Source of the DNA: Oleomonas cavernae
GTDB taxonomy: Bacteria > Pseudomonadota > Alphaproteobacteria > Zavarziniales > Zavarziniaceae
Assembly: GCF_003590945.1 (NCBI RefSeq)
Contig: NZ_QYUK01000011.1
Location: forward strand, 896,001-960,000
Reading direction: 5' to 3'
DNA length: 64,000 nt
A program made the translations under genes and the position numbers. Shown piece by piece: positions 1 to 64,000 of this stretch. Each line of letters starts with the position of its first letter. Within the stretch, counting starts at the first letter, position 1. Below the pieces are notes generated by a model that worked only from the letters and a program-made list of their open reading frames with translations, was not told the origin of the DNA and ran no database searches.

Positions 1-40
1 CGCCACACAGGCGCAGCAGGGGAAGGCGGTCAGCAGCCAT
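1..40 (-). CDS. Possible 5' end of a divergent gene (BamE-like lipoprotein?)
   Basis: A minus-strand ATG at 40 opens a frame that runs off the left edge after 13 codons (MAADRLPLLRLCG). An in-frame stop lies just upstream, so this is the only start. In many alphaproteobacteria the gene divergent from the cytochrome bc1 chaperone gene encodes the outer-membrane assembly lipoprotein BamE/OmlA, and a short basic-hydrophobic start would suit that. Too little sequence is visible to confirm it. Confidence 0.25.
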   Translation of the reverse strand, partial: MAADRLPLLRLCG

Positions 41-181
41 GAGCGAGCAAGTCCATCAAGGAGCGGGCGAAACAGCGCCCCATGCGATATGAAGAAAGAC
101 GTGGCACCTTGTCATTGCGCCACAGACCTGTCAATTCGACGGCGAACCAGCCAAAGACGAAAAGACGAGGTGCCTATCAAC

Positions 182-730
182 ATGTTCGCAAGCCTGTTTC
201 GCCGGCAGGATGCGCGGGTCGCCGCGACGCTGTACGCCGCCGCGGTGAACCGGGCGCGGGCGCCTGTCTTCTACCGCGATCTGGGGATCGCCGACACCCT
301 GGACGGTCGCTTCGACATGGTCACCCTGCAGGTGGTCTTGCTGCTGCACCGCTTCAAAGGCGCGGCCGATCCGCGCATCGGTCGGCTTTCCCAGGGGGTT
401 TTCGACACCATGTTCGCCGACATGGACCGCTCGCTGCGGGAAATGAGCATCGGCGACGATGGGGTCAAGCACCGGGTGAAGAAGATGGGCCAGGCCTTCT
501 ACGGCCGCCTCAATGCCTATGACGCCGCCCTGGCCGATGCCGGGGAGGATTCCCTGATCGAGGCATTGCAGCGTAATCTCTACCGTGGGCGCGCAGTGGC
601 GCCGGCCGCACTGGCGGCCATGGCGGCCGATGTCCGGGCCCAGGCCGCGGCCCTGGCCGCCGCCCCGCTCGACGTTTTCGTGGCCGGCACGCTGCCGTCC
701 GCGCCCTTGCCTCAGGAAGTGCCGGCATGA
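182..730 (+). CDS. Ubiquinol-cytochrome c chaperone (Cbp3 family)
   Basis: The 182-residue protein matches the family in length and has the family signature near residues 25-60 (FYRDLGIADTLDGRFDMV followed by a leucine-rich helix). Relatives of yeast Cbp3 help cytochrome b assemble into complex III. I start at 182 because an upstream in-frame ATG at 89 would add a basic, low-complexity stretch not seen in the family. The stop overlaps the start of the next gene (ATGA), which implies translational coupling. The same pairing with a DUF177 gene is common in alphaproteobacteria. Function is from family resemblance. Confidence 0.85.
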   Translation: MFASLFRRQDARVAATLYAAAVNRARAPVFYRDLGIADTLDGRFDMVTLQVVLLLHRFKGAADPRIGRLSQGVFDTMFADMDRSLREMSIGDDGVKHRVKKMGQAFYGRLNAYDAALADAGEDSLIEALQRNLYRGRAVAPAALAAMAADVRAQAAALAAAPLDVFVAGTLPSAPLPQEVPA

Positions 731-1287
731 CCGCTGCAGAACAGACCGAATTTCCCAGGCCCCTGCGGGTCGAAAGCGTCGGCGCGCGCGGCCGCGTCGA
801 GAAACTGGCCGCCACCCCCGCGGAATGTGCCCTGCTGGCCGCGCGATTCGACATCCTCTCGGTCGAATCGCTGGCCGCGGAGATCGAGGTCAGGCCCCAT
901 CGGCGCGACGGCCTGGCCCTGTCGGGGCGGCTGGTCGCCGATGTGACCCAGGCCTGCATCATCTCGCTGGAGCCGGTGCCGGAGCATATCGAGGTCGCCT
1001 TCGAGCGGGTCTTCGAGCCGGGTGCGGCGGATCCCGACGAGAATTTCTCGGTCGACGACCTGTTCGATCCCGAGGCCCAGGACCCGCCCGAGCCGCTGAT
1101 CGGCGGCATGGTCGACCTGGGCGAACTGGTGGCCGAAGAGCTGGCGTTGTCGCTCGATCCCTATCCCCGGGCGCCGGGCGCCGAGATTCCGGCCGCCTAC
1201 CGGGCCGAGGACGAGGCTATAGCCAGCGACGAGGCGCAGACCACCCATCGCCCCTTCAGCGTGCTCAAGGGTGGCCGAGAGACTTGA
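727..1287 (+). CDS. yceD: DUF177 / YceD family protein
   Basis: This 186-residue acidic protein has the DUF177 core around residues 70-135, including the conserved TQACIISLEPVPEHI segment and the acidic downstream stretch. The family (YceD in E. coli) is linked to 23S rRNA accumulation and is nearly always encoded just before rpmF, as here. It overlaps the chaperone gene by 4 bases and is followed 74 bases later by rpmF. No membrane segment or signal peptide is visible, so it should be cytosolic. Confidence 0.88.
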   Translation: MTAAEQTEFPRPLRVESVGARGRVEKLAATPAECALLAARFDILSVESLAAEIEVRPHRRDGLALSGRLVADVTQACIISLEPVPEHIEVAFERVFEPGAADPDENFSVDDLFDPEAQDPPEPLIGGMVDLGELVAEELALSLDPYPRAPGAEIPAAYRAEDEAIASDEAQTTHRPFSVLKGGRET

Positions 1288-1361
1288 GTTCAAGAACTTT
1301 CCGTGTATGTTCGTGCCCTTCCTGGGCGGGGCCTGTCCCCGTAACCTGAACGAGTTGAAAA

Positions 1362-1547
1362 ATGGCTGTTCCTAAGAAACGTACGTCGAGCTCGCGCCGC
1401 AACATGCGCCGCAGTCATCTGGCCCTGACCCCGGTTGCCTCCAACGAGTGCCCGAACTGCGGCGAGCTGAAGCTGCCGCACCATGTTTGCGGCGCTTGCG
1501 GGTTTTATGACGGCCGCGAGGTCGTCGCCGCGACCACGACGGCCTGA
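1362..1547 (+). CDS. rpmF: 50S ribosomal protein L32
   Basis: The 61-residue protein begins [17 protein letters not shown], the hallmark of L32. It carries a four-cysteine zinc ribbon (C30, C33, C43, C46), so it is the zinc-binding form rather than the Cys-free paralogue. It binds the large ribosomal subunit. The position between DUF177 and plsX is the classic arrangement linking ribosome and fatty-acid gene expression. Confidence 0.98.
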
Positions 1548-1566
1548 CGCCGACTGAGAACGGGGC

Positions 1567-2640
1567 ATGGCGACCATGTCCCCGCTCACCGTCGCTATCG
1601 ACGCCATGGGGGGCGACCATGCCCCCGATGTGCTGATCGGTGGCGCGGCGATTGCCCGTGAGCGCTATCCGCAGCTCCGCTTCGTCTTTTTCGGTGACGC
1701 GGCCAAGGTCGAGCCTTTGATCAAGGCCCAGCCCCTGCTGATCGACTGCAGCGAGCTGGTCCACACCGCCACGCAGATTTCGCCCGACGAAAAGCCCAGC
1801 GTGGCCATGCGGCGCGGCAAGGGCACGTCCATGTGGCTGGCCTGCGAAGCGGTGCGCGACGGCAAGGCCCAGGCCGCGGTCAGCGCCGGCAATACCGGCG
1901 CCCTGATGGCCGTGGCCATGCTGCTGCTGCGCACCTCGCCCGCCATCAACCGCCCGGCCATCGCCTCGTTCCTGCCCACCGTGCGCGGCGAATCGGTGAT
2001 GCTGGACCTTGGTGCCAACGTCGGCTGCGACGAGCGCAACCTGGTCGAATTCGCCTTCATGGGTGCCGCCTTCGCCCGCCTGTCCTTAGGCCTGGCCAAG
2101 CCGCGGGTCGCCCTGCTGAACATCGGCACCGAGGATCTGAAGGGCAACGAGGCCGTGCGCGGCGCAGCGCAGATCCTGCGCGAGACGCCCGATCTGCCGT
2201 TCGAGTTCACCGGCTTCGTCGAAGGCAATGGCATTGCCCAGGGCGAGGCCGACGTCATCGTCTCCGACGGCTTTGCCGGCAATATCGCGCTCAAGACCCA
2301 GGAGGGCACGGCCCGCCTGGTCTCGGCCTATCTGGCCGCGACCTTCCGCCGCTCGATCTGGTCCAGGCTCGCCTACCTGCTGGCCCGCCCGGCCTTGCAG
2401 GCCCTGCGCGAGCGCCTCGATCCCAATCGCTACAATGGCGGCGCCCTGCTGGGGCTGAACGGCCTGGTGGTGAAAAGCCACGGCGGCACCAATGCCGTGG
2501 GTTTCGCCGCCGCCATCGCCATCGCGGCGGATCTGGCGCTGGGCAACTTCACCACGAAAATTCTCGATGATCTCAAACGGATAGCACCCGCGACGGCCCC
2601 CGAAGCGGTGGTGCCCGCCGAGGTGACGGTTCAATCATGA
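1567..2640 (+). CDS. plsX: Phosphate acyltransferase PlsX
   Basis: PlsX converts acyl-ACP and phosphate to acyl-phosphate, the donor for PlsY in phospholipid synthesis. The 357-residue protein has the N-terminal DAMGGDHAP motif (residues 12-20), the [10 protein letters not shown] loop and the [17 protein letters not shown]-terminal motif. The start at 1567 is chosen; an ATG three codons in (1576) is equally possible. The last four bases overlap fabH (ATGA), so the two are likely co-translated. Length is normal for the family. Confidence 0.96.
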
Positions 2641-3626
2641 CATCTGTTGGTGGCGTAACCCGGTCGCTGCTGATCGGCAGCGGTGCCTACCTTCCCGAAC
2701 GCATCCTGTCCAACGCGGAACTGGCCGCGATGGTCGATACCGACGATGCCTGGATCACCGCCCGCACCGGCATCAGGCAGCGCCATATCGCGGCCGAGGG
2801 CGAATGCACCTCCGACCTCGCCATTGCCGCGTCGCGCCGGGCGCTGGAGGCGGCCGGGCGCGAGCCCAAGGACATCGACCTGATCGTCCTGGCCACGGCG
2901 ACGCCCGACTATACCTTTCCCGCCACCGCGGCGACGGTCCAGGCCAGCCTGGGGGTGCGCAAAGGCGCGGCCTTCGACATTCAGGCGGTCTGCTCGGGCT
3001 TCGTCTATGCCATGGCCGTGGCCGACAATTTCATCAAGGCAGGCCAGCACAAGCGGGCCCTGGTGATCGGGGCCGAGACTTTCTCGCGCATTCTCGACTG
3101 GCAGGACCGCACCACCTGCGTCCTATTCGGCGACGGCGCCGGCGCCGTGGTGCTGGAGGCCGGCAAGGGGGCCGGGACCAGCGCCGATCGCGGCGTGCTG
3201 ACCACCCACCTGCACACCGATGGGCGCCATCACGACCTGCTCTATGTCGATGGCGGCCCGTCCAAGACCCAGACGGTCGGCCATCTGCGCATGGCCGGGC
3301 GCGAGGTGTTCCGCCATGCCGTGGTGAACCTGGCCGAGGTGGTGGGCGAAGCCCTGGCGGCCACCGGCCTGACCCCGGCCGACCTCGACTGGATCGTGCC
3401 GCATCAGGCCAACCTGCGCATTATCGACGGCACGGCGCGCAAGCTGGGGCTCGACTTGTCCAAGGTGGTGGTGACGGTCGATCGCCATGGCAATACCTCG
3501 GCGGCGTCGGTGCCGCTCGCCCTGGCCGAAGCGATGGCCGACGGCCGGATCAAACCGGGGCAATTGGTGCTGCTGGAGGCCATGGGCGGTGGCTTCACCT
3601 GGGGCTCGTGCTTGGTCCGAATCTGA
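2637..3626 (+). CDS. fabH: Beta-ketoacyl-ACP synthase III
   Basis: FabH condenses acetyl-CoA with malonyl-ACP to start fatty-acid synthesis. The 329-residue protein has the full catalytic triad: C119 in QAVCSGF, the histidine in [11 protein letters not shown] and the asparagine in HGNTSAAS. The GGGFTWG C-terminal signature is intact. It overlaps plsX by four bases, and ihfA begins 77 bases after its stop. Confidence 0.97.
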
Positions 3627-3703
3627 AAAGCCCGGCCTATCCCATTGATATTGACGGATTTATGACCTGATACTAGGCTTAGCCGTCGGACCTTGGGGGA
3701 AGC

Positions 3704-4039
3704 ATGGCGACCACCACCATCACGCGTGCCCATCTCAGCGAGGCCGTCTATCAAGAGGTCGGCCTTTCGCGCAATGAATCGGCCGAACTGGTCGAGTCCG
3801 TCCTTGATGCCATTGCCGACAGCCTGGTGCATGGCGAGACCGTCAAGATTTCCTCCTTCGGCACCTTCACCGTGCGCCAGAAGGGCGGGCGGGTCGGGCG
3901 CAACCCCAAGACCGGCGAGGAAGTGCCGATCGAGCCGCGCCGGGTGCTGGTGTTCCGGCCGTCCCATGTCCTCAAGGATCACATCAACGTGGGCTTGGCT
4001 GGTGGCGCCGCCAAGGCAGCGCCCAAGGATCAGGGCTAA
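3704..4039 (+). CDS. ihfA: Integration host factor subunit alpha
   Basis: This DNA-bending HU/IHF family protein of 111 residues has the beta-arm motif RNPKTG at residues 66-71, with the intercalating proline P68, and the IKISSFGTF core. A strong ribosome site (GGGGGAAGC) precedes the ATG. The placement after fabH and before a MerR-like gene is conserved in alphaproteobacteria and supports IhfA over HU. The extra Gly/Ala/Lys-rich tail after residue 95 is slightly longer than in enterics. Confidence 0.95.
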
Positions 4040-4045
4040 GCGCCG

Positions 4046-4600
4046 GTGGGTGACCGGGCGCTCGACAGCGGTGATCTTCCCCGCGGTGCCGCCAAGCATC
4101 CCGGCGCCTTTCGCACCATTTCCGAAGTTGCCGTCGAACTCGACGTGCCGCAGCACGTGCTGCGCTTCTGGGAAACCAAGTTTCCCCAGATCAAGCCGCT
4201 GAAGCGGGGCGGGGGGCGGCGCTACTACCGGCCCGAGGATGTTGCCCTGCTCAAGGGCATCCGCCACCTGCTCTACAGCGACGGCTATACGATCAAGGGC
4301 GTGCAGAAGGTGCTGCGCGAGAACGGTGCCCAGGCGGTGATCGCCGTGGCCAAGCCGCTGGCCGAGCGTCTGGCCGACCATCGCACGCCGCCGCCCATCG
4401 TCACCCTGTCGCCGTCCCAGGTGCAGGAGGATGTGGCGGACGAATCGCCCGACGAGTCGGCGCTGCCCGGCGGGCCCGAGGGCACCGATGCCGACGACGC
4501 AGCCCCCGATACGCCCGACGATCTGCGCGCCCTGGTGCGCGACCTGCGCGCCGAACTGGCCGCGATACGGGCAATTTTGGCTGGAAAATCAAAGAATTAG
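4046..4600 (+). CDS. MerR family transcriptional regulator
   Basis: This 184-residue protein starts at GTG 4046, six bases after the ihfA stop. Residues 22-93 form a winged helix of the MerR type ([19 protein letters not shown], then a [14 protein letters not shown] wing). The rest is acidic and Pro-rich, ending in a short helix ([21 protein letters not shown]) that could dimerize. No metal-binding cysteines are present, so it is not a classical metal sensor. Its conserved link to ihfA suggests a housekeeping role, but no target is known to me. Confidence 0.88.
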
Positions 4601-4703
4601 GGGTGGCGGGCGCGGCCTCGAGAAATAGCCTACAGCGGCGTTGCCCAGCGCAGCCGATGCGGCTATAGTCCGCCGCCTCGCAGGTCTTTTGGCCTGTGAC
4701 TGA

Positions 4704-4780
4704 CGGGCAATAGCGCAGCCTGGTAGCGCATCAGTCTGGGGGACTGAGGGTCGTCGGTTCAAATCCGGCTTGCCCGACCA
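4704..4780 (+). tRNA. tRNA-Pro (anticodon GGG)
   Basis: A complete cloverleaf is visible. The acceptor stem CGGGCAA pairs with TTGCCCG, the D-arm is GCGCAGCCTGGTAGCGC, and the anticodon stem TCAGT/ACTGA encloses loop CTGGGGG, giving anticodon GGG. The T-arm GTTCAAATC is present, and the discriminator A is followed by an encoded CCA. It reads proline CCC/CCU codons. Its last 23 bases are repeated at 5609-5631. Confidence 0.96.
4758..4780 (+). repeat. att-like direct repeat, tRNA-Pro end (left copy)
   Basis: These 23 bases of the tRNA-Pro 3' end, from the T-loop through CCA, recur exactly at 5609-5631. tRNA 3' ends are the usual target of tyrosine-recombinase elements, so this looks like attL, with the copy inside the intact tRNA. 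Confidence 0.8.
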
Positions 4781-4809
4781 TCAAGAAAGCTAACGCTTTC
4801 AAGCACTTA

Positions 4810-4836
4810 GGGCCTTCCGAAAGGGAGGCCCTTTTT
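4810..4836 (+). terminator. Rho-independent terminator after tRNA-Pro
   Basis: GGGCCTTCC pairs with GGGAGGCCC around a GAAA loop and is followed by TTTTT. It ends transcription of the tRNA. Confidence 0.85.
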
Positions 4837-4926
4837 GCTTCTCAAGGCCGTTTGGCTCGCTATCGCTCTCGCCAGACTTAGGTGCGGCGAGTGCCGGCCG
4901 CGTTGGCATATGTGCGCTGTGCCTAA

Positions 4927-5259
4927 TCATCTTTCCGATGGGTGGAAAGTGATGTTGGGGATGTCGCGGACGCTGTCGACGATCGCGTTTACGACGAGGT
5001 GGTTCTCGTCTTCTATGTCTTCATAAACCACCCACCATCGCATCACGACGGCGAAACGAAGGACTTTCCCATTGGGGAGGGTGCGCCGTTTCGGCTTGGA
5101 ATCGGTGCTCGGGTTGATCGCGAGAAGCTTCACTTTGCGCAGGATGACGGCGATTTTATCCGCCGCAACGAGCGGGCCGTTGTTGTCGCGAATGCGGGCT
5201 TCAATTCGGACAAGGTCCGCCCGCGCTTCTGGCAGATACGTAACTCGACGGTCAGCCAT
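4927..5259 (-). CDS. ParE/RelE-type toxin
   Basis: The 110-residue protein begins MADRRVTYLPEARADLVRIEA, a typical RelE/ParE superfamily first strand and helix. The middle holds a basic strand pair (PKRRTLPNGKVLRFAVVMRW) and the end has the VVYEDIEDENHLVVNAI strands. This fold is found in gyrase inhibitors (ParE) and ribosome-dependent mRNA interferases (RelE); which applies cannot be told from sequence alone. It lies 15 bases downstream of a small coiled-coil gene, the normal antitoxin-first order, and both sit between duplicated tRNA-Pro ends. Confidence 0.8.
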   Translation of the reverse strand: MADRRVTYLPEARADLVRIEARIRDNNGPLVAADKIAVILRKVKLLAINPSTDSKPKRRTLPNGKVLRFAVVMRWWVVYEDIEDENHLVVNAIVDSVRDIPNITFHPSER

Positions 5260-5274
5260 ATAACCGAAAAGTGC

Positions 5275-5553
5275 TCAGGAGTGGGCGGCGCGACGGCGCA
5301 GGTCTTCCATGATGACGGCAGCGGTTTCGTCGGCTGTGCCCGTGAGGCATTCGCCTCGGGCAAGGGCCGCGTATCCCTCAAGGGAACGCTGTTCGAGAGC
5401 CGGCCAATTCCGGGCGAGCCAAGCATCCAGATCGGCCTCGGTCGCCTCAGGACCAAGGTCGCCTTCAATCATGCCGGCGTCCACGCGCTCCTCGAGTTCG
5501 TTGAGCCTTGCCCGTAGTTCGGCAATTTCCTGTTTGATGGTGGTCATGCTCAT
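5275..5553 (-). CDS. Probable antitoxin of the ParE/RelE-type toxin
   Basis: About 92 residues. The N-terminus (MTTIKQEIAELRARLNELEE) is a strongly charged coiled coil. The C-terminal part is acidic (GPEATEADLDAWLARNWPAL) and ends in RRRAAHS. No classical ribbon-helix-helix or HTH motif is obvious. Small size, acidic character and position directly upstream of the toxin support an antitoxin role by context. Starts at 5565, 5553 or 5547 are all possible; no ribosome site decides. Confidence 0.65.
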   Translation of the reverse strand: MSMTTIKQEIAELRARLNELEERVDAGMIEGDLGPEATEADLDAWLARNWPALEQRSLEGYAALARGECLTGTADETAAVIMEDLRRRAAHS

Positions 5554-5608
5554 GGCCCTGATCATACCCCCGCCAAGTTCGCGTCAAATTAGATGGGGGT
5601 GGCATGAA

Positions 5609-5631
5609 TTCAAATCCGGCTTGCCCGACCA
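5609..5631 (+). repeat. att-like direct repeat (right copy)
   Basis: Exact 23-base copy of the 3' end of tRNA-Pro (4758-4780), here without the rest of the tRNA. It marks the right edge of an 851-base segment whose only genes are the toxin-antitoxin pair. No integrase lies between the repeats or nearby. Confidence 0.8.
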
Positions 5632-5643
5632 CGTAACCGCCAT

Positions 5644-5859
5644 TCAGCGAATGTCGATGGCCAGGGCGTGCAGCCGTGATTTCACCTGGTCGTCGCGCTC
5701 GGCCGGATCGGTCAGGGCATAGATCGCCGCCCGCCGGATCTCGGCCGTCGAGGCGCCGGGGTCGGCCTGGCGGGCGCGCTCGAGAATCTGGCCGCTGCCG
5801 CAGCCGGAGCGGGCGGCAGCCTCCACGACACGGGATAGGGTGACGATACGAGGGTCCAT
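5644..5859 (-). CDS. Small hypothetical protein
   Basis: This 71-residue protein (MDPRIVTLSRVVEAAARSGC...) is predicted to be all-helical. I place the start at 5859 because AGGA stands 8 bases upstream. A longer in-frame start at 5919 would add an unlikely aromatic stretch. I do not recognise the family. Its stop is 12 bases to the right of the att-like repeat, so it lies in the ancestral chromosome rather than in the small island. Confidence 0.6.
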   Translation of the reverse strand: MDPRIVTLSRVVEAAARSGCGSGQILERARQADPGASTAEIRRAAIYALTDPAERDDQVKSRLHALAIDIR

Positions 5860-6006
5860 GAAGTCATCCTGAACGGCGCGCGTGACTCTATACCATGAGG
5901 GCCATTGGTATAGGTCCAATTCTCACGGCCCGGCGAGACACACCGTCGCCGGTACGCCGATACCGAAAGCGGCGAGCAAGGGCACCTTCATCAGAGTTTT
6001 GCCGAT

Positions 6007-6040
6007 CCGTCACGGCATTGTCGCGTACCCGATATGTAAT
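6007..6040 (+). promoter_or_regulatory. Candidate Pho box plus -10, first phoX copy
   Basis: CCGTCAC-GGCA-TTGTCGC resembles two PhoB half-sites (CTGTCAT) with the canonical 4-base spacer, with 5/7 and 4/7 matches. Eight bases further is TATGTAAT as a possible -10. The layout copies E. coli phoA. The same arrangement recurs at 8178-8211 before the second copy, with identical spacing to TATGTAAT. Confidence 0.5.
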
Positions 6041-6085
6041 CCTGATCGCTTGGCCTCGCCGAGGCCGTGGGGTAGGGGGTGAGAC

Positions 6086-8095
6086 ATGTCGGATTACGAT
6101 ATCGAGAAACTGCGTCACCGTAGCCTGTCGTCCAGCAATACCTTCGAGGGGATGGTCGAGGCCAACCTCAACCGCCGCGGCTTCCTGAAGGGCGCCGGCG
6201 CGGCTGCCGTCACCGCCGCCGCGGGGGGCGCGCTCCTGAACATCGGCGTGCCGACCGACGCCCATGCCGTGACCGGCTTTGTCGCCGTGGCCGAGACCAC
6301 GGCCGACACCGTCACCCTGCCGCCCGGCTATGTCTTCAATGCCCTGCTGACCTGGGGCGATCCGCTGTTCGAGGGCGACGCCCTCTGGGGCAACGGCGCC
6401 GGTGAGATCAACGGCGGCAACCTGACCGCGGCCGAGCAGGCCCGTCGCGTCGGTTTCAACCACGACATGCTGGCCCTGTTCGCCAACCCCTTCGGCTCGC
6501 CCGCCAGCGCCGGCGGCCAGCCGCATGCCGCCTATATCGCGGCCTTCAACAACGAATATACCGAGCCGGTGCGCATGTTCCCCGGCTTCGTCGCCGCGAA
6601 CCCGACGCGCAACCAGATCGACACCGAAATCAATGCCAGCGGCATCACCGTCGCCGGTATCCGCCTGGTCGGCAACGTCTGGGGCCAGGACCGCACCATG
6701 CGCGTGGGCGACGTGCCCGAGGGCGCGCTGGTTGCCCGCCGCATCACCGGGCGCACCCGCTTCCTGCTGGACGGCCCGGCCAAGGACGATCCGCGCCTGT
6801 CCGGCCCGGTGGACGGCACCTTCAGCAACTGCGCCGGCGGCTTCACGCCCTGGGGCACCTATCTGTCGGCCGAAGAGAACTTCAACTTCAACTTCGCCAA
6901 CCTGAGCGGCGTGCCGGCCGGCCAGACCAAAACCACGCACCAGATCTTCGGCATGCCCAACGGCGCCTCGGGCACCCTGTGGGAGCGGGTCTACGATCGC
7001 TTCGACTTGACCAAGATGCCCAACGAAGGCTTCAAGCAGGGCTGGATCCTGGAACTGGACCCCTATGATCCCACCCGGCGCCCGGTGAAGCACACGGCGA
7101 TCGGCCGCGTGAAACACGAGTGCGCCACGGTCGTGGTGCAATATCCCGCGGGCCAGACCAAGGGCAAGGTCGCACTCTATTCCGGCGACGACGAGCGCTT
7201 CGACTATGTCTACAAGTTCGTCACCGACGGCACCTTCGATCGCGAAAACCCGCGCGCCAAGGCCCACTTCTCGCTGCTGTCGGCCGGCACGCTCTACGTC
7301 GGCAAGTTCAACGCCGACGGCACCGGCCAGTGGCTGCCGGTGACCCATGCCAATGTCGACAGCCTGGCGCCGGGCGCGTTCGCCGATCAGGCCGACATCT
7401 GCATCCGCACCCGCGAAGCGGCCGACGTGCTGGGCGCCACCCCGATGGACCGCCCGGAAGACGTCGAGGCGCCCCATGACCCGCTGACCTTCGCCGGCAC
7501 CGGCAAGGTCTTCATGGTATGCACCAACAACAGCAACCGTGGCGGTTCCGCGACCGCGGCCAACCGCGCCAACGGCACGGTGCGTTCCTCGGCGGTCGAC
7601 GCGGCCAACCCCCGCGCCAACAACCGCACGGGCCATATCGTGCAGATCAACGAAGACGGCAACGATCACACCGCGACCACCTTCACCTGGCAGTTCTACC
7701 TGCTGGCGGGTGATCCCAAGGCGGCGGCCGGGGCGGTCGGCGATGTCAAGGACTCGTTCTTCGGCGACCGCTTCGGCTCGCCCGACAACATCACCTTCGA
7801 CAATCGTGGCCTGCTGTGGATCGCGACCGACGGCAACCCGGCCAGCTATCCCTGCAACGACCAGGTGCTGTGCACGGAAATCGCCGGCAACGGCAAGGTC
7901 CGCGTGAAGCGCTTCCTGGTCGGCCCTGCCGGCTGCGAGATCTGCGGTCCGCTGTTCTCGCCCGATAACACGACCTTCTTCTGCAACGTTCAGCACCCGG
8001 GCGAGAATGTCGCCAGCTCCTTCCCCAACGGCACCGGTCCGCGGCCCAGCATGGTCGCGGTTCGCCGGGCCGACGGCGGCATCGTCGGGACCTGA
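6086..8095 (+). CDS. phoX: PhoX family alkaline phosphatase, copy 1
   Basis: This 669-residue DUF839/PhoX protein belongs to a family of Ca2+- and Fe-dependent phosphomonoesterases. The N-terminus holds a twin-arginine signal (NRRGFLKGAGAAAV, about residues 30-45), so it should be exported folded. The PhoX signature CAGGFTPWGTYLSAEEN spans residues 249-265; the cysteine and the EE pair match iron/calcium ligands in known PhoX. It is followed by a close paralogue at 8267 with clearly more than 70 percent identity by eye. Expected role: releasing phosphate from organic monoesters in the periplasm or outside. Phosphate control is suggested by the upstream Pho-box candidate. Confidence 0.92.
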   Translation: MSDYDIEKLRHRSLSSSNTFEGMVEANLNRRGFLKGAGAAAVTAAAGGALLNIGVPTDAHAVTGFVAVAETTADTVTLPPGYVFNALLTWGDPLFEGDALWGNGAGEINGGNLTAAEQARRVGFNHDMLALFANPFGSPASAGGQPHAAYIAAFNNEYTEPVRMFPGFVAANPTRNQIDTEINASGITVAGIRLVGNVWGQDRTMRVGDVPEGALVARRITGRTRFLLDGPAKDDPRLSGPVDGTFSNCAGGFTPWGTYLSAEENFNFNFANLSGVPAGQTKTTHQIFGMPNGASGTLWERVYDRFDLTKMPNEGFKQGWILELDPYDPTRRPVKHTAIGRVKHECATVVVQYPAGQTKGKVALYSGDDERFDYVYKFVTDGTFDRENPRAKAHFSLLSAGTLYVGKFNADGTGQWLPVTHANVDSLAPGAFADQADICIRTREAADVLGATPMDRPEDVEAPHDPLTFAGTGKVFMVCTNNSNRGGSATAANRANGTVRSSAVDAANPRANNRTGHIVQINEDGNDHTATTFTWQFYLLAGDPKAAAGAVGDVKDSFFGDRFGSPDNITFDNRGLLWIATDGNPASYPCNDQVLCTEIAGNGKVRVKRFLVGPAGCEICGPLFSPDNTTFFCNVQHPGENVASSFPNGTGPRPSMVAVRRADGGIVGT

Positions 8096-8111
8096 GGGAC
8101 TTGACCTAAGC

Positions 8112-8144
8112 GACGGCAGGGCAGGGCAATCCTGCCCTGCCGTC
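8112..8144 (+). terminator. Perfect hairpin between the two phoX genes
   Basis: A 14-base stem (GACGGCAGGGCAGG with its exact complement) and a 5-base loop lie 16 bases after the first phoX stop. There is no T-run, so this may be a 3' stabilizing or attenuating hairpin rather than a full terminator. Confidence 0.6.
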
Positions 8145-8177
8145 AGCGCGGGCGAGCTTCACTAGAGATTTTCCGTT

Positions 8178-8211
8178 CTGTAACCGTAGTGTCGTCAAGC
8201 CGATATGTAAT
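8178..8211 (+). promoter_or_regulatory. Candidate Pho box plus -10, second phoX copy
   Basis: CTGTAAC-CGTA-GTGTCGT has two half-site-like 7-mers with a 4-base spacer (5/7 matches each to CTGTCAT), followed eight bases later by TATGTAAT. It aligns base for base in spacing with the site at 6007-6040. Confidence 0.5.
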
Positions 8212-8266
8212 CCCGATCGCCTGAATCGATGCCCGCCGAGGGAGTCGAGCAACAAGGGGTTGGGAT

Positions 8267-10270
8267 ATGTCCGATTACGATGCCGAGGCTCTGCGCAAGC
8301 GCAGCCTCTCCTCCAGCAATACTTTCGAAGGGATGGTCGACGCCCATCTCAGCCGCCGCGGCTTCCTGGTCGGTGCCGTTGCCGCGACCGCTGCTGCCTC
8401 GTCGGTTCTGACCGTCGGTTTCCCGACGGAAGCCCTGGCCGCGACCGGCTTCGTCGCCGTCGCCGAAACCAAGGCCGACACGATTACCGTCCCGACCGGC
8501 TACGGCTTCAACACGCTGCTGGCCTGGGGCGACCCGCTGTTCTCGGGCGACGCTGCCTGGGGCACCGGCGCCGGCGAAGTGAACGGCACCAACCTGACCG
8601 CCGATCAGCAGGAACGTCGCGTCGGCTTCAACCACGACATGCTGGCCCTGTTCGCCAACCCGATCGGTTCGCCGGCCAGCGCGGGCGGCCAGCCGCACGG
8701 CGCCTATATCGCGGCCTTCAATCAGGAATACACCACCGGCACCGACATGTTCCCCGGCTACAGCGCGGCTTCGGCCTCGCGCAACACCGTGGATGTGGAA
8801 ATCGCCGCCCACGGCATCACCATCGCCGGCATCCGCCTCGTCGGCGGCACCTGGACCCATGACGTCGGCATGCGCGTCGGCGATGTCGCCGAAGGCGCGC
8901 TGGTCGCCCGCCGCATCACCGGCAACACCCGCTTCACCTTGGACGGCCCGGCCAAGGACGATCCCCGCCTGGCGGGTGCCGTCGCCGGCACCTTCAACAA
9001 CTGCGCCGGCGGCTTCACGCCCTGGGGCACCTATCTGTCGGCCGAAGAGAACTTCAACCAGTACTTCGCCAACCTCAGCACCCTGCCGGCCGGCACGACC
9101 AAGGCCAACTACCAGATCCTGGGCATGAGCAACGGCGCCACGTCGCGCCGCTGGGAAAAGTACCACGATCGCTTCGACCTGGCGAAGATGCCCAACGAAG
9201 GCTTCAAGTACGGCTGGATCATCGAGGTCGACCCCTACGACCCGACCCGCCGCCCGGTGAAGCACACCGCCCTGGGCCGCTTCAAGCACGAGTGCGCCAC
9301 CATCGTCGTGCAGTACCCGACGGGTGCCGCCAAGGGCAAGGTCGTGGCCTATTCGGGTGACGACCAGCAGTTCGACTATGTCTACAAGTTCGTCACCGAC
9401 GGCACCTTCGACCGCGAAACCCCGCGCGCCAAGGCCCACTTCTCGCTGCTGTCGGCCGGCACGCTCTACACGGCGAAGTTCAATGCCGATGGCACGGGCG
9501 AGTGGCTGCCGCTCACCCACGCCAATGTCGACAGCAAGGCCGCCGGCGCCTTCGCCGACCAGGCCGACATCTGCATCCGCACCCGCGAAGCCGCGGACGT
9601 GCTGGGCGCCACCCCGATGGACCGCCCGGAAGACGTCGAAGCCCCGCACGATCCGGTGACCTTTGCCGGCACGGGCAAGGTCTTCGTGGTCTGCACCAAC
9701 AACAGCAACCGCGGCGGCTCGGCCACGGCGGCCAATCGCCCGGGCACCGGCACCGTCCGCTCGTCGGCGGCTGATGCGGCCAACCCGCGCAACAACAACC
9801 GCACGGGTCACATCGTGCAGATCACCGAGGACGGCAACGACCACACCTCGACCACCTTCACCTGGTCGCTCTACCTGCTGGCAGGTGACCCGAAGGCGGC
9901 CAGCGGCGCGGTCGGCGATGTCAAGGACACGTTCTTCGGCGACCGTTTCGGCTCGCCCGACAACATCACCTTCGACAACCGCGGCCTGCTGTGGATCGCG
10001 ACCGACGGCAACCCGAACAGCTTCGCCAGCAATGACCAGGTCCTGTGCACGGAAATCGCCGGCAACGGCAAGGTCCGCGTGAAGCGCTTCCTGGTCGGCC
10101 CGTTCGGCTGCGAGGTCTGCGGCCCGCTGTTCTCGCCCGACAACACGACCTTCTTCTGCAACATCCAGCATCCGGGCGAAGACGGCCAGGCCAGCACCTT
10201 CCCGAATGGCCAGAAGCGTCCGGTCATGGTCGCCGTGCGCCGCACCGACGGCGGCATCATCGGGAGCTGA
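8267..10270 (+). CDS. phoX: PhoX family alkaline phosphatase, copy 2
   Basis: The 667-residue paralogue of the preceding gene has the same architecture: Tat signal (SRRGFLVGAVAATAAA), the CAGGFTPWGTYLSAEEN signature from C246, and the same C-terminal end. Differences are scattered over the whole length, so the duplication is not recent. Both copies keep the ligand residues, so both should be active. They may differ in substrate or metal preference; that is inference. It has its own promoter-like region. Confidence 0.92.
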   Translation: MSDYDAEALRKRSLSSSNTFEGMVDAHLSRRGFLVGAVAATAAASSVLTVGFPTEALAATGFVAVAETKADTITVPTGYGFNTLLAWGDPLFSGDAAWGTGAGEVNGTNLTADQQERRVGFNHDMLALFANPIGSPASAGGQPHGAYIAAFNQEYTTGTDMFPGYSAASASRNTVDVEIAAHGITIAGIRLVGGTWTHDVGMRVGDVAEGALVARRITGNTRFTLDGPAKDDPRLAGAVAGTFNNCAGGFTPWGTYLSAEENFNQYFANLSTLPAGTTKANYQILGMSNGATSRRWEKYHDRFDLAKMPNEGFKYGWIIEVDPYDPTRRPVKHTALGRFKHECATIVVQYPTGAAKGKVVAYSGDDQQFDYVYKFVTDGTFDRETPRAKAHFSLLSAGTLYTAKFNADGTGEWLPLTHANVDSKAAGAFADQADICIRTREAADVLGATPMDRPEDVEAPHDPVTFAGTGKVFVVCTNNSNRGGSATAANRPGTGTVRSSAADAANPRNNNRTGHIVQITEDGNDHTSTTFTWSLYLLAGDPKAASGAVGDVKDTFFGDRFGSPDNITFDNRGLLWIATDGNPNSFASNDQVLCTEIAGNGKVRVKRFLVGPFGCEVCGPLFSPDNTTFFCNIQHPGEDGQASTFPNGQKRPVMVAVRRTDGGIIGS

Positions 10271-10291
10271 TCGTCCCGGCAATCAATAGCG

Positions 10292-10328
10292 AAGGGCCCG
10301 GTGGCGACACCGGGCCCTTTGTTTTTTT
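10292..10328 (+). terminator. Rho-independent terminator after phoX copy 2
   Basis: AAGGGCCCGGTG pairs with CACCGGGCCCTT around a GCGA loop and is followed by TGTTTTTTT. It isolates the phoX pair from the RTX gene. Confidence 0.9.
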
Positions 10329-10489
10329 GGTTGCTGCCGAGGCGCGAATCTACCGGCACAATTTCGTCGGAAATAAGCAACCGTCCGGTCACGCCCCTGT
10401 AAACACCCGCTGCCAGCATCGCGCGGATTCGAGGGGCCCATTCCGGCCCCCGGCCAATCGACGTTTGTTGTAATCGGGGGCGCTTCATC

Positions 10490-13400
10490 ATGTCGACCGT
10501 CTATCACGACCTCAGTTCCGGCGCCTTGCAGCAGGACTGGAGCAATGCCGGCCAGATCACGGCCAACGACGACTGGTCGGGCGTGCCCAGCATCCAGGGC
10601 TTCCTGGGCGACATCGATGCCGGCAGCCCGACGGCGGTCGACCCGCGCACCCTGACCGGCGCCAGCTCGGGCGCGGTCGACGTGATCGCCAACCAGACCG
10701 CGCCCAACACCCTGAGCAACGGCGGCGTGGCCGAATTCGCCATCACCGACCCGACCATCGCCCTCAACGGCTCGGGCACCGCCGATGCGCCGGCCATCGT
10801 GCTGTATCTCGATGCGACCGGTCAGCAGGATGTCCGCGTCCAGTTCAATGCCCGTGACATCGACGGCTCGGCCGACAATGCCGCGCAGCCCATCGCCGTC
10901 CAGTACCGCATCGGCGACAGCGGCACCTGGACCAATGTCACCGGCGGCTACAATGCCGACGTGACCACGGCGAACACCGCGACCCAGACCACCGCCTTCG
11001 ACGTGACCCTGCCCAGCGACGCCGACGGCCAGTCGCAGATCCAGGTCCGCATCCTGACCACCAATGCGGCCGGCAACGACGAATGGGTCGGCATCGACGA
11101 CATCAACGTCTCCAGCGATCCCCTGACCGGCAGCGACACCACCGTGTCGATCAGTGATGCGACGATCACGGAAAACGATTCGGGCACCCAGACCCTGAAC
11201 TTCACCGTGACGCGCAGCGATGCGGACGGCGCCTTCTCGATCGATTACGACACGACGGACGGCACGGCCGCGGCGGGCAGCGATTATGTCGCCGGCAACG
11301 GCACCCTGAACTTCACCGCCGGCGGCGCCCTGACCCAGCAGGTCTCGATCACCATCAACGGCGACGACGACATCGAGGCGAACGAGACCTTCACGGTCGA
11401 CCTGTCCAACATCATCAACACCACGGGCACGGCGGTCGTCGGCGACGGCACCGCCACCGGCACGATCACCAACGACGATGTCGCCCTGACCCTGATCTCG
11501 ACCATCCAGGGCGCCGGCAGTGCCAGCACCATGGTCGGCCAGACGGTGACGATCGAGGCGATCGTGGTCGGCGACTTCCAGAACGGCGACGCCGACACCG
11601 GCCGCAACCTGAACGGCTTCTACCTCCAGGAAGAAGGCGCCGACTGGGACGCCAACGCGCTGACCTCGGAAGGCATCTTCGTCTTCCAGGGCGCCACCGA
11701 TGTGCAACTGGGCGACCGGGTGCAGGTCACCGGCACGATCAGCGAATATTTCGGCCTGACCGAGTTCACCGCCACCAGCGTCAACGTGGTTGAGGCCGGC
11801 GCGGTTGCCGATGTGCAGGATCTCGCGGTCGAGATCGACCTGCCCGGTGCCGCAGTCACCCTCAACCAGGATGGCGACTATCAGCCCGACCTCGAGGCCT
11901 ATGAGGGCATGCTGGTCAAGCTGCCCGATACCCTGACCATCACCGAGCAGTTCAACCTTGACCGCTTCAATGAGATCAAGCTGGTCGAGGGCGAGCGTCC
12001 GGCCAGCTTCACCCAGGACAACGCCCCCGACCAGGCAGGCTACCAGGCGCATCTGGAAGAACTGGGCAGCCACACCATCACCTATGACGACGGCCTGAAC
12101 ACCCAGAACCAGCCTATCAGCAACCTGGACGGCTTTGCCGGCTACGACACCGACAGCGCCCCGCGCATGGGCGACACCGTGACCGGCCTGACCGGCGTGC
12201 TCGATTACCAGTGGGCCGGTGCCTCGGCCAGCGGTGCCACTTGGCGCATCCGCTCGGTCGAGAACGGCGACAACACTTTCGTCTCCTCGGGTCCCCGCGA
12301 GGACAGCCCGGCCGACACCGGCGGCACGCTCACGGTCTGCAGCCTGAACGTGTTGAATTACTTCGCGACCCTGGACGACGGTTCGATGACCGCCAACGGC
12401 CTGGAGCCGCGCGGCGCCAACGACGCAACCGAATTCACCCGCCAGACCGACAAGCTGATCACCGCGCTGGTGGATATCGACGCCGACCTGTTCAGCCTGG
12501 TCGAACTCGAAAACAACTTCCTCCCCGGTGCCTCGGGCAACTCGCTTGAATACCTGTGCAACCAACTCAATGCCGAGCTGGGCAGCGACATCTATGACTG
12601 GGTGAACCCCGGCACGCAGTTCGTCGGCGGCGACGCGATCGCGCCGGGCTTCCTCTACAAGACGGATACTCTGCAGGTTTCTACCGGCACCACTGTCGAA
12701 ACCCTGAGCGACAGCGACCTGCCCGGTCTCGGTCTCGGCAACCTGCTGACCGAGAGCACCATCGGCCATGTTTTTGACGGCGAAAACACCAGCCGTCACT
12801 CGCTGGCGGTGACCTTCACCGAGCTTGCGACGGGCGGCGAGTTCACCGCCGTTGCCAACCACCTGAAGTCCAAGAGCGGGGCCGGCACCGGCGAGGATGC
12901 CGACCAGTTGGACGGCCAGGGCGGCTGGTCGCAGCAGCGCGAACTGGCGGCAGAGGCCCTGGCCGCCTGGATCGCCAGCGATCCCACCAACTCTGGCGAT
13001 GACGATGTCCTGCTGCTGGGCGATTTCAACGCCTATGCCATGGAAGATGCCATCGCCATTCTCGAGGCGGCGGGTTATTTCAACCAGGCCCAGCCGGGCG
13101 ACCATTCCTATGTCTTCGACGGCCAGACCGGCACGCTCGACTACGTCTTCGCCAACGCCGACCTGGACGGCCAGATCACCGGCGCCACCAAGTGGCACAT
13201 CAACTCCGACGAAGCCGACGCGCTCGACTACAACCTCGACTTCGGCCGCGACCCGGCGATCTACGATGGCACCAGCCCGGTGCGCGTCTCCGACCATGAC
13301 CCGGTGATCGTCGGCATTGACCTGGCCGAATACACCATCCCGACCGCCGGCAGCGACGCCATCACGGCGACCACGGGCAACGACACGATCAACGCCCTGG

Positions 13401-14331
13401 GCGGCAACGACATTGTCCATGCCCTGGACGGCGACGACATCCTGACCGGCGGCCTGGGCGCCGACCAACTGTTCGGCGAGGGCGGCAACGACACCTTCGT
13501 CATCGTGCCGACGCCCTATGACGGCGCCGACCTCTATGACGGCGGCACGGCAGCGACACGCTGGACTTCAGCGCGGCGACCAGCCGGGTCACCGTGGTCC
13601 TGCCCGACAGCGGCCCGCTCGGCCTGGGCGCTGACACCATCACCAGCATCGAGAACCTGATCGGTGGCAGCGGCAACGACGTGTTCCGCGGCAACGCGGT
13701 GGCCAATTCCCTGCGTGGCAACGCCGGCGCGGATGCGCTCGTCGGCAACGACGGCGACGACCTGCTGCTGGGCGATGCCGGCGATGACCGGCTGGACGGC
13801 GGCCTGGGGGCCGACGAGGTGTCCGGCGGTGCCGACCACGACACGCTCTATGGTCGCCAGGGCAACGACCTGCTCGACGGCGGCGACGGCGATGACCTGC
13901 TCTACGGTGCGCAGGACAACGACGAGCTGGTCGGCGGCGCGGGCGTTGACACGCTCGATGGCAACTCCGGCAACGACGTGCTGGTGGGCGGCCTCGGTGC
14001 CGACCTCCTGAAGGGCGGCCAGGGCCTCGACCAGTTCGTCTTCGATACGTTCGACAGCATCGATACGATCAGCGACTTCGCGGTTCGCGGCAGCGTTCAG
14101 GACCAGATCGTCCTGGCCAAGTCCAGCTTCACGGGCTTTGCCGGCGCCACAGCGCAGGACCTGTTCACCGGCGGCTTCCTGCGCACCCAGGCGGCCGGTA
14201 CCACGACCGACCTGCAGGTCGACCTGGACGGCGGCGGCGACGACTACGTCACCTTCGCCAACTTCAATGGCAGCCTGACCGATGCGGTGATCGCCAGCCA
14301 CACCCTGCTGGTCGACAGCTTCCTGGTCTGA
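10490..14331 (+). CDS. Extracellular RTX nuclease/phosphatase (frameshifted as sequenced)
   Basis: Repaired length is 1280 residues. Domains in order: N-terminal beta domain (about 1-205), Calx-beta (about 212-325), OB-like domain (about 333-440), endonuclease/exonuclease/phosphatase domain (about 610-950), then glycine-rich RTX calcium repeats (GGNDxLxGxxGxD, from about 965) and a type I secretion-like tail. The EEP catalytic set is visible: VELEN (E672/E674), GDFNAY (from G844) and SDHD (934-937). This resembles ExeM/NucH-type secreted DNases. It lacks an N-terminal signal, as expected for type I secretion. The frame breaks near 13549; adding one G restores GTGSDTLDF and continuity. Next to the phoX pair it could free nucleotides from extracellular DNA. 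Confidence 0.85.
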
Positions 14332-14344
14332 GGCTAACGAGAAG

Positions 14345-14374
14345 CGCCCCGGCCACCTTGGCCGGGGCGTTTTT
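14345..14374 (+). terminator. Terminator after RTX nuclease
   Basis: CGCCCCGGCCA pairs with TGGCCGGGGCG around a 3-base loop and is followed by TTTTT. It also closes the convergent operon on the other strand, whose last stop is at 14376. Confidence 0.88.
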
Positions 14375-14375
14375 C

Positions 14376-15467
14376 TCAGGCGGCGAGGCGGGCGAGCAGG
14401 GCCAGCATCACCGATGCCTCGGGCATGGGCGTGATCGCGTCCAGCCGCTCGGGCACCATGGCGGCGACGTCGGGGTGCGAGGCGGTGCCGGGCGCGCCCA
14501 GCGGCCCGCGGAAGCCATGGTCGGCCCAGGCGATGTTCTGCAGCTCGCTGCTGGTCAGCGCTTCGATCAGCCCGTCGGCGCCGGGCTTCAGGCTCAGCAG
14601 CGGATGGGCGGAATAGACCGTCGGTACCGGGTAGAGCGCCACCGGCCGGTTGGCGCTTTTGGCGACCCGCACCCAGCGTTCGGGATCGGCGATGATCCAT
14701 TCGACCAGTTGGTTCTCATAGCCGACAACCATGGGATAGGCGCCCGGCCCGCCTGCCAGATAGTCCTCGAACAGGCTGCCCGAGGAATGGGACTTGTAGC
14801 CCATGCGGCGGAACAGGCTCTCGACGTCGCCGGCCACGCTGCCCAGCACGGCAGGCGTCGCCACATCCCCAGCCAGCAGGTTGGCGGCCAGGCCCGCGAA
14901 CATGAAGCCCGAATTGGACAGGTTGGGATCGGTCGCCGTGATCCGTGCCTTGCCGAACAGCTCGCCGACGCCCAGCGAGGCCCAGGTGGCATCGGCCAGC
15001 ACCGCCTTGAGGAAGGCCAGCAGGTCGATCGTGGCGTGACCGGCGGCGTCCCGTGCCGCCGTGCCGGCCTTGATCAGCCCGTCGACCACGTTGGACCAGG
15101 AATAGACCACGATGGGCGAATTGAGCACCACCTGCGACCGCCGCACCTGGACATTGTTCTCGCGGGCGATCTCGACCATCACCGAGGAGGACGGCCACAG
15201 GAAATCCGGGCTCTGGGCCAGCAATTCCGGGGCCCGGACCATTTCGACCGAGCCGGCCTGGCGCCCGTTCAGGGCAAAGCCGGCGCCGGCCAGGGCGTCG
15301 ATCGTCCTGGGGTTGGCCAGGAACGCCTTTTTCTCGCCGCCGACGAAACCGGTGAGCAGCGCGGGGTCGCGAAACAGTGGCGTGCCGCGCAGGTAGAGAT
15401 AGCCGCCGGTTGCCGCCGCGCTGGCCCCCACCAGGCCCAGGCCGAAGGCGCGCCGTGTCATGCTCAT
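14376..15467 (-). CDS. Membrane-anchored periplasmic solute-binding-like protein
   Basis: 363 residues. The N-terminus (TRRAFGLGLVGASAAATGGYLYL) is a Tat-like or uncleaved signal anchor. The rest resembles type 2 periplasmic binding proteins of the extracellular solute-binding class, with a conserved-looking SNSGFMFAGL loop. It overlaps the previous gene by 4 bases (ATGA) and is the last gene of a four-gene operon with TelA, a VWA protein and an XpaC-like protein. No permease or ATPase gene is nearby, so it may sense or scaffold rather than transport. Ligand unknown. Confidence 0.72.
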   Translation of the reverse strand: MSMTRRAFGLGLVGASAAATGGYLYLRGTPLFRDPALLTGFVGGEKKAFLANPRTIDALAGAGFALNGRQAGSVEMVRAPELLAQSPDFLWPSSSVMVEIARENNVQVRRSQVVLNSPIVVYSWSNVVDGLIKAGTAARDAAGHATIDLLAFLKAVLADATWASLGVGELFGKARITATDPNLSNSGFMFAGLAANLLAGDVATPAVLGSVAGDVESLFRRMGYKSHSSGSLFEDYLAGGPGAYPMVVGYENQLVEWIIADPERWVRVAKSANRPVALYPVPTVYSAHPLLSLKPGADGLIEALTSSELQNIAWADHGFRGPLGAPGTASHPDVAAMVPERLDAITPMPEASVMLALLARLAA

Positions 15468-16087
15468 CGCGCGGTCCCCATGTCTTCCTTCAGCGAGGAT
15501 TCGATCAGCCGCAGCTCGACATCGAGATCGGCCAGGTCGGTGTCGAGCAGCGAGTCCGAATAATGGCTGAAGGCATCTTCGAGCTTGGCGATGACCGCCT
15601 CGGTCTGGGTGATCCTGGCAGGGTCGGGCAGGCGCTTTTGTTCCAGCACGCCATAGCGTTCGGCAACGTCGCCGGCGGCCGGCAGGTAGTAGGTCAGGAA
15701 CCGCTGCACGGTGCTCAGGCGGTTGGCGTCCTGCTCGACCCCGGCGACGATCGACCGCGCGGTCGTGGCCAGCCGGCCGACCTGGGCCTTCACCGTGTCC
15801 TTGCGGATGCCCCGGGCGATTTCGCCCAGGCGCTCGATCTGGGGCGCGGCGTCGTTCAGCACCTTGCGCGCCAGGTCCAGCCGGCCGCGGGCGACGTTGG
15901 AGACATCGATGCCCTCGAACACCCGGCGGGGGGCAAAGGCGAAGACCAGCCCGGCAAAGGCGAGGGCGCCCACGCCCAGGGCGACGGCAAGCGGCACCTG
16001 TACGACAAAGACCAGCCCCGGGATCAGGATCGCGCTGACCAGGCCGGCGATGAGCCAATTGCGGTCGTCTGTGAACATTCCACCCAT
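15464..16087 (-). CDS. XpaC-like membrane protein (5-bromo-4-chloroindolyl phosphate hydrolysis family)
   Basis: 207 residues. Two adjacent transmembrane helices occupy residues 11-50 (WLIAGLVSAILIPGLVFVVQ and VALGVGALAFAGLVFAF). A long helical cytosolic part follows that looks coiled-coil (RLDLARKVLNDAAPQIERLG...). This two-helix plus coiled-coil layout matches XpaC-type proteins, which are commonly encoded beside TelA. The family name comes from a screening phenotype and does not establish an enzyme activity. It starts 8 bases after the VWA gene and overlaps the next gene. Confidence 0.72.
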   Translation of the reverse strand: MGGMFTDDRNWLIAGLVSAILIPGLVFVVQVPLAVALGVGALAFAGLVFAFAPRRVFEGIDVSNVARGRLDLARKVLNDAAPQIERLGEIARGIRKDTVKAQVGRLATTARSIVAGVEQDANRLSTVQRFLTYYLPAAGDVAERYGVLEQKRLPDPARITQTEAVIAKLEDAFSHYSDSLLDTDLADLDVELRLIESSLKEDMGTAR

Positions 16088-16095
16088 CCAGGCCG

Positions 16096-17667
16096 TCAGT
16101 TATAGCCGCGTGCGGCCCTGAAGGCACCGGTGAGATCCTTGGCCCCGTCGAAAACCCTGGCCCCGGTCGCCGCTGCCAGGGTGTCGAGCTGGCCGCGGTC
16201 GGCGTCGCCGAAGGTGATGCCGAAGATGGGGATGCGCTGGTCGCCCGGATCCCGGCTGGCCAGGAAGCTGTCGGGGTCGCCCTCGCTGCGGCCGTCGGTC
16301 ATGATCACGATCGCCGGCAGATAGTCGTCGGTGGCGAGCAGGGGCCTCATCCGGGTGTAGGCCTCGCGGACACAGGCATACATGTCGGTGCCGCCGCCCA
16401 CCCGGTGGCGGGTGGCCTGGGCCAGCAGGCTGGCCTGATCGGCGGCCGTGCCGCTGCCGTTCCACACGGCGGCAACGTCGCCGCTGAAGGGAATGACGAA
16501 GATGCGGTCCTTGGGCGACCATTGCACCAGCACCTCCGCGGCCCGTTCGGGCGTGAACAGGAAGCTGATGGCCTGGCGCAGCGCGCTTTCGCCCTCGCCC
16601 TGCATGCTGCCCGAGAAATCCAGGCACAGGGCGGTCAGCGACGGCCGGCGCAAGGCCTCCTGGTACAGCGTCAGCGCCTTGTGGATGACCGCCGGCTCGG
16701 GCATCTGCACCGCGGTGACGAGGCGGGCGGGATCGAAGTTCCAATCGGGCTCCGGCTTGGCCTGGGCGGCCCGGCCCAGAGCGATGCGCCGCCCGGTCTG
16801 GGCGATCTGCGCCTGGATTGGCGAGGTGAGCAGATGGGCCTGGAGTTCGACGAAGAAATCCTCGACCTCCTTGCCCCGGCCGCGGCCGAGGAAGCCCAGG
16901 GGCGAGTCGGCGATCGAGACGCCGTCGCCGGGATAGACCGCCCACAGGGGTTCGCGGCCCTTGGCGCGCAGGCGGTCGTTGGTCTCCTTCAGCACCGCCT
17001 CGTAATTCCACATGGCATCATAGGTGGCACCCTTGTCGAAGGCGTCGACATAGAGCTCGGCGAGCCAGCCGCTGGAACCCGAAGACCGCTCCACCCCGTG
17101 CAGCAGGCGGGTGACCTGGTCCAGGGTGGCGGGATCGTCGAGGTCGCCGGCTTCCAGCACCGGCTTGCCCCGCGCCGCCGCCAGCATGGCGAGATAGGCG
17201 CTGGCGCCCGAATTGGACTGGGTGGCAGAGGTCATGAGGAAGCGCAGGTCGCCGGCGTCGACGGCCTTGAGGATATCGGCCGTGCTGACCGGGCCCTTGG
17301 TCCAGCCCAGGGCCTCGGCCTTGGCCTTGCGCACGCCCAGCACCACCGGGTTCTGCGAGATCGATTGCAGGTGGGTGACCCGGCGCTGGGTATCGAACAG
17401 GTCGATCCAGATGCTCGAGGCGGGCCAGACCGCGTCGACCGTCGCCTCCTGCCCGGGCCGCAGCCCCAGGCCGATATCGAGCGAACCCAGGTAGGTTACG
17501 CTGCACGCGATACCCTTATCGTCGCAGAAGGCCTTGACGATCGGCTCCAGCACCTGGTTCTCGGAACCCGCGACGATCTTGAATTCGAACTTGGGGCTGT
17601 CGTCGCAGGCATTGAGGAGAAAGGCGGCCGAGAGCAGGGCGGCGAGGCGGAGGATCAGCATGGGCAT
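16096..17667 (-). CDS. Lipoprotein with solute-binding and VWA domains
   Basis: 523 residues. A lipobox (SAAFLLNAC, C21) marks an exported lipoprotein. Residues about 28-320 form a periplasmic binding-protein domain (VAGSENQVLEPIVKAF; SATQSNSGASAYL loop). Residues about 340-515 form a von Willebrand A domain with a MIDAS: DFSGSM at 350-355, GGGTDMYA and MTDGRS. VWA domains bind partners through a metal ion. The fusion suggests a surface or periplasmic assembly factor that reads a ligand. It sits 4 bases after TelA, so all four genes are probably one transcript. Confidence 0.85.
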   Translation of the reverse strand: MPMLILRLAALLSAAFLLNACDDSPKFEFKIVAGSENQVLEPIVKAFCDDKGIACSVTYLGSLDIGLGLRPGQEATVDAVWPASSIWIDLFDTQRRVTHLQSISQNPVVLGVRKAKAEALGWTKGPVSTADILKAVDAGDLRFLMTSATQSNSGASAYLAMLAAARGKPVLEAGDLDDPATLDQVTRLLHGVERSSGSSGWLAELYVDAFDKGATYDAMWNYEAVLKETNDRLRAKGREPLWAVYPGDGVSIADSPLGFLGRGRGKEVEDFFVELQAHLLTSPIQAQIAQTGRRIALGRAAQAKPEPDWNFDPARLVTAVQMPEPAVIHKALTLYQEALRRPSLTALCLDFSGSMQGEGESALRQAISFLFTPERAAEVLVQWSPKDRIFVIPFSGDVAAVWNGSGTAADQASLLAQATRHRVGGGTDMYACVREAYTRMRPLLATDDYLPAIVIMTDGRSEGDPDSFLASRDPGDQRIPIFGITFGDADRGQLDTLAAATGARVFDGAKDLTGAFRAARGYN

Positions 17668-17671
17668 GAGG

Positions 17672-18751
17672 TCAGGCCTTTGCTGCGCTCAGGGTGCGTT
17701 GGAGATCGCTGGTCATCGCTTCCATCCGCTGTTCCGCCTGGGTGCGTTTTTCCCGTCCCTCGGCCTGGACCCTCAGGACGCCGCCGATGGTATCGATCAG
17801 GTCGCGATTGGTCTGTTCCAGGGTTTCGATATCGATGATGCCGCGCTGCGCCTGCTGCTCGATGGCGATGGCCTGGTCCTTCATCATGGCCGAGGTCTGC
17901 TTCAGCATGGTGTTGGTGGCGTCGGTGACCGTCTTCTGGAGGTCCAGCGCCTCCTTCTGGCGGGTCAGGCCCAGCAGCAGGATCATTTTCTGCTTCCACA
18001 CCGGGACGGTCAGTTGCGCCGTGGCTTGCAGGTTTTCGATCAGGGTCTCGTCGCCGGCCTGAACGATGCGGATCTGGGGCAGTTGCTGGATGCCGATCTG
18101 GCGTGCTTGCTGGAGGTAGAAGACGCGCTTTTCCAGCCGGTCCAGCGCCTGGACCGCGTCCTGGTAACCCTGGGCCTCCAACAGGCCGTCGCCGGCCGCT
18201 GTGGCACTGTCGGCCGCCGCCTTCAGGCGGAGCAGTTCGCCGGCGCGGTACTGTTCGCCGAAAGCCTTGCCGGCCTGGATATACGCCTCGAGCTCGCTGA
18301 TCGAGCGGCGGGTTTCCTCGTGCAGGTCGTCGAGCACGGCGATATCGCGTTTCAGGCGGTCCTTGTGGCTGTCCAGGGTGATGACGATGCCGTCGATCTG
18401 GCTCGCGACATCCTCGAACTGGGCGGCGAAGCGGCGGATCCGCGCCTGGGCCGAGGAGAACAACCGCCCCAGGAACCCCAGGGACTGGAGGCCCGCCGCA
18501 TCCAGGCCCTTGGCCTTTTCGATGATGTCGACCAGCAGCCGGCCGGTATCGCCCAGCTCGCGATTGCGGGTCTGGCCCAGGATCTTGTCGGCATAGGCGG
18601 TGACGGTGCGTTGCGCGCCCTCGCCGAAACTGGCCAGCAGCGCCCGGTCGCCAAGATCGATGCCCCGCCCGATGACCGCCACCCGGCCCGGATCGGCGGC
18701 GACGGCGGGCAGGGCAGTGACCGGTGCAAGGCTATCGCTGGTCGTCGTCAT
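17672..18751 (-). CDS. telA: TelA family toxic anion resistance protein
   Basis: The 359-residue, helix-rich cytosolic protein matches the TelA (PF05816) core: LGFLGRLFSSAQARIRRF, LDDLHEETRRSISELEAYI, and the TVPVWKQKMILLLGLTRQKEALDLQKTV motif near the C-terminal third. TelA was named for tellurite resistance and is linked to envelope stress responses. I use the ATG at 18751 (MTTTSDS) because the upstream extension to 18811 is unlike the family. It is the first gene of a four-gene operon reading leftwards. Confidence 0.9.
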   Translation of the reverse strand: MTTTSDSLAPVTALPAVAADPGRVAVIGRGIDLGDRALLASFGEGAQRTVTAYADKILGQTRNRELGDTGRLLVDIIEKAKGLDAAGLQSLGFLGRLFSSAQARIRRFAAQFEDVASQIDGIVITLDSHKDRLKRDIAVLDDLHEETRRSISELEAYIQAGKAFGEQYRAGELLRLKAAADSATAAGDGLLEAQGYQDAVQALDRLEKRVFYLQQARQIGIQQLPQIRIVQAGDETLIENLQATAQLTVPVWKQKMILLLGLTRQKEALDLQKTVTDATNTMLKQTSAMMKDQAIAIEQQAQRGIIDIETLEQTNRDLIDTIGGVLRVQAEGREKRTQAEQRMEAMTSDLQRTLSAAKA

Positions 18752-18893
18752 GGCTGGTGCCCCCTTGGCGCACAGGATGGCGCTTCCGCCCCGGCATTCA
18801 ATCCCCTTCATGTGACGGCTGTGCGACGGTTGACGAGGGGCTGCCCGGCGACCCTATCTTGTGCCCTCGGCCTTGTCGCTTAAGGAATCGATC

Positions 18894-19598
18894 GTGTCAG
18901 ACCTCTCCGCTTTTCCGATCACCACCCGTTGGCCGGCCCAGCAGCCGGACCGGCTGCAGCTCTATTCCCTGCCCACGCCCAACGGCGTCAAGGTTTCGAT
19001 CATGCTCGAGGAACTGGGCCTACCCTATGAGCCGCACATGATCGATATCGGCCGGAACGAGACCTGGACCCCTGAATTCCTCGCGCTCAATCCCAACGGC
19101 AAGATCCCCGCCATCATCGATCCCGACGGCCCGGGCGAACAGCCGATCGCCCTGTTCGAATCCGGCGCCATCCTGCTCTATCTCGCCGAGAAGACCGGCC
19201 GGTTCCTGCCGGCCGACCCGGTGCTGCGCTACGAGACGATCCAGTGGGTATTCTTCCAGATGGCGGCGGTCGGGCCGATGTTCGGCCAGGTCGGCTTTTT
19301 CCACAAATTCGCCGGGCGGGACTACGAGGACAAGCGCCCGCTGGAACGCTATGTCGCCGAGTCGAAGCGCCTGCTCGGCGTCCTCGAAACACGGCTGGCC
19401 GGGCGGACCTGGATCATGGGCGAGGCCTATACCATCGCCGATATCTCGCTGCTGGGCTGGGTGCGCAACCTGATCGGTTTCTACGACGCGGGCGACCTGG
19501 TCGATTTCGCCAGCCTCGTCCAGGTTCCGGCCTGGCTGGAACGCGGCCTGGCCCGCCCCGCCGTGCAGCGCGGCTTGAGCATTCCGCTCAGGCCTTGA
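18894..19598 (+). CDS. Glutathione S-transferase (YghU/YfcG-like)
   Basis: 234 residues starting at GTG 18894, with AAGGA upstream. The thioredoxin-fold half (LQLYSLPTPNGVKVSIMLEELGLPYEPHMIDI; NPNGKIPAIID; LFESGAILLYLAEKTG) and the helical half (GEAYTIADISLLGWV) are both complete. The TPNGxK active-site stretch is that of the nu-class/YghU-like group, which has disulfide-bond reductase activity. The 3' end overlaps the convergent Hsp70 gene by 11 bases. Confidence 0.9.
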   Translation: MSDLSAFPITTRWPAQQPDRLQLYSLPTPNGVKVSIMLEELGLPYEPHMIDIGRNETWTPEFLALNPNGKIPAIIDPDGPGEQPIALFESGAILLYLAEKTGRFLPADPVLRYETIQWVFFQMAAVGPMFGQVGFFHKFAGRDYEDKRPLERYVAESKRLLGVLETRLAGRTWIMGEAYTIADISLLGWVRNLIGFYDAGDLVDFASLVQVPAWLERGLARPAVQRGLSIPLRP

Positions 19599-20859
19599 GC
19601 GCACCATTGCCGAACCGGCGTTCGGCATCGATCGCCAGGCCCAGGCCCACGCTGCCGAAGACGTCGCCCTCCACCGGGGCGGCGTTGGGCAGGTGGCCCA
19701 GGATGCGCTGGCGAATATCGGGAATGGCGGTCGAGCCGCCGGTCAGGAAGACCGACTGGATCTCGTCCGGGGTTACCCCCGCCTGGGCCAGGCAGCGGTC
19801 GATGCCGGCGACGATGGCCGCCGTCTCCCGGCGCAGGGCGTCGACCAGGTCGCGGCGGGTCAGGACCAGTTCCACAGGCGGGTGGAAGGGCAGGTGCAGC
19901 ATCGCCGTCGCCTGCTGCGACAGGGTGATCTTCGCGGCCTCGACCTCGGTCGCCAGCCGGTGGCCGTTGCGCTCGACCAGGACCTCGATCAGCCGGTCGA
20001 TCAGCGCCGGCTGGTCGACGCCGGAGCGGATCGAGCGGAAATAATTGAGGGTCGAGGCGGTATAGAGCGACGGAATGCGGTGCCAGGTCGCCAGGTCATG
20101 GAACAGGCGGATCGGCATGGGCAGCTTCTTGGTGCCGATCGTGGCATTGAAGCCCAGTTCGGGCATCACATGGGCGATCGACAGCAGGCGGTCGAAGTCG
20201 GTACCGCCGACATGCACGCCGCTGCGCCCCAGGATGTCGTCCGCCCGCTCGGCCTTGCGCGACCGCTCGGGCGACAGGCGGGTCACGGCGAAGTCCGAGG
20301 TGCCGCCGCCCAGGTCGACGATCAGGGCCAGTTCCTCGCGCGCCAGCGACTGTTCGTAGTCGAGCGCCGCGGCCACCGGCTCGAATTGCAGCTCGATATG
20401 GCGGAAGCCCTGGGCCCGGGCGATCTCGACCAGTTCCTGCTCGGCCTGGCGGTCGGCCGCGTCGTCATCGTCGACGAAGCGGACCGGGCGACCCAGCACG
20501 ACGCTGTCGATCTCGGCATCCAGGTGCTGCTCTGCGCTCGATTTCAGGTGCCTGAGCAGGATGCCGATGATGTCCCTGATGGCCATCGGCCGGTTGCGGA
20601 TCTGCGTCGTCTCGGCGATCAGCGACGACCCCAGCACGCTTTTCAGCGCGCGCAGCAGCCGGCCCTCGGTGCCGTCGATATAGGCCCTGATGCCGTCGCG
20701 GCCGAAGCGCACCGTCTTGTCCTCGTAATCGAAGAAGATCGAACTGGGCAGGGTCACGCTGCCACCCTCGAGCGGGCACAGGACATAGCGTCCCCCTACG
20801 CTGAAGCCGAGGGTGGAATTCGACGTGCCGAAATCGAGGCCACAGTACCGAGGGGGCAT
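19588..20859 (-). CDS. Hsp70 family protein (YegD-like)
   Basis: 423 residues from the ATG at 20859 (MPPRYCGLDFGTSNSTLGF). ATP-binding signatures of the actin/Hsp70 fold are clear: DFGTSNST at the start, LIVDLGGGTSDFAVTRL in the middle and FLTGGSTAIPDIRQRI near the end. There is no substrate-binding beta domain or lid, so it is an ATPase-only, YegD-type protein rather than DnaK. Client and role are unknown. The upstream in-frame extension to 20928 is Pro/Arg-rich and rejected. Confidence 0.88.
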   Translation of the reverse strand: MPPRYCGLDFGTSNSTLGFSVGGRYVLCPLEGGSVTLPSSIFFDYEDKTVRFGRDGIRAYIDGTEGRLLRALKSVLGSSLIAETTQIRNRPMAIRDIIGILLRHLKSSAEQHLDAEIDSVVLGRPVRFVDDDDAADRQAEQELVEIARAQGFRHIELQFEPVAAALDYEQSLAREELALIVDLGGGTSDFAVTRLSPERSRKAERADDILGRSGVHVGGTDFDRLLSIAHVMPELGFNATIGTKKLPMPIRLFHDLATWHRIPSLYTASTLNYFRSIRSGVDQPALIDRLIEVLVERNGHRLATEVEAAKITLSQQATAMLHLPFHPPVELVLTRRDLVDALRRETAAIVAGIDRCLAQAGVTPDEIQSVFLTGGSTAIPDIRQRILGHLPNAAPVEGDVFGSVGLGLAIDAERRFGNGALKA

Positions 20860-20952
20860 TACGGGTCCAGAGGGAGGGGGCGGCTTGCCGCGGGGCGGTA
20901 ACATGCCTGTCGCCCTCCGCCGGGGCAAGGCCGCTCGCGCCGGCGGCTGCCC

Positions 20953-22326
20953 CTAAAACCGCAGTTCGAGGCCGAGATAGGCGCCGTCGTTGTCGCGCCA
21001 CAGGCCGAACTGGGTGTCGGCATCGCCCGCGAACAGATAGACCGCGCCTTTCACGGTCAGGTCGTCGGTAAGCAGGTAGTCGAAGCCAACGAGGCCGGCG
21101 GCGTCGCCCTCATAGACGTTCGCAGCACCCTTGCCGTAGAGCTGCAGCCAGCGATCGACGATCAGGCGCAACTCCCACAGTGCATAGTTGGCATAGGGGC
21201 GGCCGAAGCGCGACACCAGGATGGGATCCGTGGTGTCCGCCTTTCTCGTGCGCACGTCGCCGGCATATTCGAGCGTGGCGCGGGCCTCCTCGACGGCAAG
21301 CCACCGCTCCAGTGGCACCAGGCGGAACTGCGCGCCCAGGAGGTAGCGCAAGAAGTCGTCGTCCTTATCGGAGGGCGTGTGCTGCCAGACTGCGTCGGCA
21401 TAGAGCTTGTAGCGCTCGCGGGCGATGACGATGCCGCCCAGGGCCGAGGCGGTGTCGAGCAATTCCTGGTCGCCGACGATGGTGGTGGCTGCGCCCGGCA
21501 CCGGCGGCGGCAGGAGGGCACGTCCCCGCAACACGGGATAGGCCGCGGCGCCGACATGGGCCCCGAGGTAGAAGTCGAAGGCCTGCCGCCGTCCGGTATA
21601 GGTGAGGAGCGCGCCCCAGTCCTCAGGCTCGAGCGAGCGGAACGCGGTGTCGACGCGCAGGTCGACGGGGCCGGGGATGGCCGGCAGCGCGGACAGGTCG
21701 AAGAAGGACGTGTTGCCGGCGCCGGTCGACCAGCGGCTCTCGTCGTCGCCGCGGCGGGGCCGTTCGTCCGCCGGCAGCACGGAAAGGGAGAGGCGATCGT
21801 CGCCCAGATAAACGCTGGCGGTCGCTTGCCACAGCCCCATGGAGAAGTCGTGCAGGGGATTGGCGTAGTCGTGCGGCTCGAAGCGGTTAGCGGGGGAATA
21901 GAGGTCGCCATAGCCGAGTTTCAGCGGCGCCTTGCCTACCACCAGGTCGAAACCGGTGCCGCGCCAGCGGACGTTGGCCCGGGTCAAGTCGAAATTGGCC
22001 GCTTCGTCGGCCTGGAAGGCCTCGCCCCAGGTGCGGGCCATGAGGTCGGGCGTGGACCCGGCCGCATAGGCCCCGAGATCGAAGCTGATGCTGGGGTCGG
22101 GCGTGTAGCTCGCCTCCAGCGACAGGCGGCTCCAGGCGATGACGTCGTCGCGCTGTCTTACGGTTTGCGCGGGATCGTCGAAGAAGGCATCGCCGAAAGC
22201 TTCGAGCGTCCCGGTCCAGCGCAGGGCACCGGCCTCGCCGGCACAGGCCTCGCCGATCCCCAGGAAGGCCAAGGCGCCGAGCAGCGGGGCGATCCGGCGA
22301 CAGGCATGGCTAGGCTTGCAGGTCAT
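20953..22326 (-). CDS. Outer-membrane beta-barrel protein of RND cluster
   Basis: 457 residues with a signal peptide (PLLGALAFLGIGEACAGEAG). The mature part is built of alternating beta strands (WTGTLEAFGDAFFDD, ISFDLGAYAAG, AYLGLELRF) and ends in the C-terminal phenylalanine typical of Bam-inserted barrels. It follows the RND exporter by 14 bases and is the last gene of that operon, so it may be the outer-membrane partner. I do not recognise a named family. Confidence 0.7.
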   Translation of the reverse strand: MTCKPSHACRRIAPLLGALAFLGIGEACAGEAGALRWTGTLEAFGDAFFDDPAQTVRQRDDVIAWSRLSLEASYTPDPSISFDLGAYAAGSTPDLMARTWGEAFQADEAANFDLTRANVRWRGTGFDLVVGKAPLKLGYGDLYSPANRFEPHDYANPLHDFSMGLWQATASVYLGDDRLSLSVLPADERPRRGDDESRWSTGAGNTSFFDLSALPAIPGPVDLRVDTAFRSLEPEDWGALLTYTGRRQAFDFYLGAHVGAAAYPVLRGRALLPPPVPGAATTIVGDQELLDTASALGGIVIARERYKLYADAVWQHTPSDKDDDFLRYLLGAQFRLVPLERWLAVEEARATLEYAGDVRTRKADTTDPILVSRFGRPYANYALWELRLIVDRWLQLYGKGAANVYEGDAAGLVGFDYLLTDDLTVKGAVYLFAGDADTQFGLWRDNDGAYLGLELRF

Positions 22327-22340
22327 CGCGGGCGATTCCT

Positions 22341-24640
22341 TCAGGCTGCGCGGACGGCGGCGCGCCGTTGCGCGACCCGTCCGGCGACGTCGAGCAGCAG
22401 CGGCGTGACCACTACGTCGGTCACCCAGGCACACCACAGGCCGATGGCGCCCAGCAGGCCGAAATGCCAGACCACGCTGAATTCCGAGAAGGCGAAGGCG
22501 AGGAAGGCGAGCGAGACGCAGGTCACGGTCAGCGTGACGGCCAAGGCCTGTTCCTCGAGGAGCGGCATGTCCGTCTCGCCGGTGGTGCGCAGCATGTGGG
22601 CGTTGATCATGTGGATGGTGTCGTCGACGGCGATGCCGAAGCACACCATCGCCGCGACCCCGGTGCCCGGGTTGAACGGCAGGTCCAGGATGGCGATGAC
22701 GGCGAACACGAAGGCGCCGGGCAGCACGTTGGGGATGAGCGAGATCAGGCCCACCGCGAGGGAGCGGAATGCCGCCGCCAGGAACAGGGCGGTCACCACC
22801 AGCAGGGCCACGAAGCTGATGAACTGGCTTTCGACCAGGGATTCGGCACTGCGGTTGACCAGGATGTTCTGCCCGGTCACCTCGAGGCTGAGGCCGCTGC
22901 CGGCGAACAGCGTCGCCGCCCGTGACGTGAGCAATTCTAGGCGGCGGTTGATCTCGCGGCTGTCGAAATAGGGGTGGCGGACGAGGATCAGGGCCTGCTG
23001 CCGCTCGTCGGCGAGGAAATGGCGCAGTTCCCCCAGGTCATGGAACAGCAGGTATTGCTCGGTCGCCTCCAGCGCGGGCGGCGGCGATGCCGCCGCGGCG
23101 CCGGTGAACGCCCGGTGCGTGAGGGTTACATAGTCGGCGATCGACACGGCCGAACCGAACAGGCCTTTCGCCTCGGCCTCGAGCGCAGCCAGGCGCTCCA
23201 GGCGGTCGGGTTCGAGCAGGGAGCCCGAGTTGGTTTCCACCACGGCATAGAACAGGTTGAGGCCGGTCATCCGCGCCTGGAAGAAGTCGATGTCCTGCAC
23301 GACCTGGGCCTGCCTGTTGATCATGGCGATGGGATCGATCGACGGCGTCAGGCCGATGATGGTCGCGAGCGACAGGCCGGTCAGGGCGAAAACCGCGGCG
23401 AGCACGGGCTTGCGGCGCCGCGGCGTCGCCACCAGCGGGCGGGTCGCCCGCTCGAGGAACTGCCCCAGGCGGCGCGAGCGCTGGCCGATCGAGGCGATCC
23501 TGGCCGTGGGGCGCGGAAACCACCAGGCAAGCAGCAGCGGCACGAGCACGATGGTGATCACCAGGTTGATCATCATGCCGATGGTGGTCGCCAGCGCGAA
23601 ATCCTGGATGAAGGGAATGGCGCCGATGACATTGGAGCCGAAGCCGATGGCGGTGGTGGTGCCGGTCAGCACGCTGGCGGTCAGCAGCCGGCGCGAGGTG
23701 AGGGCCAGCGCCCGTCCCGGTCGCCGCTTTCGCTCAAGGCGCGGAAATAGCCGGCGATGAGGTAACAATCCTCTGTCGCGCCGATGCCGATGAGGAGCAC
23801 GGGCAAGGCGCCGGTTAGCTGGTTCACCGGCAGGCCCAGCCAGCCCAGGCAGCCGAAGGTCCAGACGATGCTGATCAGGGCGGTGCACAGCGGGATCAGC
23901 GTGGCGAGGAGCGAGCGGAAGGCGATGGCCACGGTGCCGATCAGCAGCGCGATGGAGATCGGCGTCAGCAGGGCGACATCGCCCAGGATGAGGCGGCGCG
24001 ATTCGACATAGGTGCGCGGCGGCCCCAACTGGTAGAGACGCGCAAAGTCACCCTGGTAGGGCGCCATGGCCTGCGCGACGAAATCGAAGGCCTGGCGGGG
24101 CAACTGCCCGTCCTCCCAGGTCGCCTTCACGTAGACGGCGATCGCCGCGGTCTGCCCGTCGGTGGCGAGATAGGTGCCGCCGACGAAGGGGTTGGCGCGG
24201 GCCCGCGCCAGTGCCGCGGCAAGGCCGGCGGCGTCCTGCGGGACGCTGGCCATGACCGGCGTGGTGTCGACGGCATCGCCGTTCGCCTGGGCGTGGCCGA
24301 CGTCGAAGACGCTGTTGACGTGGTCGACCAGCGGGGAATTGCCCAGGGCACGGCGAAATTCGCGCAGCCGGGTCAGCTTGGGCGTGGTGAACAGGGCGTC
24401 GTCCGCGACCACGACCAGGACCACATAGTCCGACCCGAAGCGCGCCGTCGTCTCGGCGTAGAAGGCATGATCGGGCAGGGTGGGATCGACCAGGCTGCTG
24501 TAGCTGACATCCAGGGACACCCGGCCGAGCCCGGTGGCAGTGACGAGGGTGACCAGGGCGAGCAGCGCGAAGACCAGGCGGCGGCGATGAAACAGCCACT
24601 CGAAGAGGCTGGTCGCGCGCACCGCGGTCGGCGTGCTCAT
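22341..24640 (-). CDS. RND/MMPL-type exporter, HAE3-like (frameshifted as sequenced)
   Basis: Repaired length is 766 residues with the RND layout: N-terminal helix, periplasmic loop, helices 2-6, second loop and helices 8-12. Key segments are GALPVLLIGIGATEDCYLIAGYF before the break and GVAAMVCFGIAVDDTIHMINAH after it, the helix 4/10 equivalents with acidic proton-relay residues. The frame breaks near 23711; one extra G in a GGG run restores GDRDGALALTSRRLL. It overlaps the LolA-like gene (ATGA) and precedes a beta-barrel gene. HAE3 exporters often move lipidic molecules; the substrate is unknown. Confidence 0.86.
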
Positions 24641-25968
24641 AGATGCGCCCGGCTCTCGAGGAAGCGATGGGAGAAGACGTCCTCAGGGACACTGTCGGCC
24701 GCGATCGAACGGCTGACGGTCGTGACCCGGGTCGAGCCGCCGGTGACGAGGTCCGTCATTACGGCCACACGCGGCCGCCAGGCACGGGCCGTCACCGGCT
24801 CGGCCTCCTCGACCGTAAAGGTCTTGAGCGGCCTGCCCGAGCCGCGTTCGTAGTAGCGCGTCTCGACGATCAGGTAATTGTCCTGCCGAATGTAGAGCCG
24901 GCGGAAGGCATAGCTGCTGTCGTCGGCAATGTCGGCCGTCGGCGTCGCGGTGACGACGAACACCGCCGCGCCGGCGATGGCCTCGTCGCCCTCGCGGACA
25001 TAGGTGTAATCGTCGCGATCCTCGTTCACCAGGTCTTCATGGGTGAAATCCGAGCCGGCGAAGGAGGAGCGCCGGCCGCCGCCGATCACCCGCTTCAAGA
25101 CCGAGAGGGCGGGCAGGTAGGTCCATTGGTCGTCGGGCTCGCCAGGGCGCTGCCAGGTCAGGACGGCGGTGCCATGCACGCTGGCGGGCTCGTCGACGGT
25201 CAGCAGGTAGCGATAGGCCGAGGGGCCGAAAGCCCGGGCATAGCGCCGGAACACCCGCCGGGCCTCGCGGCCGTCGGCGCCCTTGATGAGCATGGCCTCG
25301 ACCGCGAATTCATGCGGCAGGTCGTGGCGGGCGGCGACCTCGTCCATGATCGCGCGCCCGCTCGCGCCGTCGGCGAGACTGACGGAAGCCCAGATCGCCA
25401 CGGCGACGAAACCCGTGAAGGCGCAGGCCGCGGCGATCCTGCGCTGGCGCAGCGCGAAAGGCGCGGCCGCGGCCGGTCGCGGCGGGCCGCCGACGAAGGG
25501 GCCGGGGCGGCGGATCAGCCCGAGGCTGAAAGCGCAGAGCCAGAAGCGCCCCGAGAGGACGAGCGAGTGCCGTGTGAACAGTTCATCGGGCACGAAGTGG
25601 CGCCAGCGATAGCCCAGGTCGCGGTAGAAGGCCGGCAGTGTATCGTCACCCGTCGCATCCCGCCAGGCGGCCCGCATGGTCGAGCGCTGGCACAGGGACT
25701 GCCGGTTGCGCCGGGCGAAGCGCCAAGCCGGCTCGATCCTTCCCAGGGCGAGCAGGCGGCGCAGGATGGCGTATTCGCGCAGCCGGCTGCGGCAGTCCGC
25801 CGCCTGGGTCAGGCACAGCACCCCCGCCGGCAGGGCCAGCGGCCACAGCTCGAAGACGGCCGCCGCCGCACTGACCGCGGCCATGGTGACGCAGATGAAC
25901 AACGGCAGCCTGATCGAGCCGATACCGTGTCGATAGGCCTCGATGTACCACCGTGTCTGTCCATTCAT
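24637..25968 (-). CDS. LolA-like lipoprotein-sorting protein with N-terminal membrane domain
   Basis: 443 residues from ATG 25968, with GGGGGCG upstream (a GTG at 25989 is also possible). The C-terminal part, from about residue 220, matches the outer membrane lipoprotein-sorting protein family often encoded with RND exporters (WTYLPALSVLKRVIGGGRRSSFAGSDFTHEDL). Unusually, it is preceded by about 200 residues with two hydrophobic helices, an Arg-rich cytosolic region and a third helix (ACAFTGFVAVAIWASVSLAD). The usual homologue has only a signal peptide. The last 4 bases overlap the exporter gene. Confidence 0.75.
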   Translation of the reverse strand: MNGQTRWYIEAYRHGIGSIRLPLFICVTMAAVSAAAAVFELWPLALPAGVLCLTQAADCRSRLREYAILRRLLALGRIEPAWRFARRNRQSLCQRSTMRAAWRDATGDDTLPAFYRDLGYRWRHFVPDELFTRHSLVLSGRFWLCAFSLGLIRRPGPFVGGPPRPAAAAPFALRQRRIAAACAFTGFVAVAIWASVSLADGASGRAIMDEVAARHDLPHEFAVEAMLIKGADGREARRVFRRYARAFGPSAYRYLLTVDEPASVHGTAVLTWQRPGEPDDQWTYLPALSVLKRVIGGGRRSSFAGSDFTHEDLVNEDRDDYTYVREGDEAIAGAAVFVVTATPTADIADDSSYAFRRLYIRQDNYLIVETRYYERGSGRPLKTFTVEEAEPVTARAWRPRVAVMTDLVTGGSTRVTTVSRSIAADSVPEDVFSHRFLESRAHL

Positions 25969-26167
25969 CGAGACCGCCCCCACCAGCACTCCCCCCGGGC
26001 ATAGTTTTGCGGCGATCGGAATATACGCTCAAGCCAACTCGTCACCGTTATGGGCGTGGCTTGCGGTCGCAGCGCTTGGCCGGAATCAACGGTCGGCGGC
26101 GGCGCGAAAGCGAGTCGGGGAAAAGTTTTTCATATGGGCCGGGCGCGGGCAAGGCGGCGCCGGCGGT

Positions 26168-26677
26168 TCATGGCTGGCGCGGCGGGGCTGCTTCCAGGGC
26201 CTCGACGAGGAGGGCGAGGGCCGCTTGCGCGAAGGCCCACATGTTGGCGACGCGGTCGTCGAGGCCGGTGCGCAGGGTGCGGACAAGGTTCACCGGCCCG
26301 ACCACCGCCATGCAGCTGTGGCCCGAAGGGTCGCCATAGGGGTTGCCGCCGGGGCCGGCGGCACCGGTCTCGGACAGGCCCCAGGTGATTCGGCCATGCT
26401 TGGCGCGCACCGCTTGCGCCAGGAGCTGGGCATAGGGTTCGGAACTCGACCGGACGCCGCTGCTGCGCATGTCATCGGTCGAGATGCCGACGAGGCCGCG
26501 GATGGCGCGGGCGGAATAGGTGATGGCGCCGCCGGCGAAATAGGCCGAGGCACCGGGTACGGCCAGCAGGCTGGCAGAAATCAGGCCCCCCGCCGAGGTT
26601 TCGCCCACCGCGATCTTCTCGCCCCGCGCCTTCAGCAGGCTGCCGGCTCGGGTGCCCATGGCCAGAATGTCGTGCAT
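26168..26677 (-). CDS. pncC: CinA-family nicotinamide-nucleotide amidohydrolase
   Basis: The 169-residue CinA C-terminal domain protein deamidates NMN to NaMN in pyridine-nucleotide recycling. Motifs include KIAVGETSAGGLISASLLAVPGAS and GLSETGAAGPGG. The N-terminal CinA domain is absent, so this is the stand-alone PncC form, although sequence drift from the canonical E-S-C-T-G-G signature (here ETSAGG) makes activity less certain. The start at 26677 has GGGAG 9 bases upstream. Confidence 0.8.
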   Translation of the reverse strand: MHDILAMGTRAGSLLKARGEKIAVGETSAGGLISASLLAVPGASAYFAGGAITYSARAIRGLVGISTDDMRSSGVRSSSEPYAQLLAQAVRAKHGRITWGLSETGAAGPGGNPYGDPSGHSCMAVVGPVNLVRTLRTGLDDRVANMWAFAQAALALLVEALEAAPPRQP

Positions 26678-26703
26678 GCCCGTCGTCTCCCGCCATGACA
26701 AAG

Positions 26704-26738
26704 AAAAACCCCGCCACCTCGGAGAGGGACGGGGTTTT
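26704..26738 (-). terminator. Terminator downstream of cold-shock gene
   Basis: On the minus strand AAAACCCCG pairs with CGGGGTTTT and is followed by TCTTT. It sits between the cold-shock gene and pncC. A second GC-rich inverted repeat (GCCGGCGG / CCGCCGGC) lies at about 26832-26861, right after the cold-shock stop. Confidence 0.75.
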
Positions 26739-26868
26739 CCTGGTCGGGTGTCAAGTCACACCAGATGCTGCCGCATCATTCTTAACCTATCGCCAGTACA
26801 TCCGTGGTCGATCGGTGGAATGATGCTGGCCGCCGGCGGTCGGTCAAACCAAGCCGCCGGCGTTGCAA

Positions 26869-27081
26869 TCAGGCGATGTTCTTCAGGTTGTCAGCCGACA
26901 TCTTGCCGCTCTTGCGATCGGCGACGAGCTCGAAGCCGATCTTCTGGCCTTCGCGCAGTTCGCCAATGCCCGAACGCTCCACGGCGCTGATGTGGACAAA
27001 GGCATCGCTGCCGCCATCGTCCGGCGCAATGAAACCAAAGCCCTTTTGGGCGTTAAACCACTTTACGGTTCCCGTCTTCAT
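26869..27081 (-). CDS. cspA: Cold-shock domain protein
   Basis: The 70-residue OB-fold RNA-binding protein starts MKTGTVKWFNAQKGFGFIAPDDGG, with RNP1 (KGFGFI) and an RNP2 variant (AFVHIS). It is a single cold-shock domain. A good ribosome site (GAAAGGGATCCC) precedes the ATG at 27081; the open frame continues upstream but that part is leader. The roughly 210-base leader up to 27294 is relatively AT-rich and includes the inverted repeat GCGCAA-ATTAA-TTGCGC at 27170-27186, possibly promoter or leader structure. Confidence 0.95.
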   Translation of the reverse strand: MKTGTVKWFNAQKGFGFIAPDDGGSDAFVHISAVERSGIGELREGQKIGFELVADRKSGKMSADNLKNIA

Positions 27082-27294
27082 GGGATCCCTTTCAACGTAT
27101 AGAATCTGCTCTCCCGCGCAAAACGCGGGCCGCCGAAGTCGCATTTTCAGGTAGAAGAATTTCAGCTTGGCGCAAATTAATTGCGCAAGGCCAAGTCGTC
27201 TGGCCATTCATCGGCCAGCACAATTTGGTCTCGGCCCGGATTAAATACAAGGGTCTTTGAGAAATATCTTCAGATCACGGCCGATTCCGCTGGT

Positions 27295-29073
27295 TTAAGC
27301 CTCGGTCCAGTCGACCGTCACCAGGTAGTTTTGCAGCCGGGTCGCGACGCGGGACTGCAAGGACAGGTCCGGCGCCGCGGCCAGTTGGATCACCAGGCCG
27401 CGCTGGGCATCCTGCTGGACCGTGATCATGTCCAGCGCTTCGCCGGCCAGGACCTCGCGGAACAGGCGTTCGGCGCAATCGAGGCGCAGGGCCGGCTTGA
27501 AGACCTTGCCGACCGGTGTCAGGGGCAACTGATCCACGACGATGATGCGCTTGGGCAGGGCCGGGCGTTCGGCGATTCGCTCGGCCGCGAAGGCCAGCAG
27601 GGCGGTTTCTGCGTCCGCCCGATCCGGCTTCAGCACGACATAGGCGACCGGCACCTCGCCGGCATAGCCGTCCGGCATGCCCACCGCCGCGGCATCGCGC
27701 ACGCCGGGGTGGGCCAGCAGGCATTCCTCGATGATCGCCGGATCGATGTTGTGGCCACCGCGGATGATCAGGTCCTTGGCCCGGCCGGTGATGAAGACCC
27801 GGCCGGCGCCGTCGACGAAGCCCAGGTCGCCGGTGATCAGCCAGCCGTCGGCGGTGAACAGGCCCCGGTTCTGCGCCTTGTTCTTGTAGCCCGGCGTGAC
27901 ATTGGGGCCGAACACCACGATCACCCCGGCGACGCCCGGCGGGCAGGTGTCGCCCACCGCGCCATCGGCCAGCACGGCGCGTGCCTCGACCCGGCAGAAC
28001 GGGATCGGCAGGCCGGCCGAGCCCAGCACGCGCGGGGCCGAGATCGGGTCGATGCAGATCGCCCCGGCGGTCTCGGTCATGCCGTAGACTTCACGCAGCG
28101 GCTTGCCGGTGATCTGCTCGATGCGCTGGGCCACCACCTTGGGCGTCGAGGCGCCGCCGCACAGGGCCAGCCTGACGGCCGACAGGTCGTGGCCGGCCGG
28201 ATCGACGGCGCCGACCGCGGCCAGGGCGGTGGGCACGCCGCCCACCAGGGTCGCCCCGGTCTCCTCGACGATGCGCCAGTAGTTGGCAGCGATGCTGGGG
28301 TTGCGGAAGCCGCTGGGCGACAGCAGCACGACGCGCGCGCCGACCAGCAGGAAGGCCAGGGCGCTGATGATGGTGCCGCCGACATGGAACATGGGCAGGC
28401 CGTTGGTCACGGCATCGTCGGGCGTCAATTCGATCCCGGCGGCGACGCCGTAGGCGGCCGCCAGTTGATTGCGATGGGTGTGGATGACCAGCTTGGGCGA
28501 TCCCGTGGTGCCGCCGGTGTGGAAATAGGCGGCCTCGTCATCGGCCGCCGCCCGGTCGGCAAAGGCCAGGGTAGGCGCCATGGCCGACCGGGCCGCGGCG
28601 AAGTCGACGACATCCGGGGTCTCGACCGGCCCGCCGCCGACCTTCACCAGCGTGGTGATGCCGTCGACGCGGTCACGCAGCTTCAAGGCCTTCTCCCAGA
28701 TGTCGATGCCCGGCGCCGGGCCGAAGGCGACCAGCACCTTCGCCCCCGCGGCCTGGATCAGGGCGGCGATCTCGTCGACCTGGAGCAGGGGATTGACCGG
28801 GAAGGCGATGCCGGCGGCCTCGGCCCCCCACAGCACCAACTGGGTGTCGACCAGCGACGGCAGCAGAATCGCCACGGCGTCGCGCCGCCCGATGCCCCGC
28901 GCGCGGAACAGGTTGGCGGCCTGGGCAATGCCGGCCAGCAGTTGCGTATAGGTGACCTCCACCCGCGCGGCGCCCGGCTCGCCCGAGGCCAGGAAGGTGA
29001 GGGCCGTCCGCCCGCCATGGTCACGGCAGGTGGCCTCCAGCGCTGCGTGGACATTGCCGGAAAACTGGGTCAT
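27295..29073 (-). CDS. Acyl-CoA synthetase (AMP-forming, FadD-like)
   Basis: 592 residues of the ANL superfamily, which activates carboxylic acids to acyl-CoA via acyl-AMP. Motifs: YFHTGGTTGSPKLVIHTH (A3, ATP binding), REVYGMTE (A5), GWLITGDLG (A7) and GRAKDLIIRGGHNIDP (A8). The catalytic lysine lies near the end in LTPVGKVFKPAL. There is no signal peptide, so it is cytosolic. A 21-base palindrome 30 bases upstream suggests TetR- or GntR-type control. Chain-length preference cannot be read. Confidence 0.92.
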   Translation of the reverse strand: MTQFSGNVHAALEATCRDHGGRTALTFLASGEPGAARVEVTYTQLLAGIAQAANLFRARGIGRRDAVAILLPSLVDTQLVLWGAEAAGIAFPVNPLLQVDEIAALIQAAGAKVLVAFGPAPGIDIWEKALKLRDRVDGITTLVKVGGGPVETPDVVDFAAARSAMAPTLAFADRAAADDEAAYFHTGGTTGSPKLVIHTHRNQLAAAYGVAAGIELTPDDAVTNGLPMFHVGGTIISALAFLLVGARVVLLSPSGFRNPSIAANYWRIVEETGATLVGGVPTALAAVGAVDPAGHDLSAVRLALCGGASTPKVVAQRIEQITGKPLREVYGMTETAGAICIDPISAPRVLGSAGLPIPFCRVEARAVLADGAVGDTCPPGVAGVIVVFGPNVTPGYKNKAQNRGLFTADGWLITGDLGFVDGAGRVFITGRAKDLIIRGGHNIDPAIIEECLLAHPGVRDAAAVGMPDGYAGEVPVAYVVLKPDRADAETALLAFAAERIAERPALPKRIIVVDQLPLTPVGKVFKPALRLDCAERLFREVLAGEALDMITVQQDAQRGLVIQLAAAPDLSLQSRVATRLQNYLVTVDWTEA

Positions 29074-29102
29074 GACGAACCTCCCCGCGACGCTTCTTGT
29101 TG

Positions 29103-29123
29103 TTTCCGTACAGTGTACGTAAA
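29103..29123 (-). promoter_or_regulatory. Palindromic operator candidate upstream of acyl-CoA synthetase
   Basis: TTT-N-CGTACA-N-TGTACG-N-AAA is a symmetric 21-base site with a perfect inner 6+6 core, 30 bases upstream of the acyl-CoA synthetase start at 29073. It looks like a TetR-class fatty-acid regulator site; no regulator gene is adjacent. Confidence 0.5.
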
Positions 29124-29165
29124 TCTTGAGCGATCAGCGGGGAAAGTCAAGCACCAGGGACGGCG

Positions 29166-29987
29166 TCATGTCGAGCGGGCGCAGCGGAAACCGACATTGG
29201 CCGCGGTCGACTCCGCGCTCACGCCGATGCGCGCCGCCGGGCGGTAGCGGGCGCAATAGTCACCCGCGCACAGGAACGAGCCGCCCTTGGCGGTGAGCAG
29301 GGCGGTGCCCTGGATGGGGCCGCAGCCGCAGCTCGCCTCGCGGTCGAAGCGCGAAGCGGTCAGTTCCCAGACATTGCCGATCATGTCGTAGAGGCCCCAG
29401 CCGTTGGGCGGAAAAGTGCCGACGGGCGAGGGGTCGGGGGCGCCCTCGCGGGCGAAATACCAGGGGAAGGCGCCGGTCCAGATATTGGCCATCAGCCGGC
29501 CTTCCGGCATCAGCCGGTTGCCCCAGGGATAGGTCTTGCTCCAGTCGGCGGCGGTCGCTGCCGCCTCCCATTCGGCTTCGCTGGGCAGGCGCTTGCCGGC
29601 CCAGGCGGCGAAGGCCTGGGCGTCGGCCAGGGCGACGTGAACCACCGGGCAAGCGTCGAGGCCGTCCAGGGTCGAGCCCGGCCCCCGCGGCGCGCGCCAG
29701 CAGGCCCCCGCCACGAAGCGCCACCAGTGCGAGGGATCGTGCAGGTCGACCGGCCCCGCGGTCATGGTGAATACCGCCGAACCGGCCGGCGCGGCCCGCT
29801 CGGCCAAAGTGACATGGCCGGTGGCGGCGACGAAGCGGGCGAAATCGCCGTTCGTCACCGGCCGGCGGTCGAGCCAGAAGGCGTCGACATCGACCAGGCG
29901 CGCCGGCCGTTCCTCCGGGTAATAGTCGTCCGATCCCAGGCGGTAGACGCCGCCCGGGATCAGGACCATGTCGCGCTCGAGGCTCAC
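29166..29987 (-). CDS. Formylglycine-generating enzyme (sulfatase maturase)
   Basis: 273 residues of the SUMF1/FGE family. It oxidizes the active-site cysteine of sulfatases to formylglycine. The copper-binding cysteine pair is present in [20 protein letters not shown], spaced exactly as in known FGEs. Other family blocks: [19 protein letters not shown] and [12 protein letters not shown]. The GTG start at 29987 overlaps the sulfatase stop (GTGA); an ATG at 29969 is an alternative. No signal peptide, so it acts in the cytosol on the adjacent sulfatase before export. Confidence 0.9.
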
Positions 29988-32376
29988 ACCCTGATCCCGA
30001 TGCGGTCGATGAAGCGCTTGCTCTCGATCAGGTCGAAGGGGGTGCTGTCGATATTGAACTGTACGCGCACCAGCTCGCCCTGGAATGGGTTGTGTCCCTC
30101 GTAGAGGGTGGAGACCCGGTTGCCGAGGTCGGCACCCAGCGAGAAGCCGTCGTAGGAGGTCGAGAGCAGCACGTTGGCGAAGGTGCGCTCCGCCAGCTTG
30201 CGCTCGCCCAGGAAGAGGGCGCCGCCGCCCTCGAAGGGCCGGGCGGTCATGGTCTGGACATAGCGCAGGCGCAAGGGCCCGTCGGGCAGCGCCTCGGCCG
30301 GCTCGATCCGCTCGACCCAGGGCGTCATGCTCTGCTCGTAGACCAGCCGGCCTTGCCTGATGTGCATGACGAAGCCCGCATGGCGCGAGCCGCAGGCGAA
30401 CAGGACGCCGTCGCCGGCACCCGGCCGGCGCACGAGGTCGACGATGATCTCGTGCGAATAGCCGCCGACCTGGGGCGAGACATGAGCCGACAGGCGGTCC
30501 ATGGGCGCGCGCATGTCGAAATGCGTCTTGGTGCCCCGGCGCAGGCGGTCCTGCGACAGCTTGATGATCAGGTTGCGGTCGTCCATGGGGAAGACGCCGT
30601 AGCGCTCGGCCGCCGCCTGCCACTTGGCGGCCAGGGCGGCGACCTTCTCGGGCTGCTGATCCGCAAGGTCGGTGATCTCGTTCACCTCCCGGCTGAGATC
30701 GTAGAGTTCCCAGCGGTCGCCCTCGAAGGGCGTGCCGCGCTCGTGGCGGATCACCGCGCGCCAGTTGCCGTCCATATAGGCGCGCTGGCCGCCCAGTTCG
30801 AAATATTGCTCGCTGCGGGTCGGTGCGCTGTCGCTCTTGAAGGTGGCGGCGGCGCTGGCGCCTTCCAGGGGTTTCAGCTTGCGGCCGCGATAGGTCGCGG
30901 GCCGTTCCACCCCGATCGCCTCCAGGATGGTAGGATAGAGGTCGATGACATGGACGAAGCGCGAGCGGATCTCGCCCTTGGCGGCAATGCCCTTGGGCCA
31001 GGCGATGACCAGCGGATCGGCCACGCCGCCCAAGTGGGCATATTGCTTGTAGAGGCGGAACGGCGTGTTCGAGGCGCAGGCCCAGCCGATGGGATAGTGC
31101 GGGAAGGTCTGGTCCTCGCCCATGACGTCATAGAGCCTGGCCGCCTCGGGCACCGGCACCGGCCGGCCGAAGGCGGCGGCGAAGACGTTGGGCGTGCCGG
31201 TCTGGGTGCCCTCGGCCGAGCCGCCGTTGTCGGACATCAGCACGATCATGGTGTTGTCGCGCACGCCCAGCGTATCGAGCGCCGCGAGCAGGCGGCCGAT
31301 GTTGCGGTCGGTATTGGTGATCAGGCCGGCATAGACCTCCATGTAGCGGGCGAACAGCTTCTGCTCCTCCGCCGACAGGGCCGACCAGGTGGAAACCCCG
31401 GGGCCAGCGGGGGCAGCACGGTGGTCTCGGGCACCAGGCCCAGGGCCTGCTGGCGCTTCAGCCGCTCGGTGCGGACCCCGTCCCAGCCGATATCGTACTT
31501 CCCGCGATAGGTGTCGCGATCGGCCGCGGGCGCCTGCAGCGGCGAATGGCCGGCGGGATAGCACAGTTGGAGCAGGAAGGGCCGCTCGGGATCGATCGAT
31601 TTCTGGGTGTTGATGTAGGCGATCGCCCGGTCGGTCAGGTCGTCGACGACGAAATAGCCGGGCCTGTCGGGCGGCTCGACGGGCGCGGTGCCTTCGAGCA
31701 GTTCGCCCGGGCGGAAGTAATCGGTGGAGTGGCCCTGGAACCAATAGGCGCGGTCGAAGCCGCGGCTGGTCGGCCAGTTGTCGGTCGGGCCGTTGGCGCC
31801 GTTGGTGTGGGCCACGTTCACGTGCCACTTGCCCACATGCAGCGTGTTCCAGCCCTTTTCCTGCAAGACTTCGGCCAGGGTCGCGGCCTCGTGGGTCAGG
31901 TCGCCGCGATAGCCGGGATAGCCGCTGTCGAGGTCGGCGAGCCAGCCCATGGCGGCCGAATGATGGTTGAGCCCGGTCATCAGGGCGGCCCTGGTGGGCG
32001 AGCACATGGCGCAGGTGCGGAAGTTGGAATAGCGCAGGCCGGCCCCGGCGATCGCGTCGATGTTGGGCGTCGCAATCTCGCTGCCGTAGCAGCCGAGATC
32101 GGCAAAGCCGATGTCGTCCAGCACGATGACGATGATGTTGGGGGCGTCCGCCGGCGCCGTCACCGCCTCGGCGTAAGCCGGGCGCGAGTCCTGGAAGGAT
32201 TCGGCGATCTGCGCCGGGCCGCCCTCGACCGCGGCCGGGGTGCGCAGGCTGCGCGCCTGGCGGTCGAGGGTGACAAAACCCGCCGCCGCCGCGCCCGTCA
32301 CGGCCACGCCGCCCGCCGCGCCCAGCAGCAGGGAGCGCCGGTCCAGCCCGCGCTTGGGTTTCTTGTCCTCGCTCAT
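29984..32376 (-). CDS. Tat-exported type I sulfatase (frameshifted as sequenced)
   Basis: Repaired length is 797 residues. The formylglycine motif CSPTR is at residues 125-129 in [18 protein letters not shown]. The metal-binding aspartates D87/D88 lie in [12 protein letters not shown], and a further metal-ligand segment is [14 protein letters not shown]. The start [23 protein letters not shown] is a twin-arginine signal, consistent with cytosolic maturation by the overlapping FGE and then folded export. The frame breaks near 31396; one G added to GGGG restores [12 protein letters not shown]. The roughly 800-residue size with a C-terminal beta domain fits the arylsulfatase/AtsA-like class. Confidence 0.88.
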
Positions 32377-32432
32377 GGCGTTCTCTCCATTTCGCAGGGG
32401 CAGACAAACCGGCGCTTGCCCTGCGTGATTTT

Positions 32433-32455
32433 TATTGGCACGGTCCATGCCAATA
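32433..32455 (-). promoter_or_regulatory. Symmetric sigma54-like or operator site upstream of sulfatase
   Basis: TATTGGCA-N7-TGCCAATA is a perfect 8+8 inverted repeat 57 bases upstream of the sulfatase ATG. Read towards the sulfatase it contains TGGCATG-N5-TGC, with the GG and GC pairs 10 bases apart, as in sigma54 promoters. The symmetry equally suits a repressor or activator site. Confidence 0.4.
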
Positions 32456-32524
32456 GTCGCCGAGCAGACGGAATTCGTCAATGACCAAGCCGCTGATCGG
32501 GGAGATGGGGGCGGTCCGCGTCAG

Positions 32525-33232
32525 TCAGCGGGGACTGTAGTCGTGTAGCTGGTCGCCCCCGGTGGCATGGACGCTTGCATTGAAGGAGATGATGATGCGA
32601 TCGGCGTCGCCGGCATAGGGCAGCGCCTGATGGGCGAGCCAGGACGGAAAGATGGTGAGTTGTCCGGGCACGGGCTCGACGTCACGGTGCGGCGGCTGCA
32701 GATAGGCGTTCGCCACATCGACGAAGGCACCGCCCAGCGTCGCGAAGGGCGGGCCATAGAACCGGGTGACCCCATTGGCCGCGCCGTAAACCGGGTGGCG
32801 GGCACGCAGCGGCGCCTCGTCGACCTGGACCACATAGACCCCGGACCAGGAGCAATTGCCGTGCGTATGCACGTCGTGGAAGGCGCCGCCGTTGCTGCAC
32901 TGGAACCACATGCCCTTCATGGCGACTTCGAGATTGAGGCCTTCCGCCGGCCAGGAACCGGCATTGGCCTGCTCGACGGTGTCGTGAAGGCGATCGACGA
33001 CGAAGCGGACGAATTGATCCCATTCCTTGAGCTTGATGCGCTGCAGAAGATCGTCGTCGCTGGCGAAGAAATTCGCCGGCGCCTGCCGCCGCTGCTCCAG
33101 TTGCTCGGCGCGTATGGCGCCAAGAGCACGAACGAGCAAGGCATTGAATTCCGACACACCCGCCAGCCGGTAGATACCCAGCGGGGTGGGCCACAAGGCG
33201 TGAAAACCGGGTTTGAGCTCGATGTCACTCAT
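32525..33232 (-). CDS. Putative 2OG-Fe(II) oxygenase
   Basis: 235 residues from ATG 33232, with GGAG upstream. The sequence follows the TIGR02466/2OG-FeII_Oxy_5 pattern: FHDVHTHGNCSWSGVYVVQ (iron-binding histidines), then PGQLTIFPSWLAHQALPY with the distal histidine and RIIISFN near the end. Related proteins are uncharacterized and many are phage or marine-type. Being next to the sulfatase block may be chance; it has its own ribosome site and lies 148 bases upstream of the sulfatase start. Confidence 0.75.
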   Translation of the reverse strand: MSDIELKPGFHALWPTPLGIYRLAGVSEFNALLVRALGAIRAEQLEQRRQAPANFFASDDDLLQRIKLKEWDQFVRFVVDRLHDTVEQANAGSWPAEGLNLEVAMKGMWFQCSNGGAFHDVHTHGNCSWSGVYVVQVDEAPLRARHPVYGAANGVTRFYGPPFATLGGAFVDVANAYLQPPHRDVEPVPGQLTIFPSWLAHQALPYAGDADRIIISFNASVHATGGDQLHDYSPR

Positions 33233-33391
33233 CCGATCTCCACAAGGCCGCTTCAGGGTGCGAGCGATCTTTGGTTGGAACGCCCCCGCCACTATATTGG
33301 CGGTGGAGTCGGCGTCAACGTGAACGCCGCCGCACCCCAATCGCCCACAACCTGTTAGATAAGGTTCATCGTCCCGGTCGCGGAGTGTTCA

Positions 33392-35214
33392 ATGCGCCGA
33401 TGGCTTGTTCGCCTTGCCCTCATCTTCACGGGCTTGATCGTAGTCGGCGGCGCGGCGGCGTGGTTCGCTCGCGTCGAGATCCTGACGCAAGTCGCAACCA
33501 GCGTGCTGGAGCGCCAGGGCCTTGGCCCGGTACGCCTCGCGGTCAAATCGGTCGGCTTCGATGCCTTGCATCTCGATCGTCTCGCGCTGGGCGGCCAGGC
33601 GATCGAAGCCAGCGAAATCGTCGTCACTTACGATCTGTTCGACCTCTATGCGGGCCACATCACCCAGGTCGAAATCAACGGCCTGGTCGCCACCATCACC
33701 TTAGGCGACGCCGGGATCGAGCTGAATGGTCGGCCGTTTCCGCCCGCGACGGCGGGCGATGTCGCGACCGTGCCGGGGGCGCCGCTGGGCGGGCTGCGCA
33801 TCGATTCTTTTGCACTGCGGGACGCCCGGCTGTCGGTCCTGCGGCCCGACGACGGGCCGATCGAGGCGACCGTCTCGACCACGATGACCCTGGCAGACGG
33901 TGTGATCCAGGGCACGGGGTTCACTGCTGATTTCGCCATCACCGTGGGCGGCCAGCGCCAGGCGGCGACGATCGCGATGGAGCAGATCGGCCTCACCTTG
34001 CAGGCGGACGGCGGCGTGCACGTGACCCTGGCGCAGGGGGCGATCACCCCCAAGGATCTGCCCTGGGCGGTCCAATCGGTCACCGGCGACTTTATTTGGC
34101 AGTCCGACAAGGCCAGCCTGCAACTAACCTCGGGCCAACTGGTTAATCTTCAGCAGCCGGCCCTCGTCGTGCCGTTGCAGTTAACCGGTAACGCGACGCT
34201 GGCGGGCTCGCTGGTGGATTTCACCCTCGGGTCGAAAGCCAGACGGAAAGTGGAGTGAAGGTGCAGATCAAGGGTCAGCATGATCAGGCGGCCAACAGCG
34301 GTTCGGCAACCGTGACCATGGCCCCGATCGCCTTCAAGCGGGGCGGGCGCCAACCGGCCGGCCTGTCGCCCGCCCTGGGCGCCGGCGCGCCGCCCCTGGA
34401 AGGCGCCGTGGCCGTCGATGGAACCGTGCGCTGGGCCAAGAACGTGCTGTCGCCCAACCTCACCTTGCGGCTGAAGGATCTGGCCTTCGCCGCAGCGGGC
34501 GCCCAGGTCAGCGCCCTGAACGGCAATTTGCGCTTTACCAAACTGTGGCCGCCTGTAACCGCTGCCGATCAGGCCTTGAGCGCCACCGTGCAGAGCGGCG
34601 GCGAGACGGCAAAGGTGAAACTGGCCGGGCAATTGACGGCCAAGCCGGCCCTGCGCCTGTCCAAGCTCGAGGTCGGGGCGGCCGGCGGCACGATCGCCGC
34701 CAGCCCCTTCATGGTCGACACCGGCAAGGCGAAGATCGAGACGGTCCTGACCGTCACCGGGGTGGAATTGGCCGAGATCACCCGGATCATCGGCATCGGT
34801 GGCTTGAGCGGCACCGGCCAACTCGACGGCACCATTCCGCTGACCCTGGCCGACGGCAAGGTGGCGATCGCCGGCGGCAAGCTGGCGGCCCGCGGGCCAG
34901 GCCTGCTCAGCTTCCGTCCCGACAATCTGCCGCCCCAGATCGCCCAGGCCGGCGACGACGTCGACCTGATGCTGCGGGTGCTTGGCGGCTTTCACTATGA
35001 ACGGCTCAGCCTCGGCCTCGACAAGGGCATCAATGGCGAGGGCACGGTGCTGCTGGCGCTCGAAGGGCGCAACCCCGAGGTCGCGGCCGACCAGCCCTAT
35101 AATTTCAACATCAGGATCGACAGCAATTTCGACCGGCTTGCTGAATATGCCCTGCTAAGTCTAACGTCGGCCCAAGAGCTGTTGGACCGCGCCGCGAGGA
35201 GTGCTGGACGTTGA
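33392..35214 (+). CDS. ydbH: YdbH family intermembrane phospholipid transport protein (frameshifted)
   Basis: Repaired length is 607 residues. The N-terminal membrane anchor (LVRLALIFTGLIVVGGAAAWF) is followed by beta-rich repeats typical of AsmA/TamB/YhdP-like bridge proteins and the YdbH C-terminal domain (TLADGKVAIAGGKLAARGPG; NFNIRIDSNFDRLAEY). In E. coli YdbH acts with TamB and YhdP in moving phospholipids to the outer membrane. The frame breaks near 34229; one G added to GGG gives TLGVESQTESGVKVQIKG. It overlaps ynbE and is shorter than the roughly 880-residue E. coli protein. Confidence 0.8.
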
Positions 35215-35435
35215 GCGATACTTCGATGGACCACGCCACGCGCCGCCGCCGGCTGCTTTTCCTGCTGGCATCCGCGGCCATCCCCGCCGTCCTGGCCGGC
35301 TGCACGCCTACCGTTCAGGTGGTGGCGCCCAAGGAACCCATCACGATCAACCTGAACATCAAGCTCGACGCGGATGTGCGGTTGCATATCGAAGAGAAGG
35401 CCAAGGAAGATGTCGGAACAAAGCCTATCTTTTAA
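35211..35435 (+). CDS. ynbE: YnbE family lipoprotein
   Basis: 74 residues starting at TTG 35211, which overlaps the ydbH stop (TTGA) and follows GAGGAG; an ATG at 35226 is an alternative. The lipobox is PAVLAGC. The mature part (VQVVAPKEPITINLNIKLDADVRLHI) is the YnbE core. In E. coli YnbE is an outer-membrane lipoprotein that partners YdbH, probably capping the bridge at the outer membrane. Confidence 0.88.
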   Translation: MSDTSMDHATRRRRLLFLLASAAIPAVLAGCTPTVQVVAPKEPITINLNIKLDADVRLHIEEKAKEDVGTKPIF

Positions 35436-35793
35436 GCGCCTGAACCGCCGCCAATGGCTGGTCGGCGCCGGCGCCGCGGCGCTGGGCCTGGCGCTGTTCG
35501 GCCTATCGCCCCGGGCAAATGCCGAGGTGCGCCCGCTCGATGCACCCCGCGTGGCGGGCACGGTGGGCGAGCGTTATGACGGCTATGCGGTGACCCGCGG
35601 CACCGTGACGCCTGACATTACGGCCCTGGTCGACAAGGTGAATGCCGAGCGCAAGGCGCTCTATGCCGAGCGGGCCAAGACCCAGGGTGTCTCGATCCTG
35701 GACATCGGCAAGATCTATGCGGCCGAGATCATCAAGTCGGCCCCGGCAGGCACCTGGTTCCTGTCCGAGAGCGGGCAGTGGGCCCAGAAGTAA
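35410..35793 (+). CDS. ydbL: YdbL family (DUF1318) protein
   Basis: 127 residues from ATG 35410, with AAGGAAG upstream; it overlaps ynbE by 26 bases. The signal sequence (NRRQWLVGAGAAALGLALFG) is followed by the DUF1318 region (DKVNAERKALYAERAKTQGVSILDIGKIYAAEII). YdbL is periplasmic and in E. coli modulates YdbH-YnbE assembly. The gene order ydbH-ynbE-ydbL is the same as in enterics, supporting all three calls. Confidence 0.88.
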   Translation: MSEQSLSFKRLNRRQWLVGAGAAALGLALFGLSPRANAEVRPLDAPRVAGTVGERYDGYAVTRGTVTPDITALVDKVNAERKALYAERAKTQGVSILDIGKIYAAEIIKSAPAGTWFLSESGQWAQK

Positions 35794-35824
35794 CGACGGC
35801 CCACATTTTCGCTGCGGCGCCGCA

Positions 35825-35857
35825 CCAACTCATGTAAGAGCTATTTACATGAGTTGG
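35825..35857 (+). promoter_or_regulatory. 13-base perfect inverted repeat over the TetR start codon
   Basis: CCAACTCATGTAA and its exact complement flank GAGCTAT. The right arm contains the ATG (35849) of the TetR gene. The inner ATGTAA...TTACAT is shared with the palindrome at 36559-36577. No ribosome site precedes this ATG, so the mRNA may be leaderless or the hairpin may mask the start. Confidence 0.7.
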
Positions 35858-36510
35858 TCAAAGGACAAGGACGGGCCGGACAGCCGCGCGGAGGCGGGGC
35901 GGCGCGGCTATCACCACGGCAATCTGCGGGAAGCGCTGATCAAGGCAGCACTCGACCTGATCCTGGCCAAGGGCTTGGCCGGCGTCAATTTCGCCGAGGC
36001 CGCCCGTGCCGCCGGGGTCAGCCCAGCCGCCCCCTACCGCCATTTCCGTGATCGCGACGCCTTGCTGGCCGATGTGGCGCGCCAGGGCTACGAACTGTTC
36101 GCCGATCGCCTGGGGGCGGCCTGGAACGACGGCCGGCCCGACCCGATGACGGCCTTCAACCAGGTTGGCAAGGCCTACCTCGCCTTTGCCCGAAGCGAGC
36201 CGGCCTATTACACCGCCATGTTCGAGGCCGGCATCGCGCTGGACGATCATCCCGACCTGCGCCTGGCCGGCGACAAGGCCTTTGCCATCGTCCGCACAGC
36301 CGCCGACGTGCTGTCGGCGACCCTGCCCAAGGGCCGCCGTCCGCCGGCCCTGATGATGGCCCTGCACATCTGGTCCCTGTCGCACGGCATTGCCTCGCTC
36401 TTTGCCCGCGGCGACGGGGGCGGCGCAAGCTGCCCATGACGCCCGAGGATCTGCTGGAGGCCGGCGTGCTGGTCTATCTCCAGGGCCTGGGGCTGGACGG
36501 GCCGGCCTAG
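35849..36510 (+). CDS. TetR/AcrR family regulator (frameshifted as sequenced)
   Basis: Repaired length is 220 residues. The N-terminal HTH (NLREALIKAALDLILAKGLAGVNFAEAARAAGVSPAAPYRHF) is a clear TetR domain. The ligand domain has the WHG-type segment HIWSLSHGIASLFA. As sequenced the frame ends early at 36439; adding one G to GGGGG at 36416-36420 restores RRKLPMTPEDLLEAGVLVYL to a stop at 36510, the usual family end. A palindrome covers its own start, suggesting autoregulation, and a related palindrome precedes the DUF2852 gene. Confidence 0.87.
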
Positions 36511-36558
36511 ATTTTTTTCAACGGGGCTTCTTGACAGTTGCCGGACCCGCGCGCATTT

Positions 36559-36577
36559 ATGTAAATGTCATTTACAT
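36559..36577 (+). promoter_or_regulatory. Perfect 19-base palindrome upstream of DUF2852 gene
   Basis: ATGTAAATG-T-CATTTACAT lies 21 bases before the DUF2852 start. Its ATGTAA/TTACAT ends match the operator over the tetR start, so the TetR protein probably represses this gene too. Confidence 0.7.
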
Positions 36578-36598
36578 TGACATGGCGCGAGGACACAG

Positions 36599-37036
36599 AT
36601 GGACATCGCAGCAAAGCTCGACGGCATCACAGCGAGGCTGGACGAGATCGGAAAACCCGCCTGGATCGGCGTGATGATCGCAGGTTTCATCCTTTTCTGG
36701 CCGGTTGGCCTGGGCGTTCTTGCCTATCTCATCTGGAGCGGTCGCATGGCATTTTGGAAACACGGCGGCATGCACGGCATGCATCATGGTCACGGCCGCT
36801 GGCACTCGCCCTCGTGCGGCGGTTCGCGGCGCCGGCGCCATGCCGACAGCGGCAACAGCGCCTTCGACGAATACCGCGCGGAAACCCTGCGCCGGCTCGA
36901 AGACGAGCAGCAGGAATTCAATTCCTTCCTGGACGATCTGCGCCGCGCCAAGGATAAGGCGGAATTCGACCAGTTCATGGCCGATCGTCGCCGCCGCAGC
37001 GACGACAGCGCGCCTCAGCCGCAGCCCGAGGGCTGA
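36599..37036 (+). CDS. DUF2852 family membrane protein
   Basis: 145 residues with one transmembrane helix (WIGVMIAGFILFWPVGLGVLAYLIW, about residues 22-46). A His-rich segment follows (HGGMHGMHHGHGRWHS), then an Arg-rich stretch and an acidic coiled-coil tail (FDEYRAETLRRLEDEQQEFNSFLDDLR). This is the DUF2852 pattern, of unknown function, found mainly in alphaproteobacteria. The His/Met cluster may bind metal. AGGA precedes the start. Probably controlled by the upstream TetR through the palindrome at 36559. Confidence 0.8.
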   Translation: MDIAAKLDGITARLDEIGKPAWIGVMIAGFILFWPVGLGVLAYLIWSGRMAFWKHGGMHGMHHGHGRWHSPSCGGSRRRRHADSGNSAFDEYRAETLRRLEDEQQEFNSFLDDLRRAKDKAEFDQFMADRRRRSDDSAPQPQPEG

Positions 37037-37057
37037 TACCAACCGGCGCCAGTCGAC

Positions 37058-37088
37058 AAAGGGCCTTCCCGCAAGGGGAGGCCCTTTT
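37058..37088 (+). terminator. Terminator after DUF2852 gene
   Basis: AAAGGGCCTTCCC pairs with GGGGAGGCCCTTT around a GCAA loop and ends in TTTT. It also serves the convergent signalling operon. Confidence 0.88.
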
Positions 37089-37129
37089 CGGTTTCAGGAC
37101 CGAAACCGGCAGCAGGCGATTGACCGGCT

Positions 37130-38350
37130 CTAGACTCCGCTTGCCAACAGAGCCGCCTGCCAGAAGCCCAAGTCGGCCGGCAGGCCGGCCTCGCGGAGGT
37201 AGGCCTGGTCGAGCGGGTTCTTCTGGCCTGCTGCGACGGCGCTGAGGGCGCCGGCCACGTGGACCATGGCGAGCGCGCCCTTTTGCCGTACCGGCGAGCG
37301 GCTCGGCTGGTGGTGGAAGGCGGCGGTCTCGACAATCACGTCCGGCAGATTCCACAGGCCCAGAAGATAGGCACCGACGTCGGCGTGGGTGGTGCCGAAG
37401 GTGCTGGTCTCGCGGCCCAGCAAAGTTTCGAAATCATTGCGGTGGGCGTCGAGAATGTCGATGTAGCGACGCTCGATCGACAGGAAAACCAGTTGGCCGA
37501 CATCGCGCAGCAAGCTCGCGGTGAAGGTCTCGGTCTGGACGGCGAGGGGGAGGTCGAGGCGGCGGGCGAGCGCCGAGGCCAGGGTTGCGATGGTCATGGC
37601 GGACTGCCACAGCCCCTCGATGATCCGGGCGTCCAGCCGGGCTTGGAAATTCTGCTGGATGCCGTGGCTCAGGACGAGGCCCCGGATGACGTCGAGGCCG
37701 AGCATATTGACCGCCTGCAAACCCGAAGTCACCTGCCTGCTCATGGCGAAGAAGGAGGAGTTGGCGACTTGCAGGGTCTTCGAGAACAGGCCGATATCGC
37801 TTTCGATCAGCGCCGCGATTTCCTTCGATGGTGCGTCGGTGCCCTGCAGCAGGTCGAGTAGCCTGGTGTAGACCTCGGGCAGGCTGGGCAAAGCATCAAG
37901 GGACAAGACGATTTGGCGAACCGTGGCGTTGGACAGCAGTTCCCGTCGCTGGGCACTACGTCGGATGGCATCGATGAGCTGGTGGCTGTCGCAGGGTTTC
38001 GACAGGAACTGGTGGGTGGATTCGAGCGCTTTCAATCCGGTCTGCTGGTCGAATTCCCCTGACAGGATGATCCGGACAGTGTCGGGAAAGCGTGCCCTGA
38101 TTTCGCTCAAAAGTTCCGCGCCGTTCATTTCCGGCATCCGCATGTCGGTGACGACCACATCGGCCGGTGCCATGTCGAGCATGGCCAGGGCTTCCTTGCC
38201 GCTCGAGGCAAAGCGCATGGTCCATTCGTTACGCATGCCGCGCAGACTGCGTTGAAGCCCTTGAAGCAGGTTGGTCTGGTCGTCGACGAACAAGATGGAG
38301 GTCGTGGGCGCCGGTGCCGGAGGAGGCTGGAGGTCGGTCATGTCGTTCAT
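37130..38350 (-). CDS. Response regulator with HDOD domain
   Basis: 406 residues from ATG 38350. The receiver domain (about 15-130) has D23/D24, phosphoacceptor D69 in VVTDMRMPEMNG and the FLSKPCD lysine. The HDOD domain (about 145-345) has the family core LPSLPEVYTRLLDLL and the internal IRGLVLSHGIQ. HDOD proteins are HD-GYP relatives without hydrolase residues, acting in signalling and motility or biofilm control. The start overlaps the stop region of the FIST kinase gene, which is its likely partner. Confidence 0.92.
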   Translation of the reverse strand: MNDMTDLQPPPAPAPTTSILFVDDQTNLLQGLQRSLRGMRNEWTMRFASSGKEALAMLDMAPADVVVTDMRMPEMNGAELLSEIRARFPDTVRIILSGEFDQQTGLKALESTHQFLSKPCDSHQLIDAIRRSAQRRELLSNATVRQIVLSLDALPSLPEVYTRLLDLLQGTDAPSKEIAALIESDIGLFSKTLQVANSSFFAMSRQVTSGLQAVNMLGLDVIRGLVLSHGIQQNFQARLDARIIEGLWQSAMTIATLASALARRLDLPLAVQTETFTASLLRDVGQLVFLSIERRYIDILDAHRNDFETLLGRETSTFGTTHADVGAYLLGLWNLPDVIVETAAFHHQPSRSPVRQKGALAMVHVAGALSAVAAGQKNPLDQAYLREAGLPADLGFWQAALLASGV

Positions 38351-38357
38351 CCACGGG

Positions 38358-41004
38358 TCAGGGCGCAGCGTCGGTGATGGGCAGGCGGACGACGAAACAG
38401 GCACCCAGGGGAACGCTCAGGTCGAGCGCAATGGTGCCGCCGTGTTTGCTTTCGACCACGTCGCGCGCGATCGCCAGGCCTTGCCCGGTGCCCTTGCCGA
38501 CTTCCTTGGTGGTGAAGAAGGGATCGAAGATCCGGTCGCGGACCTTTTCGGGAACGCCGGGCCGTCGTCGCTGATGCGGATTTCGACATGGCCGGCAAGG
38601 CGGCGGGTGGTGATGCCGATATGGCCGGGGGACGCGCGCTTTTGCGCACCGATTGCCTGCGCCGCATTGACCACGAGGTTCAGCAGCAACTGGTTGATGT
38701 CGGTCGGGAAACAGGGGATCGATGGCAGATCGTCAGCAAGGTCGGTTTCGACGTGCGCCACTTCCCGCCATTCGCTGCGCGAGATCGTCATCGTGGTTCT
38801 GATCTGGCTGTTGATGTCGGTCGGGACCTTCACGCCCGTACCCGGGTGGGAGAACTCCTTCATCGACTTCACGATGTGGGCAACGTGCCTGATCCCGTCC
38901 AGGGACTGGCTCGCGGCCAGGGGGACTTCCTCGAGCAGGTCGTCGATGGCTCTTTCGGCACACATCATCTCGATCGCCTCGTTGGCCCCGGCCGTCGCCT
39001 GATCGCGCCGCAAGGCCGTCAGGGTGGCGGCGATGTCGCCGAAGGAGTCGATGATGAAATGCAGGTTGTCACCGACATACTGGATCGGCGTGTTGATCTC
39101 GTGGGCTATCCCGGCGGCAAGCTGGCCGATGCTGGCCAGGTGCGACGATTGCAGGGCCTGGCGCTGGGCCTCTTTCAGCGTCTCGATGCTGCGGAACGAG
39201 ATGACGACGGCCCGTAGCTCGCCGCCATCTTCGAGCGCGGATGCGGTGTAGGCGACGTTGAGGCGCCTGCCGTCGGCGAGAGCGACGAAGCAATCATCGG
39301 CGAAATTGCTGGCGCCGCTTTCGATCACGGTGCGGAACGGGCCCTGTGCGAAGGGCACGGCTTCGTCATGCACGATCAGCTTCATCACCTCGTCGAGGGC
39401 GAGGAGAGGCAGCGCCGGCTGTTCGAGGAGATGCCCGGCGGAAGGGTTGGCGAAGATGATCCGGCCTTCGGCATCGACGAGCAGCACGCCTTCGTGAAGG
39501 CTCGCCGTGATGGCCTGGAGCTGTTTCTTCAACTTGCGCTGCGCCCGCTCCTGCCGGGCATGGACCGCCATGGCTTCCACCTCTTCGGAGAGGTTGGCCA
39601 TGTCGGCGAAGCGGTCGGTCAACTGATTGGCCGCGCGGGCCCGGATCTCGACCAGGAGTTCGACCCGGGCCAGGCGGACCAGGGTGAAGTAGTTCTGGAA
39701 ATTGCCGTAGTGCGCCGGAAAGTAATCCAGGAAGGCATCGGAAAATGCCTGGCCCTGGGCCACATCGAAGAAGAAGATCGCCGTCAGGGTCTGGTTGATG
39801 TTGATCCCGAACAATTCGCCGAAGGTCGAAAAACCGGCGACCGGGCAGCCCCAGAACTGCTCGACCGCGGCGATGTCCTGCTGGTTGTTGAGACGGCGCA
39901 GGATACAGTCGTTCAGAAGCCCGGCCACCGGCTGCGGCTTGCCCGCAGGAACGCCTGGTAGTCGTCGCGGGTCTGGGTCACGAAGTCGGTCGACTCGAGC
40001 AGGAACAGGCGGTCGCCGGTGCTGATGTCGCAGAAGAACGAGATCTCGTCGTTCTCCAGGTCGATTCGGGCGATCGAGCGGACGAAGACTTCGCCGGCGA
40101 CCTCGATGCCGAAGGTCTGCTTGACCAGATGGCCTTCGAGCTCGGCGCGGGCGCAACCCAGCAGGCCGCAGATATGGTCGATGATGGGATGTGCCGTGAA
40201 GGTTTCCGGGTCGACCACCGACGAGACCGTCCGGCGATCGGGATCGGAGTCGAGGATGATGAACTGCTTGTCGGTCTTGCGGAAATTCTGGGTCTTCAGA
40301 ACCGCATAGCGCTTGCCCTGGGCCAGCTTGACGAAAGCCACCACGGCGTGGTTCTCCGACGCCGAACGACCATCGAACGTATAGGTCTTGCCGCCGTCGA
40401 GATTGCCGCCCGCCGAGCCGCCGATGAACAGGCAGGGAAATCGGCCGACACGGTAGACAGCCTCCATGAAATAGCTCTCGCAGGCCGACATGCCGTCCAC
40501 GAAGGTCAGGGCCAGGGTGTCGGCACTGTCGATATGGAACGGGACCCGTACCGCATCCAGCGAGTCCGCGATGCGCTGGATGCGCTCGCGCCGCGACAGC
40601 TTGGGCGCGCCATGGCGGATGTCCTCGTTGTGGAGGGGCACCGAATGCAGGCTGACCTGGTCGATCAGCTCGGGGCTGAAAACCTGTACCAGCACGGTCT
40701 GCCAGCCGGGGCCCGCCGCCTCGTACAGCGGTGCTGCGGCATCCGGCACCTCGCACAGGACACCCGCGGTCGATACCGCGAGGAGGGGGGCACCGGCGCT
40801 CATGCCACGCAGGGCTTTGCAGGTTGCGGAAAAATCGACGTTCGGCGAAAGGAAGGCGACGATCAGGCCGGCCGGCCGGCCGCAGCAGCGCAGGGTGTCG
40901 GGCGACATGCCCGACAGGGCGCCGTCCGTCCTGACGACCCGCACCAGGGCGGGGTCGAGGGCTATGCCGCCTTCGGCGAATCCGGGTGGTGGCTGCAGTG
41001 TCAT
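38358..41004 (-). CDS. FIST-domain sensor histidine kinase (two frameshifts as sequenced)
   Basis: Repaired length is 882 residues. FIST N and C domains (about 1-395; [13 protein letters not shown]-type C half) are thought to bind small ligands such as amino acids. A coiled coil, a PAS-like domain ([20 protein letters not shown]), then a HisKA region with [18 protein letters not shown] and an ATPase domain ([17 protein letters not shown]; repaired [34 protein letters not shown]) follow. Breaks lie near 39942 and 38557; one G added to each G run restores the frame. No transmembrane helix, so it is a cytosolic sensor. Confidence 0.85.
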
Positions 41005-41050
41005 GTCGCTCCCCTTGGGATCCCAATGCCCCTGGCGGCGGGGCCAATTC

Positions 41051-41776
41051 CTATTTTTGGACGCGAACGCTACGCAGGTCGGGACGATCCCGGGACAATT
41101 CGCGCAACCGGTCGACCATGTGCTCGGTCAGCGGGGCGCCGGCAACCACAAGCATTACACCGTTGTCGCCCTTCACATCCTCGTCCAGCTTCATGCCGGG
41201 TTGCAGCGCGGCGACGGTAACGGCGCCGGGGCGTGACGGCGCGGTGAAGTTCAGGCGCGGTGTTGCCGCGGCGTGGCTCGGTGGCGGCACCTCGTCGGGC
41301 TCGACGGGAACCTCGACCCCGGCGTAGTGCGCGACGTCCTTGGCGACGATGGGGTTGCAGAAGGCCCTGATCAGGTGGTCGGCCAGGGCGGCGGCGCTGA
41401 ACGGCTTGACGATGATGCCGTTCACGTCGAGCAGCCTTGCGCGCTTGATCAGGTCGTGGTCGGCATGTCCCGTGACCAGCAGCACGGGCAGGTTGCGGGG
41501 GGCCGCGGTCTGTCCCGACCGGATCTGCTGGAGAAGCTGCAGTCCGTTCAGCCGGGCCATGCGGAAATCGCTGAGGACGGCGCCGATGCCGGGTTCGGCA
41601 AGCTGGGTGAGCGCGGTTGCGCCGTTGTCGGCCTGGACGACGTCTTCCCAGCCGCCGCGCACCAGCAGGCGATACATCGTCGCCCGGATCGCGACGTAAT
41701 CATCGGCGATCAGCACGCGACGAACCTTCATCTCTGCCATGAAGTCGTCGGCAAAGCCTTGTCTTTCCGTCGTCAT
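41051..41776 (-). CDS. Response regulator, receiver plus short output domain
   Basis: 241 residues. The receiver is at about 18-145: D25/D26, phosphoacceptor D70 in LSDFRMARLNG and IIVKPFS with the conserved lysine. The remaining 95 residues contain a small beta segment (MKLDEDVKGDNGVMLVVAGAPLTEHMVDRLREL) often found at the end of such regulators and also in HD-GYP proteins. There is no DNA-binding HTH. It lies between the FIST kinase and a small kinase-like gene. Confidence 0.88.
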   Translation of the reverse strand: MTTERQGFADDFMAEMKVRRVLIADDYVAIRATMYRLLVRGGWEDVVQADNGATALTQLAEPGIGAVLSDFRMARLNGLQLLQQIRSGQTAAPRNLPVLLVTGHADHDLIKRARLLDVNGIIVKPFSAAALADHLIRAFCNPIVAKDVAHYAGVEVPVEPDEVPPPSHAAATPRLNFTAPSRPGAVTVAALQPGMKLDEDVKGDNGVMLVVAGAPLTEHMVDRLRELSRDRPDLRSVRVQK

Positions 41777-41789
41777 GGCCGGCCCCGCC

Positions 41790-42425
41790 CTATCGATCGG
41801 CCGCCATCGCCAGGCGGATGTCGACGGTATCTGCCGACAGGTCGTGGCGGGCGAGCGTCATGTTGCGGCGGGCGGCGACGGCACGGCTTCGCGTCAGATC
41901 CGGCGCCGCGCAGGCCTCGCCGGCACCCAGCGCGACCTGGAGCGAAAGGCCCCGGCCGTCGGCGCTCAGGCACAGCCTGTCGGCCTGCCCGATCAGGGGC
42001 GCCAGGTCGCCGAACAGGGTGGCGAGCGTTTCCCCCAGCGCGCCCTCCTCGATCATCAGATCGTCAGGCAGGTCGACCTGCACCTGTTTGCAGCCCGGCG
42101 CCTCGGCGAGGGCGGCAAAGACGGTGGCCCGGGCGGCCCTGGGCGCGCCCTTGCGGGCATAATCGCTCAAGGCCGAGACCAGGGCGGCGGCGCGGTCGGC
42201 AGCCTCCTGGACGATCTCCAGATCGCTCCATGTTTCGCTGTCCCGGGGCAGGTCTTCCAGGGCCAGGGCGGTCAGGCTGACGATCGGTTGCAACTGGGAG
42301 TTCAGGTCGTGGGCGAAGTCGCGGACGACCCGCGTCCAATCTGGTGGAACCTCTGTCGATACAGCCTGCCGGCTACCCGGCATGCCGGTGCTGTCGCGTT
42401 TCTCGCCGGCCAGCGCGTTGCTCAT
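41790..42425 (-). CDS. Small histidine kinase/phosphotransfer-like protein
   Basis: 211 residues from ATG 42425. The DHp-like helix has H39 in RDFAHDLNSQLQPIVSLTALAL, followed by a degenerate ATPase-like half lacking a clear N-box (EGALGETLATLFGDLAPLI). This resembles ChpT-type phosphotransferases, which keep the kinase fold but do not bind ATP. It may pass phosphate between the FIST kinase and the two response regulators; that is inference from position. It begins the leftward signalling operon. Confidence 0.72.
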   Translation of the reverse strand: MSNALAGEKRDSTGMPGSRQAVSTEVPPDWTRVVRDFAHDLNSQLQPIVSLTALALEDLPRDSETWSDLEIVQEAADRAAALVSALSDYARKGAPRAARATVFAALAEAPGCKQVQVDLPDDLMIEEGALGETLATLFGDLAPLIGQADRLCLSADGRGLSLQVALGAGEACAAPDLTRSRAVAARRNMTLARHDLSADTVDIRLAMAADR

Positions 42426-42615
42426 GACCGTCTCCGCCCTGATTATGGTTGTTGCGCAGACCTGCAGCGAGGCTCGGGCCATGCTCGTGTGGTCTGCGGG
42501 CTTGCAACAACCATAGCGGCACGGAATTTAAGAATTCGTGAAGCCGGCGCCGGCCGCTACAATCGTCGGTGGCTGGCCCCGCCCGTCGGGCGGCACGGGA
42601 GGCGAGGGTAGCGGG

Positions 42616-43194
42616 ATGCCCCTGATTGACGACGCGCTGAAGGCGGATCTGCTGGCACGCTACGGCGAGGCCGGGCGCCACTATCATGGCATGGGCCACA
42701 TCCAGGCCCTGCTCGGCCTGGCCCGTGACCATGCCGGCATCCTGTCGGATCCCGGGGTGGTGGAAGCCGCCATCTGGTTCCACGACGCCGTCTACGACAC
42801 CCGCGCCAAGGACAACGAGGGCCGGAGCGCGGCCCTGGCGGCCTTGCTGCTGAAGGACCGGCTGGCGCCGGCGCGCCTGGCGGCGGTGGTCGCGATGATC
42901 GAGGCGACGGCAACCCACCAGGTGCCGGCGATCGGCGGCGAGGATGCCGCCCTGTTCCTGGACATGGACCTGTCGATCCTGGGCGAGGCGCCCGCGGTGT
43001 TCGACGCCTACGAGCAGGGGGTCCGCCTGGAATATGCCTGGGTAGCCGACGACCGCTGGCGCCAGGGACGCGCCGCCGTGCTGGCGGGTTTCCTCGGCCG
43101 GCCCCGGATCTTCCACACCGACATTTTCCGTGACCGCTATGAAGCACCGGCCCGGGCGAACATTCGCCGCTCGCTTGCGCGTCTGGGCGCCTAG
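42616..43194 (+). CDS. HD-domain metal-dependent phosphohydrolase-like protein
   Basis: 192 residues from ATG 42616 (MPLIDDALKADLL), with a purine-rich ribosome site. Features: RYGEAGRHYHGMGHIQALLGL with the first histidine, WFHDAVYD with the HD pair, and IEATATHQ with a further histidine. This is the predicted HD-superfamily hydrolase pattern of a widespread uncharacterized family. Substrate unknown. It stands alone on the plus strand, divergent from the signalling operon. Confidence 0.8.
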   Translation: MPLIDDALKADLLARYGEAGRHYHGMGHIQALLGLARDHAGILSDPGVVEAAIWFHDAVYDTRAKDNEGRSAALAALLLKDRLAPARLAAVVAMIEATATHQVPAIGGEDAALFLDMDLSILGEAPAVFDAYEQGVRLEYAWVADDRWRQGRAAVLAGFLGRPRIFHTDIFRDRYEAPARANIRRSLARLGA

Positions 43195-43216
43195 CAAGAA
43201 CTTCCCACCCTCATTC

Positions 43217-43294
43217 GTCATTCCGGCGAAGGCCGGAATCCATTCTGGGGCAGCGCGCGACGTCTCAATGGATTCCGGCCTTCGCCGGAATGAC
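43217..43294. repeat. Extragenic palindromic repeat, 28-base perfect arms
   Basis: Two 28-base arms starting GTCATTCCGGCGAAGGCC are exact reverse complements around a 22-base spacer, placed between the HD gene and the convergent gene at 43320. Related elements lie at 54346 and 54499. Confidence 0.85.
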
Positions 43295-43319
43295 TGGGGT
43301 GAGGAGTGGCGTCCAGCCG

Positions 43320-44087
43320 CTAGTCGAGTTCGATCGAGACCCTGTTGCCGCTGGTGTCGGTCCAGGTGGCACGGGCACCACCGGGCGGTTCGGGGATGCG
43401 CGGGCGCTCGCCGACCGAGGCGGTTGTGAAGCCGCGGGACGGGCAGTGCAGCGCCATCTTGCGCACTTCCGGGTCATGCATCCAGACGCAGGTTTTCCCC
43501 GGGGCCAGGGGGTCGGGCAGGATCGTCGCCTTGCCCGGCTGCATTGCCGGGTTGTTGACGCCGTAGGCAAAGCCGTCCCAGCGGATCCATGGTCCCGACG
43601 CGGTCTTGTCGTTGATGGTCACCCGGGCCTTGCCCCGGCGCGGCGGCTTGGCACCCGGGGCCACCAGGCCGGGCAGCACGGTCGCCGGATAGCGCAGCGC
43701 CTTGCCGTCGATGCCGCGGGTCACGGTGAAGCTGAGCGTGCCGCCGGGGCCCTGTTCCAGAACGCCGCTGTCGACGAAGGCATCCTCGTTCCACGAGATG
43801 CTGTTGCCCTCGGCCCGGAACCAGAAGCCGGTGACCATCTGGCCGTGCATGATCGTGCCGTCCCAGAACGGCTTGTCGGCACCCAGGGTGGCCATGGTCG
43901 CCACGAACAGGCCCGAAGGGTCGAAGGCGAGCCATTGGGTGCGGCGATAGGGGCCGGTTTCCGTCAACAGCAGGGTATGGCCGGCAAGATCGGCCGTTGA
44001 ACTGATCATCTGCCCCTCGGCGAAGGCCGGGGTACCGGCGGCCAGTGCCACGGCGAGCGCCATGCCTTGGACCCCGGCGCGCCGCAT
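43320..44087 (-). CDS. Hypothetical exported protein
   Basis: 255 residues with a signal peptide (MALAVALAAGTPAFAEG; cleavage after AFA). The mature part is beta-rich with many Gly and Thr residues and two separated cysteines (TCVWMHDPEVRKMALHC) that could form a disulfide. I do not recognise the family. It starts 4 bases after the stop of the small membrane protein gene, so the two are probably co-expressed. A start at 44063 is also possible. Confidence 0.7.
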   Translation of the reverse strand: MRRAGVQGMALAVALAAGTPAFAEGQMISSTADLAGHTLLLTETGPYRRTQWLAFDPSGLFVATMATLGADKPFWDGTIMHGQMVTGFWFRAEGNSISWNEDAFVDSGVLEQGPGGTLSFTVTRGIDGKALRYPATVLPGLVAPGAKPPRRGKARVTINDKTASGPWIRWDGFAYGVNNPAMQPGKATILPDPLAPGKTCVWMHDPEVRKMALHCPSRGFTTASVGERPRIPEPPGGARATWTDTSGNRVSIELD

Positions 44088-44091
44088 CCGA

Positions 44092-44322
44092 TTATTCCCG
44101 GTTGCGCCGTGCCGCGCGGCGATCGACCACGCGCTGGGCGATGGTCAGGGTCAGCGCCCACAGGCCGAACGGCGGGATGGTGGCCAGGGCATAGATCGTG
44201 GTCTGGCCCCAGTGGGGATATTCCGCCAGCAGGAATTGCAACAGCAGCAGGCCGAAGACCACACCCAGGATCCCGCCCCAGAAAGCGATGCGGCGCGGCG
44301 TATCGATGGGTTCGTCTTGCAT
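44092..44322 (-). CDS. Small two-helix membrane protein, hypothetical
   Basis: 76 residues with two transmembrane helices (FWGGILGVVFGLLLLQFLL and TIYALATIPPFGLWALTLTI) and a basic C-terminal tail (VVDRRAARRNRE). No recognised family. The ATG at 44322 (MQDEPIDTPRR) has a weak AGG upstream. It lies directly upstream of the hypothetical exported protein gene. Confidence 0.65.
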   Translation of the reverse strand: MQDEPIDTPRRIAFWGGILGVVFGLLLLQFLLAEYPHWGQTTIYALATIPPFGLWALTLTIAQRVVDRRAARRNRE

Positions 44323-44422
44323 GCACACCTGACCTGAGAGCACGATTGCCTGAAGGCATTGATCCCTCAAGATCCATCCCCGCGCAAGGCCGCGCTGGCG
44401 CGAATTGCATGGGGGTAAGAAT

Positions 44423-44438
44423 TAGGGTATAAACCCTA
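44423..44438 (+). promoter_or_regulatory. Inverted repeat upstream of CYP153 gene
   Basis: TAGGGT-ATAA-ACCCTA lies 25 bases before the CYP153 start, in a locally AT-rich promoter region that ends with AAGGGAGGT as a strong ribosome site. It is a likely operator for the TetR regulator encoded just after the P450. Confidence 0.5.
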
Positions 44439-44463
44439 GAATAAGAAAATAAGGGAGGTTAAC

Positions 44464-45717
44464 GTGGCCGTTCCAGCCTATTCGATGGTCTCCGACGAGA
44501 TCCCCGACCCGTGGTCCCTGCCGATCGACCAGGTCGATCCCAGCCGGGCCGAGCTTTACCTGCACAACCGCCACGGCGACTATTTCCGCCGCCTGCGCCA
44601 AGAGGATCCGGTCCACTTCACGGCCGGCGGCAGCTTTGGCCCCTATTGGTCGATCACGAAGTTCAACGACATCGTGGCGGTGGAGACCAACCACAAGGTT
44701 TTCTCCTCGCAGCCCAGCATCGTGATCGGCGAGCCGACCGATGATTTCGTGCCGCCCATGTTCATCGCCATGGACCCGCCCAAGCACGATGTGCAGCGCC
44801 ATGCGGCCTCGCCGGGCGTCTCGCCGGCGCGCCTGTCCGACCTCGAGGCGCTGATCCGCGAGCGGGTGGGCACGATCCTGGACGGGCTGCCGATAGGCGA
44901 GGAATTCAACTGGGTGGAGCGGGTCTCCAAGGAACTGACCACCCAGATGCTGGCCATCCTGTTCGACGTGCCGTGGGAGGATCGCTACCTGCTGCCCTAC
45001 TGGTCGGACGTCTCGACCACCTCGGAAGCCGTCGGCATCCCCACCGACATGGCGGAACGCAAGCGCATCTTGATGGAGTGCCTGGCCTATTTCACGCGGC
45101 TGTGGCACGAGCGGGCGGCGGCGCCGCCGAAGTTCGATTTCATCTCGCTGATGGCCCACAACCCCGAAACCCGGGACATGGTCAACGACCCGATGGAATT
45201 GATCGGCAACCTGATGCTGCTCATCGTCGGCGGCAACGACACCACGCGCAATTCGATCTCGGGCGGCGTGGTGGCGCTCAACCAGTTCCCCCGCCAATAC
45301 GCCAAGCTGAAGGCCGACCCGGGCCTGATCCCCAACATGGTCTCGGAAATCATCCGCTACCAGACGCCGCTCTCGCACATGCGCCGGCTGGCGACCGAGG
45401 ATATCGAATTCGGCGGCAAGCTGATCCGCAAGGGCGACAAGGTCGTCATGTGGTACGCCTCGGGCAACCGGGACGAGACCGTGATCGACCAGCCCGACGA
45501 ATTCCTGATCGACCGCGACCGGGCGCGCCATCACATGGCCTTCGGCTTCGGCATTCACCGCTGCATGGGCAACCGGGTGGCGGAAATGCAGCTCCGCGTG
45601 CTGTGGGAAGAAATCATGAAGCGCTTCAGCCATATCGAGCTGGTGGGCGAGCCCCGCCGCGTGCTGTCGAACTTCGTGAACGGCTTCGAGGAGGTGACGG
45701 TCCGCCTCCGGCAATGA
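44464..45717 (+). CDS. Cytochrome P450, CYP153 family alkane hydroxylase
   Basis: 417 residues, GTG start. The I-helix motif is LLIVGGNDTTRNSISGG, the ExxR helix is SEIIR, and the heme loop is FGFGIHRCMGNR with the ligand cysteine. Long stretches match CYP153A proteins (HFTAGGSFGPYWSITKF; FIAMDPPKHDVQR; PLSHMRRLATEDIEFGGK), which hydroxylate the terminal carbon of medium-chain alkanes. Ferredoxin and ferredoxin reductase partners are not next to it in this window. The downstream TetR gene suggests substrate-induced expression. Confidence 0.92.
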   Translation: MAVPAYSMVSDEIPDPWSLPIDQVDPSRAELYLHNRHGDYFRRLRQEDPVHFTAGGSFGPYWSITKFNDIVAVETNHKVFSSQPSIVIGEPTDDFVPPMFIAMDPPKHDVQRHAASPGVSPARLSDLEALIRERVGTILDGLPIGEEFNWVERVSKELTTQMLAILFDVPWEDRYLLPYWSDVSTTSEAVGIPTDMAERKRILMECLAYFTRLWHERAAAPPKFDFISLMAHNPETRDMVNDPMELIGNLMLLIVGGNDTTRNSISGGVVALNQFPRQYAKLKADPGLIPNMVSEIIRYQTPLSHMRRLATEDIEFGGKLIRKGDKVVMWYASGNRDETVIDQPDEFLIDRDRARHHMAFGFGIHRCMGNRVAEMQLRVLWEEIMKRFSHIELVGEPRRVLSNFVNGFEEVTVRLRQ

Positions 45718-45757
45718 AGCGGCTGACACGGGCGCCTCGATCGACTAATGCTGCGGC

Positions 45758-46426
45758 ATGGCACGCAACACCCGCCAACGCATCATCGAGGCCGCCCTGC
45801 GGCTGTTCAACGAGCGGCACTTCGGCAATGTGACGACGGCCGAGCTGGCGGCCGATCTGGGCATCACCGAAGGTAATCTCTGGTATCACTTCAAGAGCAA
45901 GCGCGCCCTGCTCGAGGCGATGACCGACCTCTATCTCGAGCGGGCGGGGCAGCGTCTGGCGATCCTGCCGGGCGAGGGCGACGTGCTCGACGGCTATGCC
46001 GGCCTGCTCGCCGCCCTCTCGGCCGAGGTGCGCGACTTCCGCTCCATTTTCCGCGACCGCGCCGATTACGGCGAGCACACCGCGCGCATGATCGCGGCGG
46101 CGCCGGGCATCTACGAGGGCACCTGGCATCAGTTCGGCCAGTTCTTCCGTGCCCTGAAGCGGGCAGGGCACCTGGACATGCCTGACCAGTGGATCGACCC
46201 GCTGGTGATCAACTCGGTCATCATCATCCGCTTCTCGCTGGAATTCTTCCGCGAGATGAATGCCGGGGAAGAGGAGGGCCAGAAGCAGATCGACTGGGGC
46301 ATCGTCCAGCACCTCGCCTCCTTCGGCGACATGCTGCACGCCGATGCCCGGCGCTATCTCCTGGCCAAGCTGGGCCTGGAGGCGGCGGGGGCGACCATGC
46401 TGATGCCTTTCACCGCGAAGGGCTGA
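45758..46426 (+). CDS. TetR/AcrR family regulator next to CYP153
   Basis: 222 residues. The HTH is RQRIIEAALRLFNERHFGNVTTAELAADLGITEGNLWYHFKSK, a textbook TetR DNA-binding domain. The ligand domain is helical. It starts 40 bases after the P450 stop on the same strand. By position it probably controls the CYP153 gene through the inverted repeat at 44423. Confidence 0.9.
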   Translation: MARNTRQRIIEAALRLFNERHFGNVTTAELAADLGITEGNLWYHFKSKRALLEAMTDLYLERAGQRLAILPGEGDVLDGYAGLLAALSAEVRDFRSIFRDRADYGEHTARMIAAAPGIYEGTWHQFGQFFRALKRAGHLDMPDQWIDPLVINSVIIIRFSLEFFREMNAGEEEGQKQIDWGIVQHLASFGDMLHADARRYLLAKLGLEAAGATMLMPFTAKG

Positions 46427-46441
46427 GTGTGGGACAAGCAT

Positions 46442-46560
46442 GTTGCGTCCTTCGAGACGCCACGTGCCGTGGCTCCTCAGGATGAGGTAAGTCTTTGTGT
46501 CATAAAGGTTTTCCTCATCCTGAGGAGGGCGCGAAGCGCCCGTCTCGAAGGACGCACAAC
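46442..46560. repeat. Extragenic palindromic element between TetR and ctaA
   Basis: GCGTCCTTCGAGACG and its complement form the outer arms; CTCAGGATGAGG and CCTCATCCTGAG form an inner pair. This is a composite hairpin element of a kind abundant between genes in alphaproteobacteria. It does not interrupt a gene. Confidence 0.75.
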
Positions 46561-46657
46561 GGTCCCGCAACCTCCCGCTGGGGCACCTCGTCGCAGGATA
46601 TGGCCCCGCGGGGCGCGATCCCCTATGGTCCCGCCCACCAACTGACGGGATACGGGC

Positions 46658-47725
46658 ATGAGCGTAGCAGGTGCCATGCAAAGCCAATCGCAGCGCCAGC
46701 AGGGCGGCCTGATCGCACGCCCGACCAACCGGCCGGTGGCGATCTGGCTGTTCACCATCTCGGTCCTGCTGCTGGCCATGGTCGTCCTGGGCGGGGTGAC
46801 CCGGCTGACCGATTCCGGCCTGTCGATCACCACCTGGAAGCCGGTTTCCGGCGCCCTGCCGCCGATGTCGGATGCCGACTGGGCGGTCGAATTCCAGAAT
46901 TACCAGCAGATCCCGCAGTACGAACTGGTCAACAAGGGCATGGCCCTGGACGAGTTCAAGTGGATCTTCTGGTATGAGTGGGCGCACCGCCTGCTGGGCC
47001 GCCTGATCGGGCTGGTCTTCGCGCTGCCTTATCTCTGGTTCCTGTTCCGGGGCAGGCTCGACCGGCCCATGGCCTGGCGCCTGGGCGGCATTCTGCTGCT
47101 GGGCGGATCGCAGGGCGCGTTGGGCTGGTTCATGGTCGCCTCGGGCCTGACCGAGCGGGTTTCGGTCAGCCAGTATCGCCTGGCCGCCCATCTGGGCCTT
47201 GCCTTCATCATCCAGGCGGCGGTGTTCTGGACCGCACTGGACCTGTGGCGGGGCAGGGTGGTGCAGGTCGCCTCGCGGGGCCTGTCGACGGCGGCCTTCG
47301 TCGTGCTGGGCCTCGTCTTCCTGCAGATCCTGCTGGGCGCCTTCGTCGCGGGCCTTGATGCGGGGCTGGCCTACAACACCTGGCCGCTGATGGATGGCGA
47401 CCTGGTGCCGGCCGGCCTGTTCAGCCACGTCCCGGCCTGGATCGACCCGTTCGAGAACAGCATCACCGCCCAGTTCCTGCACCGCCATTTCGCCGTGGTG
47501 GTGGCGCTTGCGGTGCTGGCCCTGGCCCTGCTGGTGCGGGGCAGGGTGCCCCGGGCCGGCGACGCGGCCGGCCTCCTGGCCTTCGCCGTCATGCTCCAGT
47601 TCATCCTGGGCGTCTGGACCCTGCTGGCCGTGGTGCCGGTTCACCTGGGGGCCCTGCACCAGGCCCTGGCCTTCATCCTGTTCACCCTGGGGCTGAACCT
47701 GGCCCATCGGCTGCGGCGGCCCTGA
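46658..47725 (+). CDS. ctaA: Heme A synthase (CtaA/Cox15)
   Basis: This 355-residue membrane protein of about eight helices oxidizes heme O to heme A for cytochrome aa3 oxidases. Family signatures: GGVTRLTDSGLSITTWKPVSGALPP, KWIFWYEWAHRLLGRLIG and AGLDAGLAYNTWPLMDGDLVP. Heme-ligand histidines are in EWAHR and FLHRHFAVV. The Cox15 type without the N-terminal Cys pair is usual in alphaproteobacteria. Followed by an MFS gene. Confidence 0.95.
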   Translation: MSVAGAMQSQSQRQQGGLIARPTNRPVAIWLFTISVLLLAMVVLGGVTRLTDSGLSITTWKPVSGALPPMSDADWAVEFQNYQQIPQYELVNKGMALDEFKWIFWYEWAHRLLGRLIGLVFALPYLWFLFRGRLDRPMAWRLGGILLLGGSQGALGWFMVASGLTERVSVSQYRLAAHLGLAFIIQAAVFWTALDLWRGRVVQVASRGLSTAAFVVLGLVFLQILLGAFVAGLDAGLAYNTWPLMDGDLVPAGLFSHVPAWIDPFENSITAQFLHRHFAVVVALAVLALALLVRGRVPRAGDAAGLLAFAVMLQFILGVWTLLAVVPVHLGALHQALAFILFTLGLNLAHRLRRP

Positions 47726-47776
47726 TCTGTCGATCGGGCATGTGACAAGGGTGCCGCCATCGCACAGATTGTGGCG

Positions 47777-48988
47777 ATGACACCTGCCGCCCCCACCGCC
47801 CCCTCGACCCAACTGGGCCTCGCCTTTTCCAGCGTGGCGCACAGCTTCTCGCACCTGTTCACCCTGCTCTATGCGACCGTGATCCTCAGCGTCGAGAAGG
47901 AATGGGGCCTGCCCTACGACGAGCTGGCCTGGGCCTCGATCCCGCTGTTCGTGATGTTCGGTGCCGGCGCCATTCCCGCCGGCTGGCTGGGCGACCGGTG
48001 GAGCGCGCCGGGCATGATCGCCGTCTTCTTCATCGGCCTGGGCGCCGCCTCGATCGCCACCGGCTTTGCCACGAACCTGACCGGCATCACCATCGGCCTG
48101 ACCCTGATCGGCCTGTTCGCCTCGATCTATCACCCGGTGGGCATCGCCTGGCTGGTGCGCAACGCCGCCAACCGGGGCCGGGCCCTGGGCATCAACGGCA
48201 TCTTCGGCTCGCTGGGTACCGCGGCGGCGGCCGTGATCGCCGGCTTCCTCGCCGATCGCTATGGCTGGCAGGCGGCCTTCATCGTGCCGGGCGCCGTCTC
48301 GATCCTGGTCGGCATCGTCTTCGTCGCCTTGATGCGCACGGGCAGGATCTTCGACCTGCCCCACGATCTGGCGCCGACGCCGCCGCCCAGCCGGGGCGAT
48401 GTCCGCCGGGCCTTCTGGGTGCTGTCGGTGACCATGCTGATGGCCGGGCTGATCTTCCAGTCGACCTCGGTCGGCCTGCCCAAGCTGTTCGAGGACCGCG
48501 CCGGCGGCCTGGTCGACAGTACCTTCGGCATCGGCCTGCTGGTCTCGGCGGTCTACCTGGTCTCGGCCCTGACCCAGTACCTGGGCGGCGAACTGGCCGA
48601 CCGCTACCCGGCGCGCACGGTCTATCTGGTCGCGCAGCTTCTCCAGATTCCGGCGATCCTGCTGGCGGTCTTCCTCTCGGGCTCCGCCCTGGTGGGCGTC
48701 GCCGCCATCATGGTCTCGTTCAATGTGGTGGGCCAGCCAGCGGAGAATTCGCTGCTCGCCCACTATACCCCGCCCGCCTGGCGCGGCCGGGCCTTCGGCG
48801 CCAAGTTCGTGCTGACCCTGGGCGTCTCGTCGCTGGGTGTCAGCCTGGTGCCGATCATCCACCGCCTGACCGGTTCGCTCGACGGCCTGCTCATGGTGCT
48901 GGCGATCTTCGCCGGCATCGCCGCCCTGTTCTGCCTGATGCTGCCGGCCGACCGCCCCGCAAGCGAAGCGGTCCAGCCGGCCGAATAG
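47777..48988 (+). CDS. MFS transporter
   Basis: 403 residues with twelve hydrophobic segments (for example AWASIPLFVMFGAGAIPAGW). The MFS loop 2-3 motif is represented by GWLGDRWSAPG and the repeat by ELADRYPARTVYL in the second half, the expected two six-helix bundles. Substrate is not readable. The start at 47777 (ATG) or 47771 (GTG) is undecided; neither has a strong ribosome site. Confidence 0.88.
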   Translation: MTPAAPTAPSTQLGLAFSSVAHSFSHLFTLLYATVILSVEKEWGLPYDELAWASIPLFVMFGAGAIPAGWLGDRWSAPGMIAVFFIGLGAASIATGFATNLTGITIGLTLIGLFASIYHPVGIAWLVRNAANRGRALGINGIFGSLGTAAAAVIAGFLADRYGWQAAFIVPGAVSILVGIVFVALMRTGRIFDLPHDLAPTPPPSRGDVRRAFWVLSVTMLMAGLIFQSTSVGLPKLFEDRAGGLVDSTFGIGLLVSAVYLVSALTQYLGGELADRYPARTVYLVAQLLQIPAILLAVFLSGSALVGVAAIMVSFNVVGQPAENSLLAHYTPPAWRGRAFGAKFVLTLGVSSLGVSLVPIIHRLTGSLDGLLMVLAIFAGIAALFCLMLPADRPASEAVQPAE

Positions 48989-48993
48989 GTTTT

Positions 48994-50576
48994 CTAGACG
49001 ATCACGAAATCGGTGAAGGCCAGGTCGTTCGGGGTGTTCACCAGCACCCCGAACAGGGTCCGCGAGTCGTCTGCGCTGTCGAACAGGTAGAGCCGGCCGT
49101 TGGCGGTGTTGTAGAAGATGCCTTCGCCCACCGCCGCGCCGATGTCCGTGCCCGACACCAGTTCGCCGACGGTAACCGTGCCGGTATCGAATTCGATGCT
49201 GATCTTGTCGCCCGCCGTCCAGTCGCGGATGACGTCGATGCTGCCGTCCAGGGTGGTCAAGGCGAAGGTGTCGTTGTCGGCGCCGCCGGTCAGGTTGTCC
49301 CGACCGGCGCCGTCCGACAGGACATCCTCCCCGGTGCCGCCAAGAAGCCGGTCGTCGCCCGCACCGCCTGAAAGCGTGTCGTTGCCGGCGTCGCCGGCCA
49401 GGTCATCGTTGGCATCGCCGCCGTTCAGCTCGTCACCCCCGCGCCGCCTCTCAGGGCATCGTTGCCGCCGTTGCCCTGCAGCACATCGTCGCCGTCCAGG
49501 CCCAGCAGGCGATTGGTACTGTCCGTCCCCGCAAGCGTGTCACCAAAGCCCGAGCCGGTGAGATATTCGATGCCGACAAGGCTGTCGCCCGCGGCGTCGC
49601 CCCCGGTGTAGGTGTTGTTCTTCAGGTCGACCTGCACCCCGGCCAGCGATGCCGCATAGCTGACGATGTCGATGCCGTCGCCGCCGTCCAGCGTGTCGGC
49701 CCCGCCGCCGCCGGCCAGCACGTCGGTTCCCGCGCCGCCGTTCAGGGTATTGGTGTTGCCGTCACCGGCCATGGCGTCGCGGAAGGCCGTCCCGACGACC
49801 GTTTCGATGCCGCTCAGCGTGTCGCCCGCCGCATCGCCGCCGCTGCCCGTGCCGGCCGCCAGCTTGATGACGATGCCGGCGGCCGACAGGGAGTAGTCGG
49901 CCGTGTCGATCCCGTTGCCGCCGTTCAGCGTGTCGGCCCCGGCAAGGCCGGTCAGCGTATCGTTGTCATTGCCGCCCGAGAGGACATTGGCCGCCGCCGA
50001 GCCGGTCAAGGCGTCGCTGAAGGCGGTGCCGGTGAGACCCTCGATACTGGTCAGCGTATCGCCTGTCGCGTCGCCGCCACTCACCGTGCCGGCGCTCAGG
50101 TCGCCGGTCAGGCCGGCGGCCGAGGCGCCGTAGTCGGCGATATCGTTGCCCAGCCCGCCATCGATCAGGTCGGCCCCGCCAAAGCCCGCCAGGACATCGT
50201 TTACCGACGATCCCGAGATCGTGTCGACACCGGCAAAGGCCGAGGCCAGAAAGGCCGTCAGGTCACCCCCGCCGAGCAAGGCGCCGGCGGCGCCGGCCAG
50301 CGGCTGGCTGATCCCGGTGATCGAGAAGACCGGGGTGACGGCGGGTTTGGCGTAGGTGAGGCTGTTGACCGTGCCGCCGAAGGTCGACGGAAAAACAAAC
50401 GACATGCCGGTGCCGGTTAAGGATAAAAGCCCGGTATCGTTGAAAAACACGCTGCCCGTGGTGGGCGTGATGACCGGGAAACCCGCGATGCCAGAGGCGG
50501 AAATCTGGTTGAGCGTGCCGAAATCCACGCCGGCGCCGTTCAGGCCAGTGCCGTTCAGAACGGAAAAAGTTGCCAT
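48994..50576 (-). CDS. RTX calcium-binding repeat protein (frameshifted as sequenced)
   Basis: Repaired length is 527 residues from ATG 50576, with GGGGGA 7 bases upstream. After about 130 N-terminal residues there are blocks of RTX nonapeptides ([20 protein letters not shown]-type units repeating several times with GGDAxGDTLxGIE spacers) and a C-terminal beta tail ([32 protein letters not shown]-type end) typical of type I secretion signals. The frame breaks in a GGGGG run at 49436-49440; one more G gives [11 protein letters not shown]. No enzyme domain is visible, so it may be structural or adhesive. No type I secretion genes are nearby. Confidence 0.8.
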
Positions 50577-50761
50577 GATATCCCCCATTGGTTTCAGCAG
50601 CCGGGGGGCCTTCTTCGGGCAACGGTTGGTCCGTGCTCATGCCCGTCTAGGCTGTCTGACCAGGGGGAATTTTCACACAATCGGGGCGGCGGCGATAGAT
50701 CCACGCAGGCCCGCGATCGCAAGCGGCATCGGGACCGAGCCGCTTGCGATCAATGGGGGGC

Positions 50762-52045
50762 TCAGACCGCGGCGAGGCCCTGGTCGAGGTCGGCGATGAT
50801 GTCGAGCACGTTCTCGATGCCGACCGACAGGCGCACCACATCGTCGCCGGCGCCCGCCGCGGCGCGCTGGGCCGGGGTCAGCTGCTTGTGCGTGGTCGAG
50901 GCCGGATGGATGATGAGACTGCGCACGTCACCCACGTTGGCCAGGTGCGAGAACAGCTTCACCGATTTGACCAGGCTGGTGCCGGCCTGGTAGCCGCCCT
51001 TCAGGCCGAAGGTGAAGACGGCGCCGGCGCCCTTGGGCGAATATTTCCGGGCCAGGGCATGATACTTGTCGCCCTCCAGCCCGGCATAGGACACCCAGGC
51101 GACCTTGTCATGGGCGGCCAGGTGCCTCGCCACCGCCAGCGTGTTGGCCGTGTGGCGTTCCATGCGCAGGGCCAGGGTCTCGGTGCCGGTCAGGACCAGG
51201 AAGGCGTTGAGCGGCGCGATGGCCGGGCCCAGATCGCGCAGCCCCAGGACCCGGTTGGCGATGGCGAAGGCGATGTTGCCGAAGGTCTTGCCCAGTTCCA
51301 CCCCGGCATAGGACGGGTTGGGCTTGGCCAGCAGCGGGTATTTGTCGTCCTTGAGCCAGTCGAAATTGCCGCCGTCGACGATCAGCCCGGCGATCGAGTT
51401 GCCATGGCCGCCCAGGAACTTGGTGGCGGAATGGACGACGATGTTGGCGCCCCATTCGAGCGGGCGCACCAGGTAGGGCGTCGCCAGGGTGTTGTCGACG
51501 ATGAACGGGACATGGTGCTTCTGCGCGATCTTGGCGATCGGCTCCAGGTCGGTGATCACGCCGCCGGGATTGGCAATGCTCTCGACGAAAATCGCCTTCA
51601 CGCCGTCCTCGAAGGCGCGCTCGAAATTCTGCGGGTCGTCCTGGTCGACCCAGATCACCTGCCAGCCGAACTGCTTGAAGCTTTCGCCGAACTGGTTGAT
51701 CGAGCCGCCGTAGAGCTTGCGCGAGGCCAGGAACTTGTCGCCGGGCGAAAGCAGGGTGTGGAAGGCCAGGAACTGCGCCGCATGGCCCGAGGCCACGGCC
51801 AGGGCCGCCGTGCCGCCCTCGAGGTCGGCGATACGCGCCTCGAGCACCGCGCTCGTGGGATTCATGATGCGGGTATAGATGTTGCCGAAGGCCTGCAGCC
51901 CGAACAGCGACGCCGCATGATCCACATCATCGAAGACATAGGACGAGGTCTGGTAGATGGGGGTCACCCGGGCCTTGGTGGTGGGGTCGGGGGCCGCGCC
52001 GGCGTGGACGGTCCTGGTCTCGAACGCTTGGGGCTGGTCGCTCAT
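50762..52045 (-). CDS. metY: O-acetylhomoserine aminocarboxypropyltransferase (MetY-like)
   Basis: The 427-residue PLP enzyme of the Cys/Met metabolism family makes homocysteine from O-acetylhomoserine and sulfide. Motifs: SSYVFDDVDHAASLF, IYTRIMNPT, the PLP lysine in VVHSATKFLGGHGNSIAG and LIIHPASTTHKQL. The length and the GGxFDW insertion fit the MetY rather than the MetB/MetZ branch. The start at 52045 is preceded by AAGGGAGACCC. No SAM-type riboswitch could be recognised in the leader. Confidence 0.93.
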   Translation of the reverse strand: MSDQPQAFETRTVHAGAAPDPTTKARVTPIYQTSSYVFDDVDHAASLFGLQAFGNIYTRIMNPTSAVLEARIADLEGGTAALAVASGHAAQFLAFHTLLSPGDKFLASRKLYGGSINQFGESFKQFGWQVIWVDQDDPQNFERAFEDGVKAIFVESIANPGGVITDLEPIAKIAQKHHVPFIVDNTLATPYLVRPLEWGANIVVHSATKFLGGHGNSIAGLIVDGGNFDWLKDDKYPLLAKPNPSYAGVELGKTFGNIAFAIANRVLGLRDLGPAIAPLNAFLVLTGTETLALRMERHTANTLAVARHLAAHDKVAWVSYAGLEGDKYHALARKYSPKGAGAVFTFGLKGGYQAGTSLVKSVKLFSHLANVGDVRSLIIHPASTTHKQLTPAQRAAAGAGDDVVRLSVGIENVLDIIADLDQGLAAV

Positions 52046-52167
52046 TCTTGGGTCTCCCTTGGGCTGAGCTGAAAACGGGGCGCCATTCTGACGATGGATT
52101 CGCCGCCGCGTCCAGTTTTTTGCGCAATCGTTCTGTTTATCTTTTATGATTACCGGTAAAAACTTGT

Positions 52168-52587
52168 TCAAATACCCAGGCGGGGGATCTCGATGGCCGG
52201 GCAGCGATCCATGACCACCCGCAGGCCCGCCGCCTCGGCCTTCAGGCGGGCGTCTTCATGGGCGAGGCCCAGTTGCATCCAGACGGTCTTGGCGCCGATG
52301 GCGATGGCCTCGTCGACGACGCCGGGAATGGCCGAGACCTCGCGGAAAATATCGACCATGTCCACCGGCTCGGTGATGTCGGCCAGCCTGGCGACGGCCG
52401 GCTGGCCCAGGATTTCCTTGCCGGCCTGGCCGGGATTGACCGGGATCACGCGGTAGCCCCGGCGCAGCAGGAAGCCCATCACCTCGTTGGCCGGGCGGGC
52501 CGGATTCGGGCTGGCGCCGACCAGGGCGATGGTCTTTGTCTGGGTCAGGATCTGGCGGATGGCGTCGGTGTCGCGGGGATAGGGCAT
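52168..52587 (-). CDS. CoA-binding protein (YccU-like)
   Basis: 139 residues from ATG 52587. The Rossmann-like CoA-binding domain shows TIALVGASPNPARPANEVMGFLLRRGYRVIPVNPG at the start and the later RVVMDRCPAIE motif. This small stand-alone form is widespread and its physiological role is unknown. It is upstream of metY on the same strand but separated by about 120 bases with promoter-like AT-rich sequence. Confidence 0.9.
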   Translation of the reverse strand: MPYPRDTDAIRQILTQTKTIALVGASPNPARPANEVMGFLLRRGYRVIPVNPGQAGKEILGQPAVARLADITEPVDMVDIFREVSAIPGVVDEAIAIGAKTVWMQLGLAHEDARLKAEAAGLRVVMDRCPAIEIPRLGI

Positions 52588-52722
52588 GGCGTTCTCCGTT
52601 GGGGTCCGAGTTGAGCGTGCCGGCCGCGCCGGCGTCAACCGCTGTGCGCGTCATCACAGATCGTCTACACTGCGCCTCCCTTGGCGGAACCGGCTTCCAG
52701 CGGGCACGTTTCTTAGGCGATC

Positions 52723-54296
52723 ATGACGCTCGTCGCGACCACACGGACCGATCGGGTCCGCCCTCTCGAAGTAGCCGGACGGCCGGTTTCCGCCGCCCAG
52801 GCGGGTATCGTCGCCCATGTTTCGGCGCGCCTGGGGCCGGATCACGCCGCGCTTTTTGCCCGGCCGGCCGAATCAGGCGCCTTCACCGAATGGCACACGA
52901 CGGCCAATGGCCAGATCCGGCGCTTCGTCGATCTGCCCCCGGCCGAACGCGACGCGGTGCAGACCCGGCTGGGCCGCCTGGTCGGCACCTTGCGGGGCGA
53001 GGCGGCACGCCTGGTCGACGGTGCCGACGAGGGCGAGCGCGCCTTGGGCGAGGAGCTTGCCGCGGCCCTGGAAATCCCCGGCCTCGACCGCGTCTATCTG
53101 GTCGGCGATCAGCCGGTCCTGACCGATTGGGGCAGCCTGGCCCTCGACCCGACCGGCCGCGGCCAGGTCGCGCCGCGCGGCCTGCTGTTCAGCTTCGCGC
53201 CTGTCATCGCGCCGCCGCCCGTCGCCGCGGCGGCAGGTATGGCCGCCGCTGCCACCGGGCCGGTTGTTGCCGGCCAGGCGGCCGGGGCAGGGGCCGCGAC
53301 CATGGCTGCCGTATCCGCGGCGCCGGCGGTCCGCTCGCCATGGACCTGGCCGGTCATCGTCACCCTGGTCGCCCTGGCGCTGCTGTTCCTGGGGTTCTTG
53401 GGGTCTGGGCCTATCAGCGCGGCTGGCTGTCCAGCTTCTTCGGCCAGCCGGCGCTGGTCTGCGAAGTGCCGGAAGGCGAGGTCGAGATCGCCGCCGAGCT
53501 TCAGGCGCTGGAAGGCCACGAGCAGGTCCTGCGCCGCCAGTTGGCCGATCTGGAGCGCCGCCTGGCCGAGAAGGCGGCGGCCTGCCAGCCCGCCATTCCC
53601 GCCACGCCGCCCCAGCAGCCGGCAACCCCGCCCGAACCCACGCCCCCGCCCGAACCCACGCCGCGGCCCGAGCCGCCGCCCGAACCAACCCCGCCGCCGC
53701 CGGCCGAGCCCCCGCCGACCCCGACTCCGCCACCAACCCCGCCGCCTCGTGCCGAGACGCCACCGCCGGAGTCGCGTCAGGTCACCGAGGATCGTCGCCG
53801 GGTCGAGGAAAGGGGCGGCCACAAGGGGCGGCTGGAATTCATCCTGGCCTGGGACAATACCGCCGATCTCGACCTCCATGTGGTCTGCCCGGCGGGCCAG
53901 CTGATCTGGTCGCGCGAACCGCGCAATTGCGGCGGCGAGTTGGACATCGATGCCAACGGCTATGCCAATTCGGGCGGCCTGCGCATGGTCCAGGACCCGG
54001 TCGAACACGTCACCTTCACCGGCAACCCGCCCCTGGGCGACTACCGCGTTCTGGTCCGCATCTATCCCGATCCCGACAAGCCGCGGCCGTCCTCGTCGCC
54101 TTACCGCCTGACCGTGCTCTACGACGGCAAGGTGATCGCCGAGCGCACCGGCTCGATCAGCAACCCGTCCGGCGGCGGCGGTGGCGGCGGGCCGACCCTG
54201 ACCATTCCGGGCCTGGGCGACATTCTCGGCGGTGGCGGCGCGGTACCCTACCGGGAACAGCCCATCACCACCGTCAAGGTCCCGCCGCCGGCCTGA
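52723..54296 (+). CDS. Membrane protein with Pro-rich linker and YfaP-like domain (frameshifted)
   Basis: Repaired length is 524 residues. A cytosolic N-terminal domain (about 1-200), one transmembrane helix (WTWPVIVTLVALALLFLGFLG), a coiled coil (AAELQALEGHEQVLRRQLADLERRLAEK) and a long Pro/Glu-rich linker lead to a C-terminal beta domain (FILAWDNTADLDLHVVCPAG; GDYRVLVRIYPDP) resembling the DUF2135/YfaP group. The tail is Gly-rich. The frame breaks in GGGG at 53400-53403; one G restores FLGVWAYQRGW. It may reach across the periplasm. Function unknown. Confidence 0.72.
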
Positions 54297-54345
54297 TCAC
54301 GGCCATCAGGCGCAACCCCCGACATCCGGCGCAACCCCCGACATC

Positions 54346-54423
54346 GTCATTCCGGCGCAGGCCGGAATCCATTGCGACATCTCGTGCTGCCCCAGGATGG
54401 ATCCCGGCCTGCGCCGGGATGAC
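54346..54423. repeat. Extragenic palindromic repeat, unit 1 of tandem pair
   Basis: The left arm begins GTCATTCCGGCGCAGGCC and the right arm is its complement with one transition (ATTCC versus ATCCC). The spacer is nearly the same as in the unit at 54499. It belongs to the same family as the element at 43217. Confidence 0.85.
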
Positions 54424-54498
54424 GCTTGTGGTTGCATGGAGACTGCGGGCTGCCGGCGAATCGCCTGGTGCAACCCCGCGCCATCATCACCCCTTGAC

Positions 54499-54576
54499 GT
54501 CATTCCGGCGCAGGCCGGAATCCATGGCGACATCTCGTGCTGCCCCAAGATGGATCCCGGCCTGCGCCGGGATGAC
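54499..54576. repeat. Extragenic palindromic repeat, unit 2 of tandem pair
   Basis: Near-identical to 54346-54423 including the central spacer (GCGACATCTCGTGCTGCCCC), so the pair arose by local duplication or by insertion of the same element twice. Confidence 0.85.
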
Positions 54577-54608
54577 GATGGTGGTTACGTGACGTCTGGT
54601 GCTGCCGC

Positions 54609-55361
54609 TCAGCAGGTCCCGGTGCAGGCGGCGCGGGCCTCGGCGACCAGTTTCTTCAGGGTCTCGAGGTCTATCGCGCCGGGCACCAGATTGTCGCCGA
54701 TGATGAAGCTGGGGGTGCCGTTGATCGCCAGCTTCTCCGCCAGGGCATGGGCATCGTCGATCTGGGTGGCGATCTCGGGCTTGCTCATGCCGGCCTTCAG
54801 CGCGGCCGTATCAAGGCCGACCGACTTGGCCACTTCCATGATCTTGTCTTCGCTCAGCGCGCCGCGGGTGGCGATCAGCGCTTCGTGAAAGGCGGCGTAC
54901 TTGCCCTGCGGGACCGAGGCGATGGCGGCGCGGCTGGCGAGCACCGAATCCGGCCCCAGGATCGGGAATTCCTTCAGCACGACGCGCAGGCGGGGCTCGG
55001 CCTTGATCAGTTCCATCAGGATCGGCTGGGCCTGCTTGCAATAGCCGCAGCGATAATCGAAGAACTCGACCAGGGTGACGTCGCCATTGGGGTCGCCCAG
55101 CACCTGGTCGCGCGGGTCGCGGATGAGCTTGTCGCGCAGGCCGGCGATCTGGCCCTTGGCCTGTTCGGCGCGGGCGGCTTCCTGTTTCGCTTCCAGGCCC
55201 TGGACCGCCTCGATGATCACCTCGGGGTGTTCCATCAGATAAGCTTTGACGATGTCGCGGATTTCCTGCTGCGCCTTGCTGTCGAAGGTCTCGGCCGCGG
55301 CGGGCAGGGGGCTGGCCGCCAGGAGGCCCAGGGCAAGGCCGGAAGCAATCAAGCGACGCAT
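54609..55361 (-). CDS. DsbA-family thiol:disulfide oxidoreductase
   Basis: 250 residues with a signal peptide (LIASGLALGLLAASPLPAAAETF). An N-terminal helical dimerization-like region (QQEIRDIVKAYLMEHPEVIIEAVQGL) precedes a thioredoxin fold with a DsbA-type CGYC motif in VEFFDYRCGYCKQAQP and a cis-proline loop (INGTPSFIIGDNLVPGA). This matches the Com1/DsbA-like group common in alphaproteobacteria, acting in the periplasm. It is 33 bases downstream of the BepA-like gene. Confidence 0.92.
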   Translation of the reverse strand: MRRLIASGLALGLLAASPLPAAAETFDSKAQQEIRDIVKAYLMEHPEVIIEAVQGLEAKQEAARAEQAKGQIAGLRDKLIRDPRDQVLGDPNGDVTLVEFFDYRCGYCKQAQPILMELIKAEPRLRVVLKEFPILGPDSVLASRAAIASVPQGKYAAFHEALIATRGALSEDKIMEVAKSVGLDTAALKAGMSKPEIATQIDDAHALAEKLAINGTPSFIIGDNLVPGAIDLETLKKLVAEARAACTGTC

Positions 55362-55394
55362 CAGATAACTCCGTTCATGGTGCCCGGCGGCCGC

Positions 55395-56773
55395 TCAGTT
55401 GCGGTCCCGCCACAGGCGCAAGGACAGTTCGCGGACGTCGGCGGCGCGCAGGGCGCCGGGCGAGCCCACCGGCAGCAATTGCTCGGCCCGCTGCGCCTGC
55501 TGGAAGGCGTCGTCGAGCTTGCCCGTCAGCAGGAAGCGTTCGGCCGAGGCCAACGCGGCCAGGCCGATGTCGCCGCGCCGGCCATAGGCGATGGCAAGCT
55601 GATACCATGCCATGGAATTGTCGGGATCGTCGCGGGTCGCGATCTCCAGTGCCTGGATCGCCTGGGCCGCCAGTTTGGGGTCCTCAGTCGCGATCATCGC
55701 GCTGGCGAGGCCGACGCGGATCAACGGTTCGCCGGGGCATACTTGACCGCCAGCGTGTAGGGCTCGATCGATTCGGCCACCTTGCCGTTTTCCAGCAGGC
55801 CCTGACCCTTGAGCTCCAGCAGATAGGGGTCGTTGGGATAGCTGGCCAGCAGGGCGTCGATCTCGGCGACGAAGGCCGGCACATCGGGCTTGCGGTACAG
55901 CGCGACGACGCGGGCATAGCGATCGGCGACCGTCGTCGATTTCGAGGAGGTGCGCCGCAGGGTGACTTCCGGGTTGTCGATATAGCCGCGCAGCTTGCCC
56001 TGGATGCGCGCCAGCATCTCGACATATTTCGGCGCGGCCGCCGAATCGACATAGGGCGACTGGTTGGTCCGGGTTTCCAGCGCCGCCACCCGTTCAGGGG
56101 TCAGCGGGTGGGTGTAGACATAGGGGTTCTGATTGCTGCGCAGGCGCAACTGGTCGCGCTCGATCAATTGCAGGAATTCGCCCAGTCCGCGCGAGGTGAT
56201 GTGCAGCTTGTCGAGGAACGACACGGCCGCCTGATCGGCCGAGGATTCCTGGGTGCGGGAATATTGCAGGAAGCTGCGCTGGGCGATCTGGGCGCCGCCC
56301 ATCATCACGGCCGCACCCGCCTGGCCGCCACCGCCCAGGATGGCGACGGCGCCCAGCACCGTGGCGATGATCTGCTGGATCGTGGCGTTGCGCAGGGCTT
56401 CGGTGCTGCGCACCAGGTGGCCGCCCGCGATATGGCCGGTCTCGTGGGCGATCACGCCCATCAACTGCTCGGGCGTGCTGACCGCCAGCAGGGTGCCGGT
56501 ATAGAGGAACAGGTTCTGCCCGCCTGCCACGAAGGCGTTGAGCGTGGGGTCCTGGATCAGGATGATGCGCACGGCATCGTCTTCCAGGCCGGCGGCCTCG
56601 AAGATCGGCTTGGCCATGTCGCGGATATAGGTCTCGATCTCGGCGTCGCGGATGAGCTGCAGCGACGGCCGCGCCTGCTGTGCGGCTGCCGGCACGATGG
56701 CCGTCAGAAACAGGAGCAGGGCGGCTGCGAGTGCGAAAGGACGGCGGTGACGAAGGCGTTGCGGCGACGACAA
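55395..56773 (-). CDS. bepA: M48 metalloprotease with TPR repeats, BepA-like (frameshifted)
   Basis: Repaired length is 459 residues, close to E. coli BepA (487). Signal peptide AAALLLFLTAIVPAAAQQ. The zinc motif is HETGH in GVIAHETGHIAGGH, with the third ligand in SRTQESSADQ. TPR helices follow, the last ones (AMIATEDPKLAAQAIQALEIATRDDPDN) lying after the frame break near 55732; one G added to GG restores KYAPGEPLIRVGLASAM. BepA is a periplasmic chaperone-protease for outer-membrane proteins such as LptD. Confidence 0.87.
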
Positions 56774-56930
56774 GTCTGCTTCTCCGAGTGATGCCTTCCT
56801 GAGCCCGGCGCAGACCCTAGCACAAATCGCGGGAAGGGGCGCATGCCAGCCGCAGAAAGGCCCGACAGCCTACGGCTGGCAGCAGAACGTGGCTATTTTA
56901 GGACGGCGTCGACGCTATCACGGAGAATCG

Positions 56931-56961
56931 AAAGGCGCAGCCCTGGATAGAGCTGCGCCTT
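56931..56961 (-). terminator. Terminator-like hairpin after RNase E gene
   Basis: AAAGGCGCAGC pairs with GCTGCGCCTTT around a 9-base loop, 20 bases beyond the rne stop. The T-run is short. Confidence 0.65.
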
Positions 56962-56981
56962 TCATTTCCCGGATGAGTCGA

Positions 56982-59900
56982 TCAGTTGCCGAAGCGGCGT
57001 TGCCACCAGCCGCGGCGCGGCGCCGGCTTGGGCGCGTCGGGATCGACGGTTGACGGTTCGGCCGCGGTGGTGATGGTTTCCACCGGCTTGTTCACAGGTT
57101 CCTCGTGCAGGTGCCCGATGCTCATGGCTTCCGCCGAGACGGGCTCGTCGCTGCCTTCCACTTCGGGGCTGACCGCCTCGGGGAACAAGGGGGCGTCGGG
57201 CGTCAGCAGCGGCCGGGCATAGGACACGGGTTCGGCGACCAAGGCCTCGACCGGGGCGTCGACGATCTCGATCGTCGTCACCGTCGGGACAGTTTCAGGG
57301 GCCGGGGCATCGTCGGGCGCGGGGGCCGCGGCCTCGGTGCTGCCTTCGGCGATTTCCGTGCCGTCCTCGTTGCGCCGGCGGCGACCGCCGCGGCGACCAC
57401 GCCGGCGCCGGCGGGGGCGGTCGTCGTCACCGGTGGCGGCGGCGTCGGTCCCGCCTTCGCCCTCGGCGTCGCCTTCGCCGTCATCGTCGCCATCCGCATC
57501 GGACTCGGCCGCAACCGCCTCGCCGCTGGGCAGGCTGGTGGCGGGCGCCTCGCCCTCGGCCTCGCCCTCGTCGTCATCGCCGTCGGCCGCGTCTTCGCCG
57601 CCCTTGGCATTCTCGGCACCGTCAGGCGCACCATCACGATCGCGCCCGCCGCGGCGACGGCGGCGGCGGCGGCGCTTGCCACCATCCTTGCCGTCCTTGT
57701 CTTGTTCGCCCGTCTTGGCCGTTGCCGGTTCGGCGGCGGGGGCCTCGGCCTCGATCTCGGGCTCGTCGACCTCGACCTCTTCCTCGACCACGTCCTCGTC
57801 GAGGTCGGGCATGGGGAACGAGCCCGAACGCACCGCGACCACCTGCTCGGGGATGGGCACGGTGCGATTGGCCAGCCGGTCGATCCGGTAGTCCGGCGCG
57901 ATCAGGCTCTCGTCGATCTCGACATAGATCTTGAAATCGTAGCGCTGCTCCAGCGAATTCAGGGCATCGCGTTTGTTGTTGAAGATATAGAGCGCGATGG
58001 CGGGCGGCATCTTCACCGCGATCTTGGAGGCGCGCTCGCGCATGCCCTCGTCCTCGATGCCGCGCAGGACGTGCAGCGCCGTCGACTCGGTCGAGCGCAC
58101 CAGGCCGATGCCGCGGCAATGGGCGCAGGTGACGGTCGAGCCTTCCAGCAGGCTGGGGCGCAGCCGCTGGCGCGACATTTCGAGCAGGCCGAAGGGCGAG
58201 ATCCGGCCGATCTGGATGCGGGCACGGTCGGACTTCAGGCAGTCCTTCATCTTGCGTTCGACCGCGCGGGCATTGCGCTGGTCTTCCATATCGATGAAGT
58301 CGATGACCACCAGGCCGGCCAGGTCGCGCAGGCGCAACTGCCGGGCGATTTCCTCGGCCGCTTCCAGGTTGGTCTTGGTCGCCGTCTCTTCGATGTTGTG
58401 CTCGCGCGTGGCGCGGCCCGAGTTGACGTCGATCGAGACCAGCGCCTCGGTCGGGTTGATGACGATATAGCCGCCCGAGCGCAGGTGGACGGTCGGGTTG
58501 AACATCTGGTCCAACTGCGTCTCGATCTGGGCGCGGTGGAACAGCGGCACGCGGTCCTTGTAGAGCTGGACGACCTTGGCGTGGCTGGGGATCAGCATCC
58601 GCATGAAGTCCTTGGCCTGGCGATAACCATCCTCGCCGTCGACCAGGATCTCCTCGATGTCCTTGCTGTAGAGGTCGCGGATCACCCGCTTGATCAGGTT
58701 GCCTTCCTCGTAGACCAGCGCGGGCGCGGCCGACTTGAGGGTGAGCTCGCGCACCGAATCCCACATGCGCAGCAGATATTCGTAGTCGCGCTTGATCTCG
58801 GGCTTGGTCCGGTTCAGGCCGGCGGTGCGCACGATCACGCTCATGCCCTTGGGCAGTTCGAGCTCCGAGGTGATCGACTTCAGGCGCTTGCGGTCGGCCG
58901 GGTTCTGGATCTTCCGGCTGATACCGCCGCCACGCGGGGAATTGGGCATCAGCACGCAATAGCGGCCGGCCAGCGACAGGTAGGTGGTGAGCGCCGCGCC
59001 CTTGTTGCCGCGCTCTTCCTTCACGACCTGGACCAGCATGATCTGCCGGCGCTTGATCACTTCCTGGATCTTGTAGCTGCGGCGCGGGCGGAAGCGGGGA
59101 CGGGGCGGGGCCTCTTCCTCGTGATGGCGGGTCTGCTCGGGGACCACCGCCGGGGCAATGGTCTCGTCGACCGGGGCGGCCTCTTCGCCGGGGGCGAAGG
59201 GGGCTTCGGCCTGTTCGGGTTCGGCCTGTTCGAGCTCGGCCGGTGCCGCTTCGACTGGCGCGGCTTCGACCGTCTCGGCCGACGGTTCGGCCAGGGGCTC
59301 GGGGCTTGCCACCTCGGCCTCGACCGGTGCGGGCTGCGCGACCTCGCCTGCCTCGACCGGCGCGGGCTGGGCCACTTCGCCCTCCTCGGCCGGTGCCGGC
59401 TGGGCGACTTCGGCGTCCTGCTTGGGGACGACGGCCAGGGTGTCGGGGTCGCCCTCGAGCACCGGGTCGTTGAAGTCGGCATCAGCCGCCATGCGGTGAT
59501 TGTCGGGGTCCTCGTCGCCGTTGTCGGCGTCGTCCGACCCCTCGCCATTGTCGTCGGCACCGACACCGATGACTTCCGTCGCGGTGTCGACTTCGACGAC
59601 TTCGATCAGGCCGGAATCGTCGTCTTCCTCGGCATGGGCGGCGGCCTCTTCGAACGACTCCGCGCTGCCCTCGGGCAGTTCCTCGTCGTCGTCATCGTCT
59701 TCCTCGGCATGGGCGGCGGCTTCTTCGTCGAGCAGCGCCTGCCGGTCGGCGACCGGAATCTGGTAGTAGTCGGGATGGATCTCGCTGAAAGCCAGGAACC
59801 CGTGCCGGTTGCCGCCATATTCGACGAAGGCCGCCTGCAGCGACGGCTCTACGCGGGTGACCTTGGCAAGGTAGATGCTGCCTTTGAGTTGCTTCTTGTT

Positions 59901-59999
59901 CGCCGATTCAAAATCGAATTCTTCAAGGCGATTGCCGCGAACCACGACCACCCGGGTTTCTTCCGGGTGGGTGGCATCGATGAGCATACGGGTTGCCAT
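56982..59999 (-). CDS. rne: Ribonuclease E
   Basis: 1005 residues. The S1 domain starts at MATRMLIDATHPEETRVVVV and is interrupted after FSEIHPDYYQIPV by about 260 acidic, Ala/Pro-rich residues, resuming at RRSYKIQEVIKRRQIMLVQVVKEERGNKGAALTTYLSLAG. Catalytic core: ALVSIDVNSGRATREHN and VVIDFIDMEDQRN carry the magnesium-binding aspartates; the Zn-link is TCAHC. The C-terminal half has Arg-rich and acidic stretches ([17 protein letters not shown]) for RNA and degradosome partner binding. The insertion is typical of alphaproteobacterial RNase E. It is essential for mRNA decay and rRNA processing. Confidence 0.96.
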   Translation of the reverse strand: MATRMLIDATHPEETRVVVVRGNRLEEFDFESANKKQLKGSIYLAKVTRVEPSLQAAFVEYGGNRHGFLAFSEIHPDYYQIPVADRQALLDEEAAAHAEEDDDDDEELPEGSAESFEEAAAHAEEDDDSGLIEVVEVDTATEVIGVGADDNGEGSDDADNGDEDPDNHRMAADADFNDPVLEGDPDTLAVVPKQDAEVAQPAPAEEGEVAQPAPVEAGEVAQPAPVEAEVASPEPLAEPSAETVEAAPVEAAPAELEQAEPEQAEAPFAPGEEAAPVDETIAPAVVPEQTRHHEEEAPPRPRFRPRRSYKIQEVIKRRQIMLVQVVKEERGNKGAALTTYLSLAGRYCVLMPNSPRGGGISRKIQNPADRKRLKSITSELELPKGMSVIVRTAGLNRTKPEIKRDYEYLLRMWDSVRELTLKSAAPALVYEEGNLIKRVIRDLYSKDIEEILVDGEDGYRQAKDFMRMLIPSHAKVVQLYKDRVPLFHRAQIETQLDQMFNPTVHLRSGGYIVINPTEALVSIDVNSGRATREHNIEETATKTNLEAAEEIARQLRLRDLAGLVVIDFIDMEDQRNARAVERKMKDCLKSDRARIQIGRISPFGLLEMSRQRLRPSLLEGSTVTCAHCRGIGLVRSTESTALHVLRGIEDEGMRERASKIAVKMPPAIALYIFNNKRDALNSLEQRYDFKIYVEIDESLIAPDYRIDRLANRTVPIPEQVVAVRSGSFPMPDLDEDVVEEEVEVDEPEIEAEAPAAEPATAKTGEQDKDGKDGGKRRRRRRRRGGRDRDGAPDGAENAKGGEDAADGDDDEGEAEGEAPATSLPSGEAVAAESDADGDDDGEGDAEGEGGTDAAATGDDDRPRRRRRGRRGGRRRRNEDGTEIAEGSTEAAAPAPDDAPAPETVPTVTTIEIVDAPVEALVAEPVSYARPLLTPDAPLFPEAVSPEVEGSDEPVSAEAMSIGHLHEEPVNKPVETITTAAEPSTVDPDAPKPAPRRGWWQRRFGN

Positions 60000-60520
60000 C
60001 AGGTGAATCTCCTCGACCCCGGGCGGACGCCTGCGCGAAGAGCGGCGGGAGCCTCAGGATCGGTTGGTTGGTGCAAAGTGGAGCGCGCCCGCCTGCCGGG
60101 TCATGCCGTGTGGTCGACCACACGGCCAGCGGCATCGGGCGCGAGGAAATACGGCCGGCACCGTGGTGCCGACGAGAGAGCGCTGCTCGCGAACCACCCA
60201 ACCCACTAGCGACAGCCCGACCCATGGCAGCGCCATGGTAGCTTGCTTGTAATGTGGCCTGTGGGCGGTTGGATGACACGAGCTGAAACTTGTCTTTGAG
60301 CAGGGTGAACGTCGTTGCGCAGACACCGAATGTCGCATCCGGCGCATCAGGAGGCCTGGGGCTTTCGAGCCGCCTGGCCGATTCGACCGTTCCGGGAGCG
60401 ACAAGCCCGACCGAATGACAGTTTCGGGTCGGTGCCTGATCTTCGCGCGGCCGATGATATCGATAGCTTGCGGGCGCGGCAATGATTATCCCCGTACAGC
60501 GTTAACCGGAGGTTTCATTC
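60000..60520 (-). other. RNase E leader and divergent promoter region
   Basis: About 520 bases without a convincing gene. On the minus strand it would be the long rne 5' leader. It holds a perfect 22-base palindrome at 60105-60126 (9-base stem GCCGTGTGG, TCGA loop) and a second hairpin at about 60162-60181 (CGGCACC-GT-GGTGCCG). Long structured leaders mediate RNase E autoregulation in other bacteria; that role here is inference. Confidence 0.5.
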
Positions 60521-60847
60521 GTGTGGACGGTGCTGTTGCTGGTCGGCTCGAACGTGTTCATGACCTTTGCCTGGTACGGGCATCTCAAATTCACCGACCA
60601 GCCGCTGTGGAAGGTGGTCCTGGTGAGCTGGGGCATCGCCTTCTTCGAGTATTGCCTGATGGTGCCGGCCAACCGGATCGGCTACGGCGAATTCTCGGCG
60701 GCCCAGCTCAAGACCATCCAGGAGGTCGTCACTCTGGTCGTTTTCGCCGTCTTTTCAGTGGCCTACCTGGGCGAGGCGCTGCGCTGGAACCACCTGGCCG
60801 CCTTCGCCTGCCTGGTCGGCGCGGTGTTTTTCATGTTCCAGCGGTAG
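60521..60847 (+). CDS. DUF486 family small multidrug-transporter-like protein
   Basis: 108 residues, GTG start with GGAGG 8 bases upstream. Four transmembrane helices are packed in the DMT-superfamily style (LLLVGSNVFMTFAWYGHL; VVLVSWGIAFFEYCLMVPANRIGYG; VVTLVVFAVFSVAYLGE; LAAFACLVGAVFFMF). The PANRIGYGEFSAAQLKTIQE motif is diagnostic for DUF486. The function is not established. Confidence 0.9.
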   Translation: MWTVLLLVGSNVFMTFAWYGHLKFTDQPLWKVVLVSWGIAFFEYCLMVPANRIGYGEFSAAQLKTIQEVVTLVVFAVFSVAYLGEALRWNHLAAFACLVGAVFFMFQR

Positions 60848-60874
60848 TGTGAGGGAGCGGGGCTATCGCCGCCG

Positions 60875-60910
60875 TTGACATCGGCCGGTCGTGTTGTAAT
60901 TGTTTACAAC
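60875..60910 (+). promoter_or_regulatory. Promoter and operator of the TumE/TumA-like pair
   Basis: A consensus -35 (TTGACA, 60875-60880) is followed about 16-17 bases later by TAATTGT as a -10. An inverted repeat GTTGTAA-TTGT-TTACAAC (60893-60910) overlaps the -10 and touches the GTG start at 60911. Transcription would begin at or next to the start codon, implying a leaderless mRNA and antitoxin autorepression. Confidence 0.6.
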
Positions 60911-61207
60911 GTGAAAGCCGTCTTGCTCTACAAGCGCCGTCATGTTCTGGCCGAAAACGCCTTCGCCGAACTGGTGTTGTGGCGGCTGCCGGCACCCGTG
61001 CCGCCCAGCCCGCACGGGCTCAAGTATCGGCTGGCCTATGTGGTCGACGGCGTTTGCGTGCTGCGTTACGACAACGAGCGCGGCAAGGGCGACCACCGGC
61101 ATTTCGGCGACGTGGAATCGGCCTACGCCTTTTCCGATCCCGAAACCCTGCTGGCCGATTTCTGGGCTGATGTCGCGAGGTGGAACGATGAAAACCGTGG
61201 TTCTTGA
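60911..61207 (+). CDS. TumE-like toxin (DUF6516)
   Basis: 98 residues from GTG 60911 (KAVLLYKRRHVLAENAFAELVLWRLP). The pattern LKYRLAYVVDGVCVLRYDNERGKGDHRHF is typical of the TumE/DUF6516 toxin family, in which the toxin gene comes first. A TTG at 60875 would extend the protein but overlaps the promoter. The last 20 bases overlap the antitoxin gene. The family call rests on recognising this pattern by eye. Confidence 0.75.
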   Translation: MKAVLLYKRRHVLAENAFAELVLWRLPAPVPPSPHGLKYRLAYVVDGVCVLRYDNERGKGDHRHFGDVESAYAFSDPETLLADFWADVARWNDENRGS

Positions 61208-61538
61208 AGTGATGTCCGCCGAAGACGCGACCGCGGATTTCCTGCGCGCCTGGAAGAGCGGCCAAGGCGATGGGGCCGAACACATCGGTTTCGCCACGCC
61301 GGAACTGCTGTGGAAGGTACTGACCGCCAAGCGGTGGGAGTTGCTCAAGGCCATGGCCGGCGCAGGGCCCCTTGGCGTGCGAGAACTGGCACGGCGCGCG
61401 GGCCGTGACGTGAAAGGCGTGCACACCGATGCGATGAAGCTCGCCCAGGCAGGCGTCATCGAGCGGACGAGCGACGGCAAGTTGCTGTTTCCCTACGAGC
61501 GGGTTGACGTGCGCTTCAGCCTGAACGCGGCGGCTTAG
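61188..61538 (+). CDS. TumA-like antitoxin, HTH regulator
   Basis: 116 residues. A winged-helix region is seen in LLWKVLTAKRWELLKAMAGAGPLGVRELARRAGRDVKGVHTDAMKLAQAGVIERTSDGKLLFPYERVDVRF. This is the MarR/ArsR-like HTH found in antitoxins encoded just after DUF6516 toxins. It would bind the toxin and repress the operator at 60893-60910. Overlap with the toxin gene ensures co-translation. Confidence 0.78.
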   Translation: MKTVVLEVMSAEDATADFLRAWKSGQGDGAEHIGFATPELLWKVLTAKRWELLKAMAGAGPLGVRELARRAGRDVKGVHTDAMKLAQAGVIERTSDGKLLFPYERVDVRFSLNAAA

Positions 61539-61657
61539 GGCGAGATAGACGAGGCGGCAGAGTCACAGTGATGCAGGGCTGCCACAGCCACGCCATATTC
61601 ACGGACCAACGTGCCCATCGGTCCTCAATAACGCTATAAGTCGGCGCTGGCGGTCCC

Positions 61658-64000
61658 ATGCAACGGCGTTACATGCGCTTTCTCGGTTTCATTTTCGGTG
61701 CGTTCGCGATCCTCGCGATCGTCGGGTTGCTGGCAGTGCTCGGCGCCGTGCATTTCTATTCGCGCGACCTGCCCGACTACCGGCAGCTCGCGGTCTACGA
61801 GCCGCCGGTCACCACGCGCCTGCACGCCGGCGACGGTTCGCTGCTGGCTGAATATGCCCGCGAGCGCCGCCTGTTCGTGCCCATCACCGCCATTCCGCCC
61901 CAGGTCATCGGCGCCTTCCTCTCGGCCGAGGACAAGAGCTTCTACGAGCATGGCGGCATCGATTTCTCGGGCGTGATCCGCGCCCTGTTCACCAACCTGC
62001 GCAACATGGGCAGCGATCGCCGGCCGGTCGGCGCCTCGACCATCACCCAGCAGGTGGCCAAGAACTTCCTCCTCGGCAACGAGGTCTCCTACGGCCGCAA
62101 GATCCGCGAGGCGATCTTGACCTTCAGGATCGAACGCACCTTCTCCAAGGACCGGATTCTCGAACTCTATCTCAACGAGATCTACCTCGGCATGGGCTCC
62201 TACGGCGTCGCCGCCGCCTCGCTCAACTATTTCGACAAGCCGCTCGACAAGCTTTCGGTCGCCGAGATCGCCTATCTGGCGGCGCTGCCCAAGGCACCGT
62301 CCAACTATCACCCGATCAAGCAGCGCGAAGCCGCGACGACCAGGCGCAACTGGGTGCTGGACCGCATGTACGAGGACGGGCGCATCACCCAGGAACAGTG
62401 GCAGGAGGCCAAGGCCACGCCCCTGACCGTGCGTGACGCCAGCCAGGGCAACACCACCCGCGCCGATTATTTCGCCGAGGAAGTGCGCCGCGAGATCGTC
62501 TCGCTCTATGGCGATGCCGCGCTCTATGAAGGCGGCCTCAGCGTGCGCACCAGCATCGATCCGGCGATGCAGGCCCTGGCCGAGAAGGCGCTGCGTGAAG
62601 GCCTGATCGATTACGACCGCCGCCACGGCTGGCGCGGCCCGATCACCCGCATCGACGCCGCCACCGACTGGCTGGCGGCCTTGCGCGAAGTGCCGATTCC
62701 GCCGGGCCTAATAGTGCCGGGGATCAAGCCCTGGCGCATGGCGGTGGTGCTGTCGAGCGATGCCAAGGCGGCGTCGATCGGCCTGCTCGACGGCGCCAAG
62801 GGCACGATCCCCCTGAGCGAGCTGACCTGGGCGCGGCCGACCACCGCCAACCAGGGTGTGGGCGGTGCGCCGCGCAAGCCCGGCGACGTGTTCAAGGTGG
62901 GCGATGTCGTCGCCGTCGAGGAACTGAAGGCGGGCGAGGGTGTCTTTGGCCTGCGCCAGATCCCCAATGTCGGCGGCGCCCTGGTGGCGCTCGACCCCCA
63001 TACCGGCCGTGTCCTGGCCATGGTCGGGGGCTGGTCCTACAACGAGAGCCAGTTCAACCGCGCGACCCAGGCCCTGCGCCAGCCCGGTTCGACCTTCAAG
63101 CCCTTCGTCTATGCGACCGCCCTTGAATCCGGCCTGACCCCCTCCACCCTGGTGATGGATTCGCCCTTCGTCGCCGACCAGGGGCCGGGCATGCCGCCGT
63201 GGCGGCCGGCCAACTACGGCCATGATTTCTTAGGCGCCATCACCCTGCGGGTCGCGCTGGAGAAATCGCGCAACCTGGTGACCGCGCGCCTGGCCTATTA
63301 CCTGGGCATCGACAAGGTGAAGGCCCTGGCCGAACGCTTCGGCGTGGTCATCGACCTGCCGCCTTACCTCGCCATGTCGCTGGGGGCGGGCGAGACCACC
63401 TTGCTGCGCATGACCGCGGCCTATGGCCAGTTCGTCAACGGCGGCAAGAAGATCACCCCCAGCTTCATCGACCGGGTCCAGGACCGCCGCGGCCGCACGG
63501 TCTTCAAGCACGACATGCGCCCGTGCGAGGGTTGCGGCGCCACCAGCTTCTCGGACCAGGCGCCGCCGGTCATTCCCGACAACCGGCCCGAGGTGATCGA
63601 CGCCGGCACCGCCTATCAGATGGTCTCGATCCTCCAGGGCGTGGTCGAGCGGGGCACCGGCGGCCGGGTTCGCGCCGTGGGCAAGCCGATCGCAGGCAAG
63701 ACCGGCACCTCGAACGACAGCAAGGACGTCTGGTTCATCGGCTTCTCGCCCGATCTGGTCGCCGGCGTCTTCGTCGGCTTCGACCAGCCGCGTACCCTGG
63801 GCGGCAAGGAGACGGGCGGCGTGGTCGCGGCGCCGATCTTCCGCGACTTCATGAAGGCGGCCCTGGCCGACAAGCCGGGCATACCGTTCCGCATTCCGCC
63901 GGGCCTGCGCTTCGTGCGCGTGAACCCGGCCACCGGTGCGCCCGCCGGCCCCGGCGAGCGGGCGATCTTCGAAGCCTTCAAGCCCGGCACCGAGCCCTTC
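61658..64000 (+). CDS. mrcA: Penicillin-binding protein 1A, 3' end beyond window
   Basis: 781 codons are visible without a stop, so the gene continues past the right edge. There is an N-terminal membrane anchor (FLGFIFGAFAILAIVGLLAVLGAV). The glycosyltransferase domain has the catalytic glutamate in FLSAEDKSFYEHGGIDF and the GASTITQQVAKN motif. The transpeptidase domain has the active serine S478 in PGSTFK, SRN in EKSRNLV and KTG in AGKTGTSNDSKD. It polymerizes and cross-links peptidoglycan. ATG 61658 or 61673 may start it. Confidence 0.96.
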   Translation, partial: MQRRYMRFLGFIFGAFAILAIVGLLAVLGAVHFYSRDLPDYRQLAVYEPPVTTRLHAGDGSLLAEYARERRLFVPITAIPPQVIGAFLSAEDKSFYEHGGIDFSGVIRALFTNLRNMGSDRRPVGASTITQQVAKNFLLGNEVSYGRKIREAILTFRIERTFSKDRILELYLNEIYLGMGSYGVAAASLNYFDKPLDKLSVAEIAYLAALPKAPSNYHPIKQREAATTRRNWVLDRMYEDGRITQEQWQEAKATPLTVRDASQGNTTRADYFAEEVRREIVSLYGDAALYEGGLSVRTSIDPAMQALAEKALREGLIDYDRRHGWRGPITRIDAATDWLAALREVPIPPGLIVPGIKPWRMAVVLSSDAKAASIGLLDGAKGTIPLSELTWARPTTANQGVGGAPRKPGDVFKVGDVVAVEELKAGEGVFGLRQIPNVGGALVALDPHTGRVLAMVGGWSYNESQFNRATQALRQPGSTFKPFVYATALESGLTPSTLVMDSPFVADQGPGMPPWRPANYGHDFLGAITLRVALEKSRNLVTARLAYYLGIDKVKALAERFGVVIDLPPYLAMSLGAGETTLLRMTAAYGQFVNGGKKITPSFIDRVQDRRGRTVFKHDMRPCEGCGATSFSDQAPPVIPDNRPEVIDAGTAYQMVSILQGVVERGTGGRVRAVGKPIAGKTGTSNDSKDVWFIGFSPDLVAGVFVGFDQPRTLGGKETGGVVAAPIFRDFMKAALADKPGIPFRIPPGLRFVRVNPATGAPAGPGERAIFEAFKPGTEPF

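Follow-up and report, generated by a model that had tools for sequence, protein, structure and literature searches.

A TelA/XpaC operon with two homologous binding proteins in Oleomonas cavernae and its predicted control by PhoB

Results

Gene organization of the operon

The window, a stretch of 64,000 nucleotides from the contig NZ_QYUK01000011.1 of Oleomonas cavernae, carries a four-gene unit on the minus strand at 14376-18751. The order of transcription is telA, the gene of a lipoprotein joining a binding domain to a VWA domain (SBP-VWA), xpaC, and the gene of a second binding protein. Spacing within the operon is 4 and then 8 bases, and the final pair, xpaC and the second binding protein, overlaps by 4. 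An earlier note, made from the sequence alone, had taken the four genes, with gaps or overlaps of no more than 8 bases, as one unit, and its coordinates and strand are confirmed. The genes are as follows.

17672..18751, minus strand: telA, operon gene 1, cytosolic TelA-family protein of 359 aa (PF05816, E 1.4e-91)
16096..17667, minus strand: SBP-VWA lipoprotein of 523 aa (SBP_bac_11, 1.7e-10, residues 32-260; VWA, 2e-7, residues 347-506)
15464..16087, minus strand: xpaC (XpaC / Halogen_Hydrol, PF10112), 207 aa (PF10112, E 2.9e-29)
14376..15467, minus strand: second binding protein of 363 aa, with an N-terminal helical signal or anchor bearing an RR motif

The TelA protein reaches 307.4 bits against PF05816, for which the cut-off is 30, and model positions 5-331 of 332, that is the whole domain, are covered; hydropathy gives no transmembrane segment. 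XpaC passes the curated cut-off of PF10112 (102.9 bits against 29.8) and consists of an N-terminal hydrophobic hairpin, with one segment at 11-29 and another apolar stretch reaching residue ~50, followed by a helical cytosolic part. Pfam and NCBIfam scans of the second binding protein returned zero matches; its RR motif is invariant among the alphaproteobacterial relatives. No permease or ABC ATPase gene was found in the operon or directly beside it, so that the cognate permease and ATPase that mark an ABC importer are missing there. The earlier description of binding-type proteins standing without permease or ATPase is thereby borne out, as none adjoins the set and none is conserved beside it.

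Domains and predicted folds

The lipoprotein possesses the lipobox LNAC, whose C21 is invariant in 25 relatives. Its type II periplasmic binding domain extends over residues ~25-340 and its MIDAS-bearing VWA domain over ~341-523. All 12 diverse relatives compared, down to 30% identity, have the MIDAS residues D350, S352, S354, T427 and D458. Lipobox, Pfam matches and invariant MIDAS residues all agree with the earlier proposal of an exported lipoprotein that joins a binding domain to a MIDAS VWA domain. In structure comparison of the model (pLDDT 87.4), sulfate-binding folds are nearest to the binding domain, with Z 27 over 288 residues, followed by the hexose-phosphate-binding VcA0625 and AfuA with Z 24; the VWA domain matches VWA folds with Z 21.

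For the second binding protein, a sequence search against solved structures gave no significant match. An alignment of 21 relatives gave a confident model (pLDDT 86.8), which matches type II periplasmic binding proteins along its whole length, the thiamine-, sulfate- and ferric-binding proteins scoring Z ~20-22 (~22 over 271 residues). The fold thus backs the earlier view of this protein as a second, anchored binding protein. Alignment of its profile with that of the lipoprotein binding domain gives an hhalign probability of 99.2 (E 3.6e-19), and the motifs SNSG, SSG, YE and YP are common to both. The two binding proteins are therefore homologous type II periplasmic-binding folds, and, since they share these motifs, the same kind of pocket may be present twice in the module. 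Likeness of the modelled folds does not point to a particular ligand, as thiamine, ferric and polyamine binders score almost as high.

Occurrence and conservation of the gene set

The second binding protein was used to scan 84,980 species genomes, and the 80 relatives kept are all Alphaproteobacteria. In nearly all loci of these 80 genome contigs that are not cut short by a contig end, telA, SBP-VWA, xpaC and the second binding protein follow each other in identical order. The exceptions are one locus in which no telA was found (L071), one in which no xpaC was found (L078), and one in which telA is apparently split (L014).

Profiles of the binding protein and of the SBP-VWA fusion were searched against an even sample of 398 Pseudomonadota genomes. 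Both occur in the same 9 of the 398 genomes and are adjacent every time. TelA is present in all 9, compared with 75 of the 398 overall; the chance of such agreement is ~2e-7 by a hand calculation from the counts that ignores kinship. The co-occurrence claim of the earlier note had been set as a test beforehand, and it survived. In 8 of the 9 genomes TelA lies inside the cluster. In the exception, G321 (locus L117), the receptor and XpaC genes stand without TelA in cis, and the sole TelA of the genome is of the stand-alone type and in trans on a different contig. A cluster of Deinococcus (L004) likewise contains the binding protein, the SBP-VWA fusion and an XpaC-like protein without TelA in cis. 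Therefore, the steadier core of the set consists of the two binding proteins and the XpaC-like membrane protein, and a signal to TelA would not be obligatory in cis. Evidence of a conserved fifth gene was not obtained: across 15 representative loci, flanking families are shared by 3 at most, all of these from Rhizobiaceae.

According to gene order, the clusters can be divided into two versions. Version A, in Alphaproteobacteria, has the order telA-VWA-xpaC-SBP. Version B, in Sphaerotilus, Variovorax, Nonomuraea and the genomes G196 and G350, has the order SBP-telA-VWA-xpaC-like. The set is also found in Betaproteobacteria, Actinomycetota and Deinococcota, where the genes are ordered differently and TelA is of a distant subfamily; the occurrences outside Pseudomonadota all come from plasmid records. 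In the TelA tree, very long branches part the two versions, and stand-alone TelA genes, several of them members of TelA-XpaC pairs, are interspersed in both. The XpaC-like proteins of version B have no PF10112 match; with an hhalign probability of 63% against XpaC, they are tentatively regarded as its homologues. The association of the receptor pair with two distant TelA subfamilies argues that the receptor and TelA/XpaC functions belong together. On plasmid 2 of Variovorax sp. SRS16 (L006), a large plasmid, the module has flotillin/OB-fold genes on one side and a Wadjet (JetA) defence gene on the other.

Pho boxes upstream of telA

The 300 bases 5' of telA were scanned for common stress promoters. 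A Pho box with at most 3 mismatches occurs in 49 of 76 upstream regions, against 0.55 expected from shuffles. EcfG, RpoE, RpoH and LexA motifs were not clearly above shuffles. When the Pho matrix was trained leaving out the tested genus, and ~15,000-34,000 positions were scored per locus, the site 5' of telA came out on top of its locus for 54 of the 75 relatives, among them Zavarzinia, Bradyrhizobium, Rhizobium, Mesorhizobium, Devosia, Bosea and Caulobacter; in the other 21 the upstream site was not the best in the locus. Several boxes match the consensus CTGTCAT-N4-CTGTCAT at 13 or 14 of 14 positions.

A matrix derived from the operon promoters alone scores 22.7 at the pstS promoter of the window's genome, where the repeats are in tandem. 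Of 21 stand-alone telA promoters, a single one reaches 8 or more with the same matrix. Because it finds the pstS promoter and not the stand-alone telA promoters, the motif is very probably a PhoB box and is tied to the operon version that has the receptors. The corresponding site of the window is degenerate:

18812..18829, minus strand: Pho-box-like site CCGTCGC-ACAG-CCGTCAC, beginning 78 bases 5' of telA

It ranks 13 of 127,966 positions with a matrix from other genera and agrees with 9 of the 14 consensus positions, at a distance to telA similar to that of the best sites of the relatives. This site alone would not convince. Among version-B clusters, that of G196 (L116) likewise has the best site of its locus upstream, and the matrix finds no Pho site in those of Variovorax, Nonomuraea, Deinococcus and G350.

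With a Pho box conserved upstream in most relatives, the receptor-bearing operon is predicted to be a member of the PhoB regulon, and phosphate starvation is its likely context. In the literature searched, no relevant report of TelA in the Pho regulon and no expression data were found.

Phosphate-scavenging neighbors

Beside the operon, on the opposite strand, lie genes of phosphate scavenging.

6086..8095, plus strand: phoX copy 1, alkaline phosphatase (PF05787, 3.6e-122)
8267..10270, plus strand: phoX copy 2 (PF05787, 1.3e-131)
10490..13660, plus strand: ExeM/NucH extracellular endonuclease, convergent with the operon (NF033681, 4.8e-156, score 520.8, cut-off 300)
13594..14331, plus strand: RTX C-terminal part of the ExeM gene, in another frame (PF00353, 8.6e-24)

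The first phoX copy has a weak Pho-like site, rank 18, 79 bases upstream. In Sphaerotilus, phoX is itself gene 1 of the operon, with 4 bases between it and the binding-protein gene, and an ExeM/NucH DNase follows; a Pho box, rank 1 in the locus, lies 80 bases 5' of phoX. Thus, two lineages tie the module to phosphate scavenging by neighborhood. As a general rule this neighborhood was rejected: among the loci studied none but those of the window and Sphaerotilus show it, and it is supportive, not conserved. The phoX and ExeM genes near the module presumably resemble eddAB of P. aeruginosa.

Some further observations concern the flanks of the operon. The two phoX copies (6086-10270, plus strand) are both complete and stand in tandem. 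The frame break near 13590 in the ExeM/NucH gene (10490-14331, plus strand) reflects either a sequencing error or a decayed gene. On the other side, beyond a divergent GST gene, a stand-alone HSP70-like ATPase-domain protein of 446 aa is encoded at 19588-20928 on the minus strand (PF00012, 4.2e-24).

Discussion

TelA and XpaC are widespread and are induced by many stresses, and their function has been open for decades. The predicted regulation through Pho boxes is the main new result of this analysis; it provides the first concrete biological context, phosphate starvation, for the orphan set of TelA, XpaC and receptors. Of the earlier interpretation, the co-occurrence of the genes stands, while the Pho boxes, the homology of the receptors and the occasional absence of TelA from the cluster had been missed. 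The span of the set from cytosol to periplasm that it had suggested is consistent with the predicted protein locations, and the set may, as it also proposed, sense a ligand.

It appears an even call that the operon encodes a PhoB-controlled, permease-less envelope module, which holds or senses a ligand, phosphate-like or a phosphoester, and acts by way of XpaC/TelA; this is the reading preferred here. What the analysis shows is the gene set and its co-occurrence, the folds, the receptor homology, the intact MIDAS and the conserved Pho boxes of the relatives; the ligand, the docking, the direction of the signal and the output of the module are inferred and would be as follows. Judging from their families, TelA would be cytosolic, XpaC an inner-membrane protein, and the lipoprotein and the anchored receptor periplasmic. 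When phosphate is scarce, PhoB would turn on all four proteins. The periplasmic ligand that the lipoprotein and the anchored receptor then hold or sense would be a phosphate-like oxyanion or a phosphoester, and the VWA domain might dock a partner via its MIDAS metal when ligand or metal is present. The membrane hairpin of XpaC could relay this state to TelA at the cytosolic face, where TelA would support or reshape the stressed membrane and limit the entry of toxic phosphate-like anions. A bolder form of the proposal, considered unlikely, is a transmembrane signalling route free of kinase, permease and sigma factor, in which the two homologous periplasmic receptors, joined by a VWA/MIDAS contact, report phosphate or phosphoester status via XpaC to TelA, as an undescribed branch of the PhoB response.

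Part of the same evidence could be read as PhoB-induced protection from toxic oxyanions (tellurite, arsenate, selenite), with receptors that trap them before entry through phosphate transporters and TelA/XpaC engaged in repair, without any signalling. TelA-family genes are annotated as tellurium resistance on IncP plasmids (klaB); tellurite enters E. coli mainly via the phosphate transporter PitA, as cited in PMC12348037; and the modelled binding domain of the lipoprotein is closest to sulfate-binding folds. This explanation is nevertheless rather improbable, for stoichiometric binding is a weak way to defend by trapping, and the IncP klaABC genes include no binding or VWA protein, KlaA being a short TelA relative and KlaC membrane-like. 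Similarly doubtful is a general envelope-stress or phage-exclusion system of the Ter/TelA type, in which the Pho box merely reflects membrane remodelling in phosphate-starved cells. TelA and XpaC do respond to cell-envelope stress: in the Lactococcus CesSR study XpaC was up 10.3 fold and telA1 up 3.4 fold (PMC3139573), and a mutant of lmo1967 (telA) in Listeria had raised sensitivity to nisin and tellurite (PMC12791056). TelA is also counted among the Ter components proposed to build sub-membrane structures that exclude phage (PMC7824862). However, stand-alone telA genes are without the Pho box, which ties the box to the version with receptors; PADLOC gave no defence-system match beyond a marginal 12.8-bit match of TelA to ZorA; and viral contigs held no homologue at the sensitivity used, on which ground a phage origin was also rejected.

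Type II periplasmic binding proteins usually deliver to ABC permeases, and the modelled folds are typical of them, so the two proteins might serve a permease encoded elsewhere (e.g. Pst or a phosphoester importer), with VWA, TelA and XpaC as assembly or quality-control partners. Transporter-like genes do occur near the cluster in L117, but across genera the genes beside the set include no conserved permease, both receptors are anchored, one of them fused to a VWA domain, and the perfect linkage is between the two receptors and with TelA rather than with a transporter. This alternative is thus thought very unlikely. For the preferred module, the envelope-stress responses of TelA and XpaC, together with tellurite entry via PitA, fit a role in envelope protection, perhaps against toxic phosphate analogues, at a time when phosphate uptake is induced. 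The module would thereby offer a rationale that links toxic-oxyanion resistance with phosphate stress, as tellurite uses a phosphate transporter. The receptors and the Pho box also give a short list of ligands and culturable hosts: Rhizobium, Bradyrhizobium and Caulobacter.

Comparison with known systems

No experimental account of the four-gene set was found in the literature searched; the neighborhood itself may have been noted earlier, most likely in the comparative work of Anantharaman et al. (2012) on Ter/TelA systems.

The same two families form the TelA-XpaC pair of Firmicutes (lmo1967-lmo1966 in Listeria, llmg_1116-llmg_1115 in Lactococcus, yaaN and xpaC in B. subtilis). As in the operon, the genes are adjacent, and they are stress-responsive, whereas the plain pair is without a binding protein or VWA lipoprotein and, among the proteobacterial controls examined, without a Pho box. 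A second TelA-XpaC pair of this plain kind, without receptors or Pho box, is present in the window's genome at C11:3292115-3293692 (L119).

The IncP kilA operon, klaA-klaB-klaC, also resembles the operon, as KlaA and KlaB are of the TelA family and a membrane protein comes last among its three genes. However, it contains no receptor, VWA domain or lipoprotein, and the plasmid TelAs form a separate branch of the tree. KlaA (L089:3114-3887) was recognized as a short TelA-family protein (PF05816, 1.7e-10); hence klaA-klaB is a TelA pair. KlaC was considered as a homologue of the second binding protein and rejected, since it is membrane-like and shows no resemblance by inspection.

TerB, TerC and TerD genes were not recognized within the operon. 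Ter-dependent stress systems (TerB/C/D/F, TelA) share with it the combination of TelA and a VWA protein, there as sub-membrane components (PMC7824862), and have no receptors; in the operon, by contrast, the VWA domain is joined to a binding domain and belongs to an exported lipoprotein. PhoX and ExeM/NucH are associated with the module as neighbors in the window and, in Sphaerotilus, within or beside the operon. Both are enzymes, whereas the module contains no predicted enzyme.
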